Source: Saccharopolyspora gloriosae
GTDB lineage: Bacteria; Actinomycetota; Actinomycetes; Mycobacteriales; Pseudonocardiaceae
DNA: 64,000 bases
NCBI RefSeq assembly: GCF_014203325.1
Contig: NZ_JACHIV010000001.1
Location: 3,659,501 to 3,723,500 of the forward strand
Reading direction: 5' to 3'
In this document: positions 1-64,000 of the stretch, in pieces
Layout: each line of letters starts with the position of its first letter
Position numbering within the stretch: position 1 is the first letter of the stretch
Position numbers and translations under genes: made by a program
Notes under the pieces: generated by a model
Databases searched by the model: none
What the model was told of the DNA's origin: nothing
What the model saw: only the letters and a program-made list of their open reading frames with translations

Positions 1-466
1 TCGGCGGGGAGACGGTGAAGCCGTCCCGGAAGCTCACCGGGCCCGGCACCCCGACGCCCACCCCGTTCAGCGCGGGCAGGTGCCCTTCGGCGCGCAGCTT
101 GTCGATCACTTCGACGGCCCGCCCGAGTATCGCGTCCGGGCCGTCCTTGATGTCGATGGGTTCGCTGGTGTGCGCGACCAGTTCCAGCAGTCCGTCCGTG
201 ACGCCGACGTCCAGCGAAGTGGCGCCGATGTCCACGCCGACGAAGCGCAGCCGCCGCGACAACTGCACCAGGCCGGACCGGCGTCCGCCCTGCGACGCGG
301 CCTTGCCCGCCCGTTCCACGAACCCCAACTCCTGCAACCGGCCCAGTTCTTGGCCGATCTTGGAGCGGGACAGCGACACCTGGGCGGCGAGTTCCGCGGC
401 GGCCTGCGCCCCGTTGAACCGCAAGGACGCCAGCAAGCGGACTTGGTGGGAATTCTCTGGTTGCAC
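1..466 (-). CDS. ROK-family regulator or sugar kinase, N-terminal part (runs off the left edge)
   Basis: The 155 visible residues read from a GTG with a GGGG ribosome site about 8 bases upstream. Residues 1-65 form a winged-helix-like domain (RSKIGQELGRLQELGFV at 35-50), as in NagC/XylR-type ROK repressors. Residues 75-155 start the ROK actin-like ATPase fold, with the phosphate-loop motif DIGATS (79-84) and the second strand motif GVGVGVPGPVS near the edge. ROK proteins with such an N-terminal domain are usually sugar-responsive repressors. The ligand cannot be told from this fragment. The sugar isomerase-like gene downstream on the other side of a repeat is a possible, unproven, partner. 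The C-terminus is missing because of the window boundary, not a visible mutation. Confidence 0.85.
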   Translation of the reverse strand, partial: MQPENSHQVRLLASLRFNGAQAAAELAAQVSLSRSKIGQELGRLQELGFVERAGKAASQGGRRSGLVQLSRRLRFVGVDIGATSLDVGVTDGLLELVAHTSEPIDIKDGPDAILGRAVEVIDKLRAEGHLPALNGVGVGVPGPVSFRDGFTVSPP

Positions 467-865
467 CGACTACCCCACTTCTTGCACGAAGCGTATGAAG
501 TCCGTCACAGAGTAAGCGAACGGTTTCTCCCCAGGTCAAGGGAGAATTCGCGATGTCCCCCGGATGTTCGCTGCCCGATCGGCCGCATCCACCCGCCGCC
601 GTTCGGACCTCGGCGGCGGAACCGGGCGACACCAGCGGAAACGCCGCAACGCCGCCCCACCTTCCACCTTGAATCCACAGTGGACAAGGCGCGGACCTGT
701 GTGAACACCGCTGCGAGGTGTCGCACGCCCCCGAAGCGCCCTCGTCCGTCCGCCGACTCACCGCGCCGCCGAAAGGCCCCGCATCCGCTGGACCGAACGC
801 CTACCCCCCGAGGTGCGGCGAGCACTCGGATCCCACCTGCGGAAAAACCACTCCCGAACGCGAAA

Positions 866-900
866 ATCGGCGTCGCCGTCGAACCGACGGCGACGCCGAT
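866..900. terminator. Perfect 16-bp hairpin in the 467-928 gap
   Basis: Arms 866-881 and 885-900 are exact reverse complements around a 3-base loop (AAC). The stem is GC-rich and symmetric, so it could act on either strand. A poly-T tail is weak. It lies in the 460-base gap upstream of the ROK gene, directly before the first dispersed repeat. The rest of 467-865 shows no supported gene; the only sizeable ORF there is arginine/glycine-rich and has no start-site support. Confidence 0.6.
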
Positions 901-928
901 GATCAGGTACACGGGAATCCGCTCAGAA

Positions 929-1128
929 TGATCTTTTGATCGGTGTCTTGTCAGCGGCGGAGCCGCTGAGCAGTGACCAGCTAGAGCAAGCCGACCACCG
1001 GCGGGTTCTCAGCGGCTTCCTCGCGAGGACAGCGATTTCGTGGTGTAGGGAGCTACATGAGAAATCGATCCCGCAGCGAGGAAGCCACTGAGGTTCCGCT
1101 GAGCGACCCGCTACGCAGGTCATCCCGA
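929..1128 (+). repeat. Dispersed covarying palindromic repeat, copy 1
   Basis: Starts with TGATCTTTTGATCGGTGT, then the small hairpin TCAGCGGC/GCCGCTGA (951-969). Outer stem arms are 1010-1024 (CAGCGGCTTCCTCGC) and 1076-1090, with one mismatch. The apex differs from all other copies: GATTTC/GAAATC and TGTAG/CTACA replace CTTTTTTCC/GGAAAAAAG and GTGGC/GCCAC, yet still fold at the same place. The copy ends 14 bases from the stop codon of the isomerase-like gene. Confidence 0.9.
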
Positions 1129-1142
1129 AAAGACCAGGTCCG

Positions 1143-2150
1143 CTACTTGTCGGTGGCGAAGGCGGCGTCGAAGGCGACCTCCGGCGGTTCGATCGCCGTC
1201 AGCTTGCGGACGAACGCGAGCGCGTCCGGCGCGCCGAGCATCCGGTCCATCCCCGCGTCCTCCCACTCGACGGAGATGGGCCCCGCGTAGCCGATCGCGT
1301 TGAGCCCCCGGAAGATCGGCTCCCACGGCACATCGCCGTGCCCGGTCGAGACGAAGTCCCAGCCGCGCCGCGGATCCGCCCACGGCAGGTGCGAGCCGAG
1401 CCGCCCGTTGCGCCCGTTGAACTGCTTGACCGACTCCTTGCAGTCCACGTGGTAGATCCGGTCCTGGAAGTCCCACAGGAAGGTCACCGGGTCCAGGTCC
1501 TGCCAGAGGAAGTGGCTCGGGTCGAAGTTCAACCCGAACGCGGGCCGGTGCCCGATCGCCTCCAACGCGCGCCGCGTCGTCCAGTAGTCGTAGGCGATCT
1601 CGCTGGGATGCACCTCGTGCGCGAACCGCACGCCCACCTCGTCGAACACGTCGAGGATCGGGTTCCACCGCGCGGCGAAGTCGGCGTAGCCCCGTTCGAT
1701 CATCTCCGGTGGCACCGGCGGGAACATCGCCACCGCGTGCCAGATGGAGGAACCGGTGAACCCGACCACCGTGGACACCCCGAGCTTCGCCGCGGCTCGC
1801 GCGGTGTCCTGCAACTCCGCCGCGGCGCGCGTGCGCACGCCCTCGGGCTCACCGTCGCCCCAGATGCGCGCGGGCAGGATGCCGCGGTGCCGCTCGTCGA
1901 TCGGGTGGTCGCAGACGGCCTGCCCCACCAGGTGGTTCGACAGCGTCCACACCTTCAACCCGTGGGCTTCCAGCAGGTCCAGCCGCCCCTGGACGTAGTC
2001 GTCCTCGGCCAGCGCCCGGTCGACCTCGAAGTGATCCCCGGAGCAGGCGATCTCCAACCCGTCGTAACCCCAGCCGGCGGCGAGCCTGCACACCTCCTCG
2101 AACGGCAGGTCGGCCCACTGGCCGGTGAACAACGTGACCGGTCTCGGCAT
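1143..2150 (-). CDS. Sugar phosphate isomerase/epimerase family protein (xylose isomerase-like TIM barrel)
   Basis: 335 residues, ATG preceded by GGGAG at 6-10 bases. The fold is AP_endonuc_2-like: conserved segments [32 protein letters not shown] and a C-terminal SVEWED. These supply the Glu/Asp/His ligands that bind divalent metal in this family. Such enzymes isomerise or epimerise free or phosphorylated sugars or cyclitols in the cytoplasm, or act as myo-inositol/hydroxypyruvate-type isomerases. The substrate is not identifiable. It is a single gene with repeat copy 1 just beyond its stop, and the upstream 2151-2471 gap (about 320 bases) holds its promoter but no visible gene. Confidence 0.85.
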
Positions 2151-2471
2151 CGTGATCTCCCTTGCTCGACGGTGCGGGAAGAACACCCGCCGGGGGCGCC
2201 GATCGGCCTGGGAACGTCCGCGGGATTTCCGCGCGAGGCACGGCGCTCGCGAGAAGGAGGACGGAAGAAGTCCGGAAATCCGCGGTGGGCCGACCGGTTC
2301 GGTTCGCCGATTCGCGGCGAACAACGCATTCCGGGCGGGCACGAACTCCGCCCAAATTAAGCCACCCGCAACACGAGCACCAGACCCCGCGAACGAGTTC
2401 CCGCGGAAGTCGGCCTCGACCGCGTTCGACGCCGCTCGATCTGCGCAGATCTCCCGCCAGCTGGGTACTCG

Positions 2472-3041
2472 ATGCGCATGAGCAAGGACCGCGACGACTA
2501 CCAGCAGGACTACACCCACCCCGAGCTGCGGGAACGACTCAAGGAGGAGCTGAAGGACTCCAGCAAGGGCGGGCGCCGCGGACAGTGGTCCGCGCGCAAG
2601 AGCCAGCTGCTCACCCAGGAGTACGAGAAGCACGGCGGCGGCTACCGGCACCCGCGGCGGCCGACCAGGTCCCAGCAGGACCTGGCCGAGTGGACCGAGC
2701 AGCGCTGGATGACCGAGTCGGGCTCGGCGCACGCGCGCCACGGCGAGCGCACCGAGCGCTACCTCCCGGAACAGGCGTGGGCCGAGCTGTCCCCCGCCGA
2801 ACGCCGCGAAGCGCAGCGGGCGAAGCGAGCCGGGTCGCGACGCGGCGAGCAGCACGTGCCGAACCCGCCGGCGGCGAAGTCCGCGCGCAAGGTCGCCGAG
2901 CTCGACGCGCTGCCCGCGCGGGAGGCGGCGCGGCGCGCGCGGAAGCTGACCGCGCGCGAAGCCGAGGAAGCGCGGCGGCACGAGCGCGAGCACAAGGGCC
3001 GCAAGACGGTGCTGCGCGAGCTCGACAAGATGATCCCCTGA
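2472..3041 (+). CDS. DUF5872-like conserved hypothetical protein
   Basis: 189 residues, very rich in Arg, Lys, Glu and Ala. The N-terminus has the [14 protein letters not shown] and [14 protein letters not shown] segments, followed by [14 protein letters not shown] and [18 protein letters not shown], the pattern I associate with DUF5872. Family function is unknown to me. Residues 115-189 look like a long charged helix ([20 protein letters not shown]), possibly nucleic-acid binding or coiled coil. Two in-frame ATG codons (2472 and 2478) compete and neither has a clear ribosome site. No signal peptide or membrane segment. It is followed 61 bases later by the LLM oxidoreductase gene on the same strand. 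Confidence 0.75.
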
Positions 3042-3102
3042 GCTCCGTCGCTCGTTCCCGCCACGGGGTGTTGCCCGTCCCGGGGCCGCCGCGTCGAGGA
3101 GA

Positions 3103-4104
3103 ATGCCGCGGGTGCCTCGGAAGCTGACGTTGTCCGTCCTCGACACCTCGCCGATCGTCGCGGGCTCCTCGCCGCAGCAGGCGCTGCACCGCACCCTCGA
3201 CCTCGCCGCGCTCACCGACGAGATCGGCTACCACCGCTACTGGGTGCCCGAGCACCACGGCATGCGGGGCGTCGCCTGCGCCGAGCCCGCGGTGCTCGCC
3301 GGGGCCATCGCGTCGGCCACGGCACGGCTGCGGGTGGGCGCGGGCGGGGTGCTGCTGGCGAACCACGCGCCGCTGCTGGTCGCCGAGCGGTGGGGCATGC
3401 TCGCCGCCCTGCACCCCGGCCGGATCGACCTCGGCATCGGCAGGGCTCCCGGCGGCGCGCCCGCCACCGCCGAAGCGCTGCGCCGACCGCCCGACGCCAC
3501 GAGCGCACCGGCGCACGCCGCCGCGCTGGCCGAACTCCTGGACCACTTCGAGCCCGAGCCGCAGCGATCGCGAGTGCGGGCCGTACCGGCTCGCGGGAAC
3601 AGGCCCGACATCTGGCTGCTCGGTTCGTCCGGCACCGGCGCGCGCCTGGCCGCGCGGCACGGGCTGCCCCACGCGAACGCCCACCACCTGAACCCGGACG
3701 ACGCGCACGTCGTCGCCCGCGACTACCGGGCCGCGTTCCAGCCGTCCGCGTCGCTGCCGGAGCCCACGACGCTGGTCAGCGTGGCGGTGATCTGCGCCGG
3801 CACCGACGCCCGCGCCGAGTGGCTCGCCGGGTCCACGCGCGCGAAGGCGCTGAGCCGACGGCGCGGGAACCGAATCCTGCTGCCCGGCCCGGAGGACGCG
3901 GCCGGTGAGCTGGCGGCGCTCGACCCGGCAGAGGTCGCCGCGTGCTCCCCCGGCCTCGTCGCGGGCTCGCCGGGCACCGTGCGCCGCGAGCTCCACGCCA
4001 TCGCGGCGCGCACCGGCACCGCCGAACTGATGATCACCACCCCGATCCACGACCACGAGCAGCGCCTGCGCTCCTACGAACTCCTCGCGGACGCGGTGCG
4101 GTAG
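3103..4104 (+). CDS. LLM-class (luciferase-like) flavin-dependent oxidoreductase, MsnO8 type
   Basis: 333 residues. It has the typical N-terminus [26 protein letters not shown] followed by [12 protein letters not shown] (residues 45-56), and the segment [15 protein letters not shown] around 105-120, both hallmarks of the bacterial luciferase-like group 1 (MsnO8-like) family. These TIM-barrel enzymes use reduced FMN or F420 to oxidise a small substrate; which cofactor is used here cannot be told. GAGGAG lies close to ATG 3103; GTG 3112 would give better spacing and is a plausible true start. Convergent with the DHDPS-ALDH fusion gene, with repeat copy 2 between them. Confidence 0.85.
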
Positions 4105-4172
4105 CGCCCCGCAGGAACCGAATCGCGCCTCGCCGGTTCCCTTCCGCCACGGCATCAGGAGTCCTTCCAGAG

Positions 4173-4376
4173 TGATCTTTTGATCGGTGTCTTGTCAGCG
4201 GCGAAGCCGCTGAGCAGTGACCGGCTTGAGCAAGACGACCACCCGCGGGTTCCCAGCTGCTTCCTCGCGAGGACGGCTTTTTTCCTCGTGGCGGAGCCAC
4301 TTGGAAAAAAGATCCCGCAGCGAGGAAGCCGCTGAGGTTCCGCTGAGCGACCCACTACGCAGGTCATCCTGAAAGG
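4173..4376 (+). repeat. Dispersed covarying palindromic repeat, copy 2
   Basis: Same head as copy 1. Outer stem arms 4254-4268 (CAGCTGCTTCCTCGC) and 4320-4334, one mismatch. Apex CTTTTTTCC/GGAAAAAAG with GTGGC-GGA-GCCAC inside. The flanks also pair: AGGAGTCC at 4157 matches GACTCCT after the end (4376-4382), extending the palindrome. It sits between two convergent genes, so could terminate both. Confidence 0.9.
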
Positions 4377-4435
4377 GACTCCTCACCACCAGCGCGCGGT
4401 CGGCCGCCCTGGTGACCCCGGCTGCGGCGGACGGT

Positions 4436-6841
4436 TCAGCGGGTGTGGTTGTGCATGACGTGCTTGGTGCGGGAGTAGTCCTCCAGCGCGAGGATCGACA
4501 GGTCCCGGCCGTAACCGGAACCCTTGAACCCGCCCCACGGGACCTCGTTGGCCAGCGCCAGGTGCGAGTTCACCCAGACCGTCCCGGCGTGGATGCGCGC
4601 GGGCACGTCGTGCGAGCGGCGCGCGTTCTCCGTCCACACCGATGCGGCCAGCCCGTAGGGCACGTCGTTGGCCCGGCGGATCGCCTCTTGCTCGTCGCGG
4701 AAGGTCTCGACCGTGACGACCGGCCCGAAGACCTCCTCGCGAGCGATCTCGGCGCCTTCGGGCACGTCGACGAGCACGGTCGGCGCGATGAAGTACCCCG
4801 GCCCCTCCAGCGGGCCGCCGCCGAGCGCGGCGCGCGCACCGTCGCGCAGCGCGCGCTCCAGGTGGCCGCGCACCCGGTCGAAGTGCGCCCGGGACACCAG
4901 CGGGCCGATCTCCGCACCCTCCGCCGCGGCCTCGCCGGTCGCCAGCGTGGCGGCCTCGCGGACGAGGTGCTCGACGAACTCGGTCGCCACGGATTCGTGC
5001 ACCAGCACTCGGCACGCGGCACCGCACTCCTGGCCGGAGTTCCAGAACGACGCCGTGCGCAGGGTTTCGGCCGCCGCGGCCAGGTCGGCGTCCTCGAAGA
5101 CGACCACCGGCGCCTTCCCGCCGAGCTCCAGGTGCACTCGCTTGAGCCCGTCGGCGGCCGCCCGCGCCACCGCGCGACCGCTGGGCACCGAACCGGTCAG
5201 CGCCACCAGGTCGACGTCCGGGTGCGAGGACAGCCGCGCACCCACCACATCACCGCGACCGGTGACGATGTTGAGCACGCCGGGCGGCAGCAGGTCGGCC
5301 ACCAGCTCGGCGAACTTCAACGTGGTCACCGGCGTGATCTCCGAGGGCTTGAGCACGCAGGTGTTGCCCGCGGCCAGGATCGGCGCGATCTTCCAGGCCG
5401 CCATCATCAGCGGGTAGTTCCACGGCGTCACCACGCCCACCACGCCGACCGGTTCGCGCACGATCAGCGACAGGTGGTCGTCGAGGTACTCCCCCGCCGG
5501 CATCGAGCCGGTCGCCCGCACCGCACCCGCCATGAACCGGAAGGTGTCGACGGTGCCCGCGATGTCGTCGCGGGCCACCGCCAGCGGCTTGCCGGTGTTC
5601 GCGGATTCCAGCCGTGCCAGCGAATCCTCGTGCTCGGCGACGCGGTCGGCGATCGCGTGCAGCACGTCCGAGCGGTCCTTCGGCACCCGCCGCGCCCAGG
5701 AGCCGCGCGCCGCGACGGCTTCGGCCACGGCCCGGTCCACGTCCTCGGCGGTGCCGTCGGGAGTGCGGCACAGCACCTGCTCCGAGCACGGATCGATCAC
5801 GTCGAGTTCCCGAGCCGAGGTCGAGTCGGCGTACCCACCGGCGATGAAGTGCCGCGACGGGGGCAGTTCCGCCGCCACGACCAGCGGACGCGAGTCGCCC
5901 GAGCGCAGCACCTCCGCGGGTGCCGCCGGTGCGTTCCCGGCGCGCACCGGTGCGGTCTCGCCCCGGGCCGCCGCGGCCTGCGCCGAGATGCGCCGCGTCG
6001 CGTCGGGCGCGAGGTCCAGCAACGGGCTGCGCGGGCTGCCGACGGGCAGTCCCTCCGCGTTGAGCACGGCCTTCACCGCGGAGATGAACGGCACCGTCAT
6101 CAGGGTGTCCATCAGCGGGTGCAGCCGGGACCACTCGGCGCGAGCGCCGTCCAGTTCACCGGCGCGCAGCGCGCGGTGCATCGAGACGAGCTCGGCGGGC
6201 ACGAGGTTCGCGCTGCCCGCCACGACCCCGGCAGCCCCTTCGGTGAGCGCGGCGAGGATCAGCGTGTCCCAGCCGCCGAAGGTCGTGATCACGTCCCCGT
6301 GGTGGTGGATCAGCTGCCGCAGCCGCGACATGTCGGCGTTGGTGTCCTTGATGTAGCGGATGTTGCCGACCTCGCGCGCGAGCTTCGCGACCAGCTCCGG
6401 GGAGAGGTCGACACCGGTCACCGCGGGCAGGTTGTAGAGCATCACCGGGATGTCGACGGAGCCGGCGACCGCGCGCAGGTACTGCTCGGTCTCCGGCTCG
6501 CTCAGCGGCTCGTAGTACGGGGTCACCAGCATCACGACCGCGGCCCCGGCCTCCTGCGCGTGCCGGGAGAGCCGGATCGCCTGGTCGGTGCTCACCGCGC
6601 CGGTCTGGGCCACGACCGGGACGCGCCCGGCGGCCCGCCGCACCACGGTTTCCACGACCAGGCGGCGTTCGTCCTCGTCCAGCGCGGCGAACTCACCGGT
6701 GGAGCCGCAGGCGACGAGGCCGTCGACCCCGCCGTCGATGCTGCGATCGACCACGCGGCCCAACGCGGCCACGTCGACCTCGCCGTCGGAGGTGAACGGC
6801 GTAGGCAGGGCGGTGAGAACTCCGCTCAGGTGCGGCGACAT
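4436..6841 (-). CDS. Natural fusion: DHDPS-family lyase + aldehyde dehydrogenase
   Basis: 801 residues without an internal stop; ATG 6841 has AAGGGG about 9 bases upstream. Residues 1-295 are a complete DHDPS/NAL-family barrel: GSTGE (46-50), Tyr136 in MLYNLP, Schiff-base Lys165 in YIKDT. Residues 296-325 are an Ala/Pro-rich linker. Residues 330-801 are a complete ALDH close to gamma-aminobutyraldehyde/betaine aldehyde dehydrogenases: WN at 474-475, LKPSE at 497-501, Glu572 in LELGG, catalytic Cys606 in GQEC, C-terminus LALEDYSRTKHVM. DHDPS-type enzymes such as pyrroline-4-hydroxy-2-carboxylate deaminase or keto-deoxy-arabonate dehydratase make 2-oxoglutarate semialdehyde, which ALDHs oxidise, so a two-step channelling enzyme is inferred. 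A second internal start (GTG near residue 321) cannot be excluded. Confidence 0.85.
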   Translation of the reverse strand: MSPHLSGVLTALPTPFTSDGEVDVAALGRVVDRSIDGGVDGLVACGSTGEFAALDEDERRLVVETVVRRAAGRVPVVAQTGAVSTDQAIRLSRHAQEAGAAVVMLVTPYYEPLSEPETEQYLRAVAGSVDIPVMLYNLPAVTGVDLSPELVAKLAREVGNIRYIKDTNADMSRLRQLIHHHGDVITTFGGWDTLILAALTEGAAGVVAGSANLVPAELVSMHRALRAGELDGARAEWSRLHPLMDTLMTVPFISAVKAVLNAEGLPVGSPRSPLLDLAPDATRRISAQAAAARGETAPVRAGNAPAAPAEVLRSGDSRPLVVAAELPPSRHFIAGGYADSTSARELDVIDPCSEQVLCRTPDGTAEDVDRAVAEAVAARGSWARRVPKDRSDVLHAIADRVAEHEDSLARLESANTGKPLAVARDDIAGTVDTFRFMAGAVRATGSMPAGEYLDDHLSLIVREPVGVVGVVTPWNYPLMMAAWKIAPILAAGNTCVLKPSEITPVTTLKFAELVADLLPPGVLNIVTGRGDVVGARLSSHPDVDLVALTGSVPSGRAVARAAADGLKRVHLELGGKAPVVVFEDADLAAAAETLRTASFWNSGQECGAACRVLVHESVATEFVEHLVREAATLATGEAAAEGAEIGPLVSRAHFDRVRGHLERALRDGARAALGGGPLEGPGYFIAPTVLVDVPEGAEIAREEVFGPVVTVETFRDEQEAIRRANDVPYGLAASVWTENARRSHDVPARIHAGTVWVNSHLALANEVPWGGFKGSGYGRDLSILALEDYSRTKHVMHNHTR

Positions 6842-6971
6842 GCAGAAACCCCTTCTTCTCGTTCGTTCACCGGCCGCAAGGCGGCCGGACGCGCGTGGTG
6901 GTGATGCCGACTCCGCGACCTCGGACCGCTCAGAACCTGCCCATGACTTGTCGCTCCCGACGCACAACGTC

Positions 6972-7168
6972 CTTGATCTGTGTCCTGTCAGCGGCGGAGC
7001 CGCTGAGCAGTGACCAGCCAGAGCAGGCCGACCACCGGCGGGTTCTCAGCGGTTTCCTCGCGAGGACGGCTTTTTTCCTCGTGGCGGAGCCACTTGGAAA
7101 AAAGATCCCGCAGCGAGGAAACCGCTGAGGTTCCGCCACCCGACCCACTACGCAGGCCATCCGGAAAC
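6972..7168 (+). repeat. Dispersed covarying palindromic repeat, copy 3
   Basis: Outer stem arms 7047-7061 (CAGCGGTTTCCTCGC) and 7113-7127 are perfectly complementary over 15 bases. Apex as in copy 2. The distal flanks carry TTGATC at the left and GATCAA near 7177 at the right. It lies just beyond the ribBA stop codon and upstream of the fusion gene. Confidence 0.9.
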
Positions 7169-7178
7169 AACCCCTCGA

Positions 7179-8390
7179 TCAAGCGGATTGCTGGAGTAGG
7201 TGGCCCATTCGGTCGCGTTTGGTTGCCAGGTATCCGGTGTTGTGCGGGTTGGGCGGCGCTTCGAGGGCGATGCGCTCGGCGACGTCGATCCCGTGCTCGG
7301 CGAGGGCGCGGCACTTGTCCGGGTTGTTCGTCATCAGCCGCACGGAGCTCACCCCGAGGTCGTGCAGGATTCGCGCCGCGTCGGTGTAGTCGCGGCCGTC
7401 GACCGGGAATCCGAGTTCCACGTTGGCCTCCAGGGTGTCCATCCCGCGGTGCTGCTGGAGTTCGTAGGCCCGCAGCTTGTGTCCGAGCCCGATGCCGCGC
7501 CCTTCGTGCCCGCGCAGGTAGAGGAGGATTCCCCGCCCCTGCTCGGCGATGGTGCTCATCGCCGTGCGCAGCTGCACGCCGCAGTCGCAGCGCAGCGAGC
7601 CGACGAGGTCGCCGGTGAGGCATTCGCTGTGCAGCCGCACCAGCGGAGCTCCGGCGCCGCTCGGGTCGCCCATCGTCAGCGCGAGGTGCTCGATGCCCGC
7701 CGCGGACGGGTAGGTGGTGGCCTGGAACGTGCCGAGCTCGGTGGGGAGTTCGGCACGTCCGGTGGGCCGGACCGTCGCCGCGGCGGTGCGGGCGTGCTCG
7801 ACGAGGTCCGCGATCGTGATCATCGGAATGTCGTGCCGCAGCGCGAAATCGTCGAGTTCGGGGCGGCGCATCATCTCGCGCCGGTCCGGGGTGACGATCT
7901 CGCACAGCAGCGCGGCGCCGCTGAGGCCCGCCGCGCGGCACAGCTCCACGCCCGCCTCGGTGTGCCCGGCGCGTTCCAGCACCCCGCCGGACTTGGCGCG
8001 CAGCGGCAGCACGTGACCGGGCCGGGCCAGGTCGGCGGGCGCGAGCGCCGGGTCGGCCAGCGCTCGGATGGTGGCGGCCCGGTCACCGGCGCTGATGCCG
8101 GTGGAGGTGCCGTGCCGGAGGTCGACGCTGACCAGGAACGCCGTGCCGTGGCTCTCGGTGTTGGCGGTGACCATCAGGTCCAGTTCGAGCTCGCGCGCCC
8201 GGTGCTCGTCCAGCGACACGCACAGGAATCCCGAGGTGTGGTGCAGGAAGAACGCGACCTCGTCGGTGGTGGCGTGTTCGGCGGCCATGATCAGGTCGCC
8301 TTCGTTCTCCCGGTCCTCGTCGTCGATGACGAGGACCTTCCCACCTGCGGCGAGGGTGGCGACCGCTTCGGCGACGTTCGACGTGGGCAT
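7179..8390 (-). CDS. ribBA: Bifunctional 3,4-dihydroxy-2-butanone-4-phosphate synthase / GTP cyclohydrolase II
   Basis: 403 residues, AGGAGG directly upstream of ATG 8390. The RibB half (1-200) carries [16 protein letters not shown] near residue 25 and [13 protein letters not shown]. The RibA half (205-403) has the zinc-ligand cluster [28 protein letters not shown] and the C-terminal [10 protein letters not shown]. The protein makes both early riboflavin precursors from ribulose-5-phosphate and GTP. It stands alone, away from ribE/ribH, and is divergent from a flavoenzyme operon. Two TGAAC-type operators lie in the shared 360-base promoter region, so it is probably a pathway-specific ribBA that boosts flavin supply when the flavin-dependent enzymes are induced (inference). 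Confidence 0.95.
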
Positions 8391-8489
8391 GGGCCCTCCT
8401 GTGCGCGGGTGTGTCGCTCGGCCGGAGGTGGCGCCGAGTGCTGGCCGGTTGCTGCGCGTTGAGCCGTTCGAATGATGCGGCCCGTAGAC

Positions 8490-8515
8490 GTTCACTTAAT
8501 GAACGCTTCGTTCAC
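8490..8515. promoter_or_regulatory. TGAAC-type operator 1 (ribBA / amine oxidase divergent promoter)
   Basis: GTTCACTTAATGAAC (8490-8504) is an inverted repeat, and its right half-site TGAAC pairs again with GTTCA at 8510-8514 (TGAAC-N5-GTTCA). The same arrangement recurs at 8632, 12154 and, inverted, 13317. Probably bound by the IclR-family protein encoded at 12235. Confidence 0.6.
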
Positions 8516-8631
8516 GGATACTGACATCCACCTCCGGCACGGTCAAGAAAATCCCTTGCCCAGCCTTGCAAATCGCCACTCTTCAAGACTATTGACGAGC
8601 CGGATAAGCGGCTCCACACTATCGGCATCGC

Positions 8632-8657
8632 GTTCGCATAATGAACGTTTCGTTCGT
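8632..8657. promoter_or_regulatory. TGAAC-type operator 2 (upstream of the amine oxidase operon)
   Basis: GTTCGCATAATGAAC at 8632-8646 followed by GTTTC and GTTCG at 8652-8656, matching operator 1 at nearly every conserved base. It lies about 95 bases before the amine oxidase start. The interval 8516-8631 is AT-richer and likely contains both promoters. Confidence 0.6.
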
Positions 8658-8750
8658 AAGTAGCCGCATTTCGCCCCCGGTCCGCCTTGCGCTCACCACC
8701 GCGAGGCCCGGCCGGACCCGGACGAACCGACTGCGAGGGAGCACCGCCCC

Positions 8751-10052
8751 GTGACCGAGGAAACTGACGTCGTCGTGGTCGGCGGCGGCATCGCCGGCCT
8801 GATCACCGCTCGCGAGCTCGGCCGCCAAGGCCTGCGCGTCACCGTGCTCGAAGCCCGCGACCGCCTCGGCGGCCGGGTGTGGACCGACCACCGGCTCGGC
8901 CGCGACCTGGAGATCGGCGGGACCTGGCTGCACTGGGTCCAGCCGCACGCGTGGGCCGAAGTCACCCGCTACGGCCTGGACATCACCCGCGGACCGCGCC
9001 CCGAACAGGCCTACTGGCTGGCCGGCGACGAACGCCGCACCGGCACCCTCGACGAGTTCATGGAGCTCATCGACCCGGGCATGCGCCGGTTGCTGGCCGA
9101 CACGATGCAGCGCATTCCCCGGCCGCACGCTCCCCTGTCCGAACCCGGCTTGGAATCCGCCGACGCGTTCAGCGTCCAGGACAAGCTCGACGAACTCGAC
9201 CTGCCCGTCGAGGAGTACCGCGCCAACGAAGCCGCCTGGGTGGGGCACTTCAACGCCCCGCTGACCGACGGCGCGTTCACCAGCGCCCTGCGCTGGACCG
9301 CGGCGACCGCGGGCTCCTGGCACCTGATGCACGAGGCCTCCGCGGTGTTCCGCCTCGTCGGCGGCACCCGCTCGCTCGTCGAGTCGATCGTGGCCGACAC
9401 CGACGCCGACATCCGCACCGGCACCGCCGCGCACCGGATCGAGCACGACGCCGACGGCGCCGTGGTGACCACCTCGGACGGCGGCGCGATCCGCGCGCGC
9501 CGGGTGGTGCTGACCCTGCCGCAGAACATCCTCGGCGAGCTCGACGTCACCCCCGAGCTGTGCGCGGAGAAGCGCGCCGCGACCGAGGAGGGCACCGCCT
9601 CGCGGGGCGTCAAGGTCTGGATTCGGGTGCGCGGGCCGATCAAGCCGTTCTTCGCGTACTCCTCGGCTTCGCACCCGCTTTCCGTGGCGCGCACCGAATT
9701 CCTCGGCGAGGACGACGCCGTGCTGGTGTCCTTCGGCGCCGACTCCAGCCGGATCTCCCCGCACGACACCGCCGCCGTCGCCGACGCGCTGCGCGTCTGG
9801 CGCGACGACCTGGAGGTCCTCGAAGTCACCGGCCACGACTGGATGGCCGACCCGCACTCGCGGGAGACCTGGCTGATGCAACGACCGCAGCAGCTCACCC
9901 GCTACTTCGCCGCCCAGCAGCGCGCCGAAGGCGTCCTGCACTTCGCGGGCAGCGACTACGCCAACGTCTGGGCCGGCTTCATCGACGGAGCGATCGAGAG
10001 CGGCCTGCGCGTGGCCCGCGAGGTCCGCACCGGACTGACCACTTCTCCGTGA
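8751..10052 (+). CDS. Flavin-containing amine oxidase (monoamine oxidase-like)
   Basis: 433 residues, GTG start with GAGGGAG upstream. N-terminal Rossmann motif VVVVGGGIAGLITARELG (residues 7-24), then LEARDRLGGRVW, GGTWLHWVQPH (FAD contact), and a C-terminal FAD-binding segment FAGSDYANVWAGFIDGAIESG. This matches the FAD-dependent amine oxidase/protoporphyrinogen oxidase fold. Such enzymes oxidise amines to imines, releasing H2O2. No SGGCY-type covalent flavin motif is visible near the C-terminus. It is first in an operon with a flavin reductase (41-base gap) and an FMN monooxygenase, pointing to catabolism of an amine or N-heterocycle. No signal peptide. Confidence 0.88.
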   Translation: MTEETDVVVVGGGIAGLITARELGRQGLRVTVLEARDRLGGRVWTDHRLGRDLEIGGTWLHWVQPHAWAEVTRYGLDITRGPRPEQAYWLAGDERRTGTLDEFMELIDPGMRRLLADTMQRIPRPHAPLSEPGLESADAFSVQDKLDELDLPVEEYRANEAAWVGHFNAPLTDGAFTSALRWTAATAGSWHLMHEASAVFRLVGGTRSLVESIVADTDADIRTGTAAHRIEHDADGAVVTTSDGGAIRARRVVLTLPQNILGELDVTPELCAEKRAATEEGTASRGVKVWIRVRGPIKPFFAYSSASHPLSVARTEFLGEDDAVLVSFGADSSRISPHDTAAVADALRVWRDDLEVLEVTGHDWMADPHSRETWLMQRPQQLTRYFAAQQRAEGVLHFAGSDYANVWAGFIDGAIESGLRVAREVRTGLTTSP

Positions 10053-10092
10053 CAGCAGCACAAACCGGTAACCGCCAGGGAGGAACAAGATC

Positions 10093-10596
10093 ATGACACT
10101 GCCGACTGCGACGATCGAGCCCCGTTATTTCCGCGACGTCATCGGTCACCTGCCCACGGGCGTGACCGTCGTGGCCGGGCGCGAGCCCGGCACCGGCTCC
10201 CCCGCCGGGCTCGTCGTCGGCACCTTCCAATCGCTGTCCCTGGACCCGCCGCTGGTCACCTTCAGCGTCGCGGCCACCTCCGGCAGCTGGCCGAAGGTGC
10301 GCGCCGCCCGGCACTTCAGCGCCAGCGTCCTGTCCGACGGCCAGCACGACGTCTGCCACGCGATGTCGAGCAGGGGAGCCGACAAGTTCGCCGCGCTGAA
10401 CTGGCACGAATCCATCGAGGGCAGCCCGCAGATCGCCGGTGCGCACGCGTGGATCGACTGCGCGGTCGTGCAAGAGCTGGAGGGCGGCGACCACGTGATC
10501 GTGGTGGCCGAGGTGCTGCGGCTGCAAGCCGGTGGCGGCCGGCCGCTGATCTTCCACCGCGGTTCCCTCGGCGGCTACCGCGAACCCACCCCGTAG
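10093..10596 (+). CDS. Flavin reductase family protein (FMN:NAD(P)H oxidoreductase)
   Basis: 167 residues, GGGAGG ribosome site 10 bases before ATG. Conserved features of the HpaC/FMN-binding split-barrel family: RDVIGHLPTGVTVV at the N-terminus, FQSLSLDPPLVTFSVA at 45-60, FSASVLSDGQ, DKF and a C-terminal HRGSLGGY. Such proteins supply reduced FMN to a partner monooxygenase. The partner is very likely the FMN-dependent monooxygenase encoded next (70 bases downstream), as in NtaA/NtaB or DszA/DszD systems. Confidence 0.9.
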   Translation: MTLPTATIEPRYFRDVIGHLPTGVTVVAGREPGTGSPAGLVVGTFQSLSLDPPLVTFSVAATSGSWPKVRAARHFSASVLSDGQHDVCHAMSSRGADKFAALNWHESIEGSPQIAGAHAWIDCAVVQELEGGDHVIVVAEVLRLQAGGGRPLIFHRGSLGGYREPTP

Positions 10597-10666
10597 GTGC
10601 TCCGCCGCGGCGCACCGCGGCGCCGAATCCCGCTCCATCCTCCGGTACGTGAACAGGAGTAAGACG

Positions 10667-12082
10667 ATGCTGTCTCGCCGCATGCGGCTGTTCGCCTTCG
10701 AATTCCAGGGCCCGGCGCACCTCTCCGCGGGATTGTGGCGGCACGAGAAGGACCAGGGCCACCGCTACAAGGACGTCCGCTACTGGACCGAGTACGCCCG
10801 GTTGCTCGAACAGGGCCGCTTCGACGGGGTGTTCTTCGCCGACAACGTCGGCTACCACGACGTCTACCAGGGCGGCCCCGCCGCCGCGCTCGCCGATGGA
10901 GCGCAGCTGCCCGCGAACGACCCGGCCCTCGTGCTCTCCGCGATGGCCGCAGCCACCGAGCACCTCGGGTTCGGCCTGACCGGCTCGACGACCTACGAGC
11001 ACCCCTACACGCTGGCCCGCAAGTTCAGCACCCTCGACCACCTCACCGACGGCCGCATCGGCTGGAACCTGGTGACCTCCTACGCCGACAGCGCCGCCCG
11101 CAACATCGGCAACGGCCTGCTGCCCTCCCACGACGAGCGCTACGACGTCGCCGCCGAGCACCTGGAGGTCTGCTACAAGCTCTGGGAGGGCTCCTGGGAC
11201 GACGACGCCGTGGTCCGCGACCGGGAGCGCTGCGTCTACGCCGATCCGTTGCGGGTGCACGACATCGACCACCGGGGCAAGTACTTCACCGTGCCGGGGT
11301 TCTCGTTGTGCGAGCCGTCACCGCAGCGCACCCCGGTGATCTTCCAGGCGGGCGGTTCGTCGAAGGGCCGCGCCCTGGCCGCCGCCCACGCCGAAGGCGT
11401 GTTCGTGAACGCCGTGTCGAAGAAGGCGCTGCGCAGGCAGGTGGACGCGCTGCGCCTGCAGGCGGCGCAGGCGGGCCGCGATCCGCGGTCGGTGCGAGTG
11501 CTGCAGATGCTCAACGTCGTCGTCGCCGAGACCGACGAGCAGGCGCACGCGAAGTACGAGCGCTACCGCGAACTGGTCAGCTACTCCGGTGCGATGGCCC
11601 GCTACAGCGGCTGGACCGCCCTGGACATGTCCCAGTTCGACCCGGACGTGCCGCTGCGGCACGTCAAGACCGAGGCCGGGCAGACCATGGTCGACCTGTT
11701 CTCCAAGATGGACCCGGACCGGGAGTGGACACCGCGCGACATCGCCGAATTCATCGGTATCGGCGGCAGCGGGCCCACCATCGTCGGCTCACCGCGCACC
11801 GTCGCCAAGGAGCTGATCAGCTGGGTCGAGGACTGCGACATCGACGGCTTCAACCTCGGCAACGCCGTGAAGTACCAGGACATCGCGGACTTCATCGAAC
11901 TCGTCGTGCCCGAGCTGCAGCGCCGCGAAGCGATGTGGACCGAGTACGAAGGCCGCACCCTGCGCGAGAAGCTCCACGGGCCCGGCCAGGTGCGCCTCGC
12001 CGACGACCACCCGGGCCGCCGGTACGCCCGCGCCCATGCCGGCGCCGCCGCGGGCGACCGGCTCGAAGTCACACCCGCCTGA
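10667..12082 (+). CDS. FMN-dependent monooxygenase, NtaA/SnaA/DszA family
   Basis: 471 residues. The start is ATG 10667, which has ACAGGAG 8 bases upstream; the GTG at 10649 overlaps that site and is less likely. Family landmarks: MRLFAFEFQGPAHLSAGLW, YWTEYARLLEQGRFDGVFFAD, the LTGSTTYEHPYTLARKFSTLDHLTDGRIGWNLVTSY block, and SPQRTPVIFQAGGSSKGRALAA. These two-component TIM-barrel enzymes hydroxylate or desulfonate/dealkylate substrates such as nitrilotriacetate, dibenzothiophene sulfone or pristinamycin precursors, using FMNH2 from a separate reductase. The reductase gene lies immediately upstream. The substrate is unknown; operon context suggests an amine. Confidence 0.9.
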   Translation: MLSRRMRLFAFEFQGPAHLSAGLWRHEKDQGHRYKDVRYWTEYARLLEQGRFDGVFFADNVGYHDVYQGGPAAALADGAQLPANDPALVLSAMAAATEHLGFGLTGSTTYEHPYTLARKFSTLDHLTDGRIGWNLVTSYADSAARNIGNGLLPSHDERYDVAAEHLEVCYKLWEGSWDDDAVVRDRERCVYADPLRVHDIDHRGKYFTVPGFSLCEPSPQRTPVIFQAGGSSKGRALAAAHAEGVFVNAVSKKALRRQVDALRLQAAQAGRDPRSVRVLQMLNVVVAETDEQAHAKYERYRELVSYSGAMARYSGWTALDMSQFDPDVPLRHVKTEAGQTMVDLFSKMDPDREWTPRDIAEFIGIGGSGPTIVGSPRTVAKELISWVEDCDIDGFNLGNAVKYQDIADFIELVVPELQRREAMWTEYEGRTLREKLHGPGQVRLADDHPGRRYARAHAGAAAGDRLEVTPA

Positions 12083-12153
12083 CCGGCCGGGGCCGCGGCG
12101 GCACCACCACCGCGGCCCCCGCCTCCGCGCCCACGTGCACTTTCGGCCATCGC

Positions 12154-12178
12154 GTCCACTAAGTGAACGCGCCTGTTA
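12154..12178. promoter_or_regulatory. TGAAC-type operator 3 (IclR gene promoter)
   Basis: GTCCACTAAGTGAAC at 12154-12168 followed by GTTAG at 12175. It matches operators 1 and 2 in the left half and TGAACG core, with a weaker right half. Located 67 bases before the regulator start, consistent with autoregulation. Confidence 0.5.
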
Positions 12179-12234
12179 GCCTGTTCGCACGAACGGCTCC
12201 CCCGAATCAGGCGCGATCAGGAGGCGAGAGTCCG

Positions 12235-13029
12235 ATGGGCGACGAGCCCAAGCAGTCGGAGCTGGCCAACAAATCGGTCACCAAAGCAGTGCGGCTGCTC
12301 CGCGAACTGGCCGCCCAACCGCGCACCGGCACCACCGCCACCACGCTCGCGAAAGCGGCCGGGCTGAGCAGGCCCACCGCGTTCCGGCTGCTCTACAGCC
12401 TGGAACAGGGCGGCTTGGTCGACCGCATCGACACCAACTACGTGCTCGGCTGGGAACTCGCCCGCCTCGGCAGGCACGCCGACCCGTACGCCGGTCTCGT
12501 CGCCCACGCCAAGCCCGTGCTGCAGGAACTGGCCGACGAGTTCAACGAAGCCGTGACGCTGTCGATCCCGAACTCCCTCGACGGCCTCGACCTGGTCGCC
12601 GAAGCGGTCGGCTCGCACGTGGTCGGCGTGCTGTCGCGCAACATGGTCGGCGAGCGCTACCCGATGCACGCCAGCTCCACCGGCAAGGTGCTGCTGGCGG
12701 AACGTTCCGCCGACGCCCTGCGCGCGACGCTGCCCGCCAAGCTCGAAGCGTTCACCCCGCAGACCATCACCGACCGCGAAGCGCTGCTCACCGAACTGCA
12801 GCAGGTCGGCGAACAAGGCTTCGCCATCATCGACAACGAACTGGAACCGGAGCTGCTGTCGCTGTCGCGCCCCATCCGCGACAGCGCCGGAACCCTCGTC
12901 GCGATCCTGACGCTCAACGGCCCCCGCAGCCGCTTCGGCCGCGCCCGGATTCCCGAAGCACTCCACCAGATGCAGAGCACGGTAGAACGCCTGGCAGAAC
13001 TGCTCTGGCGCGACGCGGCAAAGCCGTGA
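12235..13029 (+). CDS. IclR-family transcriptional regulator
   Basis: 264 residues, CAGGAGG 10 bases before ATG 12235. Residues 14-75 form the winged helix (SVTKAVRLLRELA, then TTLAKAAGLSRPTAFRLLYSLEQGG). Residues 90-260 are the IclR effector domain, with typical HASSTGKVLLAE, GFAIIDNELEPELLSLSRPI and FGRARIPEALHQM. IclR proteins bind small acids or amine-derived ligands and repress or activate adjacent catabolic operons. The gene follows the flavin monooxygenase operon by 152 bases. Repeated TGAAC operators upstream of ribBA, the amine oxidase, this gene and the enolase-family gene make it the likely regulator of all four. Confidence 0.9.
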   Translation: MGDEPKQSELANKSVTKAVRLLRELAAQPRTGTTATTLAKAAGLSRPTAFRLLYSLEQGGLVDRIDTNYVLGWELARLGRHADPYAGLVAHAKPVLQELADEFNEAVTLSIPNSLDGLDLVAEAVGSHVVGVLSRNMVGERYPMHASSTGKVLLAERSADALRATLPAKLEAFTPQTITDREALLTELQQVGEQGFAIIDNELEPELLSLSRPIRDSAGTLVAILTLNGPRSRFGRARIPEALHQMQSTVERLAELLWRDAAKP

Positions 13030-13045
13030 CCTCCTCCGCCCCGGC

Positions 13046-13175
13046 TGCGTCGTGGTCAGGTGGCGGAACCTCAGGTGGTTCCTGTTGCTGTTCCTTGTCA
13101 GCGGCGAAGCAGCTGCAGCGACCACCAGAGCAAACCGACCCCAGCGGGTTCTCGGGTGCTTCCGCGACTCCGCCG
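13046..13175. repeat. Dispersed repeat, copy 4 (decayed, head-to-head chimera)
   Basis: The first half (13046-13090) resembles the right end of the repeat in minus orientation (GTGGCGGAACCTCAG...TTCCTG). The second half (13094-13160) resembles the left end in plus orientation (CTTGTCAGCGGCGAAGC, GACCACCAGAGCAA, GCGGGTTCTC). The apex and outer stem are absent. Together with operator 4 this fills the 13030-13460 gap; no gene is supported there. Confidence 0.55.
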
Positions 13176-13316
13176 GGTACAGCTCGGCCACGACGGTTGT
13201 GTTCATATTTCGAACGCAGCGACCGAAACCTTGGCAGAGCGGCTACGGCGGAGTGGAGGTTTTCGGCGTGCACCGGTGGAGGTCGACGGAAGAACTCCCG
13301 GACGCAACGCCGCTAA

Positions 13317-13331
13317 CGAACAACCCGTTCA
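13317..13331. promoter_or_regulatory. TGAAC-type operator 4 (enolase-family gene)
   Basis: CGAACAACCCGTTCA is the inverted form of TGAAC-N5-GTTCG, followed by CTAAT as in the mirror image of operator 1 (CTTAAT). It lies about 130 bases before the start at 13461. Confidence 0.45.
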
Positions 13332-13460
13332 CTAATCGGCGGCGATGACCACGCCCTCTCACCGGCCGTAGGATGATCGTTCGACGAAAGCCGACCACCG
13401 CGCCGCACTGCTCGCCGAAGCGGCGTCCGTTTCCGCTTCGCCGTCCAGGTCTGGAGCCGC

Positions 13461-14564
13461 ATGAAGATCCGCGAAATCCACGTCTACGCGCACGACCTGC
13501 CGGTCGCGAACCCGCCGTTCGTCATCGCCAGCAGCACCGTCTGGTCGCTGCAGACGACGCTGGTGCGCCTCGTGGCCGAGGACGGTACCGAAGGCTGGGG
13601 CGAGACCTGTCCCGTCGGCCCCACCTACGCCGAGGCCCACGCCGGGGGCGCCCGCGCCGCGCTGGCCGAGATGGCGCCGGGGCTGATCGGCGCCGACCTG
13701 TGGCCGCTGGCGCTGCACCGCCGGATGGACGCGCTGCTCAACGGCCACCACTACGCGAAGGCGGCCCTCGACATCGCCGCGCACGACCTGATCGGCAAGC
13801 GACTCGGCGTGCGGGTGGCCGAACTCCTGGGCGGCGCGGCGACGGAACGCGTGCCCTCCTACTACTCCTCCGGCGTCGGCGATCCCGACGAGACCGCGCG
13901 GATCGCCGCCGACCGGGTCGCCGAGGGGTATCCGCGGCTTCAGGTGAAGCTCGGCGGGCGTCCGGTGGAGACCGACATCGAGGCCCTGCGCAAGGTCTGG
14001 GAGGCCGTCGGCGGCTCGGGCGTGCGGCTCGCGGCGGACGGGAACCGCAGCTGGAACACGCGCGACGTGCTGCGCCTCAGCCGCGAGTGCGCCGACATCC
14101 CCGTGGTGCTGGAACAGCCCTGCGACAGCGTGGAAGAACTGGCCCGCGTCCGCCCGCAGCTGCAGCACCCGATCTACCTCGACGAAGGCGGCGTCGACCT
14201 GAACACCGTGATCACGGCGGCGGGCACCGGCCTGGTCGACGGGTTCGGCATGAAGGTGACGCGGATCGGCGGCCTGCAGCCGATGCGCGCGTTCCGCGAT
14301 CTGTGCGCCGCGCGGCGGTTGCCGCACAGCTGCGACGACGCCTGGGGCGGGGACGTGATCGCCGCCGCCTGCCTGCACGTCGGCGCCACGGTGCGCCCGG
14401 AGCTCAACGAAGGGGTCTGGATCGCCGCGCCCTACATCGCCGAGCACTACGACCCGCGGGCGGGGATCCGGATCGAGGGCGGCCACATCACCATGCCCAC
14501 CGGACCCGGTCTGGGCGTGACGCCCGACGCCACCCTCTTCGGCGACCCGATCGCCTCCTTCTGA
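13461..14564 (+). CDS. Enolase-superfamily epimerase/dehydratase, hydroxyproline-type (HpbD / cis-3-hydroxyproline dehydratase group)
   Basis: 367 residues, GGAG 6 bases before ATG. Catalytic layout of the MLE/MR group: Lys163 in LQVK, metal ligands Asp193 (AADGNRSW), Glu218 (VVLEQPC), Asp241 (YLDEGG), and Lys265 ([10 protein letters not shown]), the acid/base pair and spacing seen in hydroxyproline betaine 2-epimerase HpbD. Long segments ([53 protein letters not shown]) match what I remember of that subgroup. It probably epimerises or dehydrates proline betaine or hydroxyproline derivatives. Substrate choice between these cannot be settled by eye. The nearby amine oxidase and DHDPS-ALDH fusion would fit a hydroxyproline-type route. 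Confidence 0.82.
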
Positions 14565-14609
14565 GCGGGAGTCCCGCGAGGAGAGTCCTCGCGGGACGGG
14601 AACCTCCGA

Positions 14610-15464
14610 TCACTCCGGGGCTCGGGCGGGTTCGTGCAGCCTGCGGACTTCGGCGCGGAGGTCCTTGACCTCCGCCAGCAGCACGTCGAGCACGGGCCGG
14701 TCGTCGTGGCCGCTGTCCTGCCGTTCGTCGGCGATCTGCGTTTCCATCGCGCTGACGGCGACGGCGATGACGAGGTTGAGCACGGTGTAGGTGGTGACCG
14801 CGATGTAGAGGATGAAGAAGATCCACGCCATCGGCTGCTCGTCCATCACCTCCCGCGCCACCTCGGACCAGGCCTCGCCGGTCATCACCTGGAACAGGGT
14901 GAACAGCGAGCTCGCCAGGTCGCCGAAGTACTCCGGGGAGACCGCGCTGAACAGCTTGGTCGCCACCACCGCGGCGACGTAGAGGATCAGCCCGAGCAGC
15001 GCGGCGATCGACGCCATGCCCGGAAGTGCCGAGAGCAGCGCCGAGACCACGCGCCGCATGCTGGGAACGGCGGACACCAGCCGCAGCGCGCGCAGGACCC
15101 GCAACGCGCGCAGCACGCCGAACGCGCCCGAAGTGGCCATCAGCGCCACCCCGACGATCACGGTGTCGAAGCAGTTCCACGGATCGCGGAAGAACGCGGC
15201 CCGGTAGGCGAACAACCGCGCCGCCAGCTCCGCTACGAAAACGACCAGCGCCGTCTGGTCCACCGCTCGCAGCACGTCCCCGTACTGGGCCGACAATCCC
15301 GGGAAGGTCTCGCACCCCAGGGTGATCGCGTTGATCAGGATCACGGCCGTGATCGCTTTCTGGAACGCCGGAGCGTCGACGACGACTCGAACGCGTTCGG
15401 ACAGGCTCACTGCGGACTCCCCCGGTTTCAACTCCGCGCGTCGGACGTGCGCGCGGATCCCCAT
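14610..15464 (-). CDS. Bacterial voltage-gated sodium channel-like ion channel (NavBac type)
   Basis: 284 residues, AAGGA before ATG 15464. One six-helix channel unit: S1 about 36-52, S2 about 70-88, S3 about 99-112, an S4 with Arg119, 122, 125 and 128 every third residue, S5 about 150-172, pore helix FTLFQVMTGEAW (188-199), S6 about 212-240. The filter reads TGEAW where NaChBac has TLESW, so the selectivity Glu is kept but its neighbour is Gly. Residues 258-278 look like a short coiled coil, as in the C-terminal bundle of NavBac tetramers. Membrane protein; monocistronic. Cation selectivity cannot be fixed from sequence alone. Confidence 0.88.
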   Translation of the reverse strand: MGIRAHVRRAELKPGESAVSLSERVRVVVDAPAFQKAITAVILINAITLGCETFPGLSAQYGDVLRAVDQTALVVFVAELAARLFAYRAAFFRDPWNCFDTVIVGVALMATSGAFGVLRALRVLRALRLVSAVPSMRRVVSALLSALPGMASIAALLGLILYVAAVVATKLFSAVSPEYFGDLASSLFTLFQVMTGEAWSEVAREVMDEQPMAWIFFILYIAVTTYTVLNLVIAVAVSAMETQIADERQDSGHDDRPVLDVLLAEVKDLRAEVRRLHEPARAPE

Positions 15465-15611
15465 GAATTCCTTGCGACCACGGAAAGTAGCGCAGGTTAC
15501 GCATAGCGATATCACCTGGTCGCGAGATCACCACGAAAGCTTGATCAGCTTCCGCTTAGGCACCGCGCTGAGCGCGCTGCGTCAAGATCGCCCGAGCCGC
15601 GAGCTCCCCGG

Positions 15612-15636
15612 TGCACCGAGCACAGTGCTCGGTGCA
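15612..15636. promoter_or_regulatory. 25-bp perfect palindrome in the 15465-15791 gap
   Basis: Arms TGCACCGAGCAC (15612-15623) and its exact complement (15625-15636) around a single A. It sits 156 bases after the stop of the GlxA-type regulator gene. It could be a terminator hairpin with a tiny loop or an operator. The 1-base centre favours a dimer-binding DNA site. No gene is supported in the surrounding 320 bases. Confidence 0.5.
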
Positions 15637-15791
15637 TCGGGTGAAGCAGACCGGCGAAGGCCACCCGGTGATCCGCCAGGTCCAGCAGAACGACGTCCAC
15701 GAGCTCAGCGGCTCCGGGGGCGCTCGAAGGCTGAACACGGCCCTGCGGGCAGGAAAGCGCCGAGGTCGCGCCACCCGCTCCAGGACTCGCG

Positions 15792-16742
15792 CTACGCGTC
15801 GAGGAAGGTGCGGCGGTACTGGGTCGGGGAGGTGCCCAGGTTGCGGGTGAAGTGGTGGCGCAGGTTCGCAGCGGAGCCCATGCCGCAGCGCCGCGCGATG
15901 TCCTCGATGGAGTGATCGGTGGCTTCGAGCAGTTCGCGCGCGCTCGCCAGCCGCCGTTCGTGCAGCCAGCGCAACGGGGTCGTGCCGGTGGAGTCGTGGA
16001 AGCGGCGGAGGAGGGTGCGCGTGCTCAGCCCCGCGTGCCGCGCCACGTCGGCGATGGTCAGCGGGGCGTGCAGGTTCTCGACCATCCAGTGCAGCACCGG
16101 CCCGAGCCCGTCGTCGTAGCGCGGGACGGGGGTTTCGATGTACTGCGCTTGCCCGCCGGGGCGGTGGCTCGGCGCGACGAGGCGGCGCGCCAGCCGGTTG
16201 GCCGCTCCCGTGCCCAGGTCGACGCCGACGAGGTGCAGGCACAGGTCGAGGCCGGCGGACCGTCCCGCGCTGGTGAGCACGTCGCCCTCGTCGACGTAGA
16301 GCACCGCCGGGTCGACCCGCACCCGCGGATACCTGCTCGCCAGCGCGTCGGCGTGCAGCCAGTGCGTGGTGGCGCGGCGCCCGTCCAGCAGGCCCGCGGC
16401 GGCGAACGCGAACGCGCCGGTGCACAGCGCCACCATCCTGGCTCCGGCCAGGTGCGCCGCCCGCACCGCGTCCACCAGGCGCGGTTCCGGTTCGGTCCCG
16501 TGGTCGGGCAGCGCGGGCACCACGACGGTGTCCGCGGCGGCCAGGGCGTCGAGCCCGTGCTCGGTCCGCACCTGGAACCCGCCTTGGACGGAGGTGCCGC
16601 CGGGGTCGGCGGCGCAGAGGCGCAGCGAGTACCAGGGGTCGGCGAGGTCGGGCCGGGCGGTGCCGAAGATTTCGCACGCGATGGACAGCTCGTACATCGG
16701 CATGCCGTCCACTACCGCCACAGCGACGGTTCCGGTGGGCAT
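15792..16742 (-). CDS. GlxA-family AraC-type regulator with DJ-1/PfpI domain
   Basis: 316 residues from ATG 16742 (MPTGTVAVAVVDGM). Residues 1-165 form a DJ-1/PfpI-like domain with the nucleophile-elbow segment VALCTGAFAFAAAGLLDG, and residues 205-305 a double helix-turn-helix of the AraC/XylS class (IADVARHAGLSTRTLLRRFHDSTGTTPLRWLHERRL, then IEDIARRCGMGSAANLRHHFTRNLGTSPTQYRRTF). GlxA-type regulators commonly activate divergent genes in response to small metabolites. The MFS transporter starts 85 bases away on the other strand and is its likely target. An upstream in-frame extension to 16790 exists but lacks support. Confidence 0.9.
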   Translation of the reverse strand: MPTGTVAVAVVDGMPMYELSIACEIFGTARPDLADPWYSLRLCAADPGGTSVQGGFQVRTEHGLDALAAADTVVVPALPDHGTEPEPRLVDAVRAAHLAGARMVALCTGAFAFAAAGLLDGRRATTHWLHADALASRYPRVRVDPAVLYVDEGDVLTSAGRSAGLDLCLHLVGVDLGTGAANRLARRLVAPSHRPGGQAQYIETPVPRYDDGLGPVLHWMVENLHAPLTIADVARHAGLSTRTLLRRFHDSTGTTPLRWLHERRLASARELLEATDHSIEDIARRCGMGSAANLRHHFTRNLGTSPTQYRRTFLDA

Positions 16743-16827
16743 GCCGACAGCGTATGTCACGATCTTGACGAAGGTTGTCGACTCTGCCACTCGTGCGCGC
16801 TGCGAGCCCGGCGCAGACTCGGGACTC

Positions 16828-18078
16828 GTGCACGAATCGGATTCGACCCTCGCGCGCCCGCGTCGGCTCGCTCGTGGCGCCGCGTTCGCGGTGTCCGCCG
16901 CGGTGATCGGGCTCTGCCTGGCCGCGGCGACCGCCCCCGCCCCGCTCTACAAGCTCTACCAGGCGCAGTGGGGTTTCTCGACGCCCGCGTTGACCTTGGT
17001 GTACGCGGTGTACTGCGTCGGGGTGCTCGTGGCGCTGCTGCTGTTCGGGCGCCTGTCCGACAGCTGGGGTCGGCGGCCGGTCATCATCGCGGGGCTGGTC
17101 GGTCTGCTCGCCGCGATGGCGGTGTTCCTCAACGCGTACTCGGTGAGCTGGCTGTTCGTCGCGCGCGGGTTGCAGGGGCTCGCCACCGGGATCGCGATCA
17201 GCGCGGCCGGCGCCGCCCTGCTGGAGTTCGCTCCGCCCGCGGAACCCGGACGGGGTGGCTTGCTCAACGCCGTCGCCAGTTCGCTCGGGGTCGGCTGCGG
17301 CGGGCTGTTCGGGGCCGTGCTGGTGCAGTTCTCGCCGAGCCCGCTGGTCGTTCCGTTCGCGGTGCTGGCCGTCCTGGTGGCCGCGCTGGTCGTTACCGCC
17401 GCGTTCTTGCCGGAGACGGTGGCGCGCGGTTCCGGGCCGCGCCGCCTGCGGTTCGCGGGACCGCGGGTTCCGCGCGGCATCCGGGCACCGTTCGTGCTGT
17501 CCGGGCTGGGGATCACGGCCGCGTGGGCGAACGTGGGGCTCTACCAGTCCCTGGTGCCGACGCTGGCCCCGGCGCTGCTGCGGTCGCAGACCTACCTCGC
17601 CGCCGGGCTCGCCATCTTCGCGCTGGGCGGGGCTTCGGCCGTCGCACCGCTGCTGCTGAAGGCGCGCGCCACGAGCACCCTCATCGCGGGCGGCCTGGTG
17701 ACGCTGGTCGCCGGAGTGGCCATCATGGCGCTGTCGCTGGAATTCCCGGCACCGGTGCTGTTCATCGCAGCCAGCCTGGTGATCGGCACCGGAGTCGGCA
17801 CCAGCATGGTCGGCTCGATCCGCCTGGTGGGCGAGATCGCCCCACCGACCCACCGGGCGAGCGTCATGGCCGCCTTCTACGTGGTCGCCTACTGCGCGAT
17901 CTCGGTCCCGGCCGTGATCGTCGGATTCCTGGTGCGAGAAATCGGCACCACCGCCACCTTCCAGCTGTTCGCGGCCACCATCGCCCTCCTCTCCCTCACC
18001 GCCCTAGCAGTCAACCGCCAAGTCCTACGCCCCGCCCGCAAAACCCCCGCCCCAGCTCTGGCCCGAGACCGGAACTGA
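16828..18078 (+). CDS. MFS transporter (drug/metabolite efflux type)
   Basis: 416 residues, GTG start. About 12 hydrophobic helices; loop 2-3 carries the MFS signature GRLSDSWGRRPVI (about residues 73-85). The LYKLYQAQWGFSTPALTLVYAVYCVGVL segment resembles proton-driven efflux pumps of the DHA1 type. It most likely exports a toxic compound or metabolite across the cytoplasmic membrane. Transcription is divergent from a GlxA-type regulator with an 85-base shared promoter region. The stop is followed 25 bases later by repeat copy 5. The exact start is uncertain because the reading frame stays open upstream. Confidence 0.87.
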   Translation: MHESDSTLARPRRLARGAAFAVSAAVIGLCLAAATAPAPLYKLYQAQWGFSTPALTLVYAVYCVGVLVALLLFGRLSDSWGRRPVIIAGLVGLLAAMAVFLNAYSVSWLFVARGLQGLATGIAISAAGAALLEFAPPAEPGRGGLLNAVASSLGVGCGGLFGAVLVQFSPSPLVVPFAVLAVLVAALVVTAAFLPETVARGSGPRRLRFAGPRVPRGIRAPFVLSGLGITAAWANVGLYQSLVPTLAPALLRSQTYLAAGLAIFALGGASAVAPLLLKARATSTLIAGGLVTLVAGVAIMALSLEFPAPVLFIAASLVIGTGVGTSMVGSIRLVGEIAPPTHRASVMAAFYVVAYCAISVPAVIVGFLVREIGTTATFQLFAATIALLSLTALAVNRQVLRPARKTPAPALARDRN

Positions 18079-18103
18079 CTTACCGAACAAGAACGCGTTC
18101 CCC

Positions 18104-18290
18104 GTCTTGTCAGCGGCGAAGCCGCTGAGCAGCGACCACGCACGCAACCGGACCACCCGCTGGTTCTCAGCGGGATTCTCGCGAGGACAGCTTTTTCCCT
18201 CGTGGCGGAGCCACTCGGGAAAACGATCCCGCAGCGAGAATCCCGCTGAGTTTCCGCCACCCCACCCCTACGCAGGCCCAACCCGAGAAG
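18104..18290 (+). repeat. Dispersed covarying palindromic repeat, copy 5
   Basis: Outer stem arms 18168-18182 (CAGCGGGATTCTCGC) and 18234-18248 are perfectly complementary although the sequence differs from copies 1-3 at three internal positions per arm. Apex CTTTTTCCCTCGTGGCGGAGCC. It lies between convergent genes and supplies the last codons and stop (TAG within CTACGC read in reverse) of the DUF1272 gene. Confidence 0.9.
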
Positions 18291-18450
18291 GCCGCAACTG
18301 CAAGATTCCGCCGCAGTTGGGGCAGGTTCTGGTCAGTTCGGTGGTGCACCGAGCGCAGAAGGTGCATTCGTAGGAGCAGATGTAGGCCTCCGTCGAATCG
18401 CGCGGCAGTTCCGCCGAGCACCGCTCGCACGCCGTTCGCATGTCCAGCAC
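18268..18450 (-). CDS. DUF1272 small zinc-ribbon protein
   Basis: 60 residues from GTG 18450, which has AGGAGG 5 bases upstream; the ATG three codons later is too far from it. The whole protein matches the DUF1272 pattern: TACERCSAELP, EAYICSYECTFCARC, and RTCPNCGG, giving four Cys pairs expected to bind two zinc ions. Function unknown; likely cytoplasmic. The C-terminal residues (RPSRVGPA) and stop codon come from the edge of repeat copy 5, suggesting that the repeat inserted at, and replaced, the original 3' end. Confidence 0.85.
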   Translation of the reverse strand: MLDMRTACERCSAELPRDSTEAYICSYECTFCARCTTELTRTCPNCGGILQLRPSRVGPA

Positions 18451-18528
18451 GTCGCCTCCTCGCCGCGGTGCGGCACGGCCGATACCGCGCCCCGGCCTCA
18501 TCATGCCCGGATCAGCGGGCCGGCGGAA

Positions 18529-18873
18529 TCACGCCGCACCGTCCTTCGCGAGGCTCGTCGCGGCTTGCTCGGGCACTTCCAGCACGATGGTGTGGTAGCT
18601 GCTGATGCGGGACACGATCTCCTCCCGAGGCCCGGTTTTCCAGGCGTCACCGCCGTAGAACGCGTCCTCCTGCGCGACGCGGGTCTCCAGGTCGGGGAAC
18701 GCGCGGATGAGGTACGCCTCCTCGTGGCCGTCTTCGGCGACCGCCGAGAGCCCGTGGTCGAGCACGCGGATCCCGGACCGGCGCAGCATCGGCACCGACC
18801 TGTCGCGCAGCAGCCCCGCGAAGCTCTCCCCCGTTCCGGGCTCCAGCCGGTAGGTGCGGATCTCGATGATCAC
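18529..18873 (-). CDS. NIPSNAP-family protein
   Basis: 114 residues, GTG 18873 with GAGGAGG 5 bases upstream. N-terminus IIEIRTYRLEPGTGESF, then VLDHG, EEAYLIRAFPDLETRVAQEDAFYGGDAWKTGPREEI, the dimeric ferredoxin-like alpha-beta barrel typical of NIPSNAP proteins. Members have no firmly known general role; some act as small monooxygenase- or isomerase-like subunits in natural product pathways. It overlaps the stop of the permease gene by 4 bases (GTGA), so is the last gene of the hydrazine-locus operon and translationally coupled. Confidence 0.85.
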   Translation of the reverse strand: MIIEIRTYRLEPGTGESFAGLLRDRSVPMLRRSGIRVLDHGLSAVAEDGHEEAYLIRAFPDLETRVAQEDAFYGGDAWKTGPREEIVSRISSYHTIVLEVPEQAATSLAKDGAA

Positions 18874-20009
18874 GTTGCCTCCTCGATCTCGGTTCCCGAA
18901 CGTCTCGCCGCGCCTGCCGGGCCACCGGGTCGCACCAGCGCGAACCGGGCGAACGCGATCGCCCCGACCACGCCGGGGAACAGGATCGCCGGACCCAGCG
19001 CCGGGGACACCACCAGCAGCGCCCCCGCGCCGGCGATGCCCGCGACCCGCGCACCGGTCGCCGCCGCCGCGTTGGCGGCGACCCTGCCGGACATCCAGGC
19101 GAACAGGCACAACGTCATCGCGGCGGGCCCGTAGAGGAAGTAGCCGACCTCCCAGCCACGCAGCTGCGCCAGCACCAGCACGACCGCGACGGGCGCCACC
19201 GCCGCTGCCACCGGCAGCGGACCGCGGGTGCCGCGCAGCCCCGCCGACAACGTCGAGGCCGCGACCAGGTTGGTGCGGCAGTAGCTCACCGCGAGCAGGC
19301 CGACGAGGGCCGCCAGCACCGGGCCCGCGCTCCCCGGCCCGTCGGCACCCGCGCGGACCAGCCGCAACGAGATCAGCCCGGCCCCGAAGGCGGCCACCAC
19401 CAGGAAGACCGGGAACAGCACCCGGCGTCCGGTGCGGGATTCCGCGGGCGACCAGGAGCGGCGCACCTCCCAGCCCACGATGGACACGAAGAACAGCAGC
19501 CCGGTCGCCACCGGCCCGGCCGCGCTCACCGCGCTCGACGTGCCGGACAGGTCCACCGCGGCGGGCCACCACGACCACACCAGCGCGGTGAGCACCGTGA
19601 GCACCGTCCGGGCCCGCTTCGCCGCGTCGCCGAGCGCCGGGCGGGCGAGCGCCAGCAGTCCGCTGAGCACGAGCAGCCCGACGCCGATCCAGCCGCCCGC
19701 GCCGCCGGCGCCGATCGCCGCGGCCACCACGTGCCCGGCGAACCCGCACAGGAACACCTGCCCGGCGAGGATGCCGCCGACGTACCAAGCGCTGATCACG
19801 CCCTGCTCCACCGGGTCGCCCGCGAGCACCCCGCGCTCCTCGGTGCGGTGCGCCAGCGCCAGGCGGGTCGCCACCCCGACGACCAGCCCGAGCGAGCACG
19901 TCAGCAGCCACGACGCGACGTCGACCATCCGGTCCGCGAGCACCGGCACGCACAGCAGCAGCCCCACGCCGACCACTTCGGCCAGCAGGCGGCCGAACGT
20001 CCGCGTCAA
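18870..20009 (-). CDS. Polytopic membrane protein, probable APC-like amino acid/metabolite permease
   Basis: 379 residues, TTG start at 20009 overlapping the stop of the MetRS-like gene by 4 bases (TTGA), with GGGGGC upstream. About 10-11 hydrophobic helices. The segment ISAWYVGGILAGQVFLCGFAG and the later GLLFFVSIVGWEV resemble helices 3 and 6 of APC-superfamily permeases, although the protein is short for that family. Its place between the MetRS-like enzyme and NIPSNAP suggests export of the pathway product or import of a precursor amino acid. Family assignment is tentative; the membrane location is clear. Confidence 0.7.
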   Translation of the reverse strand: MTRTFGRLLAEVVGVGLLLCVPVLADRMVDVASWLLTCSLGLVVGVATRLALAHRTEERGVLAGDPVEQGVISAWYVGGILAGQVFLCGFAGHVVAAAIGAGGAGGWIGVGLLVLSGLLALARPALGDAAKRARTVLTVLTALVWSWWPAAVDLSGTSSAVSAAGPVATGLLFFVSIVGWEVRRSWSPAESRTGRRVLFPVFLVVAAFGAGLISLRLVRAGADGPGSAGPVLAALVGLLAVSYCRTNLVAASTLSAGLRGTRGPLPVAAAVAPVAVVLVLAQLRGWEVGYFLYGPAAMTLCLFAWMSGRVAANAAAATGARVAGIAGAGALLVVSPALGPAILFPGVVGAIAFARFALVRPGGPAGAARRSGTEIEEAT

Positions 20010-21646
20010 CGCTGCCCCCGGTACCGCGCCAGCGGCGTGCGCAGCTCCGGGCCCACCAGCGCGTCGCCGGTCAGGTTCACCGACGCCTCCGGCCAGGTCC
20101 GCAGCCCGTCGAGCGACCAGCTGACCTCGGCGCCGAAGTGGCGCAGCACCGACTCCGACCAGGTCGGCATGATCGGGTAGGCGGCCACCACGAGCCGCAG
20201 GAACGCCTCCGCGAGGTCGTGCAGCCGCCGCCCGCCGCCCGCGGTCTCCTGGCCCAGCGAGTAGATCCGGAACACCTCGGAGTAGGTCTCGACCGCGAAC
20301 GAGCGCAGTTCCTCCGCCGCGGACCGCAGCGAGAACGTGCGGACGTCGAACGCGGCGGCGAGCCGGTCGACCCGTTCCTGCGCCATCGCGGTGTACTTGC
20401 CGGGCGCTGCGGCGTCGAATCGCGGGATGCGCCCCGCATAGCTGCGCCGCACCATGCCGACCAGCAGCTCGGCGGTGTCTCCGAAGTAGGTGCCGAGTTC
20501 CCGCGTCGCCGCGTCGAAGCGCTGCCGGTAGAAGCTGGTCTCCTCGGTCTCCGGGCTGGTGCGTGCCAGGTAGAACCGGACGGCGTCGGCCGCGTGCTCC
20601 TCGAAGAACTCCGAGCCCCAGATGGCGTGACCGCGGCTGGTGGAGAACTTCAGCCCTTCCAGCTGGTAGAACTCGTTGGTCACGATCTGCTCGGGCAGCA
20701 CCAGCGACTCCTCCGCCATGCACAGCGCGGGCCAGAACACGGCGTGCGAGTACAGGCAGTCGAAACCGAGGAAGTGCACCACCGCGGTCTCCGGGTCCTC
20801 CCAGATGTCGCGGCCGGACCTTTCCGAGTTCATCCCGCCCTGCAACGTGTCCAGGCTGAACAGGTAGCCGCACACCCCGGCGAACCAGGTGTCGATGATG
20901 TGGCCCTCCCACCCGGGCAGCGGCACGGGCACGCCGTAGGTGCCGCGCCGGGTGAACGCGGCGTCCTCCAGCGGCTCGGCGAGCAGCGCCTTGATGAAGT
21001 CGCGCGGACGCGGGCGGAGGTCGACGGAGTCCAGGTAGTTGCGCAGCGCCTTGCGGTACCGCTCCACGGGCAGCACGATCCGCTCTTCGTCCACGATGGA
21101 CGGAGCTTCGCCGCAGAAGTGGCAGCGCGGTTCGGCGAGCCCGTCGCTGGCCTGCGGCCAGCCGCACGCCTCGCAGTACATGCCGCCGTTGGTCGAACCG
21201 CACTCCTGGCACAGTCCGGTGAGTTCGGCCTCGTACAGGTTGAGGTCGCAGGTCTCGCAGTGGAACACGCGCTGGGTGCGGACTTCGAGGCGACCGCGCT
21301 CCCACAGGCGCAGGAACAGGTCGTGCACCACTTCGACGTGCCGCGGGTCCTGCTTGGGGTGGGCGAAGCGGTCCGGGAGCATGTTGCCGCCGGCCAGGGA
21401 CCGCTCCATCCGCTGGGCGAAGCGGTACGCGGTCCGATGTGGATCCTCGCCGATCTCCGCCGCTTTCCGGGGCACGTAGCAGGAATGCTCGTCGGCGTAG
21501 CTCACGTGGTGCACCCGGTGACCGGTCTGGCGCAGGTAGCGAGATAGCACGTCGGAGCCGAGGAAAGGGCCGGAGAGGTGACCGAGGTGCAGGTCGCCGT
21601 TCGGGTTCGGCGGGGCCGCGGTCACCACGTACGTCTTGTTCTCCAC
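20006..21646 (-). CDS. Methionyl-tRNA-synthetase-like enzyme, probable hydrazine-synthetase ligase component
   Basis: 546 residues, GTG with GGGAG 6 bases upstream. It has the class I synthetase active site: PPNPNGDLHLGH (12-23, HIGH motif), a four-pair zinc-knuckle region (Cys130, 133, 146, 149, 158, 161, 175, 178), HFLGFDCLYSHAVFWPA (291-307) as in MetRS, and a KMSKS variant KFSTS (333-337). The C-terminal helical region is short and no tRNA-binding EMAP/OB domain is present. As a second MetRS inside a small operon with an N-hydroxylase, a cupin and an FAD oxidase, it resembles the MetRS-like half of hydrazine synthetases such as Spb40, which adenylate an amino acid and join it to an N-hydroxylated lysine. 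Housekeeping MetRS is the less likely alternative. Confidence 0.85.
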   Translation of the reverse strand: MENKTYVVTAAPPNPNGDLHLGHLSGPFLGSDVLSRYLRQTGHRVHHVSYADEHSCYVPRKAAEIGEDPHRTAYRFAQRMERSLAGGNMLPDRFAHPKQDPRHVEVVHDLFLRLWERGRLEVRTQRVFHCETCDLNLYEAELTGLCQECGSTNGGMYCEACGWPQASDGLAEPRCHFCGEAPSIVDEERIVLPVERYRKALRNYLDSVDLRPRPRDFIKALLAEPLEDAAFTRRGTYGVPVPLPGWEGHIIDTWFAGVCGYLFSLDTLQGGMNSERSGRDIWEDPETAVVHFLGFDCLYSHAVFWPALCMAEESLVLPEQIVTNEFYQLEGLKFSTSRGHAIWGSEFFEEHAADAVRFYLARTSPETEETSFYRQRFDAATRELGTYFGDTAELLVGMVRRSYAGRIPRFDAAAPGKYTAMAQERVDRLAAAFDVRTFSLRSAAEELRSFAVETYSEVFRIYSLGQETAGGGRRLHDLAEAFLRLVVAAYPIMPTWSESVLRHFGAEVSWSLDGLRTWPEASVNLTGDALVGPELRTPLARYRGQR

Positions 21647-21676
21647 AGGAACTCCCAAACCGGTAGTGGGCAAGCG

Positions 21677-21718
21677 GGTAGCGGGCATGCGGTAGCGGGC
21701 ATGCGGTAGCGGGCATGC
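21677..21718. repeat. Three tandem 14-bp repeats before the MetRS-like gene
   Basis: GGTAGCGGGCATGC occurs three times head-to-tail (21677, 21691, 21705) and once imperfectly at 21662. Each unit contains the palindrome GCATGC. They lie in the 113-base leader between cysE and the MetRS-like gene, 31 bases from its start, where they could affect expression or simply be replication slippage. Confidence 0.8.
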
Positions 21719-21759
21719 GGTCGGAAAGGCACTGCGAACCGTTCGCGCGAACGGGGACG

Positions 21760-22305
21760 TCAGGAAGCCGGGGTGCGCGCGCCCTGCCTGCCGTCCCTGG
21801 CGTGCACGACGGCCCCAGGCAGCACGGAGCGGGTGACGACCGCGTGGGCGGCGATGTGCGCCCCGGCACCGATCTCGATGGCACCGAGCACGCTCGCGTT
21901 GGTGCCCACCACGACGTGGTCGCCGATGACGGGATGCCGGGTGGAGCCCGGACCGCCGTCCTTCCACCAGCCCACCGAGCCGAGGGTCACCTGGTGGTAG
22001 AGCATCACGTCGTCCCCGATGACGCAGGTCTCGCCGATCACCACGGCGGCACCGTGATCGACGAAGAACCGCCGTCCGATGCGCGCACCGGGGTGGATCT
22101 CGATGCCGGTCAGGATGCGCGCCGCGTTCGCCAGCACCCTGGCCGGGACGTACCGGCGGTTCCGGTAGCAGCGGTGCGCGATCCGGTACGTCCAGAGCGC
22201 GGTGATGCTGGCGTGCAGCAGCGCTTCGGCTCTGCTGCGGACCGACGGGTCCTTGCCGAGGACCGTGTCCAAGTCCTCTTTCATGCGCGGGAGAATGTTC
22301 GTCAC
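21760..22305 (-). CDS. Serine O-acetyltransferase-type hexapeptide acyltransferase
   Basis: 181 residues from GTG 22305; an ATG 7 codons later is an alternative. The CysE signature is clear: ALWTYRIAHRCYRNRRYVPARVLANAARILTGIEIHPGARIGRRFFVDHGAAVVIGETC, with the Asp-His pair of the active site in VDHG, followed by left-handed beta-helix hexapeptide repeats up to VVGTNASVLGAIEIGAGAHI. It lacks much of the N-terminal helical domain of full-length CysE, as in short actinobacterial forms. SAT makes O-acetylserine from serine and acetyl-CoA. No cysK partner is next to it. It lies between the FAD oxidase and MetRS-like genes, so a role in supplying or modifying an amino acid of the hydrazine pathway is inferred. 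Confidence 0.85.
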   Translation of the reverse strand: MTNILPRMKEDLDTVLGKDPSVRSRAEALLHASITALWTYRIAHRCYRNRRYVPARVLANAARILTGIEIHPGARIGRRFFVDHGAAVVIGETCVIGDDVMLYHQVTLGSVGWWKDGGPGSTRHPVIGDHVVVGTNASVLGAIEIGAGAHIAAHAVVTRSVLPGAVVHARDGRQGARTPAS

Positions 22306-22358
22306 CTCGAACCTCAGAGCCTGTCGTGGAACTTGGCCCGCTCAGCGGATTGCTCAGC

Positions 22359-22520
22359 GGTACCTCAGCGGCTGCCGCACCGACGTTCGCCGGGTGTGGC
22401 CGCGACTTCCTGTTGCGCGCCGCTGTGCGGCGAGCGCGCCGTCCTCGCGGAGGGACCGCCGAGGGCTCCCCGGCGGTCGTTCCGCTGGAGCCGGTCGCTG
22501 CTCAGCGGGTCCGCCGATGG
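22359..22520 (-). repeat. Dispersed repeat, copy 6 (decayed)
   Basis: Matches the minus-orientation repeat only in patches: CCTCAGCGG near 22363, GCCGTCCTCGCG near 22438, and GAGCCGGTCGCTGCTCAGCGG near 22488. Stem complementarity is largely lost. It fills the 22306-22566 gap between the FAD oxidase and the acetyltransferase genes; no gene is supported there. Confidence 0.5.
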
Positions 22521-22566
22521 CGGGCGGGCGGTGCGCACCGGGGACGACGAGGTCGGCAGCGGGCGC

Positions 22567-23721
22567 TCAGACCGTGCTGTAGGTGTAGTCCGACGAGATC
22601 GATTCGCTGGTGGCGAACCGGTCCGGCCGGTAGGCGGCGGACATCGGGTTCGGCGCCCCGGTCGCGATCTCGCTCGCGACGGCGTGCCCGACTCCGGCGG
22701 CGAGCTTGAAACCGCCGCCGCTCATCCCGGTGGCCAGGTAGATCCCGGGCTTCCCGGACCAGCCCACCAGCGGCCGCCGGTCCGGTGTGTACGCCTCGAA
22801 GCCCACGCCGCCGCCCACCACGGCGGCCCCTGCGGTGCGGGGGACCCGTTCGGAGAGCGCGTCGCGGGCGGCGAGCACCGTGCGCCGGTCGAGTTCGGCC
22901 GAGCCCCGTTCGTCGCCGAGCTCCTGGTCCACCCCGAACAGCACGCCCGCGTCCCCGTCCGGCCGGTAGTAGGTGCCGAGGACGTCGTCGATGACCAGCG
23001 GAATCCGCACCGGTCCGGCGCCGGTGGCGGCGACCGAGGCCGTACCGATGGGACGGGACCGGATGGGCACGCTCACCCCGGCCGTGGCGCCCAGGTGGTG
23101 CGACCAGATCCCGTTGGCCAGCACCACGACGTCGGCCTCCACGTCCGCGCCGGGCAGCTCGGCGACGACCGGCCCGCCCTCGCCGACCGACAAGTGCTGC
23201 ACCCGGCTGCGGAGGCGGAACCGCACGCCCCGGTCGGCCGCCAGCCGCGCCAGCGCCGCCGAGATCTCCGCGGGCGCCGCGTAGCCCGCGTCCTGCTCGA
23301 CGGCCACCACCTCGGTGGCCGCGAGCCGCAGGTCGGGGTGCGCGGACCGCACGGATTCCCGGTCGTGCAAGGCGATCCGGATGCCGGCCTGCCGGGCCCG
23401 CGCGACGTGGGCTTCGAGCACGCCGCGGTTGGCCTCGTCGGTGATGAACGCGAACCCGGTGCGCCGGAACCGCCCCGGGCCGGCGTGCCGCGCGGTGAGG
23501 TCGCGCATCAGCGGGACCGCGCGCGCGGCCAGCTCCAAGTCCACATCGGACATGTGCAGTCCGCGGATCAGACCGCCGGACTTCGCGGTCGCACCGACCT
23601 CCGCGACCTGGTTCTGCTCGCAGACGGTGACCTGCACCGAGGGGTGCGCCGCGAGGTGGTACGCGACGCTGACACCGATGACCCCGGCACCGACGACGAG
23701 CACCCGGACGTCCGCGGTCAT
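22567..23721 (-). CDS. FAD-dependent D-amino-acid/glycine/sarcosine oxidase-like enzyme (DAO family)
   Basis: 384 residues, ATG 23721 overlapping the cupin stop (ATGA). N-terminal VRVLVVGAGVIGVSVAYHLAAHP (5-27) is the FAD dinucleotide fold; AKSGGLIRGLH follows, and the C-terminus has TPDRRPLVGWSGKPGIYLATGMSGGGFKLAAGVGHAVA, the typical DAO closing motif. In known hydrazine pathways a glycine-oxidase-like member oxidises the lysine-glycine hydrazine intermediate, releasing hydrazinoacetic acid. The tight coupling to the cupin and the company of an N-hydroxylase and MetRS-like enzyme fit that role. A plain amino-acid oxidase is the alternative. Confidence 0.88.
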   Translation of the reverse strand: MTADVRVLVVGAGVIGVSVAYHLAAHPSVQVTVCEQNQVAEVGATAKSGGLIRGLHMSDVDLELAARAVPLMRDLTARHAGPGRFRRTGFAFITDEANRGVLEAHVARARQAGIRIALHDRESVRSAHPDLRLAATEVVAVEQDAGYAAPAEISAALARLAADRGVRFRLRSRVQHLSVGEGGPVVAELPGADVEADVVVLANGIWSHHLGATAGVSVPIRSRPIGTASVAATGAGPVRIPLVIDDVLGTYYRPDGDAGVLFGVDQELGDERGSAELDRRTVLAARDALSERVPRTAGAAVVGGGVGFEAYTPDRRPLVGWSGKPGIYLATGMSGGGFKLAAGVGHAVASEIATGAPNPMSAAYRPDRFATSESISSDYTYSTV

Positions 23722-24095
23722 GCGGGGGTCGCCTCGCCGGTGGGGAACCAGATGGACAGGTAGACGAGGTCGTCGGCGCCGTCGTTGGTCACCTCGTGCT
23801 CCACGCCGGGCCGGATGTGCACCTCGTCGCCGTAGGCGACCGGTTCCGCCTCGTCGCCCACCCGCACCGTGCCGGTGCCACCGAAGAAGAAGAAGATCTC
23901 GCGTTCGTGGTGCGCGTGCGCCGTGGACGTCTGCCCCGGGGCGACCGCGCACCACGCGCCTTCGAACGGGAACTTCCCGATGACCTCCGGAGCGGACAGG
24001 CGCTTCGCTCTCAGGTTGTAGTCGGCCTCGTAGGTCAACCCGTTGCTCGGCCAGGAACGCAGGTCCACGGCGATCTCCCAAGGTGTCGTCCTCAT
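23718..24095 (-). CDS. Stand-alone cupin, probable hydrazine-synthetase cupin component
   Basis: 125 residues from ATG 24095. A single-domain cupin with metal ligands His60, His62, Glu66 (HAHHERE) and His100 (HIRPGVEHEV), that is, a complete 3-His/1-Glu set. In Spb40-type hydrazine synthetases a cupin domain of this kind is fused to a MetRS-like domain and catalyses N-N bond formation through rearrangement of an ester between the amino acid and an N-hydroxylated amine. Here the two parts are separate genes in the same operon. The ribosome site is weak. An in-frame upstream GTG near 24135 would add a short extension. Confidence 0.8.
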   Translation of the reverse strand: MRTTPWEIAVDLRSWPSNGLTYEADYNLRAKRLSAPEVIGKFPFEGAWCAVAPGQTSTAHAHHEREIFFFFGGTGTVRVGDEAEPVAYGDEVHIRPGVEHEVTNDGADDLVYLSIWFPTGEATPA

Positions 24096-24500
24096 CGGTT
24101 CGCCGGCCGCACCGGCGAGTGATCCGAACACTACGAACGGAATTCGCCGGTGTCCCGCGCTGAGCACGGAGAACGGTCTCCACGTTCGACTAGCGCTTCC
24201 GGGCGAACACGCGACTCCGTTCACCTCGGCGCCGTTCGTCCCGCGACTCCACCACCTCCCCGATCGTCGTATTCGGGTCCGGAATCGCAGGCACGACTAC
24301 CGCGAAGGTGGAGGCGAAGTCGTCGATTTCCCGCATTCCGGCTCCGTCGAGGTGCACCGACGTGCAGTGCGTTTCGGCCGCCGATCGAGGCCGGATCGGC
24401 TTTTCGGCCGGTAGATTTCTCCTCGCGGTAGCCGTGCGCACACCGCACCGCTGCCGCACCAATCCACACGCCCGCTTGTCGGATTTTTAATGGGGTAGCC
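24096..24500. promoter_or_regulatory. Divergent promoter region of the hydrazine locus
   Basis: 405 bases between the cupin operon (leftward) and the N-hydroxylase gene (rightward). It is AT-richer near 24470-24495 (GGATTTTTAATGGGG) just before the TTG start. No ORF with a ribosome site was supported and no clear inverted-repeat operator was recognised. Confidence 0.5.
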
Positions 24501-25763
24501 TTGACTTCATTCGACGTTGAAGTGCTCGCCGTGGGAGCCGGTCCGTCCAATCTGGCCTTGATGGTGGCGCTGGAGGACGCCGAGTCCGGACTTGCCGAGC
24601 AGACCCTGATGGTCGAACAGCACGCCGAGGTGCAGTGGCAGCGCGGCATGCTCATCCCCTGGGCGCAGAGCCAGGTCTCGTTCGTCAAGGACCTCGCCAC
24701 GCCGCGCAACCCGCGCAGCCGCTTCACCTTCCTCAACTACCTGCACGAACAGGGCCGGATGGACGAATTCGTCAACCTCGGCACCTTCCACCCGTACCGC
24801 CTGGAGATCTCGAACTACTTCCGGTGGGCCGCGTCGAACCTGTCGCGAGTGCGGTCCCGGTACAACACGCGGTGCGAGACCATCGCCCCGATCGTCGGCG
24901 AGGACGGAACGGTCACCGGCTGGTCGGCCCGATTCGGCGACGGTTCGACGGTGACGGCCCGCGACGTGGTCTTCGGGATCGGCCGGGACGCGCACGTTCC
25001 GGCGGTGTTCCGGGACCTCCCCGAATCCCGCCTCATCCACAGCACCCGATTCCTGGACCGGGTCGAGGAACTGCGCGACAACGGCTGGCGGCGCCCGGTC
25101 GTGGTCGGCGGGGCGCAGAGCGCCGCGGAAATGTTCGCGTCCGTTCAGGACTACGTCCCGGGCAGCAGTCCCACGATCATCATGCGGTCCATCGGTTTCG
25201 ACTACTACCAGACCAGTTCGTTCACCAACGAGCTCTACTACTCGTCCTTCGTCGACGAATTCCACAGCGCGCCGCCGCAGCAGCGGGAACGCATGAACGC
25301 GGAAATGCGCACCACGAACTACGCCGGCCTGGCACCGTACCTGCTGGATTCGCTCTACCGGGACCAATACCTGCAACGACTGGTGGGCGACGAGCGCTTC
25401 CGGATCGTCACCACCACCGACATCACCTCGGCCCGCGTCGACGGGGACGAGGTCGTGCTCACCACGTTCGACCGCAAGACCGAGCGCAAGTCCGAGGTCC
25501 GCTGCGACGTGGTGCTGCTCGGCACCGGGTTCGACCAGCGACCGCCCGGCCTGGTGCGCTCCGCGGTGGAGGGCGCCGGAGCGCGGGACGCGACCGTCGA
25601 CCGGAACTACCGGGTGGAACTGGGTGAGGACGACCGCGCGGGGATCTACCTGCACGGCCTCAACGAGGACACCCACGGCATCTCCGACTCGCTGCTGAGC
25701 GTCCTCGCCCAGCGCGCCACCGAGATCAGCGCGGACATGGTCAAACGCCGCTCCAACGACTGA
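24501..25763 (+). CDS. SidA/IucD/PvdA-family lysine or ornithine N-monooxygenase
   Basis: 420 residues, TTG start with GGGG 6 bases upstream. FAD motif VGAGPSNLAL (11-20), substrate/FAD segment VQWQRGMLIPWAQSQVSFVKDLATPRNPRSRFTFLNYL in the typical place, NADPH motif VVVGGAQSAAEMF (about 190-203), VVLLGTGFDQR, and the C-terminal family hallmark NEDTHGISDSLLS. These enzymes hydroxylate the side-chain amine of Lys or Orn using NADPH and O2. No siderophore NRPS or IucA/C-type synthetase is near. With the divergent cupin/DAO/MetRS-like genes the product is more likely N6-hydroxylysine feeding N-N bond formation (inference). Repeat copy 7 follows its stop. Confidence 0.92.
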   Translation: MTSFDVEVLAVGAGPSNLALMVALEDAESGLAEQTLMVEQHAEVQWQRGMLIPWAQSQVSFVKDLATPRNPRSRFTFLNYLHEQGRMDEFVNLGTFHPYRLEISNYFRWAASNLSRVRSRYNTRCETIAPIVGEDGTVTGWSARFGDGSTVTARDVVFGIGRDAHVPAVFRDLPESRLIHSTRFLDRVEELRDNGWRRPVVVGGAQSAAEMFASVQDYVPGSSPTIIMRSIGFDYYQTSSFTNELYYSSFVDEFHSAPPQQRERMNAEMRTTNYAGLAPYLLDSLYRDQYLQRLVGDERFRIVTTTDITSARVDGDEVVLTTFDRKTERKSEVRCDVVLLGTGFDQRPPGLVRSAVEGAGARDATVDRNYRVELGEDDRAGIYLHGLNEDTHGISDSLLSVLAQRATEISADMVKRRSND

Positions 25764-25787
25764 GTTCGTCGGGTATCCGGCCTCGGT

Positions 25788-25960
25788 CTGCGTAGCAGGT
25801 CGGGTGGCGGAACCTCAGTAGTCTTCTCGCTGCGGGATCTTTTTCCCAAGTGGCTCCGCCACGAGGGAAAAAGCCGTCCTCGCGAGAAGACTACTGAGAA
25901 CCCGCGGGTGGTCTTCTTGCTTTGGTGGTCGCTGCTCAGCGGCTTCGCCGCTGACAAGAT
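25788..25960 (-). repeat. Dispersed covarying palindromic repeat, copy 7
   Basis: Outer stem arms 25816-25830 (CAGTAGTCTTCTCGC) and 25882-25896 are perfectly complementary. This arm differs from copy 3 at six or so positions, all compensated. Apex TTTTTCCC/GGGAAAAA with GTGGC-TCC-GCCAC. Between convergent genes. Confidence 0.92.
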
Positions 25961-26060
25961 TGCGATGAACAACTCGCGCGCACACCGGAAATGCGACGTC
26001 GAAGACAGGCGCTGAGGCCATCCGAGGCGGGGCTCCGAAGTGGAGCCCCGCCTCGTGGCG

Positions 26061-26582
26061 TTACCAGCCGCGTTCGCCGTCCCACTGCTCGCGGATGATG
26101 TCGGCTTGGCCGGCGTGGCGGGCGGTGTCGAGCGCGACGTGGCACAGGGCCCAGCGCAGGGTGTAGTCGCCCGCGGTCTGCGCGCCGGTGCTCGTGAGCT
26201 CCAGTTCGTCGATGACGGCGTCGCTCGCCGCGCAGGCCGCGTCGTAGCGCTCCAGCAGCACCGGCAAGTCCTCGCCGGCGCCCAGAACCCAGTCGCCGTC
26301 CGGGTTCTCCGGGCCGAACGGCATCGGCAGGGTCGTTCCCCCCAGAACTTCCTGGAACCAGTGCTGCTCGACGGTCGTGAGGTGCTTGACGATGCCGCCG
26401 AGCGAGGTGCTGGACCGGGTGGGGTTGTAGGCGGCGCCGTCGGCGGTGATCCCGCGGACCTTGGCCCGGATCGTGTCGCGCCCGAACCGCAACCAGCTCC
26501 GCAGCATGTCCTTCTCGTCGAGACCGTGCTTCGGGATCCACCGATCCGGTTTGCCCACGCAGGTCGGGACGTGATGCGCCAT
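26061..26582 (-). CDS. DinB-family protein (DUF664 type)
   Basis: 173 residues, GAGGAG about 11 bases before ATG. DinB/DUF664 four-helix bundle: DEKDMLRSWLRFGRDTIRAKV, SLGGIVKHLTTVEQHWFQEVL and the C-terminal LRWALCHVALDTARHAGQADIIREQWDG. The His residues at the starts of helices 2 (KHL), 2-end (EQHW) and 4 (ARHAGQ) form the usual metal site. Members include bacillithiol/mycothiol-dependent transferases and many uncharacterised enzymes. Probably cytoplasmic. It is 29 bases downstream of the amino-acid permease gene on the same strand, probably co-transcribed. Confidence 0.88.
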   Translation of the reverse strand: MAHHVPTCVGKPDRWIPKHGLDEKDMLRSWLRFGRDTIRAKVRGITADGAAYNPTRSSTSLGGIVKHLTTVEQHWFQEVLGGTTLPMPFGPENPDGDWVLGAGEDLPVLLERYDAACAASDAVIDELELTSTGAQTAGDYTLRWALCHVALDTARHAGQADIIREQWDGERGW

Positions 26583-26611
26583 TGTGCGAATTCTCCTCGG
26601 TATCAGGGGGT

Positions 26612-27868
26612 TCAGGCCGCGACGGGCGTCTTCGGCTTCGCGTAGCGGCGGAACGCCAGCGAGCCCAGTGCCAGCGCGACCGGCAGCAGCAGGAACCACC
26701 CGGAGAACACCAGCACCACGGCCATGACCGCGCACGCCACCAGCGAACCGATCCAGACCGCCGAGCCGGTGGGCAGCAGCTTCGCACCGGCGGCGAGCCC
26801 CGCGACGTACACGGCCATGAAGCACGCCGACGCGGCGAGCATCAGGTTCCCCAGGTCCATCCCGGCCGCCAGCGCCCCGGTGGCCACGACGACCGTGACG
26901 CCACCGAGCACCGCGAGGCTGCGGCGCGGGGTCTCCCCCGCCGCGCCACCGCGGGCCAGCGGCAGCGGCAGCGCACCGTCGCGCGCGAGCGCGGCACCGA
27001 GCCGGGCCCCGCCGGCGAGGTAGGCGTTCATCACCCCGGTGGTCAGCAGGAACGCCAGCACGCCGGTCAGCATCGCCGCCCCGGAGCCGAGCCCTTCCTC
27101 CAGCAGCAGGGTGATCGGCACCGACGAGGCCGCCAGCCGCGGTCCGAGCACGAGCACGCAGGTCAGCGCGAGCCCGACGTAGAGGACGCCGACGACCACC
27201 AGCGTCCAGGCGGTGACCTTCGGCAGGTCCCGCTTCGGGTCGGCGAAGTCGCCGGAGAGGTGCGTGACCGCCTCCCATCCGGCGAAGGTGAAGAACAGGA
27301 CGCTGGCCGCGCGTCCCACCGCCGCCCACCCGTTCGGCAGGAACGGCGCGAGGTTGCCGGGGTCGGCCTTCGGCAGCGCGGCGAGCACGGTCACGACCAT
27401 CAGCAGGGCCAGCACGCTGATCAGCAGCAGCTGCACCCCGCCCGAGACGTGCAGGCCGATCGCGTTGGTCGTCAGCCCGATCAGCACGATCACGGCCGCG
27501 ACCAGGTAGGCCACGTCGTCGCCCGCGCCGAAGGCGTGCGCGACGTACTGGCCGCCGACGTAGGCGACGGCGGTGGCTCCGATGGGCAGCGCGAAGTAGA
27601 ACCACCACCCCACCGCCGCGCTGGCCTGCGGCCCGAAGGCCTGCTTGACGAAGGTGGCGACGCCGCCACCGTCCGGGTACCGGGTGCCGAGCGCGGTGAA
27701 GGTCGCCGCCACCGGCACGCACAGCGCCACCAGCGCCAGCCACGCGAGCACCGACGCCGGACCGGCGATCTGCGCCGCCAGGGACGGGAGGGCGAGCACG
27801 CCCGCGCCGAGGATGGCGCCCACGTAGAGCGCGGTTCCTTGCGCGAGCCCGATTCGTCGATCGCTCAC
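26612..27868 (-). CDS. APC-superfamily amino acid permease
   Basis: 418 residues, GTG 27868 with GGAGG 10 bases upstream. Twelve hydrophobic helices; helix 1 carries GTALYVGAILGAGVLALPSLAA, the glycine-rich APC substrate site, and helix 6 the FFTFAGWEAVTHLSGDFADPKRDLPKV motif. It most likely imports or exchanges an amino acid or amine at the cytoplasmic membrane (YjeH-like subgroup is my best guess). A divergent Lrp/AsnC-type regulator starts 137 bases away and is the likely controller. Confidence 0.9.
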   Translation of the reverse strand: MSDRRIGLAQGTALYVGAILGAGVLALPSLAAQIAGPASVLAWLALVALCVPVAATFTALGTRYPDGGGVATFVKQAFGPQASAAVGWWFYFALPIGATAVAYVGGQYVAHAFGAGDDVAYLVAAVIVLIGLTTNAIGLHVSGGVQLLLISVLALLMVVTVLAALPKADPGNLAPFLPNGWAAVGRAASVLFFTFAGWEAVTHLSGDFADPKRDLPKVTAWTLVVVGVLYVGLALTCVLVLGPRLAASSVPITLLLEEGLGSGAAMLTGVLAFLLTTGVMNAYLAGGARLGAALARDGALPLPLARGGAAGETPRRSLAVLGGVTVVVATGALAAGMDLGNLMLAASACFMAVYVAGLAAGAKLLPTGSAVWIGSLVACAVMAVVLVFSGWFLLLPVALALGSLAFRRYAKPKTPVAA

Positions 27869-28005
27869 CGGCGGTGACCTCCTGCGTTTGGCGTGCTCGG
27901 CGGCTTGCGCGCACCACCCCGGTACCGGCACGGTGACACGACACGATGCGTTCAGCTTATATATCGTAGGCGGAACGTGTCCATCACCTTCGAAAGACAG
28001 GCGCC

Positions 28006-28473
28006 GTGGCGGAAACACCTTCGGAAATGGACTCGATCGACCTCGCGTTGCTCGCCGACCTCCAGCGGGACGGCAGGACTTCCCACGCCGAGCTGGCGCG
28101 CCGCGTCGGGCTCAGCGCGCCCGCGGTCGCCGAGCGGCTGCGCCGCTTGGAGCGGACCGGGGTGATCACCGGCTACGCGGTGCGCCTCGACCCGGCGAAG
28201 CTCGGCTTCGGCATCGTGGCGTTCATCCGCCTCGCCGCGTTCGGCGTCGGCTACCGGGACGAGGCGGTGCAGGACCTGCTGCGCCTGCCCGAGGTCATGG
28301 AGACGCACCACGTCGTGGGCGAGGACTGCTGGATCTTCAAGGTCGCCGTCCCCGACGTCGGCAGGCTCGAATCGGTCCTGTCCAAGATGACCGAGGTCGG
28401 CCGCACGACGACCTCCATCGTCCTGTCCTCCCCGGTCACCGACAACACCCTCCCGTTGACCCCGGAATCCTGA
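28006..28473 (+). CDS. Lrp/AsnC-family transcriptional regulator
   Basis: 155 residues from GTG 28006; ATG 28027 is an alternative start. Residues 8-55 form the winged helix (MDSIDLALLADLQRDGRTSHAELARRVGLSAPAVAERLRRLERTGVI), residues 65-150 the AsnC ligand-binding (RAM) domain with VMETHHVVGEDCWIFKVAVPD. Such regulators respond to amino acids and usually control neighbouring transport or metabolic genes. It is divergent from the APC permease, with an AT-rich stretch (TTATATATCG, near 27958) in the shared promoter. Repeat copy 8 lies 35 bases after the stop. Confidence 0.92.
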   Translation: MAETPSEMDSIDLALLADLQRDGRTSHAELARRVGLSAPAVAERLRRLERTGVITGYAVRLDPAKLGFGIVAFIRLAAFGVGYRDEAVQDLLRLPEVMETHHVVGEDCWIFKVAVPDVGRLESVLSKMTEVGRTTTSIVLSSPVTDNTLPLTPES

Positions 28474-28507
28474 CCCGCAGCGAATTTCCCGCAGTTCCCG
28501 GAAAAGC

Positions 28508-28676
28508 TCCTTGTCCTGCCAGGAGCCGCTGAGCAGCGACCACGCAGCCAGCCGGACCACCCGCGGGTGCTCAGCGTTCTTCTCGCGAGGACGGGGTCTT
28601 CCCTCGTGGCGGAGCCACTCGGGAGAAAGATCCCGCAGCGGGAAGAACGCCGAGGTTCCGCCACCCGACCCTGCGC
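28508..28676 (+). repeat. Dispersed covarying palindromic repeat, copy 8
   Basis: Outer stem arms 28572-28586 (CAGCGTTCTTCTCGC) and 28638-28652: 13 of 15 pairs are Watson-Crick, one is a G-U-type wobble, one a mismatch. The left small hairpin is decayed (GTCCTGCCAGGAGCCGCTGAG). Between convergent genes (Lrp and LuxR). Confidence 0.88.
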
Positions 28677-28695
28677 ACACCGACCGGGGAAGGCC

Positions 28696-29385
28696 TCACT
28701 CCGCCGATTCCGTGAAGAGTCTCTTGTTTAGCCAGCCCGTGCGGTACACCATCGCCACGATCTGGGACCGCTCGTCGAAGTTGAGCTTGCTGAGCACGTT
28801 GGAGATGTGCGTTTTCACGGTGGCCCTGGTGATGAAGGTGCGAGTGGCGATCTCCTTGGTGGTCATGCCCATCGCGAGCATCTGCGCGATCTCCTGCTCC
28901 CGGTTGGTGAGCACGTCGAAGACCACCTGGTCCGCCGGTTCGGACAGCCGACCGGTCTCATTGATCATCTGCACGACGTGGGTGGTGATGGTGGGCGCCA
29001 GGCTGCATTCGCCGTTGAGCAGCGCCCGCGCGGTGTTGACCAGCACCGCGGGCTCGTCGTACTTCGTCACCAGCCCGCGCACCCCCATTTCGAGCGCGCG
29101 CAGGACGTCGTCCAAGCCGCTGGAGAGCACCGCGAGCACGGGTGTCGCCTGCGAGTGCCGCATCCGGTTGCGCAGCAGCGCCGGTCCCGGGTCTTCGAGC
29201 AGCGAGTCGAAGTAGACCACGACGAGGTCGATGTGCGCGTTCTCCAGCGCCCGCAACAGGTCGGACTCGTTGGCCGTGACGTCGATGCTCGCTTCGGGCA
29301 GCTGGCGCAGGGTGGCGACGATCCCCGCTCCCGCGAGCCGGTCGTTGGTGTGGACCACGATCTTCGGCCCCTCGACGTCGCCCAC
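28696..29385 (-). CDS. LuxR-family response-regulator-like transcription factor
   Basis: 229 residues from GTG 29385, which has CAGGAG 4-9 bases upstream; a longer frame to 29553 lacks support. Residues 1-125 form a receiver-like domain (KIVVHTNDRLAGAGIVATLRQLP ... DLVVVYFDSLLEDPG ... VLAVLSSGLDDVLRALEMGVRGLVTKYD). The N-terminal acidic pair and phospho-Asp of true receivers are poorly conserved, so it may be phosphorylation-independent. Residues 155-215 are the LuxR/NarL HTH (LTNREQEIAQMLAMGMTTKEIATRTFITRATVKTHISNVLSKL). No histidine kinase is adjacent. Its long upstream region (about 1 kb) is unusual. Confidence 0.88.
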   Translation of the reverse strand: MGDVEGPKIVVHTNDRLAGAGIVATLRQLPEASIDVTANESDLLRALENAHIDLVVVYFDSLLEDPGPALLRNRMRHSQATPVLAVLSSGLDDVLRALEMGVRGLVTKYDEPAVLVNTARALLNGECSLAPTITTHVVQMINETGRLSEPADQVVFDVLTNREQEIAQMLAMGMTTKEIATRTFITRATVKTHISNVLSKLNFDERSQIVAMVYRTGWLNKRLFTESAE

Positions 29386-29591
29386 CGACTCCTGCAGACC
29401 GATCCCCAACGCCCGTCCCCCCGGCTCGTCCTGATGCCTGCCCTCCCGCGCCACCTGCCCATGGGGGCGTTCTTCGATGCACGGGATCACCCTCCCGACC
29501 ACATCCCCGCCGTCATCCCGGCGACGCCGCACCCGGACCGCCCGGCCGATCACCTTTCCTCCCGAAAACGAGGATCGGGAAAACCCTCAAC

Positions 29592-29631
29592 AATGGTCTC
29601 GCCCGAGCCACCGACACAGGGCGAGACCATT
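29592..29631. terminator. 13-bp perfect hairpin in the LuxR upstream region
   Basis: AATGGTCTCGCCC (29592-29604) and its exact complement (29619-29631) flank a 14-base loop. Followed by ATTCCGATT on the plus strand. It is upstream of the LuxR-type gene on its strand, so could be an attenuator or an orphan terminator. Confidence 0.55.
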
Positions 29632-30034
29632 ATTCCGATTGACGAAGACGAGCTCAGCGCTCCTGGATAACATCGTCGACGGTTGTGCACAACACGATCA
29701 GGGAATCTGACGCAACGCCACACGACTCCACCCTCAACACAATTCTACGCAGGTTGAGCCGTCGAGACCCAACTCTAAACCGACTCTAGCGCCGGGAACC
29801 GCGTGAGCACCTACTCCATCCAGACCAACTTGGCCTTTCCCCGATTGCCCAGGAACTGCGGCCGAACCGCCCGGCCGATATCACCAAAGCACCCTCCTGC
29901 CCTGGCCTAGCCGCCAGAGGCATGCCGGAACGGCACGCCCACCCGAAGCCGCCGACGCCCCACCGAGGGGATTCCCTAGGCCCAAGCGACCCGCCCGCGG
30001 CATTCTTCCGACACCTCAGACCGCATCAATCATT

Positions 30035-30048
30035 TGAAAGCGCTTCCA
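30035..30048. promoter_or_regulatory. LacI/CcpA-like operator palindrome
   Basis: TGAAAGCGCTTCCA fits the LacI-family cre-type consensus TGNAANCGNTNNCA, with the CG centre. No LacI-family gene is in the window and the nearest downstream gene on either side is over 300 bases away, so the target is unclear. Confidence 0.35.
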
Positions 30049-30393
30049 TTAACAAATCAAGAACATCCCCCACAAGACCCGATCAGCCAATGGGACTCCG
30101 GAGGCGGCCGATCAATCAGGAGCCCAATTCGAACCGCACCGAGCAGAATCCCTCGACAACCCGCCCACGGAAATACCTGCGCACTCTTCCTCCGGCAACA
30201 CGATTTCAGATATGAGGCGCACTGGCGAGACCAGCAGACAACAGCATCACCGTCGTGCAGCCGCCTGCGACGACCAGCCGGGGAGCCCGCGGGCGCACGG
30301 CAGGCAGAATCCGCGGGTTCCCCGACATCCACGCTCGCCGCATCAACGGCCGGGGTGCGCCACCTGACCGAACGCGGGACCGGCTCATCGCCG

Positions 30394-30858
30394 CTACGCG
30401 CGCCCCGCGCGCACCTTCGCGGCGAACGCGCGCGCGGCGGCCAGGTCCGCGTCGTTCGGGCGGCGCTTGCGGAGCCCGCCGATCGGCTTGAACGGTGCCC
30501 AGGTGTCGAACGCGCGGCACGAGAAGGTGCCGTCCACCGCGAAGCCCTTGCCTTCGAGCAGCCGGGTCAGCGGCCGGGAGAACGGCAGCAGCGGCATCTC
30601 GGGGAAGCCGCTGGTGGCGAAGACGAAGGCGCTGCCCCGCCGTCCGGGCAGCTCCTCGACGAAGCCGGTCAGGCGGGGGTGCATCTTGCCGCGGAAGACG
30701 CCCGAACCGAATCCCACCAGGTCCGCCGCGGCGAGCTCCGCCGGGTCGGCCTGCTCGGGTGCCACGACCCGCGCGTCCAGCACCCGGGCCATTTCGTCGG
30801 CGACGCGACGCGTGTTGCCGTGCGACACCGAGACGCACACGATGACGGTCCTCATCAT
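30394..30858 (-). CDS. Flavodoxin-domain protein
   Basis: 154 residues, AAAGGA 6 bases before ATG 30858 (a second ATG follows directly). The N-terminus RTVIVCVSVSHGNTRRVADEMA has the FMN phosphate loop S-x-S-x-G-N-T of flavodoxins; GFGSGVFRGKMHPRL and FVFATSGFPEM supply the other FMN-binding loops. The protein is near minimal flavodoxin length and probably a soluble electron-transfer or protoporphyrinogen-oxidase-like (HemG/MioC-like) protein. It lies 105 bases beyond the start side of the thymidine kinase stop, same strand. Partner unknown. Confidence 0.85.
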   Translation of the reverse strand: MMRTVIVCVSVSHGNTRRVADEMARVLDARVVAPEQADPAELAAADLVGFGSGVFRGKMHPRLTGFVEELPGRRGSAFVFATSGFPEMPLLPFSRPLTRLLEGKGFAVDGTFSCRAFDTWAPFKPIGGLRKRRPNDADLAAARAFAAKVRAGRA

Positions 30859-30963
30859 CACGATCCTTTCGTCCGCTTCCTCGGTCGGGACGGCGCGGCG
30901 GCGCCGGACGTGACACCGCCGGCACGTGATCGCAGCCACTCGATCCGAGGTCGCGGAGGACCG

Positions 30964-31533
30964 CTACCCCAGGGTGCCGATCTTCAGCAGGTAGCAGGTT
31001 CCGCACATGGATTCGTAGCCGACCTCGCCGTCGATGGCGACCTGGCTGCCCTCCCGCGTGAAGGCGCCCCCGACGGTGCGCGCGTTCAGCGTCGCCTTGC
31101 GCCCGCAGCGGCAGATCGTCTTGAGCTCCTCGATGGAATGCGCCAGTTCCATCAACCGGAGGCTGCCGGGGAACCCGCGGGTGCGGAAGTCGTTGCGCAA
31201 CCCGTAGGCGATCACCGGGATTCCGTCCTGCACGGCGAGCCGGAACAGGTCCTCGACCTGGGCTCCGGTGAGGAACTGCGCCTCGTCGACGAGCAGGCAG
31301 TCCGGTGCGCCCGCGGCCAGCACGGCATCGCGCAGGGCGGCCTCCTCGTCCAGGACGAGGTCGACCTCCCTGCTCACCATGAGCCGCGACACCACCTGCG
31401 GGCTCTTGGTGTCGACCGTCGGTTTCACCACGAGGACGTGCTGTCCGCGTTCCCTGTAGTTGTGCGCCACTTGGATCAGCGCCGTCGACTTGCCGGAGTT
31501 CATCGCTCCGTACCGGAAGTAGAGCTTCGCCAC
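30964..31533 (-). CDS. tdk: Thymidine kinase (type II)
   Basis: 189 residues from GTG 31533; ribosome site weak. P-loop GAMNSGKST (9-17), Walker B-like LLVDEAQFL, the lasso-region VIAYGLRNDFRTRGFPGS, and a C-terminal zinc site with CRCGRKA and CGTCY. This is a complete type II (TK1-like) thymidine kinase, which phosphorylates thymidine with ATP in the salvage pathway. It is about the usual length. The truncated repeat copy 9 lies 100 bases upstream, between its start and that of the divergent SnoaL-like gene. Confidence 0.95.
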   Translation of the reverse strand: MAKLYFRYGAMNSGKSTALIQVAHNYRERGQHVLVVKPTVDTKSPQVVSRLMVSREVDLVLDEEAALRDAVLAAGAPDCLLVDEAQFLTGAQVEDLFRLAVQDGIPVIAYGLRNDFRTRGFPGSLRLMELAHSIEELKTICRCGRKATLNARTVGGAFTREGSQVAIDGEVGYESMCGTCYLLKIGTLG

Positions 31534-31632
31534 GAGCGGACACGCTAGCCAAAGCGTCGCGACGAGCTCGAACCGCCAGGGAGGAGATCTGCCGCAGCGG
31601 ACGCCGCGGAGGCGCCCAGGGGTCGGTTCAGC

Positions 31633-31707
31633 ATGACCTGCGGAGCTGATCGGGTAGCGGAACCCCAGCGGCTTCCTCGCTGACAAGACACCGATCAAAA
31701 GATCATT
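31633..31707 (-). repeat. Dispersed repeat, copy 9 (internal-deletion form)
   Basis: The two ends of a minus-orientation copy are joined directly: ATGACCTGCGGAG...GGGTAGCGGAACC...CAGCGGCTTCCTCGC then TGACAAGACACCGATC and AAAAGATCATTC. About 120 central bases, including the apex hairpin and one stem arm, are missing. It is the only copy that sits in a divergent (5'-5') gap. Confidence 0.85.
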
Positions 31708-31771
31708 CCGCGAGGACCGACAAGTAGAACAGGTTCTTGCGCCAGGCGAGCGGACTCGCAAGACTGCCGAG

Positions 31772-32248
31772 ATGGACATCGCGGCTCTCGAAGAGATCAA
31801 ACGGCTCAAGCACCGCTACCTCCGCTGCGTCGACCTCAAGCAGTGGGACGAGCTCGCGGACACGCTGACGGTCGACGCCACCGCCGAGTACGGCACGGCC
31901 GTCCAGGGCGGCCCCCTGCGGCGGGCCGGGCGCGACGCGATCGTCGGCTTCCTGCGCGAGACGCTCACGCCGGGCATCATCACGGCGCATTCGGCGCAAC
32001 AGCCCGAGATCCACCTCGACGGCGACACCGCCACCGGCACCTGGTGCTTCACCGACACCGTGATCGCGACCGAGCACGACCACACCATGATCCAGGGCGC
32101 CGCCTTCTACGAGGACCGGTACGCGCGCGGCGGCGACGGCGCCTGGCGCATCCGGCACACCGGGTTCACCCGGACCTACGAGTACGTGGTCGCACTCGGC
32201 GAGCTGCCGGGCTTCCGGATGACCGCCGACCGCTGGCGCGAGCGTTGA
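31772..32248 (+). CDS. SnoaL/NTF2-like protein
   Basis: 158 residues. NTF2-like cone fold: N-terminal EEIKRLKHRYLRCVDLKQWDELADTLTVDATAEYG, then ITAHSAQQPEIHLDGDTATGTWCFTDTVI and the C-terminal WRIRHTGFTRTYEYVV. The SnoaL_4/BaiE-like members are lyases, isomerases or dehydratases on polyketides and steroids. The TAEYG/AHSAQQP positions hold the usual pocket residues (Tyr, Asp, His). It precedes a KstR-box operon on the same strand by 32 bases, so a role in steroid-like substrate breakdown is plausible. Ribosome site weak. Confidence 0.82.
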   Translation: MDIAALEEIKRLKHRYLRCVDLKQWDELADTLTVDATAEYGTAVQGGPLRRAGRDAIVGFLRETLTPGIITAHSAQQPEIHLDGDTATGTWCFTDTVIATEHDHTMIQGAAFYEDRYARGGDGAWRIRHTGFTRTYEYVVALGELPGFRMTADRWRER

Positions 32249-32256
32249 CCACTCAC

Positions 32257-32270
32257 TAGAACTAGTTCTA
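32257..32270. promoter_or_regulatory. KstR-type operator (TAGAACTAGTTCTA)
   Basis: The 14-base perfect palindrome TAGAACTAGTTCTA fits the KstR consensus TNNAACNNGTTNNA, the cholesterol-catabolism operator of mycolic-acid actinomycetes. It ends 10 bases before the ATG of the DUF1214 gene, consistent with a leaderless or very short-leader transcript under KstR-like (TetR-family) repression. No kstR gene is in the window. Confidence 0.7.
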
Positions 32271-32280
32271 CTCTCGGTCG

Positions 32281-33450
32281 ATGCTCACTCAGCCGTTCGC
32301 CGACGCCGTCGTCGAAGCCGAGAAGGTCATCGCCGAGGCACCGCACATCCGGACCGAGCAGGACCTGGTCGAGGGCTACGAGTACCTGGCGGGAAGCATC
32401 CGGGCCTCGCTGCAGATGGCCTGGGCGTACGAGCGGGACTTCCCGTTCTTCGTCAGCTCCACCGGGCCGCACACCAAGATGGGGTTGGACAACCCCGACG
32501 CGCTGTACTTCCACGCCTACCTGCGCGACGACGCCGAGTACGTCGTCACCGGCACCCGCGGCTCCACCCGCGACCTGAGTTTCCAGGTGCTCGGTGGCGA
32601 CTACTCGCCGGTGGAGGTGCCGGACAGCCTCACGGCCTTCGACGACCGCGAGCTCGACATCGGCCCGGACGGCCGGTTCGAGCTGCGGTTCGGGCCCGAC
32701 CGCACCCAGGCCGGCCCCGGGTACGTGGTGCTCGGCGAAGGGTCGGCGATGCTCGTGGTGCGCGAGGTCTACGGCGACTGGAGCACCGAGCGGCGCGGCA
32801 CGCTGCGCATCCACCGCGCCGACCGGCTCGGTTCGGCGCCGCCGCCGCGGCAGCGCACGACGCTGGAGAAGCGGTACGGGGTCGCGGGCAAGATCCTGCT
32901 CAACCGGCTGCGGACGTTCCTGGCGTTCCCGGAGTGGTTCTACCTGGACCTGCCCGCGAACACGATGACCGAGCCGCGGCGCACCCCCGGTGGGCTGGCC
33001 ACGCAGTTCTCCTCAGCGGGGCACTACGACCTCGCCGACGACCAGGCCATGATCGTCACCGTGCCCGCGTCCGAAGCGCCGTACCAGGGAATCCAGCTCG
33101 GCAGCCGGTGGTACGTCTCGCTGGACTACAGCGACCACCAGACCAGCCTCACCGCCGATCAGGCGCGGACCGACCCGGACGGCATGCTCCGGTTCGTGAT
33201 CAGCGAGCGCGACCCCGGCGTCGCGAACTGGCTGGAACGGTTGGGGCATTCCCGCGGATTCGTCCAGATCCGCTGGCAGCGGCTTTCCCGGGAGCTGGGT
33301 CCCGCCGACGGCCCGCAGGTCGAGGTGGTGGACGTCGCCGAGCTGCCCGCGAAGCTCCCGCACCACGAGCGCTCGCGGATCACCCCCGCCGAGTGGGCGG
33401 AGCGGATCGCGGCGCGGCAGATCGCGGTCGCGGAGAGGATGCTCGGATGA
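32281..33450 (+). CDS. DUF1214-domain protein
   Basis: 389 residues. N-terminal helical part (EYLAGSIRASLQMAWAYERDFPFFVSSTGPHTKMGLDNPDALYFHAYL), a beta-rich centre, and a C-terminal DUF1214-like region (GIQLGSRWYVSLDYSDHQTSLTADQARTDPDGMLRFVISERDPGVANWLE). The family has no settled biochemical role but often sits beside sulfotransferase, SDR and steroid genes in actinobacteria. First gene of an operon with an SDR (ATGA overlap) and a sulfotransferase, directly after a KstR-type box. No signal peptide is obvious. Confidence 0.82.
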   Translation: MLTQPFADAVVEAEKVIAEAPHIRTEQDLVEGYEYLAGSIRASLQMAWAYERDFPFFVSSTGPHTKMGLDNPDALYFHAYLRDDAEYVVTGTRGSTRDLSFQVLGGDYSPVEVPDSLTAFDDRELDIGPDGRFELRFGPDRTQAGPGYVVLGEGSAMLVVREVYGDWSTERRGTLRIHRADRLGSAPPPRQRTTLEKRYGVAGKILLNRLRTFLAFPEWFYLDLPANTMTEPRRTPGGLATQFSSAGHYDLADDQAMIVTVPASEAPYQGIQLGSRWYVSLDYSDHQTSLTADQARTDPDGMLRFVISERDPGVANWLERLGHSRGFVQIRWQRLSRELGPADGPQVEVVDVAELPAKLPHHERSRITPAEWAERIAARQIAVAERMLG

Positions 33451-34226
33451 CGTTGTTGCGGGACAAGGTGGTTCTGGTGTCCGGGATCGGCCCCGGGCTC
33501 GGCAGGGCGCTCGCGGTGCGGTGCGCGGCGGCCGGTGCGGACGTGGTGCTCGCCGCCCGCACGCGGCACCGGCTCGACGCGGTCGCCGAGGAGGTAACCG
33601 CGCTGGGCAGGCGAGCGGTCACGGCCGCGGTCGACATCACCGACGAGGACGCGCCACGACGGCTCGCCCAGGCCGCGGCGGAGGAGTTCGGGCGGCTGGA
33701 CGTCCTGATCAACAACGCGTTCGCGATCCCCCCGCGGACCGAGCTGCTCGACACCGACCTCGACGCGGTGCGCGCCGGGTTCGAGACCGGGGCGTTCGCC
33801 GCGCTGCGGCTTACGCGCGAGTGCGCGCCGCTGCTCGTGGAGCGGCAGGGCTCGGTCGTAATGATCAATTCGGCGGTGCTGCGGCATTCCCGGCGCACCT
33901 TCGGCGCGTACAAGATGGCGAAGACGAGCCTGCTGTCGATGGCGCAGACCCTGTCGACCGAGCTGGGCCCGCGCGGCGTGCGCGTCAACACGGTCGCGCC
34001 CGGCTACATCTGGGCGGGCTCGCTGCAGTGGTACTTCGCCCAACTGGCGAAGGAACGCGGCGTGGACCCGCGGCAGGTCTACGACGAGACGGCGGCGACC
34101 ACCGACCTGCGCAAGCTGCCCGAGCCGGACGAGATCGCCGATGCCGTGCTCTTCCTCGCCTCCCCCATGGCACGCGCCATCACCGGCCAGTGCCTCGACG
34201 TCAACGGCGGCGAGTACCACCACTGA
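33447..34226 (+). CDS. Short-chain dehydrogenase/reductase
   Basis: 259 residues, ATG 33447 overlapping the DUF1214 stop (ATGA). Classical SDR: cofactor loop VSGIGPGLGRALA (11-23), LAARTR (NADP/NAD discriminating region), NNAF instead of NNAG, catalytic Ser in MINSAVLRHS, and YKMAK for Tyr-x3-Lys. The C-terminus SPMARAITGQCLDVNGGEYHH is typical. Oxidoreductase for an alcohol/ketone; from the KstR box and neighbours a steroid or similar hydroxyl group is plausible (inference). Confidence 0.92.
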   Translation: MTLLRDKVVLVSGIGPGLGRALAVRCAAAGADVVLAARTRHRLDAVAEEVTALGRRAVTAAVDITDEDAPRRLAQAAAEEFGRLDVLINNAFAIPPRTELLDTDLDAVRAGFETGAFAALRLTRECAPLLVERQGSVVMINSAVLRHSRRTFGAYKMAKTSLLSMAQTLSTELGPRGVRVNTVAPGYIWAGSLQWYFAQLAKERGVDPRQVYDETAATTDLRKLPEPDEIADAVLFLASPMARAITGQCLDVNGGEYHH

Positions 34227-34236
34227 AGGGGACATC

Positions 34237-35367
34237 ATGAGTGTGGGCACCGTGGCCGACCTGCACGCCTCCGCGACGCGGCGCACCGGGCTGGACGACT
34301 TCGGCCCCGACGACTACACCGACGGGCTCGCCGCGCTGCTGGAGTCCTACGAGCGCGAGGCGGGCCTGACACCGCTGGGCGAGAAGGTGCACCGGTCGTT
34401 CCTGCGGGGAGCGCTGGTCGCCCGGTCGCTCAGCGAATCCGCGTGGCGGACGCACCCCGAGCACGCCGACGTGCCCGTCGCCCGGCCGATCTTCGTCACC
34501 GGCCTGCCCCGCACCGGCACGACCGCGCTGCACCGGCTGCTCACCGCCGACCCCGCGCACCAGGGATTGGAGGTGTGGCTGACGGAGGCACCGCAGCCGA
34601 GGCCGCCCCGCGAGACGTGGCCGGACGACCCGGTGTTCCAGCACATCCAAGCCGGGTACCGGCAATACCACGTGCGCCACCCCGAATTCCTCGGTGTGCA
34701 CGCGATGTCCGCCGACGAGGTCGAGGAGTGCTGGCAGCTGCTGCGGCAGTCGATGCGCTCGATCTCCTACGAATGCCTCGCGCACGTCCCGTCGTACTCG
34801 CGGTGGCTGGCCGGGCAGGACTGGACGGCGGCCTACCGCAGGCACCGGCGCAACCTCCAGCTGATCGGCCTGCCCGATCCGCACCGCCGCTGGGTGCTGA
34901 AGAACCCGAGCCACCTGTTCGCCCTGGACGCCCTGCTGGAGGTCTACCCGGACGCGCTGATCGTGCAGACCCACCGCGCGCCCGAAGTCGCGATCGCCTC
35001 CGTGTGCAGCCTCAACGCGCAGGCCAGCGCGGACTGGTCGGAGACGTTCCGGGGCGGCACCGTCGGTCGCGACCAGCTGGAGCTGTGGTCCCGCGGTTTG
35101 GCCGCGTTCACCGCCGAGCGGGCGAAGCACGACCAGGCGCGGTTCTACGACGTGCACTACGAGGACTTCGTGGCCGACCCGCTGGGCACGGTGGCCGCGC
35201 TCTACGACCACTTCGGGTTGGAACTCGGCGACGAGGCCGACGCGGCGATGCGGCGCCTGCACACCGAAAGCACCACCGGAGCCCGAAAACCCTCGCACCG
35301 CTACCACCTCGCCGACTTCGACCTGTCCGAAGCGGACGTCAGGTCTCGGTTCCCCGCATCGGGTTGA
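34237..35367 (+). CDS. Sulfotransferase family protein
   Basis: 376 residues, AAGGGG 8 bases before ATG. PAPS 5'-phosphosulfate loop IFVTGLPRTGTTALHRLL (about 86-103), and the 3'-phosphate region with WVLKNPSHLFALDALLEVYPDALIVQTHRAPEVAIAS (about 220-255), plus DVHYEDFVADPLGTVAALYDHFGLEL. This is the large actinobacterial sulfotransferase group often adjacent to DUF1214 and SDR genes. It would transfer sulfate from PAPS to a hydroxyl-bearing lipid or steroid, although many members may have other roles. Last gene of the KstR-box operon. Confidence 0.9.
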   Translation: MSVGTVADLHASATRRTGLDDFGPDDYTDGLAALLESYEREAGLTPLGEKVHRSFLRGALVARSLSESAWRTHPEHADVPVARPIFVTGLPRTGTTALHRLLTADPAHQGLEVWLTEAPQPRPPRETWPDDPVFQHIQAGYRQYHVRHPEFLGVHAMSADEVEECWQLLRQSMRSISYECLAHVPSYSRWLAGQDWTAAYRRHRRNLQLIGLPDPHRRWVLKNPSHLFALDALLEVYPDALIVQTHRAPEVAIASVCSLNAQASADWSETFRGGTVGRDQLELWSRGLAAFTAERAKHDQARFYDVHYEDFVADPLGTVAALYDHFGLELGDEADAAMRRLHTESTTGARKPSHRYHLADFDLSEADVRSRFPASG

Positions 35368-35575
35368 GGCGACCGGTTCCCCAGACGGAATCACCGGAAT
35401 CACTCAAGTCCGCGAGCGTGATCCCGAGGCCGAAGAGAACCCGCTGAGCGATCAACACCACCTCATTAGCGGTTGTCCCTGGTGAGAGGACAATCTCGCC
35501 CATCGGAACCTTTGTGCGCTAGGTACTTCCCCCTCCTCGTCATCTTGCGCTTCCGTTGACACACCGGACACGGAC

Positions 35576-35620
35576 GAAGCTCCCGCGGCAGCTGCGAACG
35601 ACTCCGCAGCCGCGGGCTTC
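35576..35620 (+). terminator. Imperfect hairpin downstream of the sulfotransferase operon
   Basis: GAAGC-CCGCGG-GCTGCG pairs with CGCAG-CCGCGGG-CTTC with small bulges, followed by CTCTTGATTT. It is 210 bases after the sulfotransferase stop and 150 before acdS. The gap 35368-35769 holds no supported gene. Confidence 0.5.
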
Positions 35621-35769
35621 CTCTTGATTTCCCGTGCAGCGGGAACGGGGGTGGCGTGCGGTGGGGTCGCCGCGCAGGATCGGCGGGTGATCAGTGGTGC
35701 CGGGTGGTCCGGCACCAGCAGGTGCGGCGGCTCCGGAGGGAACCGCCGCGGACGAGACGCAGGAGCTCC

Positions 35770-36777
35770 ATGTCGCTCGCCGACTTCCCCCGCTACCCGC
35801 TGCTGTTCGGCCCCAGTCCGGTGCACCCGCTCGATCGGCTCACCGCCCACCTCGGCGGGGCGCGGATCTGGGCCAAGCGCGAGGACTGCAACTCCGGCCT
35901 CGCCTACGGCGGCAACAAGACCCGCAAGCTGGAGTACATCGTGCCGGACGTGCTCGCCTCCGGCGCCGACACGCTGGTCTCCATCGGCGGCTACCAGTCC
36001 AACCACACCCGCCAGGTCGCGGCCGTCGCGGCGAAGCTGGGGCTCGGCGCGCGGCTGGTCCAGGAGAAGTGGGTGGACTGGCCGGACTCGGTCAACGACA
36101 AGGTCGGCAACATCCTGCTCTCCCGGATCATGGGCGCCGACGTGCGGCTGGACCCGGCCGGGTTCGACATCGGCATCCGCGAGTCCTGGGAGGAGGCGAT
36201 GGAGGAGGTCCGGGCGTCCGGGGGAACGCCCTACGGCATCCCGGCCGGGGCGTCCGAGCACGAGCTCGGCGGGCTCGGCTTCGCGAACTGGGCCGACGAG
36301 GTCGCCCAGCAGGAGGAGCAGCTGGGCGTCTTCTTCGACACCATCGTCGTCTGCACCGTCACCGGCTCCACGCACGCCGGGATGATCGCCGGGTTCGCCG
36401 GGCAGGAACGCCCGCGGCGGGTCATCGGCATCGACGCTTCCGCCACGCTGGACAAGACGCGCGAGCAGGTCGCGCGGATCGCCCGCGCCACGGCCGAGCT
36501 GATCGGACTGGGCCGGGAGCTCCGCGAGGACGAGATCACCGTGCTCGCGGGCTGGGCGGGCGAGCTCTACGGCGTGCCGGTGCAGTCGACGATCGACGCG
36601 ATCCGGCTCTGCGGCAGGCTGGAAGGAATGATCATCGACCCGGTGTACGAGGGGAAGTCGATGGCGGGGCTGATCGACCTGGTCCGCGACGGCGAGATCG
36701 AGCAGAGCTCGAACGTGCTCTACGCCCACCTCGGCGGGCAGCCCGCGCTCAACGCGTACGCGGGCGCCTTCGGCTGA
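35770..36777 (+). CDS. acdS: 1-aminocyclopropane-1-carboxylate deaminase
   Basis: 335 residues, AGGAG 5 bases before ATG. PLP enzyme of fold type II: Lys50 in [25 protein letters not shown], GAxxxELGG segment, and the residues that separate true ACC deaminase from D-cysteine desulfhydrase: Tyr293-Glu294 in VYEGKS and Leu321 in AHLGG (Tyr294, Glu295, Leu322 in the Pseudomonas enzyme). It breaks ACC to ammonia and 2-oxobutyrate, lowering ethylene in plant hosts. Monocistronic, with a strong terminator directly after it. No adcR-type regulator is adjacent. Confidence 0.95.
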
Positions 36778-36788
36778 ACCGCCTGGCG

Positions 36789-36819
36789 AGGCGGCCCCGG
36801 ATCGCATCCGGGGCCGCCT
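36789..36819 (+). terminator. Terminator hairpin after acdS
   Basis: AGGCGGCCCCGGAT (36789-36802) and its exact complement (36806-36819) with loop CGC; starts 12 bases after the acdS stop. Followed by CATCACG, so without a T-run. The rest of the gap to 37145 shows no gene. Confidence 0.8.
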
Positions 36820-37145
36820 CATCACGCCAGTGGAACACGCAGGGGCTCCGGACCGGCGGACGGCTCGCACGCCGGCCGCTCCCCCTCGCGACGACCGGAA
36901 CCACCTGGTGATCGCGGCGCGTGGATCACCGCGCCGAACGCGGACGTTGAGACCGCTGCATCGTGTTCCCGCCTCGCGATCCCCGTGGTTCCGACGCCCC
37001 CCGGATGCGCTCGAACGTTGTTGTCAAGGGACTGTCACCTGCTGGGAATGCGCAGGCTCCGGCGCTGGTTCTACCCCTCTGGCCGGAGTGCGATCGCGTC
37101 CGGTTCGTCGAACGGGAGCGAGGCGGCGTGAGGTCAGGGAAGTCG

Positions 37146-38396
37146 ATGCGGACAAGCGGGTCCGGCACCGAGGAGCGGTTGCCGCGCGAGATCTGGATCC
37201 TGGTCACGGGCAGCTTCATCGTCGCGATCGGGATGGGCATCGTCTCCCCCGCGCTGCCGGCGTTCGCGACCTCGTTCGACGTGGGGGTGACCGCGGCGTC
37301 GTTCATCGTGAGCGCGTTCGCCTTCATGCGGCTGGCCTTCGCTCCCGCGAGCGGTCGGCTCGTGGCGTGGTTCGGCGAGCGCCCGATCTACGTGTGGGGC
37401 GTGTCGATCGTCGGCGTGAGCAGCGCGGCCTGCGCCTTCGCCGACTCGTACTGGCAACTGCTGGTGTTCCGGGCGCTCGGCGGCACCGGTTCGACGATGT
37501 TCACCGTGTCCGTGGTGGCGCTGCTGGTGCGGCTGTCGCCGCCGAAGCAGCGCGGGCGGGCCTCCGGGCTGTGGGCGACGAGCTTCCTGCTGGGCAACGT
37601 CTCCGGCCCGATCATCGGCAGCCTGCTGGTCGCCTACTCGCTGCGGCTGCCGTTCCTCATCTACGGTGCCGCGCTGTTCCTCGCCGCGTTCGTCGGCTGG
37701 CTGCTGCTGCGGAACTCGACGCTGGCCGCGCCGGTGAAGGACGACGTCCCGGCGATGACGGTCCGCGAGGCGCTGGGGTCGCGGATCTACCGCGCGGCGA
37801 TGCTGTCGAACTTCAGCACCGGCTGGGCCGTGTTCGGCGTGCGCATCGCGCTGATCCCGCTGTTCGTGGTGGAGGCGCTGCACTCCACGCAAGCGATGGC
37901 CGGGGTGGCGCTGTCGGTGTTCGCCGTCGGCAACGCGGCGGTGATCATGCTGTCCGGGCGGATCTCCGACCGCCACGGCCGCAAGCCGATGGCGCTGCTC
38001 GGCCTCGCCGTCTCGGTGGTCGGCACCGCGGCACTGGGGTTCAGCGGTTCCGTCGCGGTCTTCCTGGTGGCGTCGCTGGTCGCCGGGGTCGGCGCGGGAC
38101 TGCTCAACCCGGCGCAGAACGCGGCCGTCGCCGATCTGCTCGGCAGCAAGGGCAAGGGCGGTCCGGTGCTGGCCGCGTTCCAGATGTCCGCCGACGTCGG
38201 AGCGATCGTGGGGCCGCTGGTCACGGGCATGATCGCCGACGCCGTCTCGTACGAGGTGGCCTTCGGGGTGACGGCGCTGACCGCCGTGCTCGCCCTGGGC
38301 GCGTGGCTCGCGGCTCCGGAGACCCAGGGCGGCCCTCCCGCGTCGGAGTCGGTCCACCCGGACACCGACATCGACCCGGAACGAGCCGCGAAGTAG
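37146..38396 (+). CDS. MFS transporter (DHA1-type efflux)
   Basis: 416 residues from ATG 37146 with AGGGAAG upstream; the frame is open further up but has poor composition. Twelve hydrophobic helices starting at EIWILVTGSFIVAIGMGIVSPALPAFATSFDV. The cytoplasmic loop motif appears as SGRLVAWFGERPIYV after helix 2 and SGRISDRHGRKPMALLG after helix 8. GFGxxxGPxxGG-like motif C appears as LLGNVSGPIIGSLL, typical of drug:H+ antiporters. Substrate unknown. No regulator gene is adjacent. Confidence 0.88.
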   Translation: MRTSGSGTEERLPREIWILVTGSFIVAIGMGIVSPALPAFATSFDVGVTAASFIVSAFAFMRLAFAPASGRLVAWFGERPIYVWGVSIVGVSSAACAFADSYWQLLVFRALGGTGSTMFTVSVVALLVRLSPPKQRGRASGLWATSFLLGNVSGPIIGSLLVAYSLRLPFLIYGAALFLAAFVGWLLLRNSTLAAPVKDDVPAMTVREALGSRIYRAAMLSNFSTGWAVFGVRIALIPLFVVEALHSTQAMAGVALSVFAVGNAAVIMLSGRISDRHGRKPMALLGLAVSVVGTAALGFSGSVAVFLVASLVAGVGAGLLNPAQNAAVADLLGSKGKGGPVLAAFQMSADVGAIVGPLVTGMIADAVSYEVAFGVTALTAVLALGAWLAAPETQGGPPASESVHPDTDIDPERAAK

Positions 38397-38509
38397 ACCT
38401 GGCCCGGAAGACGTTGCACCGCACCGAATTCGCGGACCGCGTCGAGCGACGTGCGGCGAGGTTCCCGGCCGGGGACCTCGCCGCACGTCATCCGGTCAAC
38501 GCCGGATCA

Positions 38510-38737
38510 TCAGAGCTGGTAGGCCCACAGCTCGTACACGCCGACGGAGTTGCGGCGGCACTCGTGGCCCAGGCTCGTCCCGCCACCACCGCCGTGCGCG
38601 TCCGCCCAGGCCTTCTCGCACGCGGCGGCGGTGTTGTACCACTTGCCGGTGTAGACGTAGCCCTCCGCGGCGGCGGGCGCCGCGGTGACCAGCAGCATTC
38701 CCAGCCCGATCGCGGCACCGGTCGCAAGCTTCTTCAC
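38510..38737 (-). CDS. Small secreted protein with signal peptide
   Basis: 75 residues from GTG 38737 with GAGGATC upstream; a longer frame to 38758 is less likely. Residues 1-25 are a Sec signal peptide (KK, hydrophobic core IGLGMLLVTAAPAAA, cleavage after AAA). The mature part EGYVYTGKWYNTAAACEKAWADAHGGGGGTSLGHECRRNSVGVYELWAYQL has two Cys, probably one disulfide. Resembles small exported actinobacterial proteins of unknown function. Monocistronic. Confidence 0.8.
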   Translation of the reverse strand: MKKLATGAAIGLGMLLVTAAPAAAEGYVYTGKWYNTAAACEKAWADAHGGGGGTSLGHECRRNSVGVYELWAYQL

Positions 38738-38982
38738 GAACGATCCTCTCGTCAGCACAGATGACGCGCACCGGCCGGATCATCGGCCGGTGTCGCTTCC
38801 CGAATCGGGGCGGACGTCGACTCCTTCGCAGCGCGACTCTCGCCGCTCGACGCCCGGAATCCGGTCCGCCCCGCCCGGCAAGTCGACCGCACCGACGCGC
38901 ACCCGATCACCGGATCACGCACCAGGCTCGACTATGCGGGGAAATCTTCCTCGAACCTCGGACGCGGGGCGCCCGGCCGGAC

Positions 38983-39897
38983 TCAGCCGGAGGCACCCGC
39001 GACGGCGCCGGTGCGGAGGAAGTCCGCGGTGCGGTCCAGGGCGGTTCGCGCTTCGGGGAGCCGCTGCAGGATCCAGCCGTGGAACATGCCCTCGTACTCC
39101 TCGTAGTCGACCGCGGCCCCGCGGGCGCGGGCGAGGGCGTTGAGCCGTCGCGCGTCGGAGAGCAGCACGTCGCGCGTGCCGCTGAGCACCCGCATCGGGC
39201 CGAGGCCACCGAGTTGCCCGTACAGCGGGCTCACCCTCGGATCATGCGGATCGAGATCGCCCGCGTACAGGCGACCGGCCTCCCGCAACCCGGCGATGCC
39301 CAGGTACGGGTCCTGCCGGTCCAGCGCGGGGACGTCGGGATGGCTCACCGCGATGTCCAGCCACGGCGAGATCAGCACCAGACGTCCCGGTTGCGGCCGT
39401 CCGAAGGCCGCCTGGCGCTGCGCGAGGAACAGGCTCAGCGCGCCCCCGGCGGAATCACCCATCACGACCTGGTCCGCCGGTGCCGCTCTCGCCGCGGTGC
39501 GCTGGAACGACGACCACACCATCGGCAACGTCGCGGTGTGGTCGTAGGTCGGCGCCAGCGGGTACAGCGGGACCGACACCGCCGCGCCGGTGCGAGCGAT
39601 GAGACGGTCGAGGAAGTCCCAGTGCGCGGCTTCGATCTGGTGCACGTACGCGCCGCCGTGCAGGTACAGGACGTGCTGCGGGTTCCGCGTGCGCGGCGGC
39701 CGGAGCGTGTAGCAGCAGTGCCCCCGCACGTCGTGCTCGGTGACCTCGAACCGGTCCCGGAAGGACGGCGGCAGCTGGGCGTGCTCGGACTCGTGGCTCT
39801 CGGCGCTGCGCCGCAGCAGCACCGGATCGGCGAACGTGCGCTTGCGCCGGGTCAACCGGTACTTGCCGATCGTCAGCGCGCTCTGCCAGCTCACCAT
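38983..39897 (-). CDS. Alpha/beta hydrolase, HSL (lipase/esterase) family
   Basis: 304 residues. Oxyanion-hole motif LYLHGGAYVH (about 76-85), nucleophile elbow VVMGDSAGGALSL (about 145-157), Asp in LSGTRDVLLSDA and His in YEEYEGMFHGWILQRLPEA, a full Ser-Asp-His triad of the hormone-sensitive-lipase family. It hydrolyses short or medium chain esters. No clear signal peptide, so cytoplasmic or cell-associated. No operon partner, as the neighbour small gene lies 97 bases upstream. Confidence 0.9.
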   Translation of the reverse strand: MVSWQSALTIGKYRLTRRKRTFADPVLLRRSAESHESEHAQLPPSFRDRFEVTEHDVRGHCCYTLRPPRTRNPQHVLYLHGGAYVHQIEAAHWDFLDRLIARTGAAVSVPLYPLAPTYDHTATLPMVWSSFQRTAARAAPADQVVMGDSAGGALSLFLAQRQAAFGRPQPGRLVLISPWLDIAVSHPDVPALDRQDPYLGIAGLREAGRLYAGDLDPHDPRVSPLYGQLGGLGPMRVLSGTRDVLLSDARRLNALARARGAAVDYEEYEGMFHGWILQRLPEARTALDRTADFLRTGAVAGASG

Positions 39898-39993
39898 CGT
39901 TCGGCTTCCTCGGGTCGTGGTTTCCGGGTACCCACGGCGCGGGTTTCCACGCGCCGGCCGGATGAAACCGGCTCCGCACGCCGCCGCGCCCGC

Positions 39994-40164
39994 TCACCCG
40001 AGCGGCGGGTCCGGGAGCCGGGGCTTCGCTGGTGCCTCGGGCTCCTCCGGCGCGCTGGGCGCGGCGGGCGCCTCCGGTTCGGGCCGCACCGGCGGATCGG
40101 GGGCTTCGGGTTCGTCGGGTGCGCGAGCCGGGGACGGCTCCCGCCCCGGGTGCTGTTCGTCCAT
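39994..40164 (-). CDS. Small Pro/Glu-rich protein
   Basis: 56 residues from ATG 40164 with GGGAG 6 bases upstream. Composition is Pro, Glu, Ala and Arg with PEAP/PE repeats (DEPEAPDPP, RPEPEAPAAP, EEPEAPAKP), so it is likely disordered. No homology recognised. The good ribosome site is the main support. It could be spurious in this GC-rich genome. Confidence 0.4.
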   Translation of the reverse strand: MDEQHPGREPSPARAPDEPEAPDPPVRPEPEAPAAPSAPEEPEAPAKPRLPDPPLG

Positions 40165-40346
40165 CACCGCTCCCGGTTCGAAGGTTCGGGATCCAGCGCT
40201 ACCCGTCCTGCCCGGCGTGCACACGAATCTTCGCGCGCTCGTTCCCTCGCGGCGGCGGCCCCGGCGGGCCCTCGAACTCGGTTCCGATTATTCGTCCGCC
40301 AAGCGGGGTAGGCGGGGGCCAGTGCCCCCGACCCCTTGAGGAGACC

Positions 40347-41633
40347 ATGGTCGCCCACGTCTTCGTCCTAGGACACGACGAGCGCAACGGGGAAACGCTG
40401 CGCGGCCTGCCCGCCCTCGCCGACTGCGAACTGCACCCGCTGCTCGACGTCGACCGGCTCGTGCACGTCGACGAGATCGACCTGCCCGCGCTGCTGGAGG
40501 AGGCCGACCGCGAGTTGAACGCCTTCGACGGTCGGGTGGACGCCATCGTCGGCTACTGGGACTTCCCGGTGAGCTCGCTGGTGCCGATCCTCTGCGAGCG
40601 CCGCGGACTCCCCGGCGCGGACCTGCGCGCCGTCGTGCTGTGCGAGCACAAGTACTGGAGCCGCGTCGTGCAGGCCGAAGTGATCGACGACGTGCCCCGC
40701 TTCGGGCTGGTCCACGTCGACGAGGACACCGCTGCCCCGGACGGCGTGCGCTACCCGCTGTGGGTCAAGCCGGTGAAGTCCTTCTCCTCGCAGATGGCCT
40801 ACCGGGTGACCGACGACGAGGGATTCCGCGCCGCGCTGGCCGAGATCCAGGAGGGCATCGACAAGGTCGGCAAGCCCTTCGAGGACGTCCTCGCCCGGCT
40901 CGACCTGCCCCGGGAGATCGCGGAGGCAGGCGGGCGTTCCTGCGTCGCGGAAGAGGCGGTGAGCGGGCGGCAGATCACCGTCGAGGGCTACGACCAGGGC
41001 GACGGCGTGCACCTCTACGGCGTCATCGACACCGTGAACTACCCGGGCACCTCCAGCTTCCTGCGCTACCAGTACCCGTCGTCGCTTCCCGCGGACGTGG
41101 TGGAGCGGATCACCGCGGACACCCGGCGGGTCATCGAGCACATCGGCCTGCGCCACGTGCCGTTCAACGTGGAGTTCTTCTGGGACGAGGACTCCGGCGC
41201 CGTGCACCTGCTGGAGATCAACGCCCGGCACTCCCAGTCGCACGCGCCGATGTTCGAGGACGTCGACGGCGTCCCCAACCACCAGGTGCTGGTGCAGCTC
41301 GGGCTCGGCCGCGACCCGGACTTCCCGCACCGCCAGGGCGAGCACGCGATCTCGGGGAAGTGGTTCTACCGCACCTTCGAGGACGGCTGGGTGCGCCGCG
41401 CCCCGACCGACGCGGAGATCGCCGCGCTCGAACGGGAGCATCCGGGCGTCCGGGTGCACCTGATGGCCGAGGAGGGCGAGCGGCTCTCGGAGCTGCCCGA
41501 CCAGGACAGCTACAGCTACGAGCTCGCCCACCTCTACATCGGCGCCGGCTCCGAGCAGGAGTTCCACGACACCTACGAGCGCTGCACCCGCGCTCTGCCC
41601 TTCGAGATCGAACGCCGAGGAGGTGACGCATGA
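40347..41633 (+). CDS. ATP-grasp domain carboxylate-amine ligase
   Basis: 428 residues, GAGGAG 6 bases before ATG. N-terminal pre-ATP-grasp region (VAHVFVLGHDERNGETLRGL, DAIVGYWDFPVSSLVPILCERRGLPG), then the ATP-grasp core: Lys in LWVKPVKSFSSQ, EEAVSGRQITVEGY (EE-x-V-SG), and the Mg2+-binding FNVEFFWDEDSGAVHLLEINARHSQSH. Such ligases join a carboxylate to an amine through an acyl-phosphate, often making dipeptides or modifying peptides. It is coupled by ATGA to a CocE/X-Pro dipeptidyl-peptidase-type hydrolase. Substrates unknown. Confidence 0.9.
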   Translation: MVAHVFVLGHDERNGETLRGLPALADCELHPLLDVDRLVHVDEIDLPALLEEADRELNAFDGRVDAIVGYWDFPVSSLVPILCERRGLPGADLRAVVLCEHKYWSRVVQAEVIDDVPRFGLVHVDEDTAAPDGVRYPLWVKPVKSFSSQMAYRVTDDEGFRAALAEIQEGIDKVGKPFEDVLARLDLPREIAEAGGRSCVAEEAVSGRQITVEGYDQGDGVHLYGVIDTVNYPGTSSFLRYQYPSSLPADVVERITADTRRVIEHIGLRHVPFNVEFFWDEDSGAVHLLEINARHSQSHAPMFEDVDGVPNHQVLVQLGLGRDPDFPHRQGEHAISGKWFYRTFEDGWVRRAPTDAEIAALEREHPGVRVHLMAEEGERLSELPDQDSYSYELAHLYIGAGSEQEFHDTYERCTRALPFEIERRGGDA

Positions 41634-43651
41634 GGACGGTGACGAACCTGCCGCACGCGGTTCGCACCGACGAGCACGTGTGGATCCCGCTGTCGGACGG
41701 AACCCGGCTGGCCGCGAAGATCTGGCGGCCGGTCTCCTCCGACGACGCCCCGTGCCCCGCCGTGCTGGAGTTCATCCCGTACCGCAAGCGCGACCTGACC
41801 GCGCTGCGCGACTCGATCCACCACCCGTACCTCGCCGGGCACGGCTACGCCTGCCTGCGGGTGGACCTGCGCGGCAGCGGCGAATCCGAGGGCGTGCTCA
41901 CCGACGAATACCTGGAGCAGGAACTCCAGGACGGCGAGGAGGTGCTCGCCTGGATCGCCGATCAGCCCTGGTGCACCGGCCGGACCGGCATGATGGGCAT
42001 CTCCTGGGGCGGTTTCAACGCGCTGCAGCTGGCCGCCCGCAAACCGGAGAGCCTGAGCGCCATCGCCGCGGTGTGCTTCACCGACGACCGCTACGCCGAC
42101 GACGTGCACTACATGGGCGGCTGCCTGCTCAGCGACAACCTGTCCTGGGCGTCGACGATGTTCGCCTACAACTCCTGCCCGCCCGATCCGGCGCTGGTCG
42201 GCGACCGCTGGCGCGAGATGTGGCACGAGCGGCTGGAGGGCAGCGGGCTGTGGCTGCGGGAGTGGCTGGACCACCAGCGCCGCGACGACTTCTGGCGGCA
42301 CGGCTCGGTGTGCGAGGACTACTCGTCGGTGCGGTGCCCGGTGCTCGCGGTCAGCGGCTGGGCCGACGGCTACTCCAACGCCGTGTTCCGGACGCTGCAG
42401 AACCTCGACGTCCCGCGCAAGGGCCTGATCGGCCCGTGGTCGCACAAGTACCCGCACCTGGGCCAGCCGGGCCCGGCCGTCGGGTTCCTGCAGGAACTGG
42501 TGCGCTGGTGGGACCGGTGGCTCAAGGACGTCGACAACGACGTGATGGACGGGCCGATGCTCACGACCTGGATGCAGGACAGCGTGCCGCCGTCCACGGC
42601 CTACGCCGACCGGCCCGGCCGGTGGGTGGGCGATCCCGCATGGCCGTCCCCACTGGTGGAACCGGCCCGGCACCCGCTGCGCCCGCACCACGTCGGACTG
42701 CCCGGCGACGAACCGGAGGAGAGCGAGCTGGTCGTGCAGTCCCCGCTGTCGGTGGGCCAGTTCGCCGGGAAGTGGTGCTCCTACAACGCTCCCCCGGACC
42801 TGCCCTACGACCAGCGAGAGGAGGACGGCGGCTCGCTGGTGTTCGACACCGAGGCCTTCGACGAGCGCGTCGAGATCCTGGGCGCGCCCGTGGCCGACCT
42901 CGACATCGAGGTGAGCGAACCGGTCGCGATGCTCGCCGTGCGCCTGTCCGACGTGCGCCCGGACGGATCCGCCACCCGCGTCACCTACGGGCTGCTCAAC
43001 CTCACCCACCGCGAAGGGCACGACGAGCCCGCGGAACTCGTGCCGGGGCGGCGCTACCAGGTGTCGGTGGCGCTCAACGGGGTGGCGCAGGCGTTCCCGG
43101 CCGGCCACCGGATTCGGGTGTCGCTCTCGACGTCCTACTGGCCGCTGGCGTGGCCGCCGCCGCGCCCGGTGCGGCTCACCGTCCACACCGGACGCAGCTC
43201 GGTGCTGCTGCCGTGGCGGCCGAACCGGGGCGATGAACCGGAGGTGCGCCCCTTCGACGAACCGGAAGGCGCACCGCCGGTGTCGTCCAGCCAGCTCGAA
43301 CCGGGCGAGGAGCGCTGGACGGTGTCCCGCGACCTCGTCGGCTACGAGTCGGCGCTCGAAGTGGTCAAAGACCTCGGCGTGGCCCGGCTCGACGACATCG
43401 ACCTCGAACTCACCCGGAAAGCCTGGGAGCGCTACAGCTGGACGGGCGACGACTTCGACTCGGTGCGCGGCGAGAACACCTGGTGGATGGGATTCCGGCG
43501 CGGTGACTGGGAAGCGCGGACCGTGACCCACACCGTGCTCACCTCCACGCCCGAGGAGTTCCAGCTGCACGCCCGGCTCGACGCCTACGAGAACGAGCAG
43601 CGCGTGCTGTCGAAGAACTGGCGGCACTCGATCCCGCGCGACCACGTCTGA
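41630..43651 (+). CDS. CocE/NonD-family hydrolase (X-Pro dipeptidyl-peptidase S15 type)
   Basis: 673 residues, ATG within ATGA at the end of the ATP-grasp gene. Residues 15-330 are the alpha/beta-hydrolase core with VDLRGSGESEG, nucleophile Ser125 in GMMGISWGGF, Asp in SGWADGYSN and His in GPWSHKYPH; residues 390-560 are the C-terminal beta-sandwich typical of S15/CocE (DIEVSEPVAMLAVRLSDVRPDGSATRVTYGLLNLTHR). It hydrolyses acyl, ester or X-Pro amide bonds. A C-terminal extension of about 110 residues (570-673) is longer than in CocE. The coupling suggests a ligase/hydrolase pair acting on one amide. Confidence 0.92.
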   Translation: MRTVTNLPHAVRTDEHVWIPLSDGTRLAAKIWRPVSSDDAPCPAVLEFIPYRKRDLTALRDSIHHPYLAGHGYACLRVDLRGSGESEGVLTDEYLEQELQDGEEVLAWIADQPWCTGRTGMMGISWGGFNALQLAARKPESLSAIAAVCFTDDRYADDVHYMGGCLLSDNLSWASTMFAYNSCPPDPALVGDRWREMWHERLEGSGLWLREWLDHQRRDDFWRHGSVCEDYSSVRCPVLAVSGWADGYSNAVFRTLQNLDVPRKGLIGPWSHKYPHLGQPGPAVGFLQELVRWWDRWLKDVDNDVMDGPMLTTWMQDSVPPSTAYADRPGRWVGDPAWPSPLVEPARHPLRPHHVGLPGDEPEESELVVQSPLSVGQFAGKWCSYNAPPDLPYDQREEDGGSLVFDTEAFDERVEILGAPVADLDIEVSEPVAMLAVRLSDVRPDGSATRVTYGLLNLTHREGHDEPAELVPGRRYQVSVALNGVAQAFPAGHRIRVSLSTSYWPLAWPPPRPVRLTVHTGRSSVLLPWRPNRGDEPEVRPFDEPEGAPPVSSSQLEPGEERWTVSRDLVGYESALEVVKDLGVARLDDIDLELTRKAWERYSWTGDDFDSVRGENTWWMGFRRGDWEARTVTHTVLTSTPEEFQLHARLDAYENEQRVLSKNWRHSIPRDHV

Positions 43652-43697
43652 CCGCCGGGCGAGCCCGGACGAACCGCACGACGAAGGAGGCGCCACC

Positions 43698-44564
43698 ATG
43701 GCCGACCAGAACTCCGCTCCCCCGCCGCAGCAGCAGACCCCGCCCGGATCGAGCGAGACGATGGTGCCCGCTCCGCGCGACGAGATGACCGACTACCGGG
43801 GGCGCGGGCTGCTCGACGGCAAGCGCGCGCTGATCACCGGCGGCGACTCCGGGATCGGGCGCGCGGTGTCGGTGGCGTTCGCCAAGGAAGGCGCCGACGT
43901 CGCCATCGCCTACCACGCGGATCTGGAGGACTCCGACGCCGAGCGCACCGCGGAACTCGTCCGCGCCCAGCGGCGGCGGTGCGAGCTGCACAAGACCGAC
44001 CTCGGCGAGGAAACCGCCTGCCAACGGCTCGTCGACGGGGTCGCCGACGAGCTCGGCGGCCTCGACGTGCTGGTCAACCACGCCGGAACCCAGGCACCGG
44101 TGGACGACTTCACCGACACCACCACCGAGCAGTTCGACCGCACCTTCAAGGTGAACGTCTACGCCCCGTTCTGGCTCACCCGCGCCGCGCTCGCGCACCT
44201 GCCGGAGGGGTCGGCGATCGTCAACACGGGTTCGGTCAACGGCCTGCGCGGCAACAAGACGCTCATCGACTACGCCGCCAGCAAGGGCGCCGTGCACGTG
44301 CTCACGATGTCGCTGGCGCAATCCTTGGCGCAGCGGGGAATCCGGGTCAACTGCGTCGCGCCCGGTCCGGTGTGGACACCGCTGATCCCGGCCACCCTGC
44401 CGGAGAGCTCCGTGGAGGGCTTCGGCGAGCACGTGCCGATGGGGCGGATGGCGCATCCCGACGAGATCGCGCCCTCGTACGTGTTCTTCGCCGCCGACCG
44501 GCTCTCCAGCTACTACACCGGCGAGGTGCTGGCGCCCGTCGGCGGCGAGACCCATCCGGGGTGA
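43698..44564 (+). CDS. SDR family oxidoreductase, general-stress (YhdG/YhxC-like) type
   Basis: 288 residues, AAGGAGG before ATG. Extra N-terminal 38 residues rich in Pro/Gln/Ser (PPPQQQTPPGSSETMVPAP), then the classical SDR core: ITGGDSGIGRAVSVAF, NHAGTQ, Ser in NTGSVNG, YAASKGAVH, and PVGGETHPG at the end. The extension and sequence match stress-induced glucose/ribitol-type dehydrogenases. Clusters with a phospholipase D on the same strand 46 bases downstream; roles may relate to envelope or oxidative stress (inference). Confidence 0.9.
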   Translation: MADQNSAPPPQQQTPPGSSETMVPAPRDEMTDYRGRGLLDGKRALITGGDSGIGRAVSVAFAKEGADVAIAYHADLEDSDAERTAELVRAQRRRCELHKTDLGEETACQRLVDGVADELGGLDVLVNHAGTQAPVDDFTDTTTEQFDRTFKVNVYAPFWLTRAALAHLPEGSAIVNTGSVNGLRGNKTLIDYAASKGAVHVLTMSLAQSLAQRGIRVNCVAPGPVWTPLIPATLPESSVEGFGEHVPMGRMAHPDEIAPSYVFFAADRLSSYYTGEVLAPVGGETHPG

Positions 44565-44610
44565 CCGGGAGGACCACGTCGACGACGCGGAAGGCGGTGA
44601 ACGACGACCC

Positions 44611-46200
44611 GTGGACCCGCACCTGAGCGGGACGGCGCCGGAGAGCGGACCAGCGCACTGGTTCCTGGCGGCGGAGGAACGCGGCAACCCGGCCACGGAC
44701 CTCGACCGGCGGCACCCGGCGGGGACTTCCTGGTCGGCGGGCAACCTCGCGCAGCCGCTGATCGACGGAACCGAATGCTTCCGGCACCTCGTGGCCGAAC
44801 TCGACGACGTCCACGCCGGGGACCGGATCTTCCTGTCCGCGTGGATGGGCGTGCGCGGCAAACCGCTCGACGAAGCGGGCCACGCCCTGGGGGCGCTGCT
44901 GAAGCGCGCCCTGGACGCCGGCGCCTCGGTGCACGCGCTGTTCTGGTGGCCGTTCCTGACGTTGCGCCGGGACCTGATCCCGGACAACCGGCGGTTCGTC
45001 ACCGCACTGCGCCGCCGCGGGGGTGCGGCGCTGCTCGACCAGCGGGTGCGGCCGATCGGCTGCCACCACCAGAAGTTCCTGGTAGTCCGCCGGCCGCGGC
45101 GCCCGGAGACCGACGTCGCCTTCGTCGGCGGGATCGACCCGTGCCCGAGCCGCCGCGACGACGAGCACCACCGCGGCGATCCCGACGTGCAGTCCTCCAT
45201 CGACGACCGCTACGGCACGCGCCCGGCCTGGCACGACGCGCACCTGCTGGTGCGCGGCCCGGCCGTCGACGACGTCGAGCACTGCTTCCGGGAGCGGTGG
45301 TCGGACGCGGCGGCCTCCCGGCGCGGGCCGATCTCCCGGACCCGCCGGTTGCTGAGCCCGCGGCCCGCGCCGCTGCCCACGCCGCTCCCGCCGCCGCCCC
45401 CGGCCGGGACGTGCTCGGTGCAGCTGCTGCGGACCTACCCGGCGAAGCGGCCGCGCTACCCGTTCGCCCCGCAGGGCGAGCGCAGCGTCGCGCGCGGCTA
45501 CGTCAAGGCGCTGCGCCACGCCCGGCGGTTCGTCTACGTGGAGGACCAGTTCCTGTGGTCACCGGTGGTGGCCGAGGCCTTCGCGGCGGCGCTGCGCCGC
45601 GAACCCGGTCTGCGCCTGATCGCCGTGGTGCCGCGCCTGCCGGAGAAGGGCGGCACCGTGGAGATCGCCACGAACGGCGTGGCCCACGGCAAAGCCCTCG
45701 ACCTGCTGCACGCGGCGGGCGGCGACCGGGTCGACGTGTACGACCTGGAGAACGCCGAAGGGCTGCCGATCTACCTGCACTCGAAGGTCTGCGTCGTCGA
45801 CGACCGCTGGGCGGCGGTGGGCTCGGCGAACCTGAACCGGCGGTCGTGGGCCTACGACTCGGAACTCACCGCCGCGGTCGTCGACGAGGAGCCCGGAGGT
45901 CACGCCTTCGCCCGGGACCTGCGCCTGCGCCTGTGGCGCGAGCACCTCGGCCGCGAGCCCGGCCGCACCTCGGACCTGACCGACCCGGTGGCGGGAGCCG
46001 ACGTGCTGCGCCGAGCCGCGGACCGGCTCGACCGCTGGCACCGGGCGGCCGAGCCGGCTCCGCGCCCACCGGGGCATCTGCGCGGCCACGCCCGGCCCGG
46101 CGCCTCCCCGCTGACCCGCGCCTGGGCGGTGCCGGTCGAACGAGCCGTGATGGACCCGGACGGCCGACCGGCCCGATTGCGCGGACGAGGCCGGTGGTGA
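44611..46200 (+). CDS. Phospholipase D-family protein
   Basis: 529 residues, GTG start. Two HKD motifs: HHQKFLVV-(x)-DVAFVGGIDPC (about 151-175) and LHSKVCVVDDRWAAVGSANLNRRS (about 389-412), the pair that forms the PLD active site. The first Lys-Asp element is separated by RRPRRPE. A Pro-rich linker at about 248-265 splits the halves. It may be a phospholipase D or cardiolipin synthase-like transferase. No signal peptide or clear membrane segment. Its relation to the stress SDR upstream (46-base gap) suggests a shared transcript. Confidence 0.88.
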   Translation: MDPHLSGTAPESGPAHWFLAAEERGNPATDLDRRHPAGTSWSAGNLAQPLIDGTECFRHLVAELDDVHAGDRIFLSAWMGVRGKPLDEAGHALGALLKRALDAGASVHALFWWPFLTLRRDLIPDNRRFVTALRRRGGAALLDQRVRPIGCHHQKFLVVRRPRRPETDVAFVGGIDPCPSRRDDEHHRGDPDVQSSIDDRYGTRPAWHDAHLLVRGPAVDDVEHCFRERWSDAAASRRGPISRTRRLLSPRPAPLPTPLPPPPPAGTCSVQLLRTYPAKRPRYPFAPQGERSVARGYVKALRHARRFVYVEDQFLWSPVVAEAFAAALRREPGLRLIAVVPRLPEKGGTVEIATNGVAHGKALDLLHAAGGDRVDVYDLENAEGLPIYLHSKVCVVDDRWAAVGSANLNRRSWAYDSELTAAVVDEEPGGHAFARDLRLRLWREHLGREPGRTSDLTDPVAGADVLRRAADRLDRWHRAAEPAPRPPGHLRGHARPGASPLTRAWAVPVERAVMDPDGRPARLRGRGRW

Positions 46201-46299
46201 CGCATCGCGGAGATGTCGGTGGGCGCTGACACACTGGGATCCGGATGCGGCCGAGTGACCCGGGTTCGCCGCCGTTCTGCGCTCGACGAAAGGAAGCGG

Positions 46300-47505
46300 A
46301 TGTCCGCTCCGGACAAGCACGACCCGGCCACGGTCGCCGACACGACCTGGGCCGTGCACGGCGGGAACGCCATCGACCCGGCCACCGGCGCGTTGCGCAC
46401 CCCGCTGGTGCTGGCCAACTCCTACCTGCTGCCCGAAGACGCCTCCGAGGTGAGCTGGTCGGATCCGAACCGACTCGTGTACGCCCGCAACGGGCACGTC
46501 AACCAGCGCGCGCTGGAGTCCAAGCTGGCCGCGCTCGACGGCGGTGAGCAGGCGGCGGTGTTCGCCACCGGGGTCGCCGCGCTGCACGCGGTGTTCTTCA
46601 CGCACCTGCGCAGCGGTGACCACGTCGTCGTGTCCTCGGTGACCTACGAAGCGGTGTGGCGGTTGTTCGCCGAACTGCTGCCGGAGCGCTACGGGATCGA
46701 AGCGACGTTCGTCGACAGCACCGACCTGGACGCGGTGCGCGCCGCCATGCGCCCGGCCACCCGGCTGGTGCACGTGGAGACCATCGCGAACCCGACCACC
46801 GCCGTCACCGACATCGCGGCCGTCGCGGAGATCGCGCACACCGGCGGGGCGCTGCTCAGCGTGGACGGCACGTTCACCCCACCGCCGCTGTACCGGCCAC
46901 TGGCCGACGGCGCGGACCTGGTGGTCCACTCGCTGACGAAGTTCATCAACGGGCACGGCGACGCCACCGGCGGAGCGGTGATCGGCTCGCACGAGCTCGT
47001 CGGGAAGATCCGCGGAGACGCCGGCGTAGATGTCGGCGGGATGCTCGCACCGTTCAACGCCTGGCTCATCATGCGCGGATCGGTGACGCTGCCGCTGCGG
47101 CTGCGCCAGCACCTCGCCTCCGCGCAGCGCATCGCCGAAGCCCTCGACGCCGACCCGCGGATCGCGTTCGTCGCCTACCCCGGCCTGCCCGGTCACCCGC
47201 AGCACGAACTGGCCACGCGGCAGTTCGGCGGCCGTGGCCACGGCGCCGTGCTGGCGTTCGCGCTGGACGGGGACACCGCCGTGCAGAACCGGTTCGTCAA
47301 CGCGTTGCGCGTGATCACCTCCGCGGTCTCGCTCGGCCACGACGAGACGCTGATCGTGCACGTCGCAGCCGGTGCTCGCGGCGGCGACGAGCACTACCCC
47401 GAGCAGTTCCAGCGCTACGGCCACCTGCGGCTCGCCGTCGGCTTGGAAGACCCGGAAGACCTGACAGCCGACATATCCAACGCCCTCTCCGTTGCCTTCC
47501 CCTGA
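46300..47505 (+). CDS. Cys/Met-metabolism PLP-dependent enzyme (CGS / methionine gamma-lyase-like)
   Basis: 401 residues, AAAGGAAG before ATG 46300. Trans-sulfuration family: TPLVLANSYLLPEDA, YARNGHVNQRALESKLAALDGGEQAAVFATGVAAL, VHVETIANPTTAVTDIAAVA (Asp/Asn PLP ring contacts), Schiff-base Lys in HSLTKFINGHGDATGG, and MLAPFNAWLIMRGSVTLPLR. It cleaves or forms C-S bonds at the gamma position of methionine, cystathionine or O-acetylhomoserine. The reaction cannot be told by eye; methionine gamma-lyase or cystathionine gamma-synthase are the main options. Repeat copy 10 follows the stop codon immediately. Confidence 0.9.
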   Translation: MSAPDKHDPATVADTTWAVHGGNAIDPATGALRTPLVLANSYLLPEDASEVSWSDPNRLVYARNGHVNQRALESKLAALDGGEQAAVFATGVAALHAVFFTHLRSGDHVVVSSVTYEAVWRLFAELLPERYGIEATFVDSTDLDAVRAAMRPATRLVHVETIANPTTAVTDIAAVAEIAHTGGALLSVDGTFTPPPLYRPLADGADLVVHSLTKFINGHGDATGGAVIGSHELVGKIRGDAGVDVGGMLAPFNAWLIMRGSVTLPLRLRQHLASAQRIAEALDADPRIAFVAYPGLPGHPQHELATRQFGGRGHGAVLAFALDGDTAVQNRFVNALRVITSAVSLGHDETLIVHVAAGARGGDEHYPEQFQRYGHLRLAVGLEDPEDLTADISNALSVAFP

Positions 47506-47681
47506 TGACCTGCGTAGGGGTCGGGTGGCGGAACCTCAGTCGTCTTCTCGCTGCGGGATCTTTTTCCCTAGTGGCTCCGCCACGAGGGAAAAAGCCGTCC
47601 TCGCGAGAAGACGACTGAGAACCCGCGGGTGGTCGGCTTGCTTTGGTGGTCACTGCTCAGCGGCTTCGCCGCTGACAAGAT
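47506..47681 (-). repeat. Dispersed covarying palindromic repeat, copy 10
   Basis: Outer stem arms 47537-47551 (CAGTCGTCTTCTCGC) and 47603-47617, fully complementary. Differs from copy 7 at two arm positions, both compensated. Begins at the base after the stop codon of the PLP-enzyme gene and ends 15 bases before the start of the DHDPS homologue (tandem genes). Confidence 0.92.
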
Positions 47682-47695
47682 GACGGACGAGGGCG

Positions 47696-48634
47696 ATGGC
47701 AACGGGTTCGCGGGTGTACGTGGAGGGTGAGGTGGGGTTGGTGTTCAGCGGCCTCAGTGCTTTCCCGTTGACTCCGGTCAGCGAGGACGGGGTTGATGAG
47801 GTGGCGTTCGGCGGGCTCGTCGGGCGGCTCGCGGCGGCGCGGGTGGACTCGATCACCGCGCTCGGGTCCACCGGCTCCTACCCCTACCTGGAGCGGGCCG
47901 AACGCGCCCGCGTCGCGCGGCTCGCCGTGGAGCACGCCGGGGACGTTCCGGTGCTGGTCGGCATCGGAGCGCTGCGCACCCGCGAAGTTCGCGCCCTGGC
48001 CGAGGACGCCCAACGGGCCGGGGCCGCGGGCGTGCTGCTCGCGCCGGTGTCCTACCAGGCGCTGACCGCCGACGAGGTGTTCGGCCTCTACGAGGACGTC
48101 ACCGGCGAGCTGTCGGTCCCGCTCGTGGTCTACGACAACCCCGGCACCACGCACTTCACGTTCACCGACGAGCTCCACGCCCGGATCGCCGCGCTGCCCA
48201 ACGTCGCCTCCATCAAGATCCCCGGGGTGCCGCCGGCGCCCGCGGAAGCCGAATCCCGCGTGTCCCGCCTGCGTTCGCTGCTGCCCGAGTCGGTGACGAT
48301 CGGGGTCAGCGGGGACCCGCTGGCCGCGACCGGGCTCAACGCCGGGTGCGAGGCCTGGTACTCCGTAGTGGCCGGAACCCTGCCCGAACCGGCCCTGGCG
48401 ATCACCCGCGCGGCGCTGGCGGGCGACGCCGCCACCGCGAACGCGGAATCCGAACGGCTCCGCCCGCTGTGGGAGCTGTTCACCCGCCACGGCAGCTTCC
48501 GCGTCGTCTCCGCGATCGCGGAACAGCTCGGCCTCGTCTCCCACCCCAACCTCCCCCGCCCCGTACGAGCCCTCCCCGAAGCCGACCGCGCCGACGTGAC
48601 CCGCGTCCTCCACGACCTCGACCTGCACCGCTGA
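47696..48634 (+). CDS. DHDPS-family aldolase/lyase
   Basis: 312 residues from ATG 47696 (ATGGCAACG); a later GTG at about residue 16 is possible. TIM-barrel landmarks: FPLTPV, ALGSTGSYPYL (binding loop GSTGS), Tyr in VVYDNPGTTHF and Schiff-base Lys in VASIKIPGVPP. The remaining loops differ from true DapA, so a catabolic keto-acid aldolase or dehydratase is more likely than lysine biosynthesis. It is separate in sequence from the DHDPS half of the fusion at 4436. Start lies just after repeat copy 10. Confidence 0.85.
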   Translation: MATGSRVYVEGEVGLVFSGLSAFPLTPVSEDGVDEVAFGGLVGRLAAARVDSITALGSTGSYPYLERAERARVARLAVEHAGDVPVLVGIGALRTREVRALAEDAQRAGAAGVLLAPVSYQALTADEVFGLYEDVTGELSVPLVVYDNPGTTHFTFTDELHARIAALPNVASIKIPGVPPAPAEAESRVSRLRSLLPESVTIGVSGDPLAATGLNAGCEAWYSVVAGTLPEPALAITRAALAGDAATANAESERLRPLWELFTRHGSFRVVSAIAEQLGLVSHPNLPRPVRALPEADRADVTRVLHDLDLHR

Positions 48635-48670
48635 TCAGATGCACCCGGGCTTTACCACTTCCACTAAGCG

Positions 48671-50044
48671 CTATCGCTGCGCGCGGTGCTTGTGCAAGAG
48701 ATCGAGGAACCAACGCAGCTTGTTCACCGCGTCCTCGGGCACAGGATCGGAGTGGAAGTGCATGACCTTATTGCGGACAAGCCGGATCTCCTCCAACCGA
48801 GCGGTGAAGACCGCCCGGTCCAGCGGCCAACCCAACCGCACCCACATCTCTTCATCCTCCAGAACTCGCAGAGATTCCCCAATGGAGAGATCTTCGAAGG
48901 CGGTGATCCGCCGACGACAGTGCCGCCGGACCAACTCGAGATCGAAGGTGCGTTTCAAGATCCAGCGCAAAGTCTGGTCGACTTCGCCCAGCAAGAAGAA
49001 CGGGGTGGCCATCTCCCCGTAGCGATGCGCCACGTCGGCTGTCGTGACGATTCCCTTGATCTCCTTGGACTGGTCGCGGACGAACACGAAGTCCCGTTGT
49101 TGCAGCGCAGGCAAGATCTCGAAGAGGTCGCGGTCGTAGGCGACGACTTCCACCCTCGAATCGATGGCGTCAGCGACCGTAGCGTCGGGATTGCCCTGCC
49201 GCGCCAATGCGATCGAGCGCCAGGTCACAGCCCCCCTGAGGTTGCGCGGACCGTTGAGCACGGCGAGTTGCGAGAAGTCGTCCAAAGCCATCTTCGTGAT
49301 CACCTCCTCGAGCGTTCCGTCGGGACGGACCGATTCGACACCGCATAACGGGGACAGGTTCCCCACCGTGAGCCGCACGTTCAAGTCGTCGCCCTCGTCG
49401 TTCTCCACGACTTGCAGGTCGCCGATCTCAGGCTCATCCGGCGTTTCGAACCCGTCAGCCAATGGGGTCGTCAGCGCTACGAGCGTGTCAAGCGTGACCG
49501 CGCGGAATCCGGGCGAAGTGGTCAGCCCGTGGTTGGCAAGATCCGCTTCGATCTGGTCGATGTGGTCACCGCGGTCCTTCGCTCCCCAGAGCCCAAGCAG
49601 TTCACGCACTGAGAGGCGTTCCGGATCATCTTCATCCGCCCGTTTACGAGCTTGTTGCAACCGTTTGTGCACCATCAGTCGTACGGCGTCCCGATGCGGT
49701 GGGTGGCTACCAGGCACGTTCCGGTCGAGCAGCTCCTGGCGTGCGGCGTCCAGCAGTCGGCCGTCGTCTACCATCGTCCACGCTCGCCAACCGTCGACGG
49801 CCCGCATCCCCGCCGCCACCATGGCCGCACCCGACGGAGAGCGGAACTCCTCGCCGAGGTCATCGACCCGGATCCGTCCATCTTCCGTCACGGTGGCGTA
49901 GAACGTTTTCCCGATGCGGTTACGGTCGAACCGGAGCCGAGCCCCGGCCTCGATCAGCCCGTGGTCCAACAGGTCCGCGACCCTGACCCGGCGACCCTCG
50001 ATCAAATACTTGGCGCGGCCGACTGCCTTCGCACTTTCCGCCAC
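48671..50044 (-). CDS. RAMA-CBS-HEPN protein (putative defence effector)
   Basis: 457 residues. Residues 19-103 look like a RAMA (restriction enzyme and adenine methylase associated) domain: VADLLDHGLIEAGARLRF, GRIRV-DDLGEEFRSPSGAAMVA, WRAWTM. Residues 228-345 hold two CBS-like repeats (VRPDGTLEEVITKMALDDFSQLAVL; VVAYDRDLFEILPALQQRDFVFV with IKGIVTTADVAHRY). Residues 346-457 are all-helical with RNKVMH (Arg424-x4-His429), the HEPN RNase catalytic pattern. RAMA modules accompany DNA-modification systems, CBS pairs sense adenine nucleotides and HEPN proteins cut RNA, so a nucleotide-gated toxin is proposed. Last gene of a three-gene operon, lower GC than neighbours. Confidence 0.72.
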   Translation of the reverse strand: MAESAKAVGRAKYLIEGRRVRVADLLDHGLIEAGARLRFDRNRIGKTFYATVTEDGRIRVDDLGEEFRSPSGAAMVAAGMRAVDGWRAWTMVDDGRLLDAARQELLDRNVPGSHPPHRDAVRLMVHKRLQQARKRADEDDPERLSVRELLGLWGAKDRGDHIDQIEADLANHGLTTSPGFRAVTLDTLVALTTPLADGFETPDEPEIGDLQVVENDEGDDLNVRLTVGNLSPLCGVESVRPDGTLEEVITKMALDDFSQLAVLNGPRNLRGAVTWRSIALARQGNPDATVADAIDSRVEVVAYDRDLFEILPALQQRDFVFVRDQSKEIKGIVTTADVAHRYGEMATPFFLLGEVDQTLRWILKRTFDLELVRRHCRRRITAFEDLSIGESLRVLEDEEMWVRLGWPLDRAVFTARLEEIRLVRNKVMHFHSDPVPEDAVNKLRWFLDLLHKHRAQR

Positions 50045-50050
50045 CGGTTC

Positions 50051-50734
50051 TCACCACTTCCGCAGACCCGCGAACTTGCGTCGCGCACCGATCGCCTGCT
50101 TGAGGATGCGACGCTTCAGCTCCTTCAAACTAAGACGCTCCACTCGCGTCATCTGAAGCTCGGTGGCGACGGCCAACAAGCCCGCTCGATCGAGCCGCTG
50201 GCCCTCCAGATAGGTGGCGCCCTCAGACTCGGTCTCGGTGACCCGCAGTTGGTCAGCGATTGCCCTCACATCAATGCCAGATCCTCTCGCTTCCCGCACT
50301 GGCGCCGACGTGCTCGGCGCAGCGGCCGGATCAGCAGTAGCCCTGCGGCTTCCTCCACTACCGCTTAGCAGGTCAACCAGCTCGTCGCGCTTGAGATTGC
50401 TGTAACCGGATAGTCCGCTCTGCTTGGCAATCCCGCGCAACTGCTTAACGGTGTACCCGACCAGGTGTTTCCGCCGTTCGTGTTCCGATGACACGGTGGC
50501 GAGCGTTCGTGCCGCGGCGCTCGGATCGCGGGAAGGGCGGTCGGCAGTAGCACGGGCTTTCGGTTCTCGTTGTTCGGCAATCGGCTCGCGCGTTTCGCGC
50601 TCGCAACCGTCCCGAACGATCGCCAACCGACCGTCCCCCGCAAGCAAACAATCCACTCTGGATTCATCTTGTCGACGCAGGAACTCGTTCCAGATCTCGT
50701 TGAGTCGTACGAGCTTGTCCAAGTCGCTGCTCAT
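50051..50734 (-). CDS. SAP/Rho_N-like nucleic-acid-binding protein
   Basis: 227 residues. N-terminal 25 residues helical (SSDLDKLVRLNEIWNEFLRRQ). Residues 93-124 (GYTVKQLRGIAKQSGLSGYSNLKRDELVDLL) match the SAP/Rho_N helix-turn-helix that binds nucleic acid; a second like segment lies near 182-214 (LDRAGLLAVATELQMTRVERLSLKELKRRIL). The linker is Ser/Ala/Glu-rich. The stop overlaps the ParA gene start region: its ATG 50734 overlaps the ParA stop by 4 bases. It could be the DNA- or RNA-binding adaptor of the ParA/HEPN module, analogous to ParB. Family not otherwise recognised. Confidence 0.72.
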   Translation of the reverse strand: MSSDLDKLVRLNEIWNEFLRRQDESRVDCLLAGDGRLAIVRDGCERETREPIAEQREPKARATADRPSRDPSAAARTLATVSSEHERRKHLVGYTVKQLRGIAKQSGLSGYSNLKRDELVDLLSGSGGSRRATADPAAAPSTSAPVREARGSGIDVRAIADQLRVTETESEGATYLEGQRLDRAGLLAVATELQMTRVERLSLKELKRRILKQAIGARRKFAGLRKW

Positions 50735-51678
50735 CGCGCGCCCTCCGATACCAACCCGAGCGCTCCCAGCACCTCGTCGGCGAGCTGGTGGAATTCGCGA
50801 ACAACGTCGTCATCCTTCGTTGTGCGGCGCAGCATGGAGGGCACACCACCTTCGCCCGACCCACCGAAGTGACGCGCGCTGTTGCGGATCATGCTACTCA
50901 GGACGGTGATCTCAGAACTTTCCTTCACCTCCTCGATGTACTCGCTCTGTGAAGCAGTCGGCTTCTGCGAGTAGATCTGCACCATGGTGAACACCACGCC
51001 GAGGATCGTGGGATCGATCGGCCAGTGCCCCCCGACACCACCCTTGTGCTTCGCGAAATCGTTGAAGTGCTGCTTCAACTCGTTGCAGCTTCCTGCGAGG
51101 TACTCCAGCCCCAACGTCGATAGGTAGTCGGCCTTGGCAGGGACCAAGATCCGCTCACTTGCCACGATCGCCGTCTTGGTCACGATGCCGAAGTTCGGCG
51201 CGCAATCGATGAGAACCAGGTCGTATTCGCTGAAACGGTCATCTTGCAGCGCGCGCCGCAGGCACCCGTGCAAGTCCAAGAACTTCCGCTGCGAGCCGTC
51301 TAGAGTCGTGGAGCCCCCAAGGTGTGCGGCGAGATCAAGATCGATGTTGATGAGGCCGAGGTGCGAGGAAATCAGGTCGAGCCGACCTCCGGAGTCACCG
51401 AGCGCTGTGTTCACGGGCTCGGGGGTCAGCACCAGATCGGCCAACGAGACCTTGCTCCCTGGCGGGTCGCCTTCGAACCACTTCTTGATCGTGTGTTCGT
51501 TCTTGATTCGCTCGTGCCAATCGTCGATCGAGAAGAACGAGAAGGTCAGGTTGGTCTGCGGATCGAAATCCAGCAGCAGCACTCGCATTCCCCGGCTCGC
51601 GGCCACTGCTCCCAAATTCGCGGTGAGGGTCGTCTTGCCCACGCCGCCCTTGTAGTTCATCACTGCCACGACCTGCAT
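50731..51678 (-). CDS. ParA/MinD-family ATPase (AAA-type, deviant Walker)
   Basis: 315 residues from ATG 51678, GGGGGAA just upstream. Deviant Walker A KGGVGKTT (10-17), A' motif LLLDFDPQTNLTFSFF (33-48), Walker B LVLIDCAPNFG (about 150-160). Regions such as ILVPAKADYLSTLGLEYL are typical of ParA. There is no ParB gene; instead the SAP/Rho_N protein follows with a 4-base overlap, then the RAMA-CBS-HEPN gene. The gene is in lower-GC DNA with unlike codon use (ATT, TTC/TTT mixes), suggesting transfer. Role may be plasmid-like segregation remnant or a defence sensor. Confidence 0.85.
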   Translation of the reverse strand: MQVVAVMNYKGGVGKTTLTANLGAVAASRGMRVLLLDFDPQTNLTFSFFSIDDWHERIKNEHTIKKWFEGDPPGSKVSLADLVLTPEPVNTALGDSGGRLDLISSHLGLINIDLDLAAHLGGSTTLDGSQRKFLDLHGCLRRALQDDRFSEYDLVLIDCAPNFGIVTKTAIVASERILVPAKADYLSTLGLEYLAGSCNELKQHFNDFAKHKGGVGGHWPIDPTILGVVFTMVQIYSQKPTASQSEYIEEVKESSEITVLSSMIRNSARHFGGSGEGGVPSMLRRTTKDDDVVREFHQLADEVLGALGLVSEGAR

Positions 51679-51914
51679 AAGTTCCCCCACGCTCTCGCGC
51701 TCGATGGTGCGGCGAAACAATGCTCGAACACGGCTCGACGGCCTCGACGACCTTGGCAGAGCGCACGTTCCGAAGGCAACGGACGCGGCAGTGCTTCGAC
51801 ACGAACGGACGCTGGGTGATGGGCCGTTCGCCGCAGCCGCGGTGATACAAGGCAGCGCTTCCGATGCGCGAGCAATTTCGTGGCGCCTGCTGACCGTTCC
51901 GTTCCGGCTCGGGG
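51679..51914. promoter_or_regulatory. ParA operon upstream region
   Basis: 236 bases between the ParA start and the stop of the glycosyltransferase gene. No supported ORF. It is the only promoter candidate for the three-gene operon. Local composition changes here from the island to the typical high-GC neighbours. Confidence 0.45.
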
Positions 51915-53369
51915 TCAGTGCGGGGTGAGGGGGAGGTCGCGGAGGTCTTGCCAGAGGGCGGGCCACGGGGCGGTGCGGCCGGTGAGCTGCCAGATCGTCG
52001 TGCGTTCGGGGACGAGGCCGCCGTAGGTGCCCAGCGGTGTCGGTGCGTCGACGACCGCGACCGGGCGGGCTTCGGTGAACCACGGGCGCAGCCGCGCGGG
52101 GTCGCCGACGAAGAGCATCCGGTCTTGGTGCTCCGGTGGTGGCGGGAACCAGCCGTAGGCGCGGTTGGTGCTCGCGGCGGGTGGCAGCCCGAGTTCCGGT
52201 GGTACCGCGTCGAGGTAGGTCGCGTGGACGTAGGGCGTCGCCACGAGCGCGGTGCGGGCGCGCTGCTCGGCGGGGATGTCCGCGTAGGCGCGGGCGGTCG
52301 CGGTCACCAGTTCGTCGGCGAAGCGCGGCGAGGCCATCACCGAGGTGAACGCCAACGCGCCCGCGGCGAGCACCGCGCTGAGCGCGACGACCGGCCACGC
52401 CCGCCGCCGCGCGCCCGCTTCCCTGCGGTGCTGCAACGCGACGGCGCCGATCGCGACGTACGGCGACCAGAGCGGGATCAGGTAGTAGTGGCGGCCCGAA
52501 CCGAGCACGACGGCGGCGACCAGCAGCACGAACACCACCGCGAGGAACCGGTGTTCGCGCCACCGCTCCTCCCTGCAGAGCGCGACGAGTCCGCACACCG
52601 CGAGCCCGAGCGTCAGCGGCCCGGTGACGGCGACGCCGTGCAGCACCACGAGGAGCCTGCCGCCGTAGATGAGCTCGTTCTCCCCCGCCACCACCTGTGC
52701 CATGTCCGCTTGCGGCCAGCCGTGGACCGCCTGCCATCCCAGCGTCGGAGCCGCGATCAGCAGTGCCAGCACCACGCCCGCCCACAGCAGCGGACGGCGC
52801 AGCAACTCGCGGGGCCCTGCCAGTCCGACGGCGGCGAGCAGCACGATCCCCAGCGCCAGCACCTGGAACCGGGTCTGCGCGGTGATCCCGGCGAGCGCGC
52901 CGAACACCACCAGCAGCCGGTCGTCGCGGAGCCGGATCCAGCGCAGCAGCAACCAGAACAACCCCGCCCACAGCGCGGGTTCCAAGGTGTACGGCGTCAG
53001 CCAGTGCCCGAACTGGGCCGCGGCCACGCACGTCGCCTGCCCCGACGCGGCGAGCACCTGCGCCCGCCGGTCACCGCCGAGTTCGCGGGCCATCAGCGCG
53101 ACCAGCACGATCGCGGCGGCGGTGGCCAGCACCGCCGGGAATGCCAGCACCACCTGGTTGCCCGGCGCCACCGCGTCGGCGACCCGGGCCAGCAGCGGGG
53201 TCAGCGGCGGCTGGTCGACCGCGCCCCAGTCGAGGTGGTGGCGGCCGATCGTGAGCATCAGGTCCTCGTCGAACCACCTGCGCGGGACGGCGGCGAGCAC
53301 CAGGTGTGCGGCGGCGACCGCGGCGGCGATGACCGACACCGGCGCCCACGCCGGCCGTGAGATCTCCAC
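51915..53369 (-). CDS. GT39-like membrane glycosyltransferase (PMT/ArnT-like)
   Basis: 484 residues from GTG 53369 with GGGAG 6 bases upstream; ATG 53414 would add 15 residues. About 10-12 hydrophobic helices, and the first extracytoplasmic loop holds RRWFDEDLMLTIGRHHLDWGAVDQPPLTPLLA with the acidic Asp-Glu pair typical of GT-C enzymes (polyprenyl-phosphate-sugar dependent). It has a short C-terminal periplasmic domain (PERTTIWQLTGRTAPWPALWQDL). It probably transfers a sugar to envelope lipids or proteins. The substrate is unknown. Confidence 0.85.
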   Translation of the reverse strand: MEISRPAWAPVSVIAAAVAAAHLVLAAVPRRWFDEDLMLTIGRHHLDWGAVDQPPLTPLLARVADAVAPGNQVVLAFPAVLATAAAIVLVALMARELGGDRRAQVLAASGQATCVAAAQFGHWLTPYTLEPALWAGLFWLLLRWIRLRDDRLLVVFGALAGITAQTRFQVLALGIVLLAAVGLAGPRELLRRPLLWAGVVLALLIAAPTLGWQAVHGWPQADMAQVVAGENELIYGGRLLVVLHGVAVTGPLTLGLAVCGLVALCREERWREHRFLAVVFVLLVAAVVLGSGRHYYLIPLWSPYVAIGAVALQHRREAGARRRAWPVVALSAVLAAGALAFTSVMASPRFADELVTATARAYADIPAEQRARTALVATPYVHATYLDAVPPELGLPPAASTNRAYGWFPPPPEHQDRMLFVGDPARLRPWFTEARPVAVVDAPTPLGTYGGLVPERTTIWQLTGRTAPWPALWQDLRDLPLTPH

Positions 53370-53538
53370 GCCCGCTCCCGTCTCCCCGTGATCAGCGAAC
53401 CCAGCGAACACCATGCCGCGGCGGCACTGTCAAGGGAGGCGGTTCGGAGCGAAGGCCTCCGAGGTTTTCCCCTTCGCGCGGCGAGGAACCCTGGTGCGAC
53501 CGGCCGCGGACGACCGGGCCATCACCGAGGAGGTGCAC

Positions 53539-54015
53539 GTGCTGGGAGAACCGGTGCGCGGCGCGTTGGCGGGCGCCGCCGGAACGACCGCGCTCAACGC
53601 CGCGACCTACCTGGACATGGCGGTGCGCGCCCGGCCGGGCAGCACCAGTCCCGAGCAGACGGTGCGGCAGGCCGAACGCCGCTTCGGCGAGCTCCCCGGC
53701 GACGACGCCTCGGCCCGGGACAACCGCAGGTCCGGGATCGGCGCCCTGCTCGGCATCGGAGCCGGTATCGGAGTGGGTGCCGTCTACGGCTGCGTCCGGG
53801 CGAAGGCCGCGCACGCGCCGCTGCCGGTGATGGCCGTCGTCGCCGGTGTCGCGGCGAACGCGGGCAGCACGGCGCCCATGTCCGCGCTGGGCGTGACCGA
53901 TCCGCGCGAGTGGACCGCACGGACCTGGCTCATGGACCTCGTCCCGCACCTCGCCTACGGCGTCGTCACGGCCGTCACCTTCGACGCCTTCGCGAGGCAC
54001 CGGGGTCGCCGATGA
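53539..54015 (+). CDS. Small hydrophobic hypothetical protein
   Basis: 158 residues from GTG 53539 with GAGGAGG 5 bases upstream; the longer frame from 53413 has atypical Arg-rich composition. It has a glycine-zipper-like helix GIGALLGIGAGIGVGAVYGCV (about 75-95), then AVVAGVAANAGSTAPMSALG and MDLVPHLAYGVVTAVTFDAFA, likely membrane-associated. No family recognised by me. Convergent with the histidine kinase gene: the 3' ends overlap by about 40 bases. Confidence 0.65.
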   Translation: MLGEPVRGALAGAAGTTALNAATYLDMAVRARPGSTSPEQTVRQAERRFGELPGDDASARDNRRSGIGALLGIGAGIGVGAVYGCVRAKAAHAPLPVMAVVAGVAANAGSTAPMSALGVTDPREWTARTWLMDLVPHLAYGVVTAVTFDAFARHRGRR

Positions 54016-55093
54016 GGTCCGCGGCCGGAAGTGCCGCTGTGATGCGAAGTCCGCCGCCGGGACGCGGAGCCAAGGTGAGGGTGCCGTCGTGGGCGTCCAC
54101 GACGCTGCGCACGATCGCGAGGCCCAACCCGGCGCCCGCGTGCTCCTCGTCGCGCACGCGTTCCGCGCCGCGCTGGAACGGCTCGGTCAGCCGCGCCACC
54201 AGTGCCGGGTCGAGCGCGTCGCCGGTGTTGTCCACGTCGAGCACGGCCGCGCCCGCCCGCACCTCGGTCCGCATCCGCACCAACCCGTCCGCGGGGAGGT
54301 TGTGCACGATCGCGTTCTGCACCAGGTTCGTCGCCATCCGCAGCAGCAGCGGTCCCGATCCGGAGGTCGCCGCCGCCGTACCCGCCACGTCGAGCGCCAC
54401 CCCGCGACGCTCCGCGAGGGGCAGCAGCGTCTCGACCGCTTCCTCCACGAGCAGCGAGAGGTCGACGGGTTCGCGGGTGAACGACCGCCGGTCGGCCCGG
54501 CTGAGCAGCAGCAGCGCCTCGGTCAGCTCCACCGCCCTCGTGTTCACCCGCTCCAGGCGCACGAGGAGCTCGTCCACGTCCCGCGCGGGATCGTCGCGGG
54601 CGACTTCGAGCAAGGTGCGCGAGATCGCCAGCGGCGTGCGCAGCTCGTGGGAGGCGTTCGCGGCGAAGCGCTGCTGTTCGGCGGTGTGCGCCTCGATCCG
54701 TTCGAGCATCTCGTCGAAGACGTCGGCCAGCTCCCGGAACTCGTCGCGCGGGCCCTCCAGGTCGATCCGGTGCGACAGCGACCCGGCGGCGGCCAGCTCG
54801 GCGGCGCCGCCGATCCGGTGCAGCGGGGCCAACATCCGCCCGGCGAGGAACCAGCCGCCGACAAGGCCGAACACCAGCACTCCCGCCAGCACCGCCGCCG
54901 CCTTCGGGGCGAAGGCGCGCAGCAGGTCCCCGCGTCCGGGGACGAACCCCGCCGGGCTGCGGACCTCCTCGGGCACGTAGCGCAGCAGGAACAACCAGAC
55001 GACGACCAGCAGCAGGGCGTTGGCGAGCAGGAGGAACCCGGCGTAGCTCAAGGTCAGCTTCCACCGGACGCTGAGCCCACCGGGCCTACCCAC
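53975..55093 (-). CDS. Sensor histidine kinase (VanS-like)
   Basis: 372 residues. TM1 about 13-38, TM2 about 63-88 with a short extracytoplasmic loop (40-62), HAMP 89-140, phospho-acceptor His149 in NASHELRTPLAISRTLLEV, N box LRMATNLVQNAIVHNLP, G boxes DVDNTGDAL and GAGLGLAIVRSVVDAHDGTL. The small sensor loop resembles VanS-type cell-wall sensors. It overlaps the end of the response-regulator gene by 8 bases and is divergent, with that gene, from the VanY-like peptidase, so regulates cell-wall modification (inference). Confidence 0.92.
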   Translation of the reverse strand: MGRPGGLSVRWKLTLSYAGFLLLANALLLVVVWLFLLRYVPEEVRSPAGFVPGRGDLLRAFAPKAAAVLAGVLVFGLVGGWFLAGRMLAPLHRIGGAAELAAAGSLSHRIDLEGPRDEFRELADVFDEMLERIEAHTAEQQRFAANASHELRTPLAISRTLLEVARDDPARDVDELLVRLERVNTRAVELTEALLLLSRADRRSFTREPVDLSLLVEEAVETLLPLAERRGVALDVAGTAAATSGSGPLLLRMATNLVQNAIVHNLPADGLVRMRTEVRAGAAVLDVDNTGDALDPALVARLTEPFQRGAERVRDEEHAGAGLGLAIVRSVVDAHDGTLTLAPRPGGGLRITAALPAADLIGDPGASRRRRR

Positions 55094-55766
55094 GCGGAGC
55101 CTCCTCGGCGGCGTCGATCCGGTAGCCGACGCCGGGCGCGGTGGCGATCAGCCACGGCTCGCCCAACCGCTTGCGCAGCGCCGACACGGTGATGCGCACG
55201 GCGTTGGTGAACGGGTCCGCGTTCTCGTCCCACGCCCGCGCCAGCAGCTCCTCGGCGCTGACCACGCCACCGTCGGCCGCGACGAGCACCTCCAGCACCG
55301 CGAACTGCTTGCGGGTCAAGGCGACGTAGCGGCCGTCGCGGAAGACTTCGCGCCGGAACGGGTCCAGCCGCAGACCGGCGAGCTCGCGCACCGGCGGCCG
55401 GGCGTGCGCGCGCCTGCGGTCCAGCGCGCGCAGCCGCAGCACCAGTTCCCGCAGCGCGAACGGCTTCGTGAGGTAGTCGTCGGCGCCGAGCTCGAAGCCG
55501 GTTTCCTTGTCGTCGAGGCGATCCGCCGCCGTGAGCATGAGGATCGGCAGGCCGCTGCCGGAGTCGACGATCCGCCGCGCCACCTCGTCGCCAGACGGCC
55601 CCGGGATGTCGCGGTCGAGGACGGCGAGGTCGTAGGTGTTCAGCCGCAGCAGCTCCAACGCGGTGTCGCCGTCCCCGGCGACGTCCGCCGCGATGGCCTC
55701 CAGCCGCAGGCCGTCGCGCACGGCCTCGGCCAGGTAGGTCTCGTCCTCCACGATCAGCACCCGCAT
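55086..55766 (-). CDS. Response regulator, OmpR/PhoB (VanR-like) type
   Basis: 226 residues from ATG 55766. Receiver with Asp-Glu acidic pocket (VEDE at 6-9), phospho-Asp51 in LAVLDRDIPG, Thr in ILMLTAADR, Lys in YLTKPFALREL. Winged helix 125-220 (LTRKQFAVLEVLVAADGGVVSAEELLARAW ... VRITVSALRKRLG ... TAPGVGYRID). Partner of the adjoining kinase (8-base overlap). Divergent from the VanY-like gene with an 87-base promoter region, its probable target. Confidence 0.93.
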   Translation of the reverse strand: MRVLIVEDETYLAEAVRDGLRLEAIAADVAGDGDTALELLRLNTYDLAVLDRDIPGPSGDEVARRIVDSGSGLPILMLTAADRLDDKETGFELGADDYLTKPFALRELVLRLRALDRRRAHARPPVRELAGLRLDPFRREVFRDGRYVALTRKQFAVLEVLVAADGGVVSAEELLARAWDENADPFTNAVRITVSALRKRLGEPWLIATAPGVGYRIDAAEEAPRG

Positions 55767-55853
55767 GCGGGGAATCCTAGGTGCCGGGGGATATCGCGGG
55801 CGTATCCGAAAACGAAGACGACCGCGCAACAGCGCGCGGTCTTCGCTGGTCCC

Positions 55854-56462
55854 ATGCAGACCACGACCTCGCCCCGCCCCCGGCGCGGGCACCGGAAGCT
55901 CTTCGTCGGAGTCGCCCTCGTGCTCGCGGTGACCGGCGCGCTCACCGCGCAGCGGGTGCTCGCGCCCTCCTGGTCACCGTGGGAGGCGTTGCGGGGCCAG
56001 CCCACCGCGGCCGACGGCGCGATCCCCGCGGGCCTGCGGCTCTCCGTGCACGACGAGGCGTCGCCCGCGGTGGCGCGGCTCGACGAGGACCTGCTCGCCG
56101 CGCTGCGGGAGGCTGCGGCCGACGCGACGGCCGACGGCGTCCAACTGCTGGTCAGCAGCGGATGGCGCTCGGCGGCCTACCAGGATCGGCTGCTGCGGGA
56201 CGCCGTGGACACCTACGGTTCGCGGTCGGAGGCGCTGCGCTGGGTGGCGACGGCCGCGACCTCCGCGCACGTCTCGGGCGATGCGGTCGACATCGGCCCG
56301 TACGACTCCTCGGACTGGCTGGTGCGCCACGGCGAGGACTACGGGCTCTGCCAGATCTACGGCAACGAACCCTGGCACTTCGAGCTGCGCCCGGGGACCA
56401 CGACCGAGGGCTGCCCGCCGAGGTACGCGAACCCCGCCGAGGATCCGCGGATGCAGCTGTGA
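55854..56462 (+). CDS. M15-family D-alanyl-D-alanine carboxypeptidase (VanY-like)
   Basis: 202 residues from ATG 55854. One N-terminal membrane anchor (about 16-34: FVGVALVLAVTGALT). Zn site and active residues: LLVSSGWRSAAYQ, SAHVSGDAVDIGP (His and Asp ligands), and PWHFEL (third His), the M15 pattern. It removes the terminal D-Ala from peptidoglycan stems or precursors, lowering vancomycin-type target levels. Divergent from the VanRS-like pair. It is slightly short for VanY but complete. No vanHAX genes are visible, so resistance is unproven. Confidence 0.9.
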   Translation: MQTTTSPRPRRGHRKLFVGVALVLAVTGALTAQRVLAPSWSPWEALRGQPTAADGAIPAGLRLSVHDEASPAVARLDEDLLAALREAAADATADGVQLLVSSGWRSAAYQDRLLRDAVDTYGSRSEALRWVATAATSAHVSGDAVDIGPYDSSDWLVRHGEDYGLCQIYGNEPWHFELRPGTTTEGCPPRYANPAEDPRMQL

Positions 56463-56512
56463 GCGGGGAACGCGGGCGCGCGCCGCCGTGGCCGGTGCGC
56501 GCCCGCGTTCGG

Positions 56513-58633
56513 TCACCGGTACTCGGGCAGGTGCGCGTCGTCCTGCCCCGCGGGCGCGAGGTGCAGGGCGTGCCCGCCGCCTCCGGCGAGCTCGGCGCGG
56601 ATCACGGTGCTCGCGTCGACGAGGCGGTGGTCCACCTCCACCTCGTTCGGGTTGGTCTCGACGTCGGTGCCGGGAGCGTCCCGGTAGAAGTGCGCCACGT
56701 ACCGGCCGTCGCCGAGGAAGTCCAGCGGGATCTCCAGCGTCCGCTGCTGCTCGTCGGTCAGCGAGCCCACGAACCACGCCGGGCCGCTGCGCCGCGCCAT
56801 CGTGATGAAGTCGCCGATCTCGCCGTGCAGCACGCGGGTCTCGTCCCAGGACACCGGGACCTGCCGCAGGAACTCGAACTCCGGCACGCCCTCGTAGTGC
56901 TCCGGCACGTCCGCGAGCTGCTGCAACCCGCTCAGCAGCACCGGGTACAGCGCGAGCTGGTGCGCGCGGGTCGTGTGCACGCGGGTGCCGTCGTTGCTGT
57001 CGCCGTGGTCGTCCTGCGGGCTCTGCGGCGGGAACCAGGTGATGTCGAAGATCCCCGGCGTGTAGTCGAACGGCCCGGCCAGCATGGTGGTGAACGGCAG
57101 CGTCACCGTGTGCTCCGGCGGGTTCCCCTGCGACCAGGCGTCGTACTCGATGCCGCGGGCGCCTTCGCGGGAGACGAAGTTCGGGTAGGTGCGCTCGATG
57201 CCGGTGCCCTTGATCGGCTCGTGCGCGTTGATCAGCAGCCGGTGCCGGGCGGCCTTGTGGATCACCCGCTGGTAGTGCTCCACCATCCACTGGTCGTGGT
57301 GGTGGTGCGCGTCGATGTCCCCGGCGTAGCCGGTCTTCACGCCCGGCATTCCGAGCTCGGCGTAGAGGGCGAAGGCCTGGTCGAGCTGCCGCTCGTAGTT
57401 GTCGACGCCGCCGCCGGTCTCGTTGTGCGCGAGGAACGCCACCCCGCGCTCGCGGCAGCGGTCGAGCACCTGACGCAGGTCCAGCTGCTCGTTCGGCGTG
57501 AGGAAGTCCTGGTCGTCGCCGAAGTCGCCGCCGGTCTTCCAGCCCTTGTTCCAGCCTTCGGCCAGCACGTAGGGAATCCCGTTGTCCGCGGCGAAATCCA
57601 CCGCGCGCAGCACGTTCTCGGTGCTCGCGCCCAGGTCCGGGCCCTCGATCCAGGTGTTGCGTCCCTTGTGGATCTCCCACCACACGCCGAGGAACTTGCC
57701 GGGCGCGATCCACGAGGTGTCCTCGATCGCGCAGGGCTCGTTGAGGTTGAGCACCAGGTTCGACTCGACCAGCGCACCCGGCTCGCGGCCGATCAGGAAC
57801 GCCCGCCACGGAGTCGGGAAGGGCGTGCGCAGCAACGCCTTCCGCCGCCCTTCGCCCTTGCGCGGCACCAGCGCGCTGCGCAACCCCGGCCCGCCGTCGA
57901 TCTTGGTGAGCGTCATGTCCGGGTAGCTCAGCAGCGCGGCCTCGTGCACCGCGAGGTACAGGTCGTCGGCGACCCGCAGCGTCAGCGGCGTCGCGAGGTC
58001 GCCGAGCCGTTCGGCGTCCTCGCGGGGTTCCTGCCAGGGGTGCAGCTTCCCCGCGCCGGTCAGGGGCGTCTCGGTGTAGAGGTATTCGACGGAGTCGTAG
58101 TTGGCCGGGGTGGACCACGCGGTGTGGTCGGCGGTGAAGCGGAACTCGGTGTGCTCGTCGAGCACCTCGAAATCGCCGAGGTCGGGCTGCTGCGGGAAGA
58201 AGTAGCGGAATCCGACGCCGTCGTCGAACACGCGGAACTCGACGTCGAAGTCGACCTGTTCGTGCAGCCGCACCACGGTGCTGCGGCAGTGGCTGCGGAT
58301 CTCGGCCGACGAGCCCCACACCGGCCGCCAGGTCTCGTCCAGTTCGTCGTGGGCGATGCCCACCAGCTCGGCGGCCTCGCCCAAGCGCCGGTCGCCGAGT
58401 TCGAAGCCCATGCCCGACCAGTCGAGCACGACCTGGGTGCCGCGGGTGATGCGGTACTGCGGTGTCCCCTCCTGCAACCGGAACTGCGCGGTGATCGAGC
58501 CGTCGGGCGAGCTCGTCGTGATCGGTTCGCCCGCCGCTTGCGCCGCGGTGCCCGGACTCCAGGCCAGTGCGGTGAATCCGGCGACGCCCGCCGCCTTGCC
58601 GAACGTGCGCCGGTCGATCTCGTTCGTGGACAT
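56513..58633 (-). CDS. GH97-family glycoside hydrolase, exported
   Basis: 706 residues from ATG 58633. Tat-type signal with twin Arg at 8-9 (RRTFGKAAGVAGFTALAW, cleavage near AQA-AG). N-terminal beta-sandwich (40-280), catalytic barrel with VWWEIHKGRNTW, YVLAEGWNKGW, VAFLAHNETGGGVDNYERQ, GMPGVKTGYAGDID, and INAHEPIKGTGIERTYPN, then a C-terminal sheet ending in FLGDGRYVAHFYRDAPGTDVE. This matches GH97 alpha-glucosidase/alpha-galactosidase enzymes. Whether it inverts or retains is not decided here. Acts outside the membrane. Single gene. Confidence 0.92.
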   Translation of the reverse strand: MSTNEIDRRTFGKAAGVAGFTALAWSPGTAAQAAGEPITTSSPDGSITAQFRLQEGTPQYRITRGTQVVLDWSGMGFELGDRRLGEAAELVGIAHDELDETWRPVWGSSAEIRSHCRSTVVRLHEQVDFDVEFRVFDDGVGFRYFFPQQPDLGDFEVLDEHTEFRFTADHTAWSTPANYDSVEYLYTETPLTGAGKLHPWQEPREDAERLGDLATPLTLRVADDLYLAVHEAALLSYPDMTLTKIDGGPGLRSALVPRKGEGRRKALLRTPFPTPWRAFLIGREPGALVESNLVLNLNEPCAIEDTSWIAPGKFLGVWWEIHKGRNTWIEGPDLGASTENVLRAVDFAADNGIPYVLAEGWNKGWKTGGDFGDDQDFLTPNEQLDLRQVLDRCRERGVAFLAHNETGGGVDNYERQLDQAFALYAELGMPGVKTGYAGDIDAHHHHDQWMVEHYQRVIHKAARHRLLINAHEPIKGTGIERTYPNFVSREGARGIEYDAWSQGNPPEHTVTLPFTTMLAGPFDYTPGIFDITWFPPQSPQDDHGDSNDGTRVHTTRAHQLALYPVLLSGLQQLADVPEHYEGVPEFEFLRQVPVSWDETRVLHGEIGDFITMARRSGPAWFVGSLTDEQQRTLEIPLDFLGDGRYVAHFYRDAPGTDVETNPNEVEVDHRLVDASTVIRAELAGGGGHALHLAPAGQDDAHLPEYR

Positions 58634-58848
58634 GCGACCCCTTCGTCGTCGTTGCGCCACCGGCTCGTCCGTCCGCAGCGGGGCGATCCGCCGCGGGCTC
58701 GGCCGGAAGCGGGTCGAAACGATTCGATCAAGACCGGCGGCCAGTGTTCAGCCGACCGCGGGGCCGGTCAAGGGAAAGGGCACGTCATTGCGACATCCGG
58801 GCGACCCGCCCGATCACCGATCAGTCCTCAAAGGACGGTCCGCGGTTC

Positions 58849-59475
58849 TCAGTGCTGAATCCGGGACCAGGAACGCGCGGCGCGATCGGACGCGTCCCCC
58901 AAGCCGACGATCAGGTTGACGGCCATCGGGATGAACACCTGCTCCAGATCGTCGAACCGGTCGAAGTGCCCGGACAGTTCGAGGGTCACGTAACCGTGCA
59001 GCATGCTCCACAGCTGCGCGGCGGCGCGGGCCGGTTCCTGCTCCCGGATCCGGCCCGCGCCGACGGCCCGGTCGGCGGCGGCGACGAGATGCCCGTAGGC
59101 GCGCTCGGCCACCTCCGACTCGCCGGCGGAACCCCCGGACGCCGGTAGGCCGAACATCAGGTCGTAGAGGTGGGGGTTGTCCCGAGCGGCGGCGCGGTAG
59201 GCCAGCGCGAGGCCGCCCAGATCGGTGATGGGGTCGTCGGTGATCGGCACCGCCGCGAGGCGGCCGTCCAATCGCCGGAAGCCCTCGTCGACGACCGCGG
59301 CGAGCAGCTGCGGCATCCCGCCGAAGTGGTGGTAGACGGCCATCGTCGACGCGTCGACCTCGCGCGCGAGCCTGCGGGCCTGCAGCACCGCCGGACCTTC
59401 TTCGACGAGCAGTCGTACCGCGGTCTCCACGAGCCGATCCCGCATGCTCGCGCCGCTCTTGTCCGTGGTGCTCAC
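58849..59475 (-). CDS. TetR-family transcriptional regulator
   Basis: 208 residues from GTG 59475, with GGGAGG 9 bases upstream; TTG 59484 is also possible. Residues 12-60 form the HTH (MRDRLVETAVRLLVEEGPAVLQARRLAREVDASTMAVYHHFGGMPQLLAAVVDEGF). The C-terminal part (WSMLHGYVTLELSGHFDRFDDLEQVF) is the TetR_C-type all-helical domain. Two perfect 15-base palindromes lie 15 and 37 bases upstream, in the promoter shared with the divergent carotenoid oxygenase, which is the likely regulated gene. Confidence 0.92.
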   Translation of the reverse strand: MSTTDKSGASMRDRLVETAVRLLVEEGPAVLQARRLAREVDASTMAVYHHFGGMPQLLAAVVDEGFRRLDGRLAAVPITDDPITDLGGLALAYRAAARDNPHLYDLMFGLPASGGSAGESEVAERAYGHLVAAADRAVGAGRIREQEPARAAAQLWSMLHGYVTLELSGHFDRFDDLEQVFIPMAVNLIVGLGDASDRAARSWSRIQH

Positions 59476-59489
59476 TCTTGCCAACCTCC

Positions 59490-59526
59490 CATAACGCCGT
59501 TATGTTAGCCGCATAACAGCGTTATG
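59490..59526. promoter_or_regulatory. Twin TetR operators
   Basis: CATAACGCCGTTATG (59490-59504) and CATAACAGCGTTATG (59512-59526) share arms CATAAC/GTTATG (the N3 centre differs). Spacing of 22 bases centre to centre puts them on the same DNA face, as for cooperative TetR dimers. They cover the region between the two divergent starts. Confidence 0.8.
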
Positions 59527-59545
59527 AACAGGACGGAGCTCGATC

Positions 59546-61000
59546 ATGAGCGACAACCCCTACCTGAACGGCAACTTCGCCCCCGTCACCCAGGAGCACA
59601 CGCTGACCGAGGTGGCCGTCACCGGGTCGATCCCGGAACACCTCGACGGGCGCTACCTGCGCAACGGCCCCAACCCGCTCGGCGAAGTCGATCCGGCCAC
59701 CTACCACTGGTTCATGGGCGACGGCATGGTGCACGGGCTCCGGCTGCGCGACGGCCGCGCCGAGTGGTACCGGAACCGGTGGGTGCGCTCGCCGGAAGTC
59801 GCCGCACGGCTCGGCGAACCCCTGCCGGGCGGCCGCAAGCACCGGGCCGGGCTGAACACGCTCGGCGCGAACACCAACGTCATCGAGCACGCCGGGCGCA
59901 CCCTGGCGCTCGTCGAAGGCGGCGTCGCGAACTACGAGCTCACCGACGAGCTCGACACCGTCGGCCCGTGCGACTTCGACGGCACCTTGACCGGCGGCTA
60001 CACCGCCCACCCCAAGCGGGACCCCGCCACCGGCGAGCTGCACGCCGTGTCGTACTTCTTCGGCCGCGGCAACACCGTGCAGTACTCGGTCATCGGCGTC
60101 GACGGCCGGTGCAGGCGCAGCGTCGACATCGAGGTCACCGGATCGCCGATGATGCACGACTTCTCGCTGACCGAGAACCACGTGGTGTTCTACGACTTAC
60201 CCGTCACCTTCGACGTCCGGGAGGCTTCGCGGACCACGGTGCCGCCGCTGCTGCGCAGGCCCGCGCAACTGGTGCTGTCCGCGATCATCGGCAAGGTCCG
60301 GGTGCCCGATCCGATCGCCGCGATGGCCGCCGACCGGGGCGGCGCCAACACCGGGTTCCCGTACCGCTGGGACCCGCGCTACCCGGCGCGGGTCGGCGTC
60401 ATGCCGCGCGACGGCGGCAGTGCCGACGTGCGCTGGTTCGAGGTCGAACCGTGCTACGTCTTCCACCCCATGAACGCCTACGACGACGGCGCGACCGTGG
60501 TGCTCGACGTGGTGCGGCACCCGAAGATGTTCGACGCCGACCGGCGCGGCCCCGACGACGGGCCGCCCGCGCTGGATCGCTGGACCGTCGACCTCACCGC
60601 CGGGAAGGTGCGCGAACAACGCCTCGACGATCGGCCCCAGGAATTCCCCAGGGTCGACGAACGACTCGTCGGACGGCGGCACCGCTACGGCTACGCGCCC
60701 GCGGTCGGGCGCAGACTGGAGCAGGGATCCGCCCTGCTCAAGCACGACCTGCGGGAGGGCACGACCACGACGCGGGAGTTCCCGCCCGGCACGGAGATCG
60801 GCGAGTTCGTCTTCGAACCCCGCACCCCGGATTCCACCGAGGACGACGGCGTCCTGATGGGCTTCGTCCACGACAAGCGGGAATCCCGCAGCGACCTGCT
60901 GATCCTCGACGCGGCCGGCCTCGACACCGTCGCCGCGGTGCACCTGCCCACCCGGGTGCCGAACGGTTTCCACGGGAACTGGGTCCCCACCGGACGATGA
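59546..61000 (+). CDS. Carotenoid oxygenase (RPE65/CCD family)
   Basis: 484 residues. The four iron-binding His are present: in YTAHPKRDP, MMHDFSLTENH, YVFHPMNAYDDG and the C-terminal FHGNWVP. N-terminal RYLRNGPNP, WFMGDGMVHGLRL and GLNTLGANTNV are CCD hallmarks. Enzymes of this family cleave carotenoids, stilbenes or related alkenes with O2. In actinobacteria some members act on lignin-type stilbenes. The TetR and twin operators suggest substrate-induced expression. Cytoplasmic. Convergent with the IclR gene; repeat copy 11 lies between. Confidence 0.93.
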   Translation: MSDNPYLNGNFAPVTQEHTLTEVAVTGSIPEHLDGRYLRNGPNPLGEVDPATYHWFMGDGMVHGLRLRDGRAEWYRNRWVRSPEVAARLGEPLPGGRKHRAGLNTLGANTNVIEHAGRTLALVEGGVANYELTDELDTVGPCDFDGTLTGGYTAHPKRDPATGELHAVSYFFGRGNTVQYSVIGVDGRCRRSVDIEVTGSPMMHDFSLTENHVVFYDLPVTFDVREASRTTVPPLLRRPAQLVLSAIIGKVRVPDPIAAMAADRGGANTGFPYRWDPRYPARVGVMPRDGGSADVRWFEVEPCYVFHPMNAYDDGATVVLDVVRHPKMFDADRRGPDDGPPALDRWTVDLTAGKVREQRLDDRPQEFPRVDERLVGRRHRYGYAPAVGRRLEQGSALLKHDLREGTTTTREFPPGTEIGEFVFEPRTPDSTEDDGVLMGFVHDKRESRSDLLILDAAGLDTVAAVHLPTRVPNGFHGNWVPTGR

Positions 61001-61005
61001 CCTCC

Positions 61006-61257
61006 ACCGCCTGTCTTTGATCTTGGCTTGAGCAGTGGGCCGGGTAGCGGAACCTCAGCGGTTTCCTCGCTGCGGGATCTTTTTTCCAAGTGGCTCCGCC
61101 ACGAGGAAAAAGCCGTCCTCGCGAGGAAACAGGAAACCGCTGAGAACCCGCCGGTGGTCTTCTTGCTCAAGCCGGTCGCTGCTCAGCGGCTCCGCCGCTG
61201 ACAAGACAACGACCGACAACGTCGCTCACTGGGAATCCGAGATCAAAGACAGGCGGT
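61006..61257 (-). repeat. Dispersed covarying palindromic repeat, copy 11, with 18-bp flanking inverted repeat
   Basis: Outer stem arms 61056-61070 (CAGCGGTTTCCTCGC) and 61121-61142, the latter with a 7-base tandem duplication (AGGAAAC). Flanks ACCGCCTGTCTTTGATCT (61006-61023) and its exact complement (61240-61257) make an 18-bp end stem. Located between convergent genes; the right flank ends at the IclR stop codon. Confidence 0.93.
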
Positions 61258-62060
61258 CACGATGCGCGATGGCCCAGGGCGGCCGAAATGCCCTGGGCGC
61301 TGCGGCCGACCACCTTCACCAGGCCGCGCATCCGGGCGGCGGGCATGTACGGCCGGGTCGCCGAGACGCTGATCGCGCCGACCAGGTCGCCCGCCGCGTC
61401 CCGGATCGGCGCCGCGACGCAGCGGATGCCCGGCTCGTTGTCCTCGGTGTCCATCGCCACCTGCGAGTCGACGTACTCGCGCATCCTGGCGGTGAACGCG
61501 TCGATGTCCCCGCCGCGCGCCGCGCCGGGTTCGACCGGGGTTTCGGCTTCGTACAACGGTTCCCACTCCTGCGGCGAGTCCAGCAGCAGCGCCATGCCGA
61601 CCCCGGTGCGGGTCAGCGGCATCCGGTGCCCGATGCGCGAACGCATCTCCGCACCCCGGGAACCGGGCAGCTTGTCGAGGTAGAGCACCGAGGCGCCGTC
61701 GCGGACGGCGAGGTGCACGGTGTCCTGCAACTGCTCAGAGAGCTCCTCCAGCACGGGCCGCGCCACCACCGGCAGCGGATTGCCGTGCAGCGCCTGGAAT
61801 CCGAGTTCGATCAGCGTCGGCCCGAGCGCGTAGCCGTCCCGGCCGGTGCGCAAGTACCCCTCCCGGACCAGCAGCTGCGCCAGCCGGTGCGCGGTGCTGC
61901 GGCCCAGACCGGTGCGCTCGACGAGGGCCCGCAGGTCGGTGGCGCCGTCGGCGACGGCGCGGACCACGGCGAGCCCCTTGGCCAGCGTCCGGGTGCCGGC
62001 AGCTCGGCGGCGTCCTCGGAAACCATGCCGCGATCCTACATATCGGGACCGTATTCGCAT
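61257..62060 (-). CDS. IclR-family regulator of galactonate catabolism (start uncertain)
   Basis: 267 residues from ATG 62060. The winged helix is at about 23-75 (GTRTLAKGLAVVRAVADGATDLRALVERTGLGRSTAHRLAQLLVREGYL), then the IclR effector domain with VLYLDKLPGSRGAEMRSRIGHRMPLTRTGVGMALL and EDNEPGIRCVAAPIRDAAGDLVGAISVSA. It is divergent from dgoK, so is likely its regulator. The first 20 residues in this frame (RIRSRYVGSRHGFRGRRRAA) are unlikely for an IclR N-terminus. An ATG at 62024 in another frame reads MVSEDAAELP, which would fit better if one base were different; a frameshift or a different start is possible. Confidence 0.85.
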   Translation of the reverse strand: MRIRSRYVGSRHGFRGRRRAAGTRTLAKGLAVVRAVADGATDLRALVERTGLGRSTAHRLAQLLVREGYLRTGRDGYALGPTLIELGFQALHGNPLPVVARPVLEELSEQLQDTVHLAVRDGASVLYLDKLPGSRGAEMRSRIGHRMPLTRTGVGMALLLDSPQEWEPLYEAETPVEPGAARGGDIDAFTARMREYVDSQVAMDTEDNEPGIRCVAAPIRDAAGDLVGAISVSATRPYMPAARMRGLVKVVGRSAQGISAALGHRAS

Positions 62061-62068
62061 TATCGGGA
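62040..62068. promoter_or_regulatory. Direct-repeat operator candidate (TATCGGGA x2)
   Basis: TATCGGGA occurs at 62041 and 62061, 20 bases apart on the same strand, in the short region between the IclR gene and dgoK. CATTATCGGGAATC-like sequences are plausible IclR sites but the consensus is unknown to me. It overlaps the annotated IclR start, another reason to doubt that start. Confidence 0.4.
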
Positions 62069-62090
62069 ATCATCTCGCACAGTTCCGCCC

Positions 62091-63065
62091 ATGACCGACG
62101 CCGCTGCGAGCCTGATCGCGCTCGATTGGGGGACCACCGCCCAGCGCGCCTGGCTGCTCGACGGCGACGGCGGAATCCTCGCCACCCGCCGACCCGAACT
62201 GGGCCTGCTGCCGACCACGGCGGGGCTCGACGTCCGCGACGCCGACGCGCGGGCCCGCGCGTACGAGACCGCGTTCTGGTCGGCGTGCGGCGAGTGGGTC
62301 ACCGCGCACCCGGAGCTGCCGGTGCTCGCGTGCGGGATGGTCGGCAGCGCGCAGGGCTGGGCCGAGGCGGGCTACCTCACCGCCCCCGCCGAGCTCCGCT
62401 TCGGCTCCGGCGCGCTCACGCGGGTCGAGCACCGCGGCGGTGCCGCCCACCTCGTTCCCGGGCTGCGGACACCGTCCCAGCACGGCCGCCCGGGCGACGT
62501 CATCCGCGGCGAGGAGACCCAGATCGTCGGTGCGCTGGAGGCACTGGGCTCCCCCGCCGAGGCGGTCACGCTGGTGCTGCCCGGCACGCACGGCAAGTGG
62601 GTGCGGGTGGACGGCGGCAAGGTCGTCTCGTTCGCCACGGCGATGTCCGGCGAGCTGTTCGGCCTGCTCACCACCGGCGGCATCCTCGCCCGCACCGCCG
62701 CCGGAGCGCGCCGCGACGACGCGGCGTTCGCGCGCGGACTGGCCGCCGACCGTTCGCGCGGACTGTCCACCGAACTCTTCGGCGCCCGGCCGCTGGTGCT
62801 CGACGGGCTGCTCGATCCGGCCTCGGTGCCCGACTACGTCTCCGGCGTGCTCATCGCCGACGAGGTCGGCCACCTCGCGCCGACCGTCGGCGCGGGCCCG
62901 GTGGTGCTGTGCGGCACCGAGGACCTGTGCCGCCGGTACGCGGCGGCACTGGCCGCGCACGACATCGTCCCGACCGTGCTCACCGAGGACGTGGCGGCGC
63001 GCGGGCTGTGGCGGATCGCGCTGTCGACCGGACTCCTGGGCTCGTCCGGGCGGAACGGGTCATGA
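62091..63065 (+). CDS. dgoK: 2-dehydro-3-deoxygalactonokinase
   Basis: 324 residues. DgoK/KDGal kinase features: LIALDWGTTAQRAWLLDGDGGI (7-28) phosphate loop, ACGMVGSAQGWAEAGYL, GDVIRGEETQIVGAL, LVLPGTHGKWVRVDGGKVVSFATAMSGELFGLL. It phosphorylates 2-dehydro-3-deoxy-D-galactonate to the 6-phosphate with ATP. It overlaps or abuts dgoA and is followed by dgoD, completing the De Ley-Doudoroff order K-A-D. Divergent from the IclR gene by 30 bases. Confidence 0.93.
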   Translation: MTDAAASLIALDWGTTAQRAWLLDGDGGILATRRPELGLLPTTAGLDVRDADARARAYETAFWSACGEWVTAHPELPVLACGMVGSAQGWAEAGYLTAPAELRFGSGALTRVEHRGGAAHLVPGLRTPSQHGRPGDVIRGEETQIVGALEALGSPAEAVTLVLPGTHGKWVRVDGGKVVSFATAMSGELFGLLTTGGILARTAAGARRDDAAFARGLAADRSRGLSTELFGARPLVLDGLLDPASVPDYVSGVLIADEVGHLAPTVGAGPVVLCGTEDLCRRYAAALAAHDIVPTVLTEDVAARGLWRIALSTGLLGSSGRNGS

Positions 63066-63106
63066 CCGAGCATCGTCCCCCGCGACATCGAGGAACAGGA
63101 GCGGCA

Positions 63107-63715
63107 ATGGCAAGCACCGGACTGGTCGCGATCCTGCGCGGCGTCACCCCCGGCGACGTGGCCGGCATCGGCGAAGTCCTCGCCGACGAGGGCATCGACG
63201 CCATCGAAGTACCGCTGAACTCCCCGGAGCCGTTCACCTCGGTCGCGCGCCTCGCCGCCGCCGTGGGCGACCGGTGCGTGGTGGGCGCCGGCACCGTGCT
63301 CGACGTGGAGGACGTGGCGCGCGCCCGCGACGCCGGTGCGCGGATCGTCGTCGCGCCCAACGCGGATGGCGCGGTCATCGCGGCGGCCGTGGACGCGGGG
63401 CTGCGCCCCTACCCCGGCGTGGCCACGCCGACCGAGGCGTTCGCCGCCGTCGCCGCCGGAGCACGCCACCTCAAGCTGTTCCCCGCCGACTCGATCGGCA
63501 TCGCCGGGATGAAGGCGTGGCGCGCGGTCCTGCCGCCCGACGTCGAACTGCTCCCCGTCGGCGGAGTCGACGAGACCGGCCTCGCCGCCTGGGCGGCGGC
63601 CGGAGCGGGCGGCGCGGGCCTCGGCTCCGCGCTCTACCGGCCGGGCGACGGTCCCGAACGGGTCCGCGCCCGAGCAGCCGCGTTCCGCCGGGCCTGGACC
63701 GCCGGAACCGGCTGA
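63107..63715 (+). CDS. dgoA: 2-dehydro-3-deoxy-6-phosphogalactonate aldolase
   Basis: 202 residues from ATG 63107 with GGAG 6 bases upstream. An in-frame ATG at 63062 overlaps the dgoK stop (ATGA) and would add 15 residues; both are plausible. Class I KDPG/KDPGal aldolase: LVAILRGVTPGDV, Glu in GIDAIEVPLNSPEP, GAGTVLDVEDV, Schiff-base Lys in ARHLKLFPADSIG and PVGGVDETGLAAW. Splits KDPGal to pyruvate and glyceraldehyde-3-phosphate. The galactonate context supports KDPGal over KDPG. Confidence 0.92.
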   Translation: MASTGLVAILRGVTPGDVAGIGEVLADEGIDAIEVPLNSPEPFTSVARLAAAVGDRCVVGAGTVLDVEDVARARDAGARIVVAPNADGAVIAAAVDAGLRPYPGVATPTEAFAAVAAGARHLKLFPADSIGIAGMKAWRAVLPPDVELLPVGGVDETGLAAWAAAGAGGAGLGSALYRPGDGPERVRARAAAFRRAWTAGTG

Positions 63716-63820
63716 GGAACCCGGCTCGCGGGCTCGCCACGTCGGCGCCGAAGCCGATGAGCACCGCCGAACGACCCGCCGCGCAACTCACCCCGAACGT
63801 GCTCCGGAGAAGGAAGAGCC

Positions 63821-64000
63821 ATGAAGATCACGTCAATGACGACATATCAGGTTCCGCCGCGCTGGCTGTTCCTGAAGATCGAGACCGACGAAGGCGTCGT
63901 CGGGTGGGGCGAGCCGGTCCTGGAGGGCCGCGCCGACGCGGTGGCCGCCACCGTCGACGAGCTCTCCGACTACCTCATCGGCCAGGACCCGTCCCGGATC
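63821..64000 (+). CDS. dgoD: D-galactonate dehydratase, N-terminal part (runs off the right edge)
   Basis: 60 visible residues from ATG 63821 with GAAGGA 8 bases upstream: [41 protein letters not shown], the start of an enolase-superfamily (MR subgroup) protein; [11 protein letters not shown] follows. This matches DgoD. It would dehydrate D-galactonate to 2-dehydro-3-deoxygalactonate, the substrate of DgoK. The rest lies outside the window. Confidence 0.9.

What the first reader, a model, noticed from the sequence alone, without database searches (positions are those of the whole stretch)
18529..25763. Compact N-N bond (hydrazine) biosynthesis locus with a split hydrazine synthetase
A SidA-type N-hydroxylase (24501) is divergent from an operon with a stand-alone 3-His/1-Glu cupin (23718), a DAO-type FAD oxidase (22567), a CysE-like acyltransferase (21760), a MetRS-like enzyme with HLGH and KFSTS motifs but no tRNA-binding C-terminal domain (20006), a permease and a NIPSNAP protein. 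In s56-p1 biosynthesis the same three activities (lysine N-hydroxylase, cupin/MetRS-like fusion Spb40, glycine-oxidase-like FAD enzyme) produce hydrazinoacetic acid; related sets occur for pyrazomycin and other N-N natural products. Here cupin and MetRS-like parts are separate genes and no NRPS or PKS is present, so the product may be a small free hydrazine-type amino acid. I am not aware of a described version with this layout, including cysE and NIPSNAP.
Basis: partly seen in the sequence, partly recalled or inferred. Interest (0 to 1): 0.9.

Follow-up and report, generated by a model that had tools for sequence, protein, structure and literature searches.

The report
Hydrazine-making gene cluster with serine acetyltransferase
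This actinomycete carries a small gene cluster that very probably joins two nitrogen atoms using a two-protein version of a known enzyme, and a serine-acetylating partner that its sampled relatives all share suggests an unusual amino-acid building block.

Summary

Not found in what I could search: the protein sits in a supported clade (30 rows, 100/98) whose 30 sampled loci all carry a CysE-type acetyltransferase, against 0 of 45 loci of other MetRS-like proteins. In one genome CysE and the MetRS-like part are a single reading frame. The clade shares one 12-residue amino-acid pocket code (30 of 30; 0 of 45). Best guess, about 0.4: CysE makes O-acetyl-L-serine, methionine-shaped, which the MetRS-like enzyme activates. 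No activity is shown.

NIPSNAP is below Pfam's cut-off and unmatched in relatives. The window also differs from its clade: its N-hydroxylase is of another lineage and the diaminobutyrate transaminase is missing.

The parts
24501..25763 (+). SidA-type flavin N-hydroxylase (NMO); likely amine N-hydroxylation (Lys, Orn or diaminobutyrate not resolved)
   Evidence: PF13434 277 bits; PDB best 4tlx KtzI, then 3s5w L-ornithine 5-monooxygenase and 9nns L-lysine N6-monooxygenase MbtG, close in score; groups with NMOs of non-CysE-type MetRS-like loci
23718..24095 (-). stand-alone metal cupin, N-N bond forming half of the split hydrazine synthetase
   Evidence: PF07883 52.7 bits; metal motif H60/H62/E66/H100; PDB best 4rd7 and 4mv2, RHS1 5uqp only ninth of 16
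22567..23721 (-). DAO/sarcosine-oxidase-type FAD oxidase, likely oxidative cleavage of the hydrazine adduct
   Evidence: PF01266 176.5 bits; family present in 30 of 30 clade loci
21760..22305 (-). CysE/EpsC-type serine O-acetyltransferase-like enzyme, clade-defining partner
   Evidence: NF041874 166.8 bits over cut-off 150; TIGR01172 174.5, under 210.65; D92, D157, H158, R192, H193 kept, D143 is Glu; 30 of 30 against 0 of 45
20006..21646 (-). MetRS-like amino-acid activating half of the split hydrazine synthetase
   Evidence: PF09334; HLGH and KFSTS; top structural match PyrN domain 9l8v; clade 100/98
18870..20009 (-). membrane protein (9 hydrophobic stretches by a simple hydropathy scan), relative of the permease that follows MetRS-like genes in relatives
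   Evidence: profile of permeases following the gene in relatives, 78.8 bits but with a composition bias of 68; a profile of the APC family alone gave no match
18529..18873 (-). small NIPSNAP-like protein, coupled to the permease gene; role unknown
   Evidence: PF07978 20.4 bits, below the cut-off of 22.3; no match in the loci searched
26061..26582 (-). possible accessory: mycothiol-S-transferase/DinB-type protein
   Evidence: PF04978 142.5 bits; 56% identical neighbour in L068 only
26612..28018 (-). possible accessory: amino-acid permease (APC type)
   Evidence: PF13520 123.6 bits; the family is in 9 of 30 clade loci, window included
28006..28473 (+). possible accessory: Lrp/AsnC regulator
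   Evidence: PF13404, PF01037; family in 6 of 30 loci, window included
28696..29490 (-). possible accessory: LuxR-type regulator (a common family, so weak evidence)
   Evidence: PF00196; family in 6 of 30 loci, window included
15792..16790 (-). possible accessory: GlxA/AraC regulator
   Evidence: PF12833, PF01965; family in 4 of 30 loci, window included, 61% identical in L084

Best explanation
A dedicated N-N bond pathway of the MetRS-like/cupin hydrazine-synthetase kind, in a sub-clade whose sampled members all carry a CysE-type acetyltransferase. Shown by sequence and predicted fold: the five-gene set, its exclusive link with CysE in the loci examined, the PyrN-like fold, and one invariant pocket. 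Inferred from family chemistry: the flavin enzyme N-hydroxylates the side-chain amine of a diamino acid; the MetRS-like protein adenylates a second amino acid and passes it to the N-OH group as an ester; the zinc cupin rearranges the ester to an N-N bond; the FAD oxidase oxidises a C-N bond of the adduct to release a smaller hydrazine or hydrazone. Inferred here, about 0.4: CysE makes O-acetyl-L-serine, close to methionine in length and shape, and this is what the MetRS-like enzyme activates. The acetate would then be a built-in leaving group, so the adduct can undergo beta-elimination to a hydrazone, free hydrazine or an electrophilic azo-alkene. Joining the two enzymes would help because O-acetylserine turns spontaneously into N-acetylserine (recalled). 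The number below is for the core claim (N-N locus with CysE as a pathway enzyme), not for the O-acetylserine step.
Against: No activity is shown. Likeness to the methionine pocket is graded, not unique: the clade keeps 8 of 12 E. coli residues, the controls 3 to 7; W253, Y260 and H301 together are kept in 5 of 45 controls and 15 of the 21 non-CysE-type proteins. Only the full code is unique. Twenty-six of the 30 rows were reached through patterns, one of which holds the P13/N15 stretch, so those two positions are partly selected. Several Streptomyces rows are near-identical, so 30 is not 30 independent events. The window row has a long branch. By sequence alone true MetRS 1rqg scores above PyrN's domain. 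By single-sequence search RHS1 is only ninth of 16 PDB cupins, behind structures such as the DMSP lyase DddK. CysE's D143, the Asp that backs the catalytic His, is Glu in 20 of 30, window included, and the protein is under the TIGR01172 cut-off. Serine-using hydrazine synthetases are already reported (PMC8664883), so serine itself could be the substrate.
Confidence: 0.8

Rival explanations
1. CysE acts after N-N formation: the synthetase couples L-serine (or another amino acid) and CysE then O-acetylates the hydrazino-serine, or N-acylates the hydrazine, to protect it or set up the next step, as succinyltransferases do in the azaserine and dob pathways.
For: Serine-using synthetases exist (PMC8664883); succinylation of hydrazinoacetic acid is known in azaserine (PMC13274452, section read) and dob (PMC13061610, passages). 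CysE and MetRS-like genes are adjacent and once in one frame, which fits either order.
Against: CysE keeps most L-serine site residues. The pocket has Gly at A256 rather than the Met seen in many other types, which I read as room for a side chain larger than serine's.
Confidence: 0.3
2. The MetRS-like enzyme activates methionine itself, as proposed in 2010, and CysE merely feeds cysteine and methionine supply.
For: Eight of 12 methionine-pocket residues are kept; a Met-Lys product was proposed in PMC2922099 (section read).
Against: L13, Y15, A256 and K295 of the pocket are P, N, G and F in 30 of 30, and F300 is Ser in 30 of 30. No cysteine or methionine synthesis family was recognised among the shared families that I annotated; not all neighbours were annotated.
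Confidence: 0.1
3. CysE is simply the organism's serine acetyltransferase for cysteine, and its place beside the cluster is incidental.
For: It is the only CysE match in the genome at E 1e-10.
Against: The five same-genus genomes have no CysE-model match over 33 bits and no such MetRS-like gene; 30 of 30 against 0 of 45 linkage; single frame in L091.
Confidence: 0.1
4. The MetRS-like protein is an ordinary second MetRS (for example a resistance copy), or the locus is a siderophore locus with unrelated neighbours.
For: Profile hits are to methionine--tRNA ligase models; SidA-type NMOs are common in siderophore loci (recalled).
Against: The methionine--tRNA ligase models all score under their cut-offs; best fold match is PyrN; far from housekeeping MetRS in the tree; cupin, NMO and DAO present in 30 of 30.
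Confidence: 0.03

Closest known systems
RHS1 and its MetRS-like partner, Rhodococcus jostii RHA1 (PMC8664883, passages)
   Same: Stand-alone zinc cupin plus stand-alone MetRS-like protein plus lysine N-hydroxylase; N-N activity shown
   Different: Couples glutamate and was found by mining for a saccharopine dehydrogenase partner; no CysE in the passages I read
PyrN (pyrazomycin), Spb40 (s56-p1), Tri28 (triacsin), AzaE/AzsN (azaserine)
   Same: MetRS-like plus cupin chemistry on an N-hydroxylated amine; a DAO-type oxidase (Spb39, Tri27) where described (PMC11705231, section read)
   Different: Didomain fusions; Gly or Glu substrates; PyrN pocket differs at D52, W253, H301 and W305 (by eye)
Apy9/Apy10/Apy11 (actinopyridazinone)
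   Same: Diaminobutyrate-based N-hydroxylase, synthetase and FAD oxidase (PMC11705231); 24 of 30 clade loci carry a diaminobutyrate transaminase, though not the window
Afn8/Afn9/Afn18 (albofungin)
   Same: Separate MetRS-like and cupin genes with an N-hydroxylase; proposed route to free hydrazine (PMC11705231)
   Different: Large polyketide cluster with a hydrazine transferase (Afn14); no gene of PKS size near the window locus
CysE/EpsC serine O-acetyltransferases
   Same: Hexapeptide fold family and most serine-site residues; NF041874 over its cut-off
   Different: Asp143 replaced by Glu in 20 of 30; a GWW stretch in 30 of 30; linked to a hydrazine synthetase

Membership tests
ATP-dependent MetRS-like/cupin hydrazine synthetases | MetRS-like protein distinct from the housekeeping MetRS | tested here: met
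ATP-dependent MetRS-like/cupin hydrazine synthetases | fold closest to a proven member's MetRS-like domain (PyrN) | tested here: met
ATP-dependent MetRS-like/cupin hydrazine synthetases | intact adenylation motifs (HIGH and KMSKS-type) | tested here: met
   LHLGHLSGPF and KFSTSRGH
ATP-dependent MetRS-like/cupin hydrazine synthetases | partner cupin with the metal ligands and the catalytic Glu | tested here: met
   H60/H62/E66/H100 by alignment; RHS1 uses D63/H65/E69/H103, so the first ligand is His here; metal content itself not tested
ATP-dependent MetRS-like/cupin hydrazine synthetases | SidA-type N-hydroxylase encoded alongside | tested here: met
ATP-dependent MetRS-like/cupin hydrazine synthetases | makes an N-N bond from an amino acid and an N-hydroxy diamino acid | not testable with these tools
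   needs enzyme assay
Didomain (fused) hydrazine synthetases such as Spb40 and PyrN | cupin and MetRS-like parts in one protein | tested here: not met
   separate genes 23718-24095 and 20006-21646 with DAO and CysE between
s56-p1/triacsin/azaserine hydrazinoacetic-acid pathways | glycine-specific synthetase | tested here: inconclusive
   pocket code differs from all 45 controls, but no proven Gly-type sequence was available
Serine O-acetyltransferase (CysE TIGR01172 / EpsC NF041874) | score over the curated cut-off | tested here: inconclusive
   EpsC model met (166.8 over 150), CysE equivalog model not met (174.5 of 210.65)
Serine O-acetyltransferase (CysE TIGR01172 / EpsC NF041874) | residues D92, D143, D157, H158, R192, H193 | tested here: inconclusive
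   five of six kept in the window; D143 is Glu in the window and in 20 of 30
NIPSNAP (PF07978) | score over Pfam's gathering cut-off | tested here: not met
   20.4 of 22.3 bits

The most novel reading that the evidence does not exclude
A hydrazine synthetase sub-family that activates O-acetyl-L-serine made on the spot by its own CysE, so that acetate serves as a leaving group on the N-N adduct and gives elimination chemistry (pyruvate hydrazone and free hydrazine, or an electrophilic azo-alkene) not described for the Gly, Ala, Ser, Glu and Tyr types in the papers I could search.
Probability: 0.4. Interest if true: 0.78.

Novelty: new variant of a known kind. Interest (0 to 1): 0.6.

Why it matters
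Natural N-N bond enzymes are sought as biocatalysts, and which amino acids the MetRS-like/cupin family accepts is a main open point. A clade found in Streptomyces, Amycolatopsis, Paractinoplanes, Symbioplanes and Nocardia, with one invariant, unassigned pocket and a constant acetyltransferase partner, gives a direct, cheap test of a new substrate (ATP-PPi exchange with O-acetylserine). If right, it adds a leaving group to the hydrazine toolbox and a handle (CysE next to a MetRS-like gene) for finding small hydrazine metabolites made without NRPS or PKS.

Tried and rejected
Housekeeping or resistance MetRS: rejected. Novelty of the split layout: rejected on reading. First genome-contig scan with the single protein: no relative; the second, with alignment A1, worked. 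Phylum sample at E 1e-100: only the window's genome and G446 of 396. A profile search of 392 genomes of G446's genus was meant as a fresh test: of 29 newly fetched loci, 8 carried the pocket code and all 8 had CysE, 21 had other codes and none had CysE. It is weak as a test: the 8 are 96-100% identical to proteins already seen and one of the 21 is L065 again, and these loci reach only about 1.5 kb either side. It does show no in-between variant: 9 matches above 860 bits, the next at 480. NIPSNAP and DUF3291 (one member annotated; family in 4 of 30 loci) may be stand-ins for each other; no sequence link was looked for beyond the family calls. PMC12154649 on a heme-type hydrazine family has no mention of cupin or acetyltransferase. 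PADLOC: nothing for three proteins. Plasmid collection: 39 records, all under 60% identity, best of the 20 listed 36%; not followed up. The N-hydroxylase substrate could not be settled: the genome has an EctB over its cut-off elsewhere, so diaminobutyrate is probably available. AlphaFold2 coordinates were not among the readable files, so no docking.

Rows dropped: the MetRS-like tree used 69 of 89 rows, leaving out duplicates, short rows and extra copies, with L091 cut to its MetRS-like part. The NMO tree used 60 rows: 21 chosen control loci, proteins of 380 aa or more, seven Streptomyces loci left out.
Full report
What is there. Pfam gives Lys_Orn_oxgnase, Cupin_2, DAO, tRNA-synt_1g and Hexapep over their cut-offs; NIPSNAP is under its cut-off and the membrane protein has no family. 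Cupin/DAO, MetRS-like/permease and permease/NIPSNAP overlap by 4 bases. The N-hydroxylase is divergent.

Not the housekeeping enzyme. The genome (6.8 Mb, one contig) has a full MetRS elsewhere (510 bits at C1:5041020), 27% identical to the window protein. In a 69-row tree the seven housekeeping MetRS rows sit on a branch of length 3.15 from the 62 MetRS-like rows, and the window row lies in a 30-row clade with support 100/98. The window branch is long (1.02), and its join with two Nocardia rows inside the clade is flagged as possibly false; I rely only on its place in the clade.

Cupin. The metal motif HxHx3E...H is present at residues 60, 62, 66, 100. In RHS1 the ligands are D63, H65, E69, H103, and E69 is essential (passages of PMC8664883). 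RHS1 5uqp is matched at E 3e-5 but is ninth of 16 PDB cupins; 4rd7 and 4mv2 lead. In 9 of the 29 relatives the motif reads like HVNPDGESE instead; 7 of these 9 loci also have the P450 family.

The split is known. PMC2922099 (passages and section 7) reported in 2010 that paralogous MetRS genes have either a fused or a neighbouring stand-alone cupin, always with a lysine N6-monooxygenase, and in some cases a diaminobutyrate transaminase or a cysteine synthase. PMC8664883 (abstract and passages; [quoted passage not shown] The review PMC11705231 (section 4.1.2.1) lists more.

CysE. Using an alignment of four members, a scan of genome contigs returned 27 loci (L088 and G179's contig have the same length of 287,156 bases and the same matches, so I count them once). 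With the window, G158 and G446 this gives 30 loci. All 30 hold NMO, cupin, DAO, CysE and MetRS-like genes: CysE was called as its own gene in 28, is in one frame with the MetRS-like part in L091 (725 aa, no stop between), and in L084 was seen by BLAST. In 45 loci of other MetRS-like proteins from the same family and class (9, 36; 43 of about 20 kb, one of 19 kb, one of 12 kb), CysE was found in 0 of 45 (E 1e-6, eight clade loci as the source of queries), cupin in 45, NMO in 44, DAO in 8 and the transaminase in 1. The five same-genus genomes lack such a MetRS-like gene and have no CysE-model match over 33 bits, so CysE probably arrived with the cluster. Its residues D157, H158, R192 and H193 are kept in 30 of 30, D92 in 29 (one row does not reach it), and D143 is Asp in 10 and Glu in 20, window included (roles from PMC9547175, passages).

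Pocket. At the 12 methionine-pocket positions of E. coli MetRS named in PMC3742241 (passage) the clade reads PNHDWGYGFDHW in 30 of 30; the 45 controls show 18 other codes and never this one. The clade keeps 8 of the 12 E. coli residues, the controls 3 to 7, housekeeping rows 9. F300 is Ser and I297 Cys in 30 of 30. PyrN (Glu) has Val, Met, Arg and Phe at D52, W253, H301 and W305 (by eye), so these positions vary with the substrate. Many other types have Met at position 256, which I take to fill the pocket; the clade has Gly. One code over proteins that are 38-45% identical to the window suggests one shared amino acid, Met-sized and more polar: O-acetyl-L-serine fits and is what CysE enzymes make. 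Limits: W253, Y260 and H301 together are kept in 5 of 45 controls and in 15 of 21 other Streptomyces proteins; P13 and N15 lie in a pattern used to find most rows; rows are not independent.

Six of the eight cysteines of a double zinc ribbon are kept in 30 of 30 and two in 29 of 30; PMC2922099 describes a duplicated zinc ribbon for the family.

The window is unusual within its clade. Its NMO groups with the NMOs of other MetRS-like loci (13-row group, SH-aLRT 100; about 50-56% identity to that type) and not with the NMO groups of its own clade. It lacks the diaminobutyrate transaminase present in 24 of 30 loci (TIGR00709 over its cut-off in 3 of 3 tested) and the second NMO seen in 21 of 30 (counted; some contigs are cut short). 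None of the seven transaminase hits lies inside the window, though EctB elsewhere could supply diaminobutyrate. So the amine partner in the window may differ from that of its relatives.

Mechanism and product. Core steps follow from characterised relatives; the CysE step is inference. If O-acetylserine is coupled, oxidation or elimination on the adduct would give a hydrazone, free hydrazine or an azo-alkene. The absence of NRPS- or PKS-sized genes from 9 to 36 kb fits a small product. In 12 of 30 loci there is a family whose L085 member is an L-amino-acid ligase-type ATP-grasp protein, suggesting dipeptides there.

Novelty search. Ten paper searches were made, eight on this topic or its structures. 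In their listings no hydrazine-synthetase paper showed CysE, serine acetyltransferase or O-acetylserine among the terms counted. CysE does not occur in PMC2922099 or PMC11705231; 'acetyltransferase' occurs once, elsewhere, in PMC11705231 and not at all in PMC8664883. Subscription papers (for example on Apy9 and the 2024 phylogeny of the family) and supplements were not readable, so it may be described there.

Noticed in passing
window 936-1130, 4180-4374, 6973-7167, 18105-18266, 25798-25960, 28524-28671, 47519-47681, 61022-61111: A dispersed palindromic repeat of about 90-195 bp occurs in both orientations; the copy at 25795-25965 folds far better than shuffles (z -6.5). The first look gave 443 candidates in this genome, of which 40 were scored (41 matches), and it occurs in all five same-genus genomes. 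Inverted copies happen to bracket the locus at 18105 and 25798.
   Followed up: partly
L058, L068-L080, L082-L085, L088, L093, L094: A second, different N-hydroxylase in 21 of 30 clade loci (counted) suggests a second N-oxidation, possibly on the hydrazine itself.
   Followed up: partly
L071, L073-L078, L080-L083, L085: Twelve clade loci carry a family whose one annotated member (L085) is an ATP-grasp protein of the L-amino-acid ligase type, pointing to dipeptide products.
   Followed up: no
L072 4781-7763 (Streptomyces philanthi bv. triangulum 23Af2 by its record title): Both N-hydroxylase genes appear broken into pieces in different frames while cupin, DAO, CysE and MetRS-like frames are open.
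   Followed up: no
L059-L067, L109-L144: The 45 other MetRS-like loci show 18 distinct pocket codes with varied neighbours: a wide, mostly unassigned substrate range.
   Followed up: partly
window 10093-12082: A gene that I labelled flavin-reductase-like from its look (family in 3 of 30 clade loci) followed by one that reads like a flavin-dependent (NtaA-type) monooxygenase by recollection; neither was searched, and they are not clearly part of the locus.
   Followed up: no
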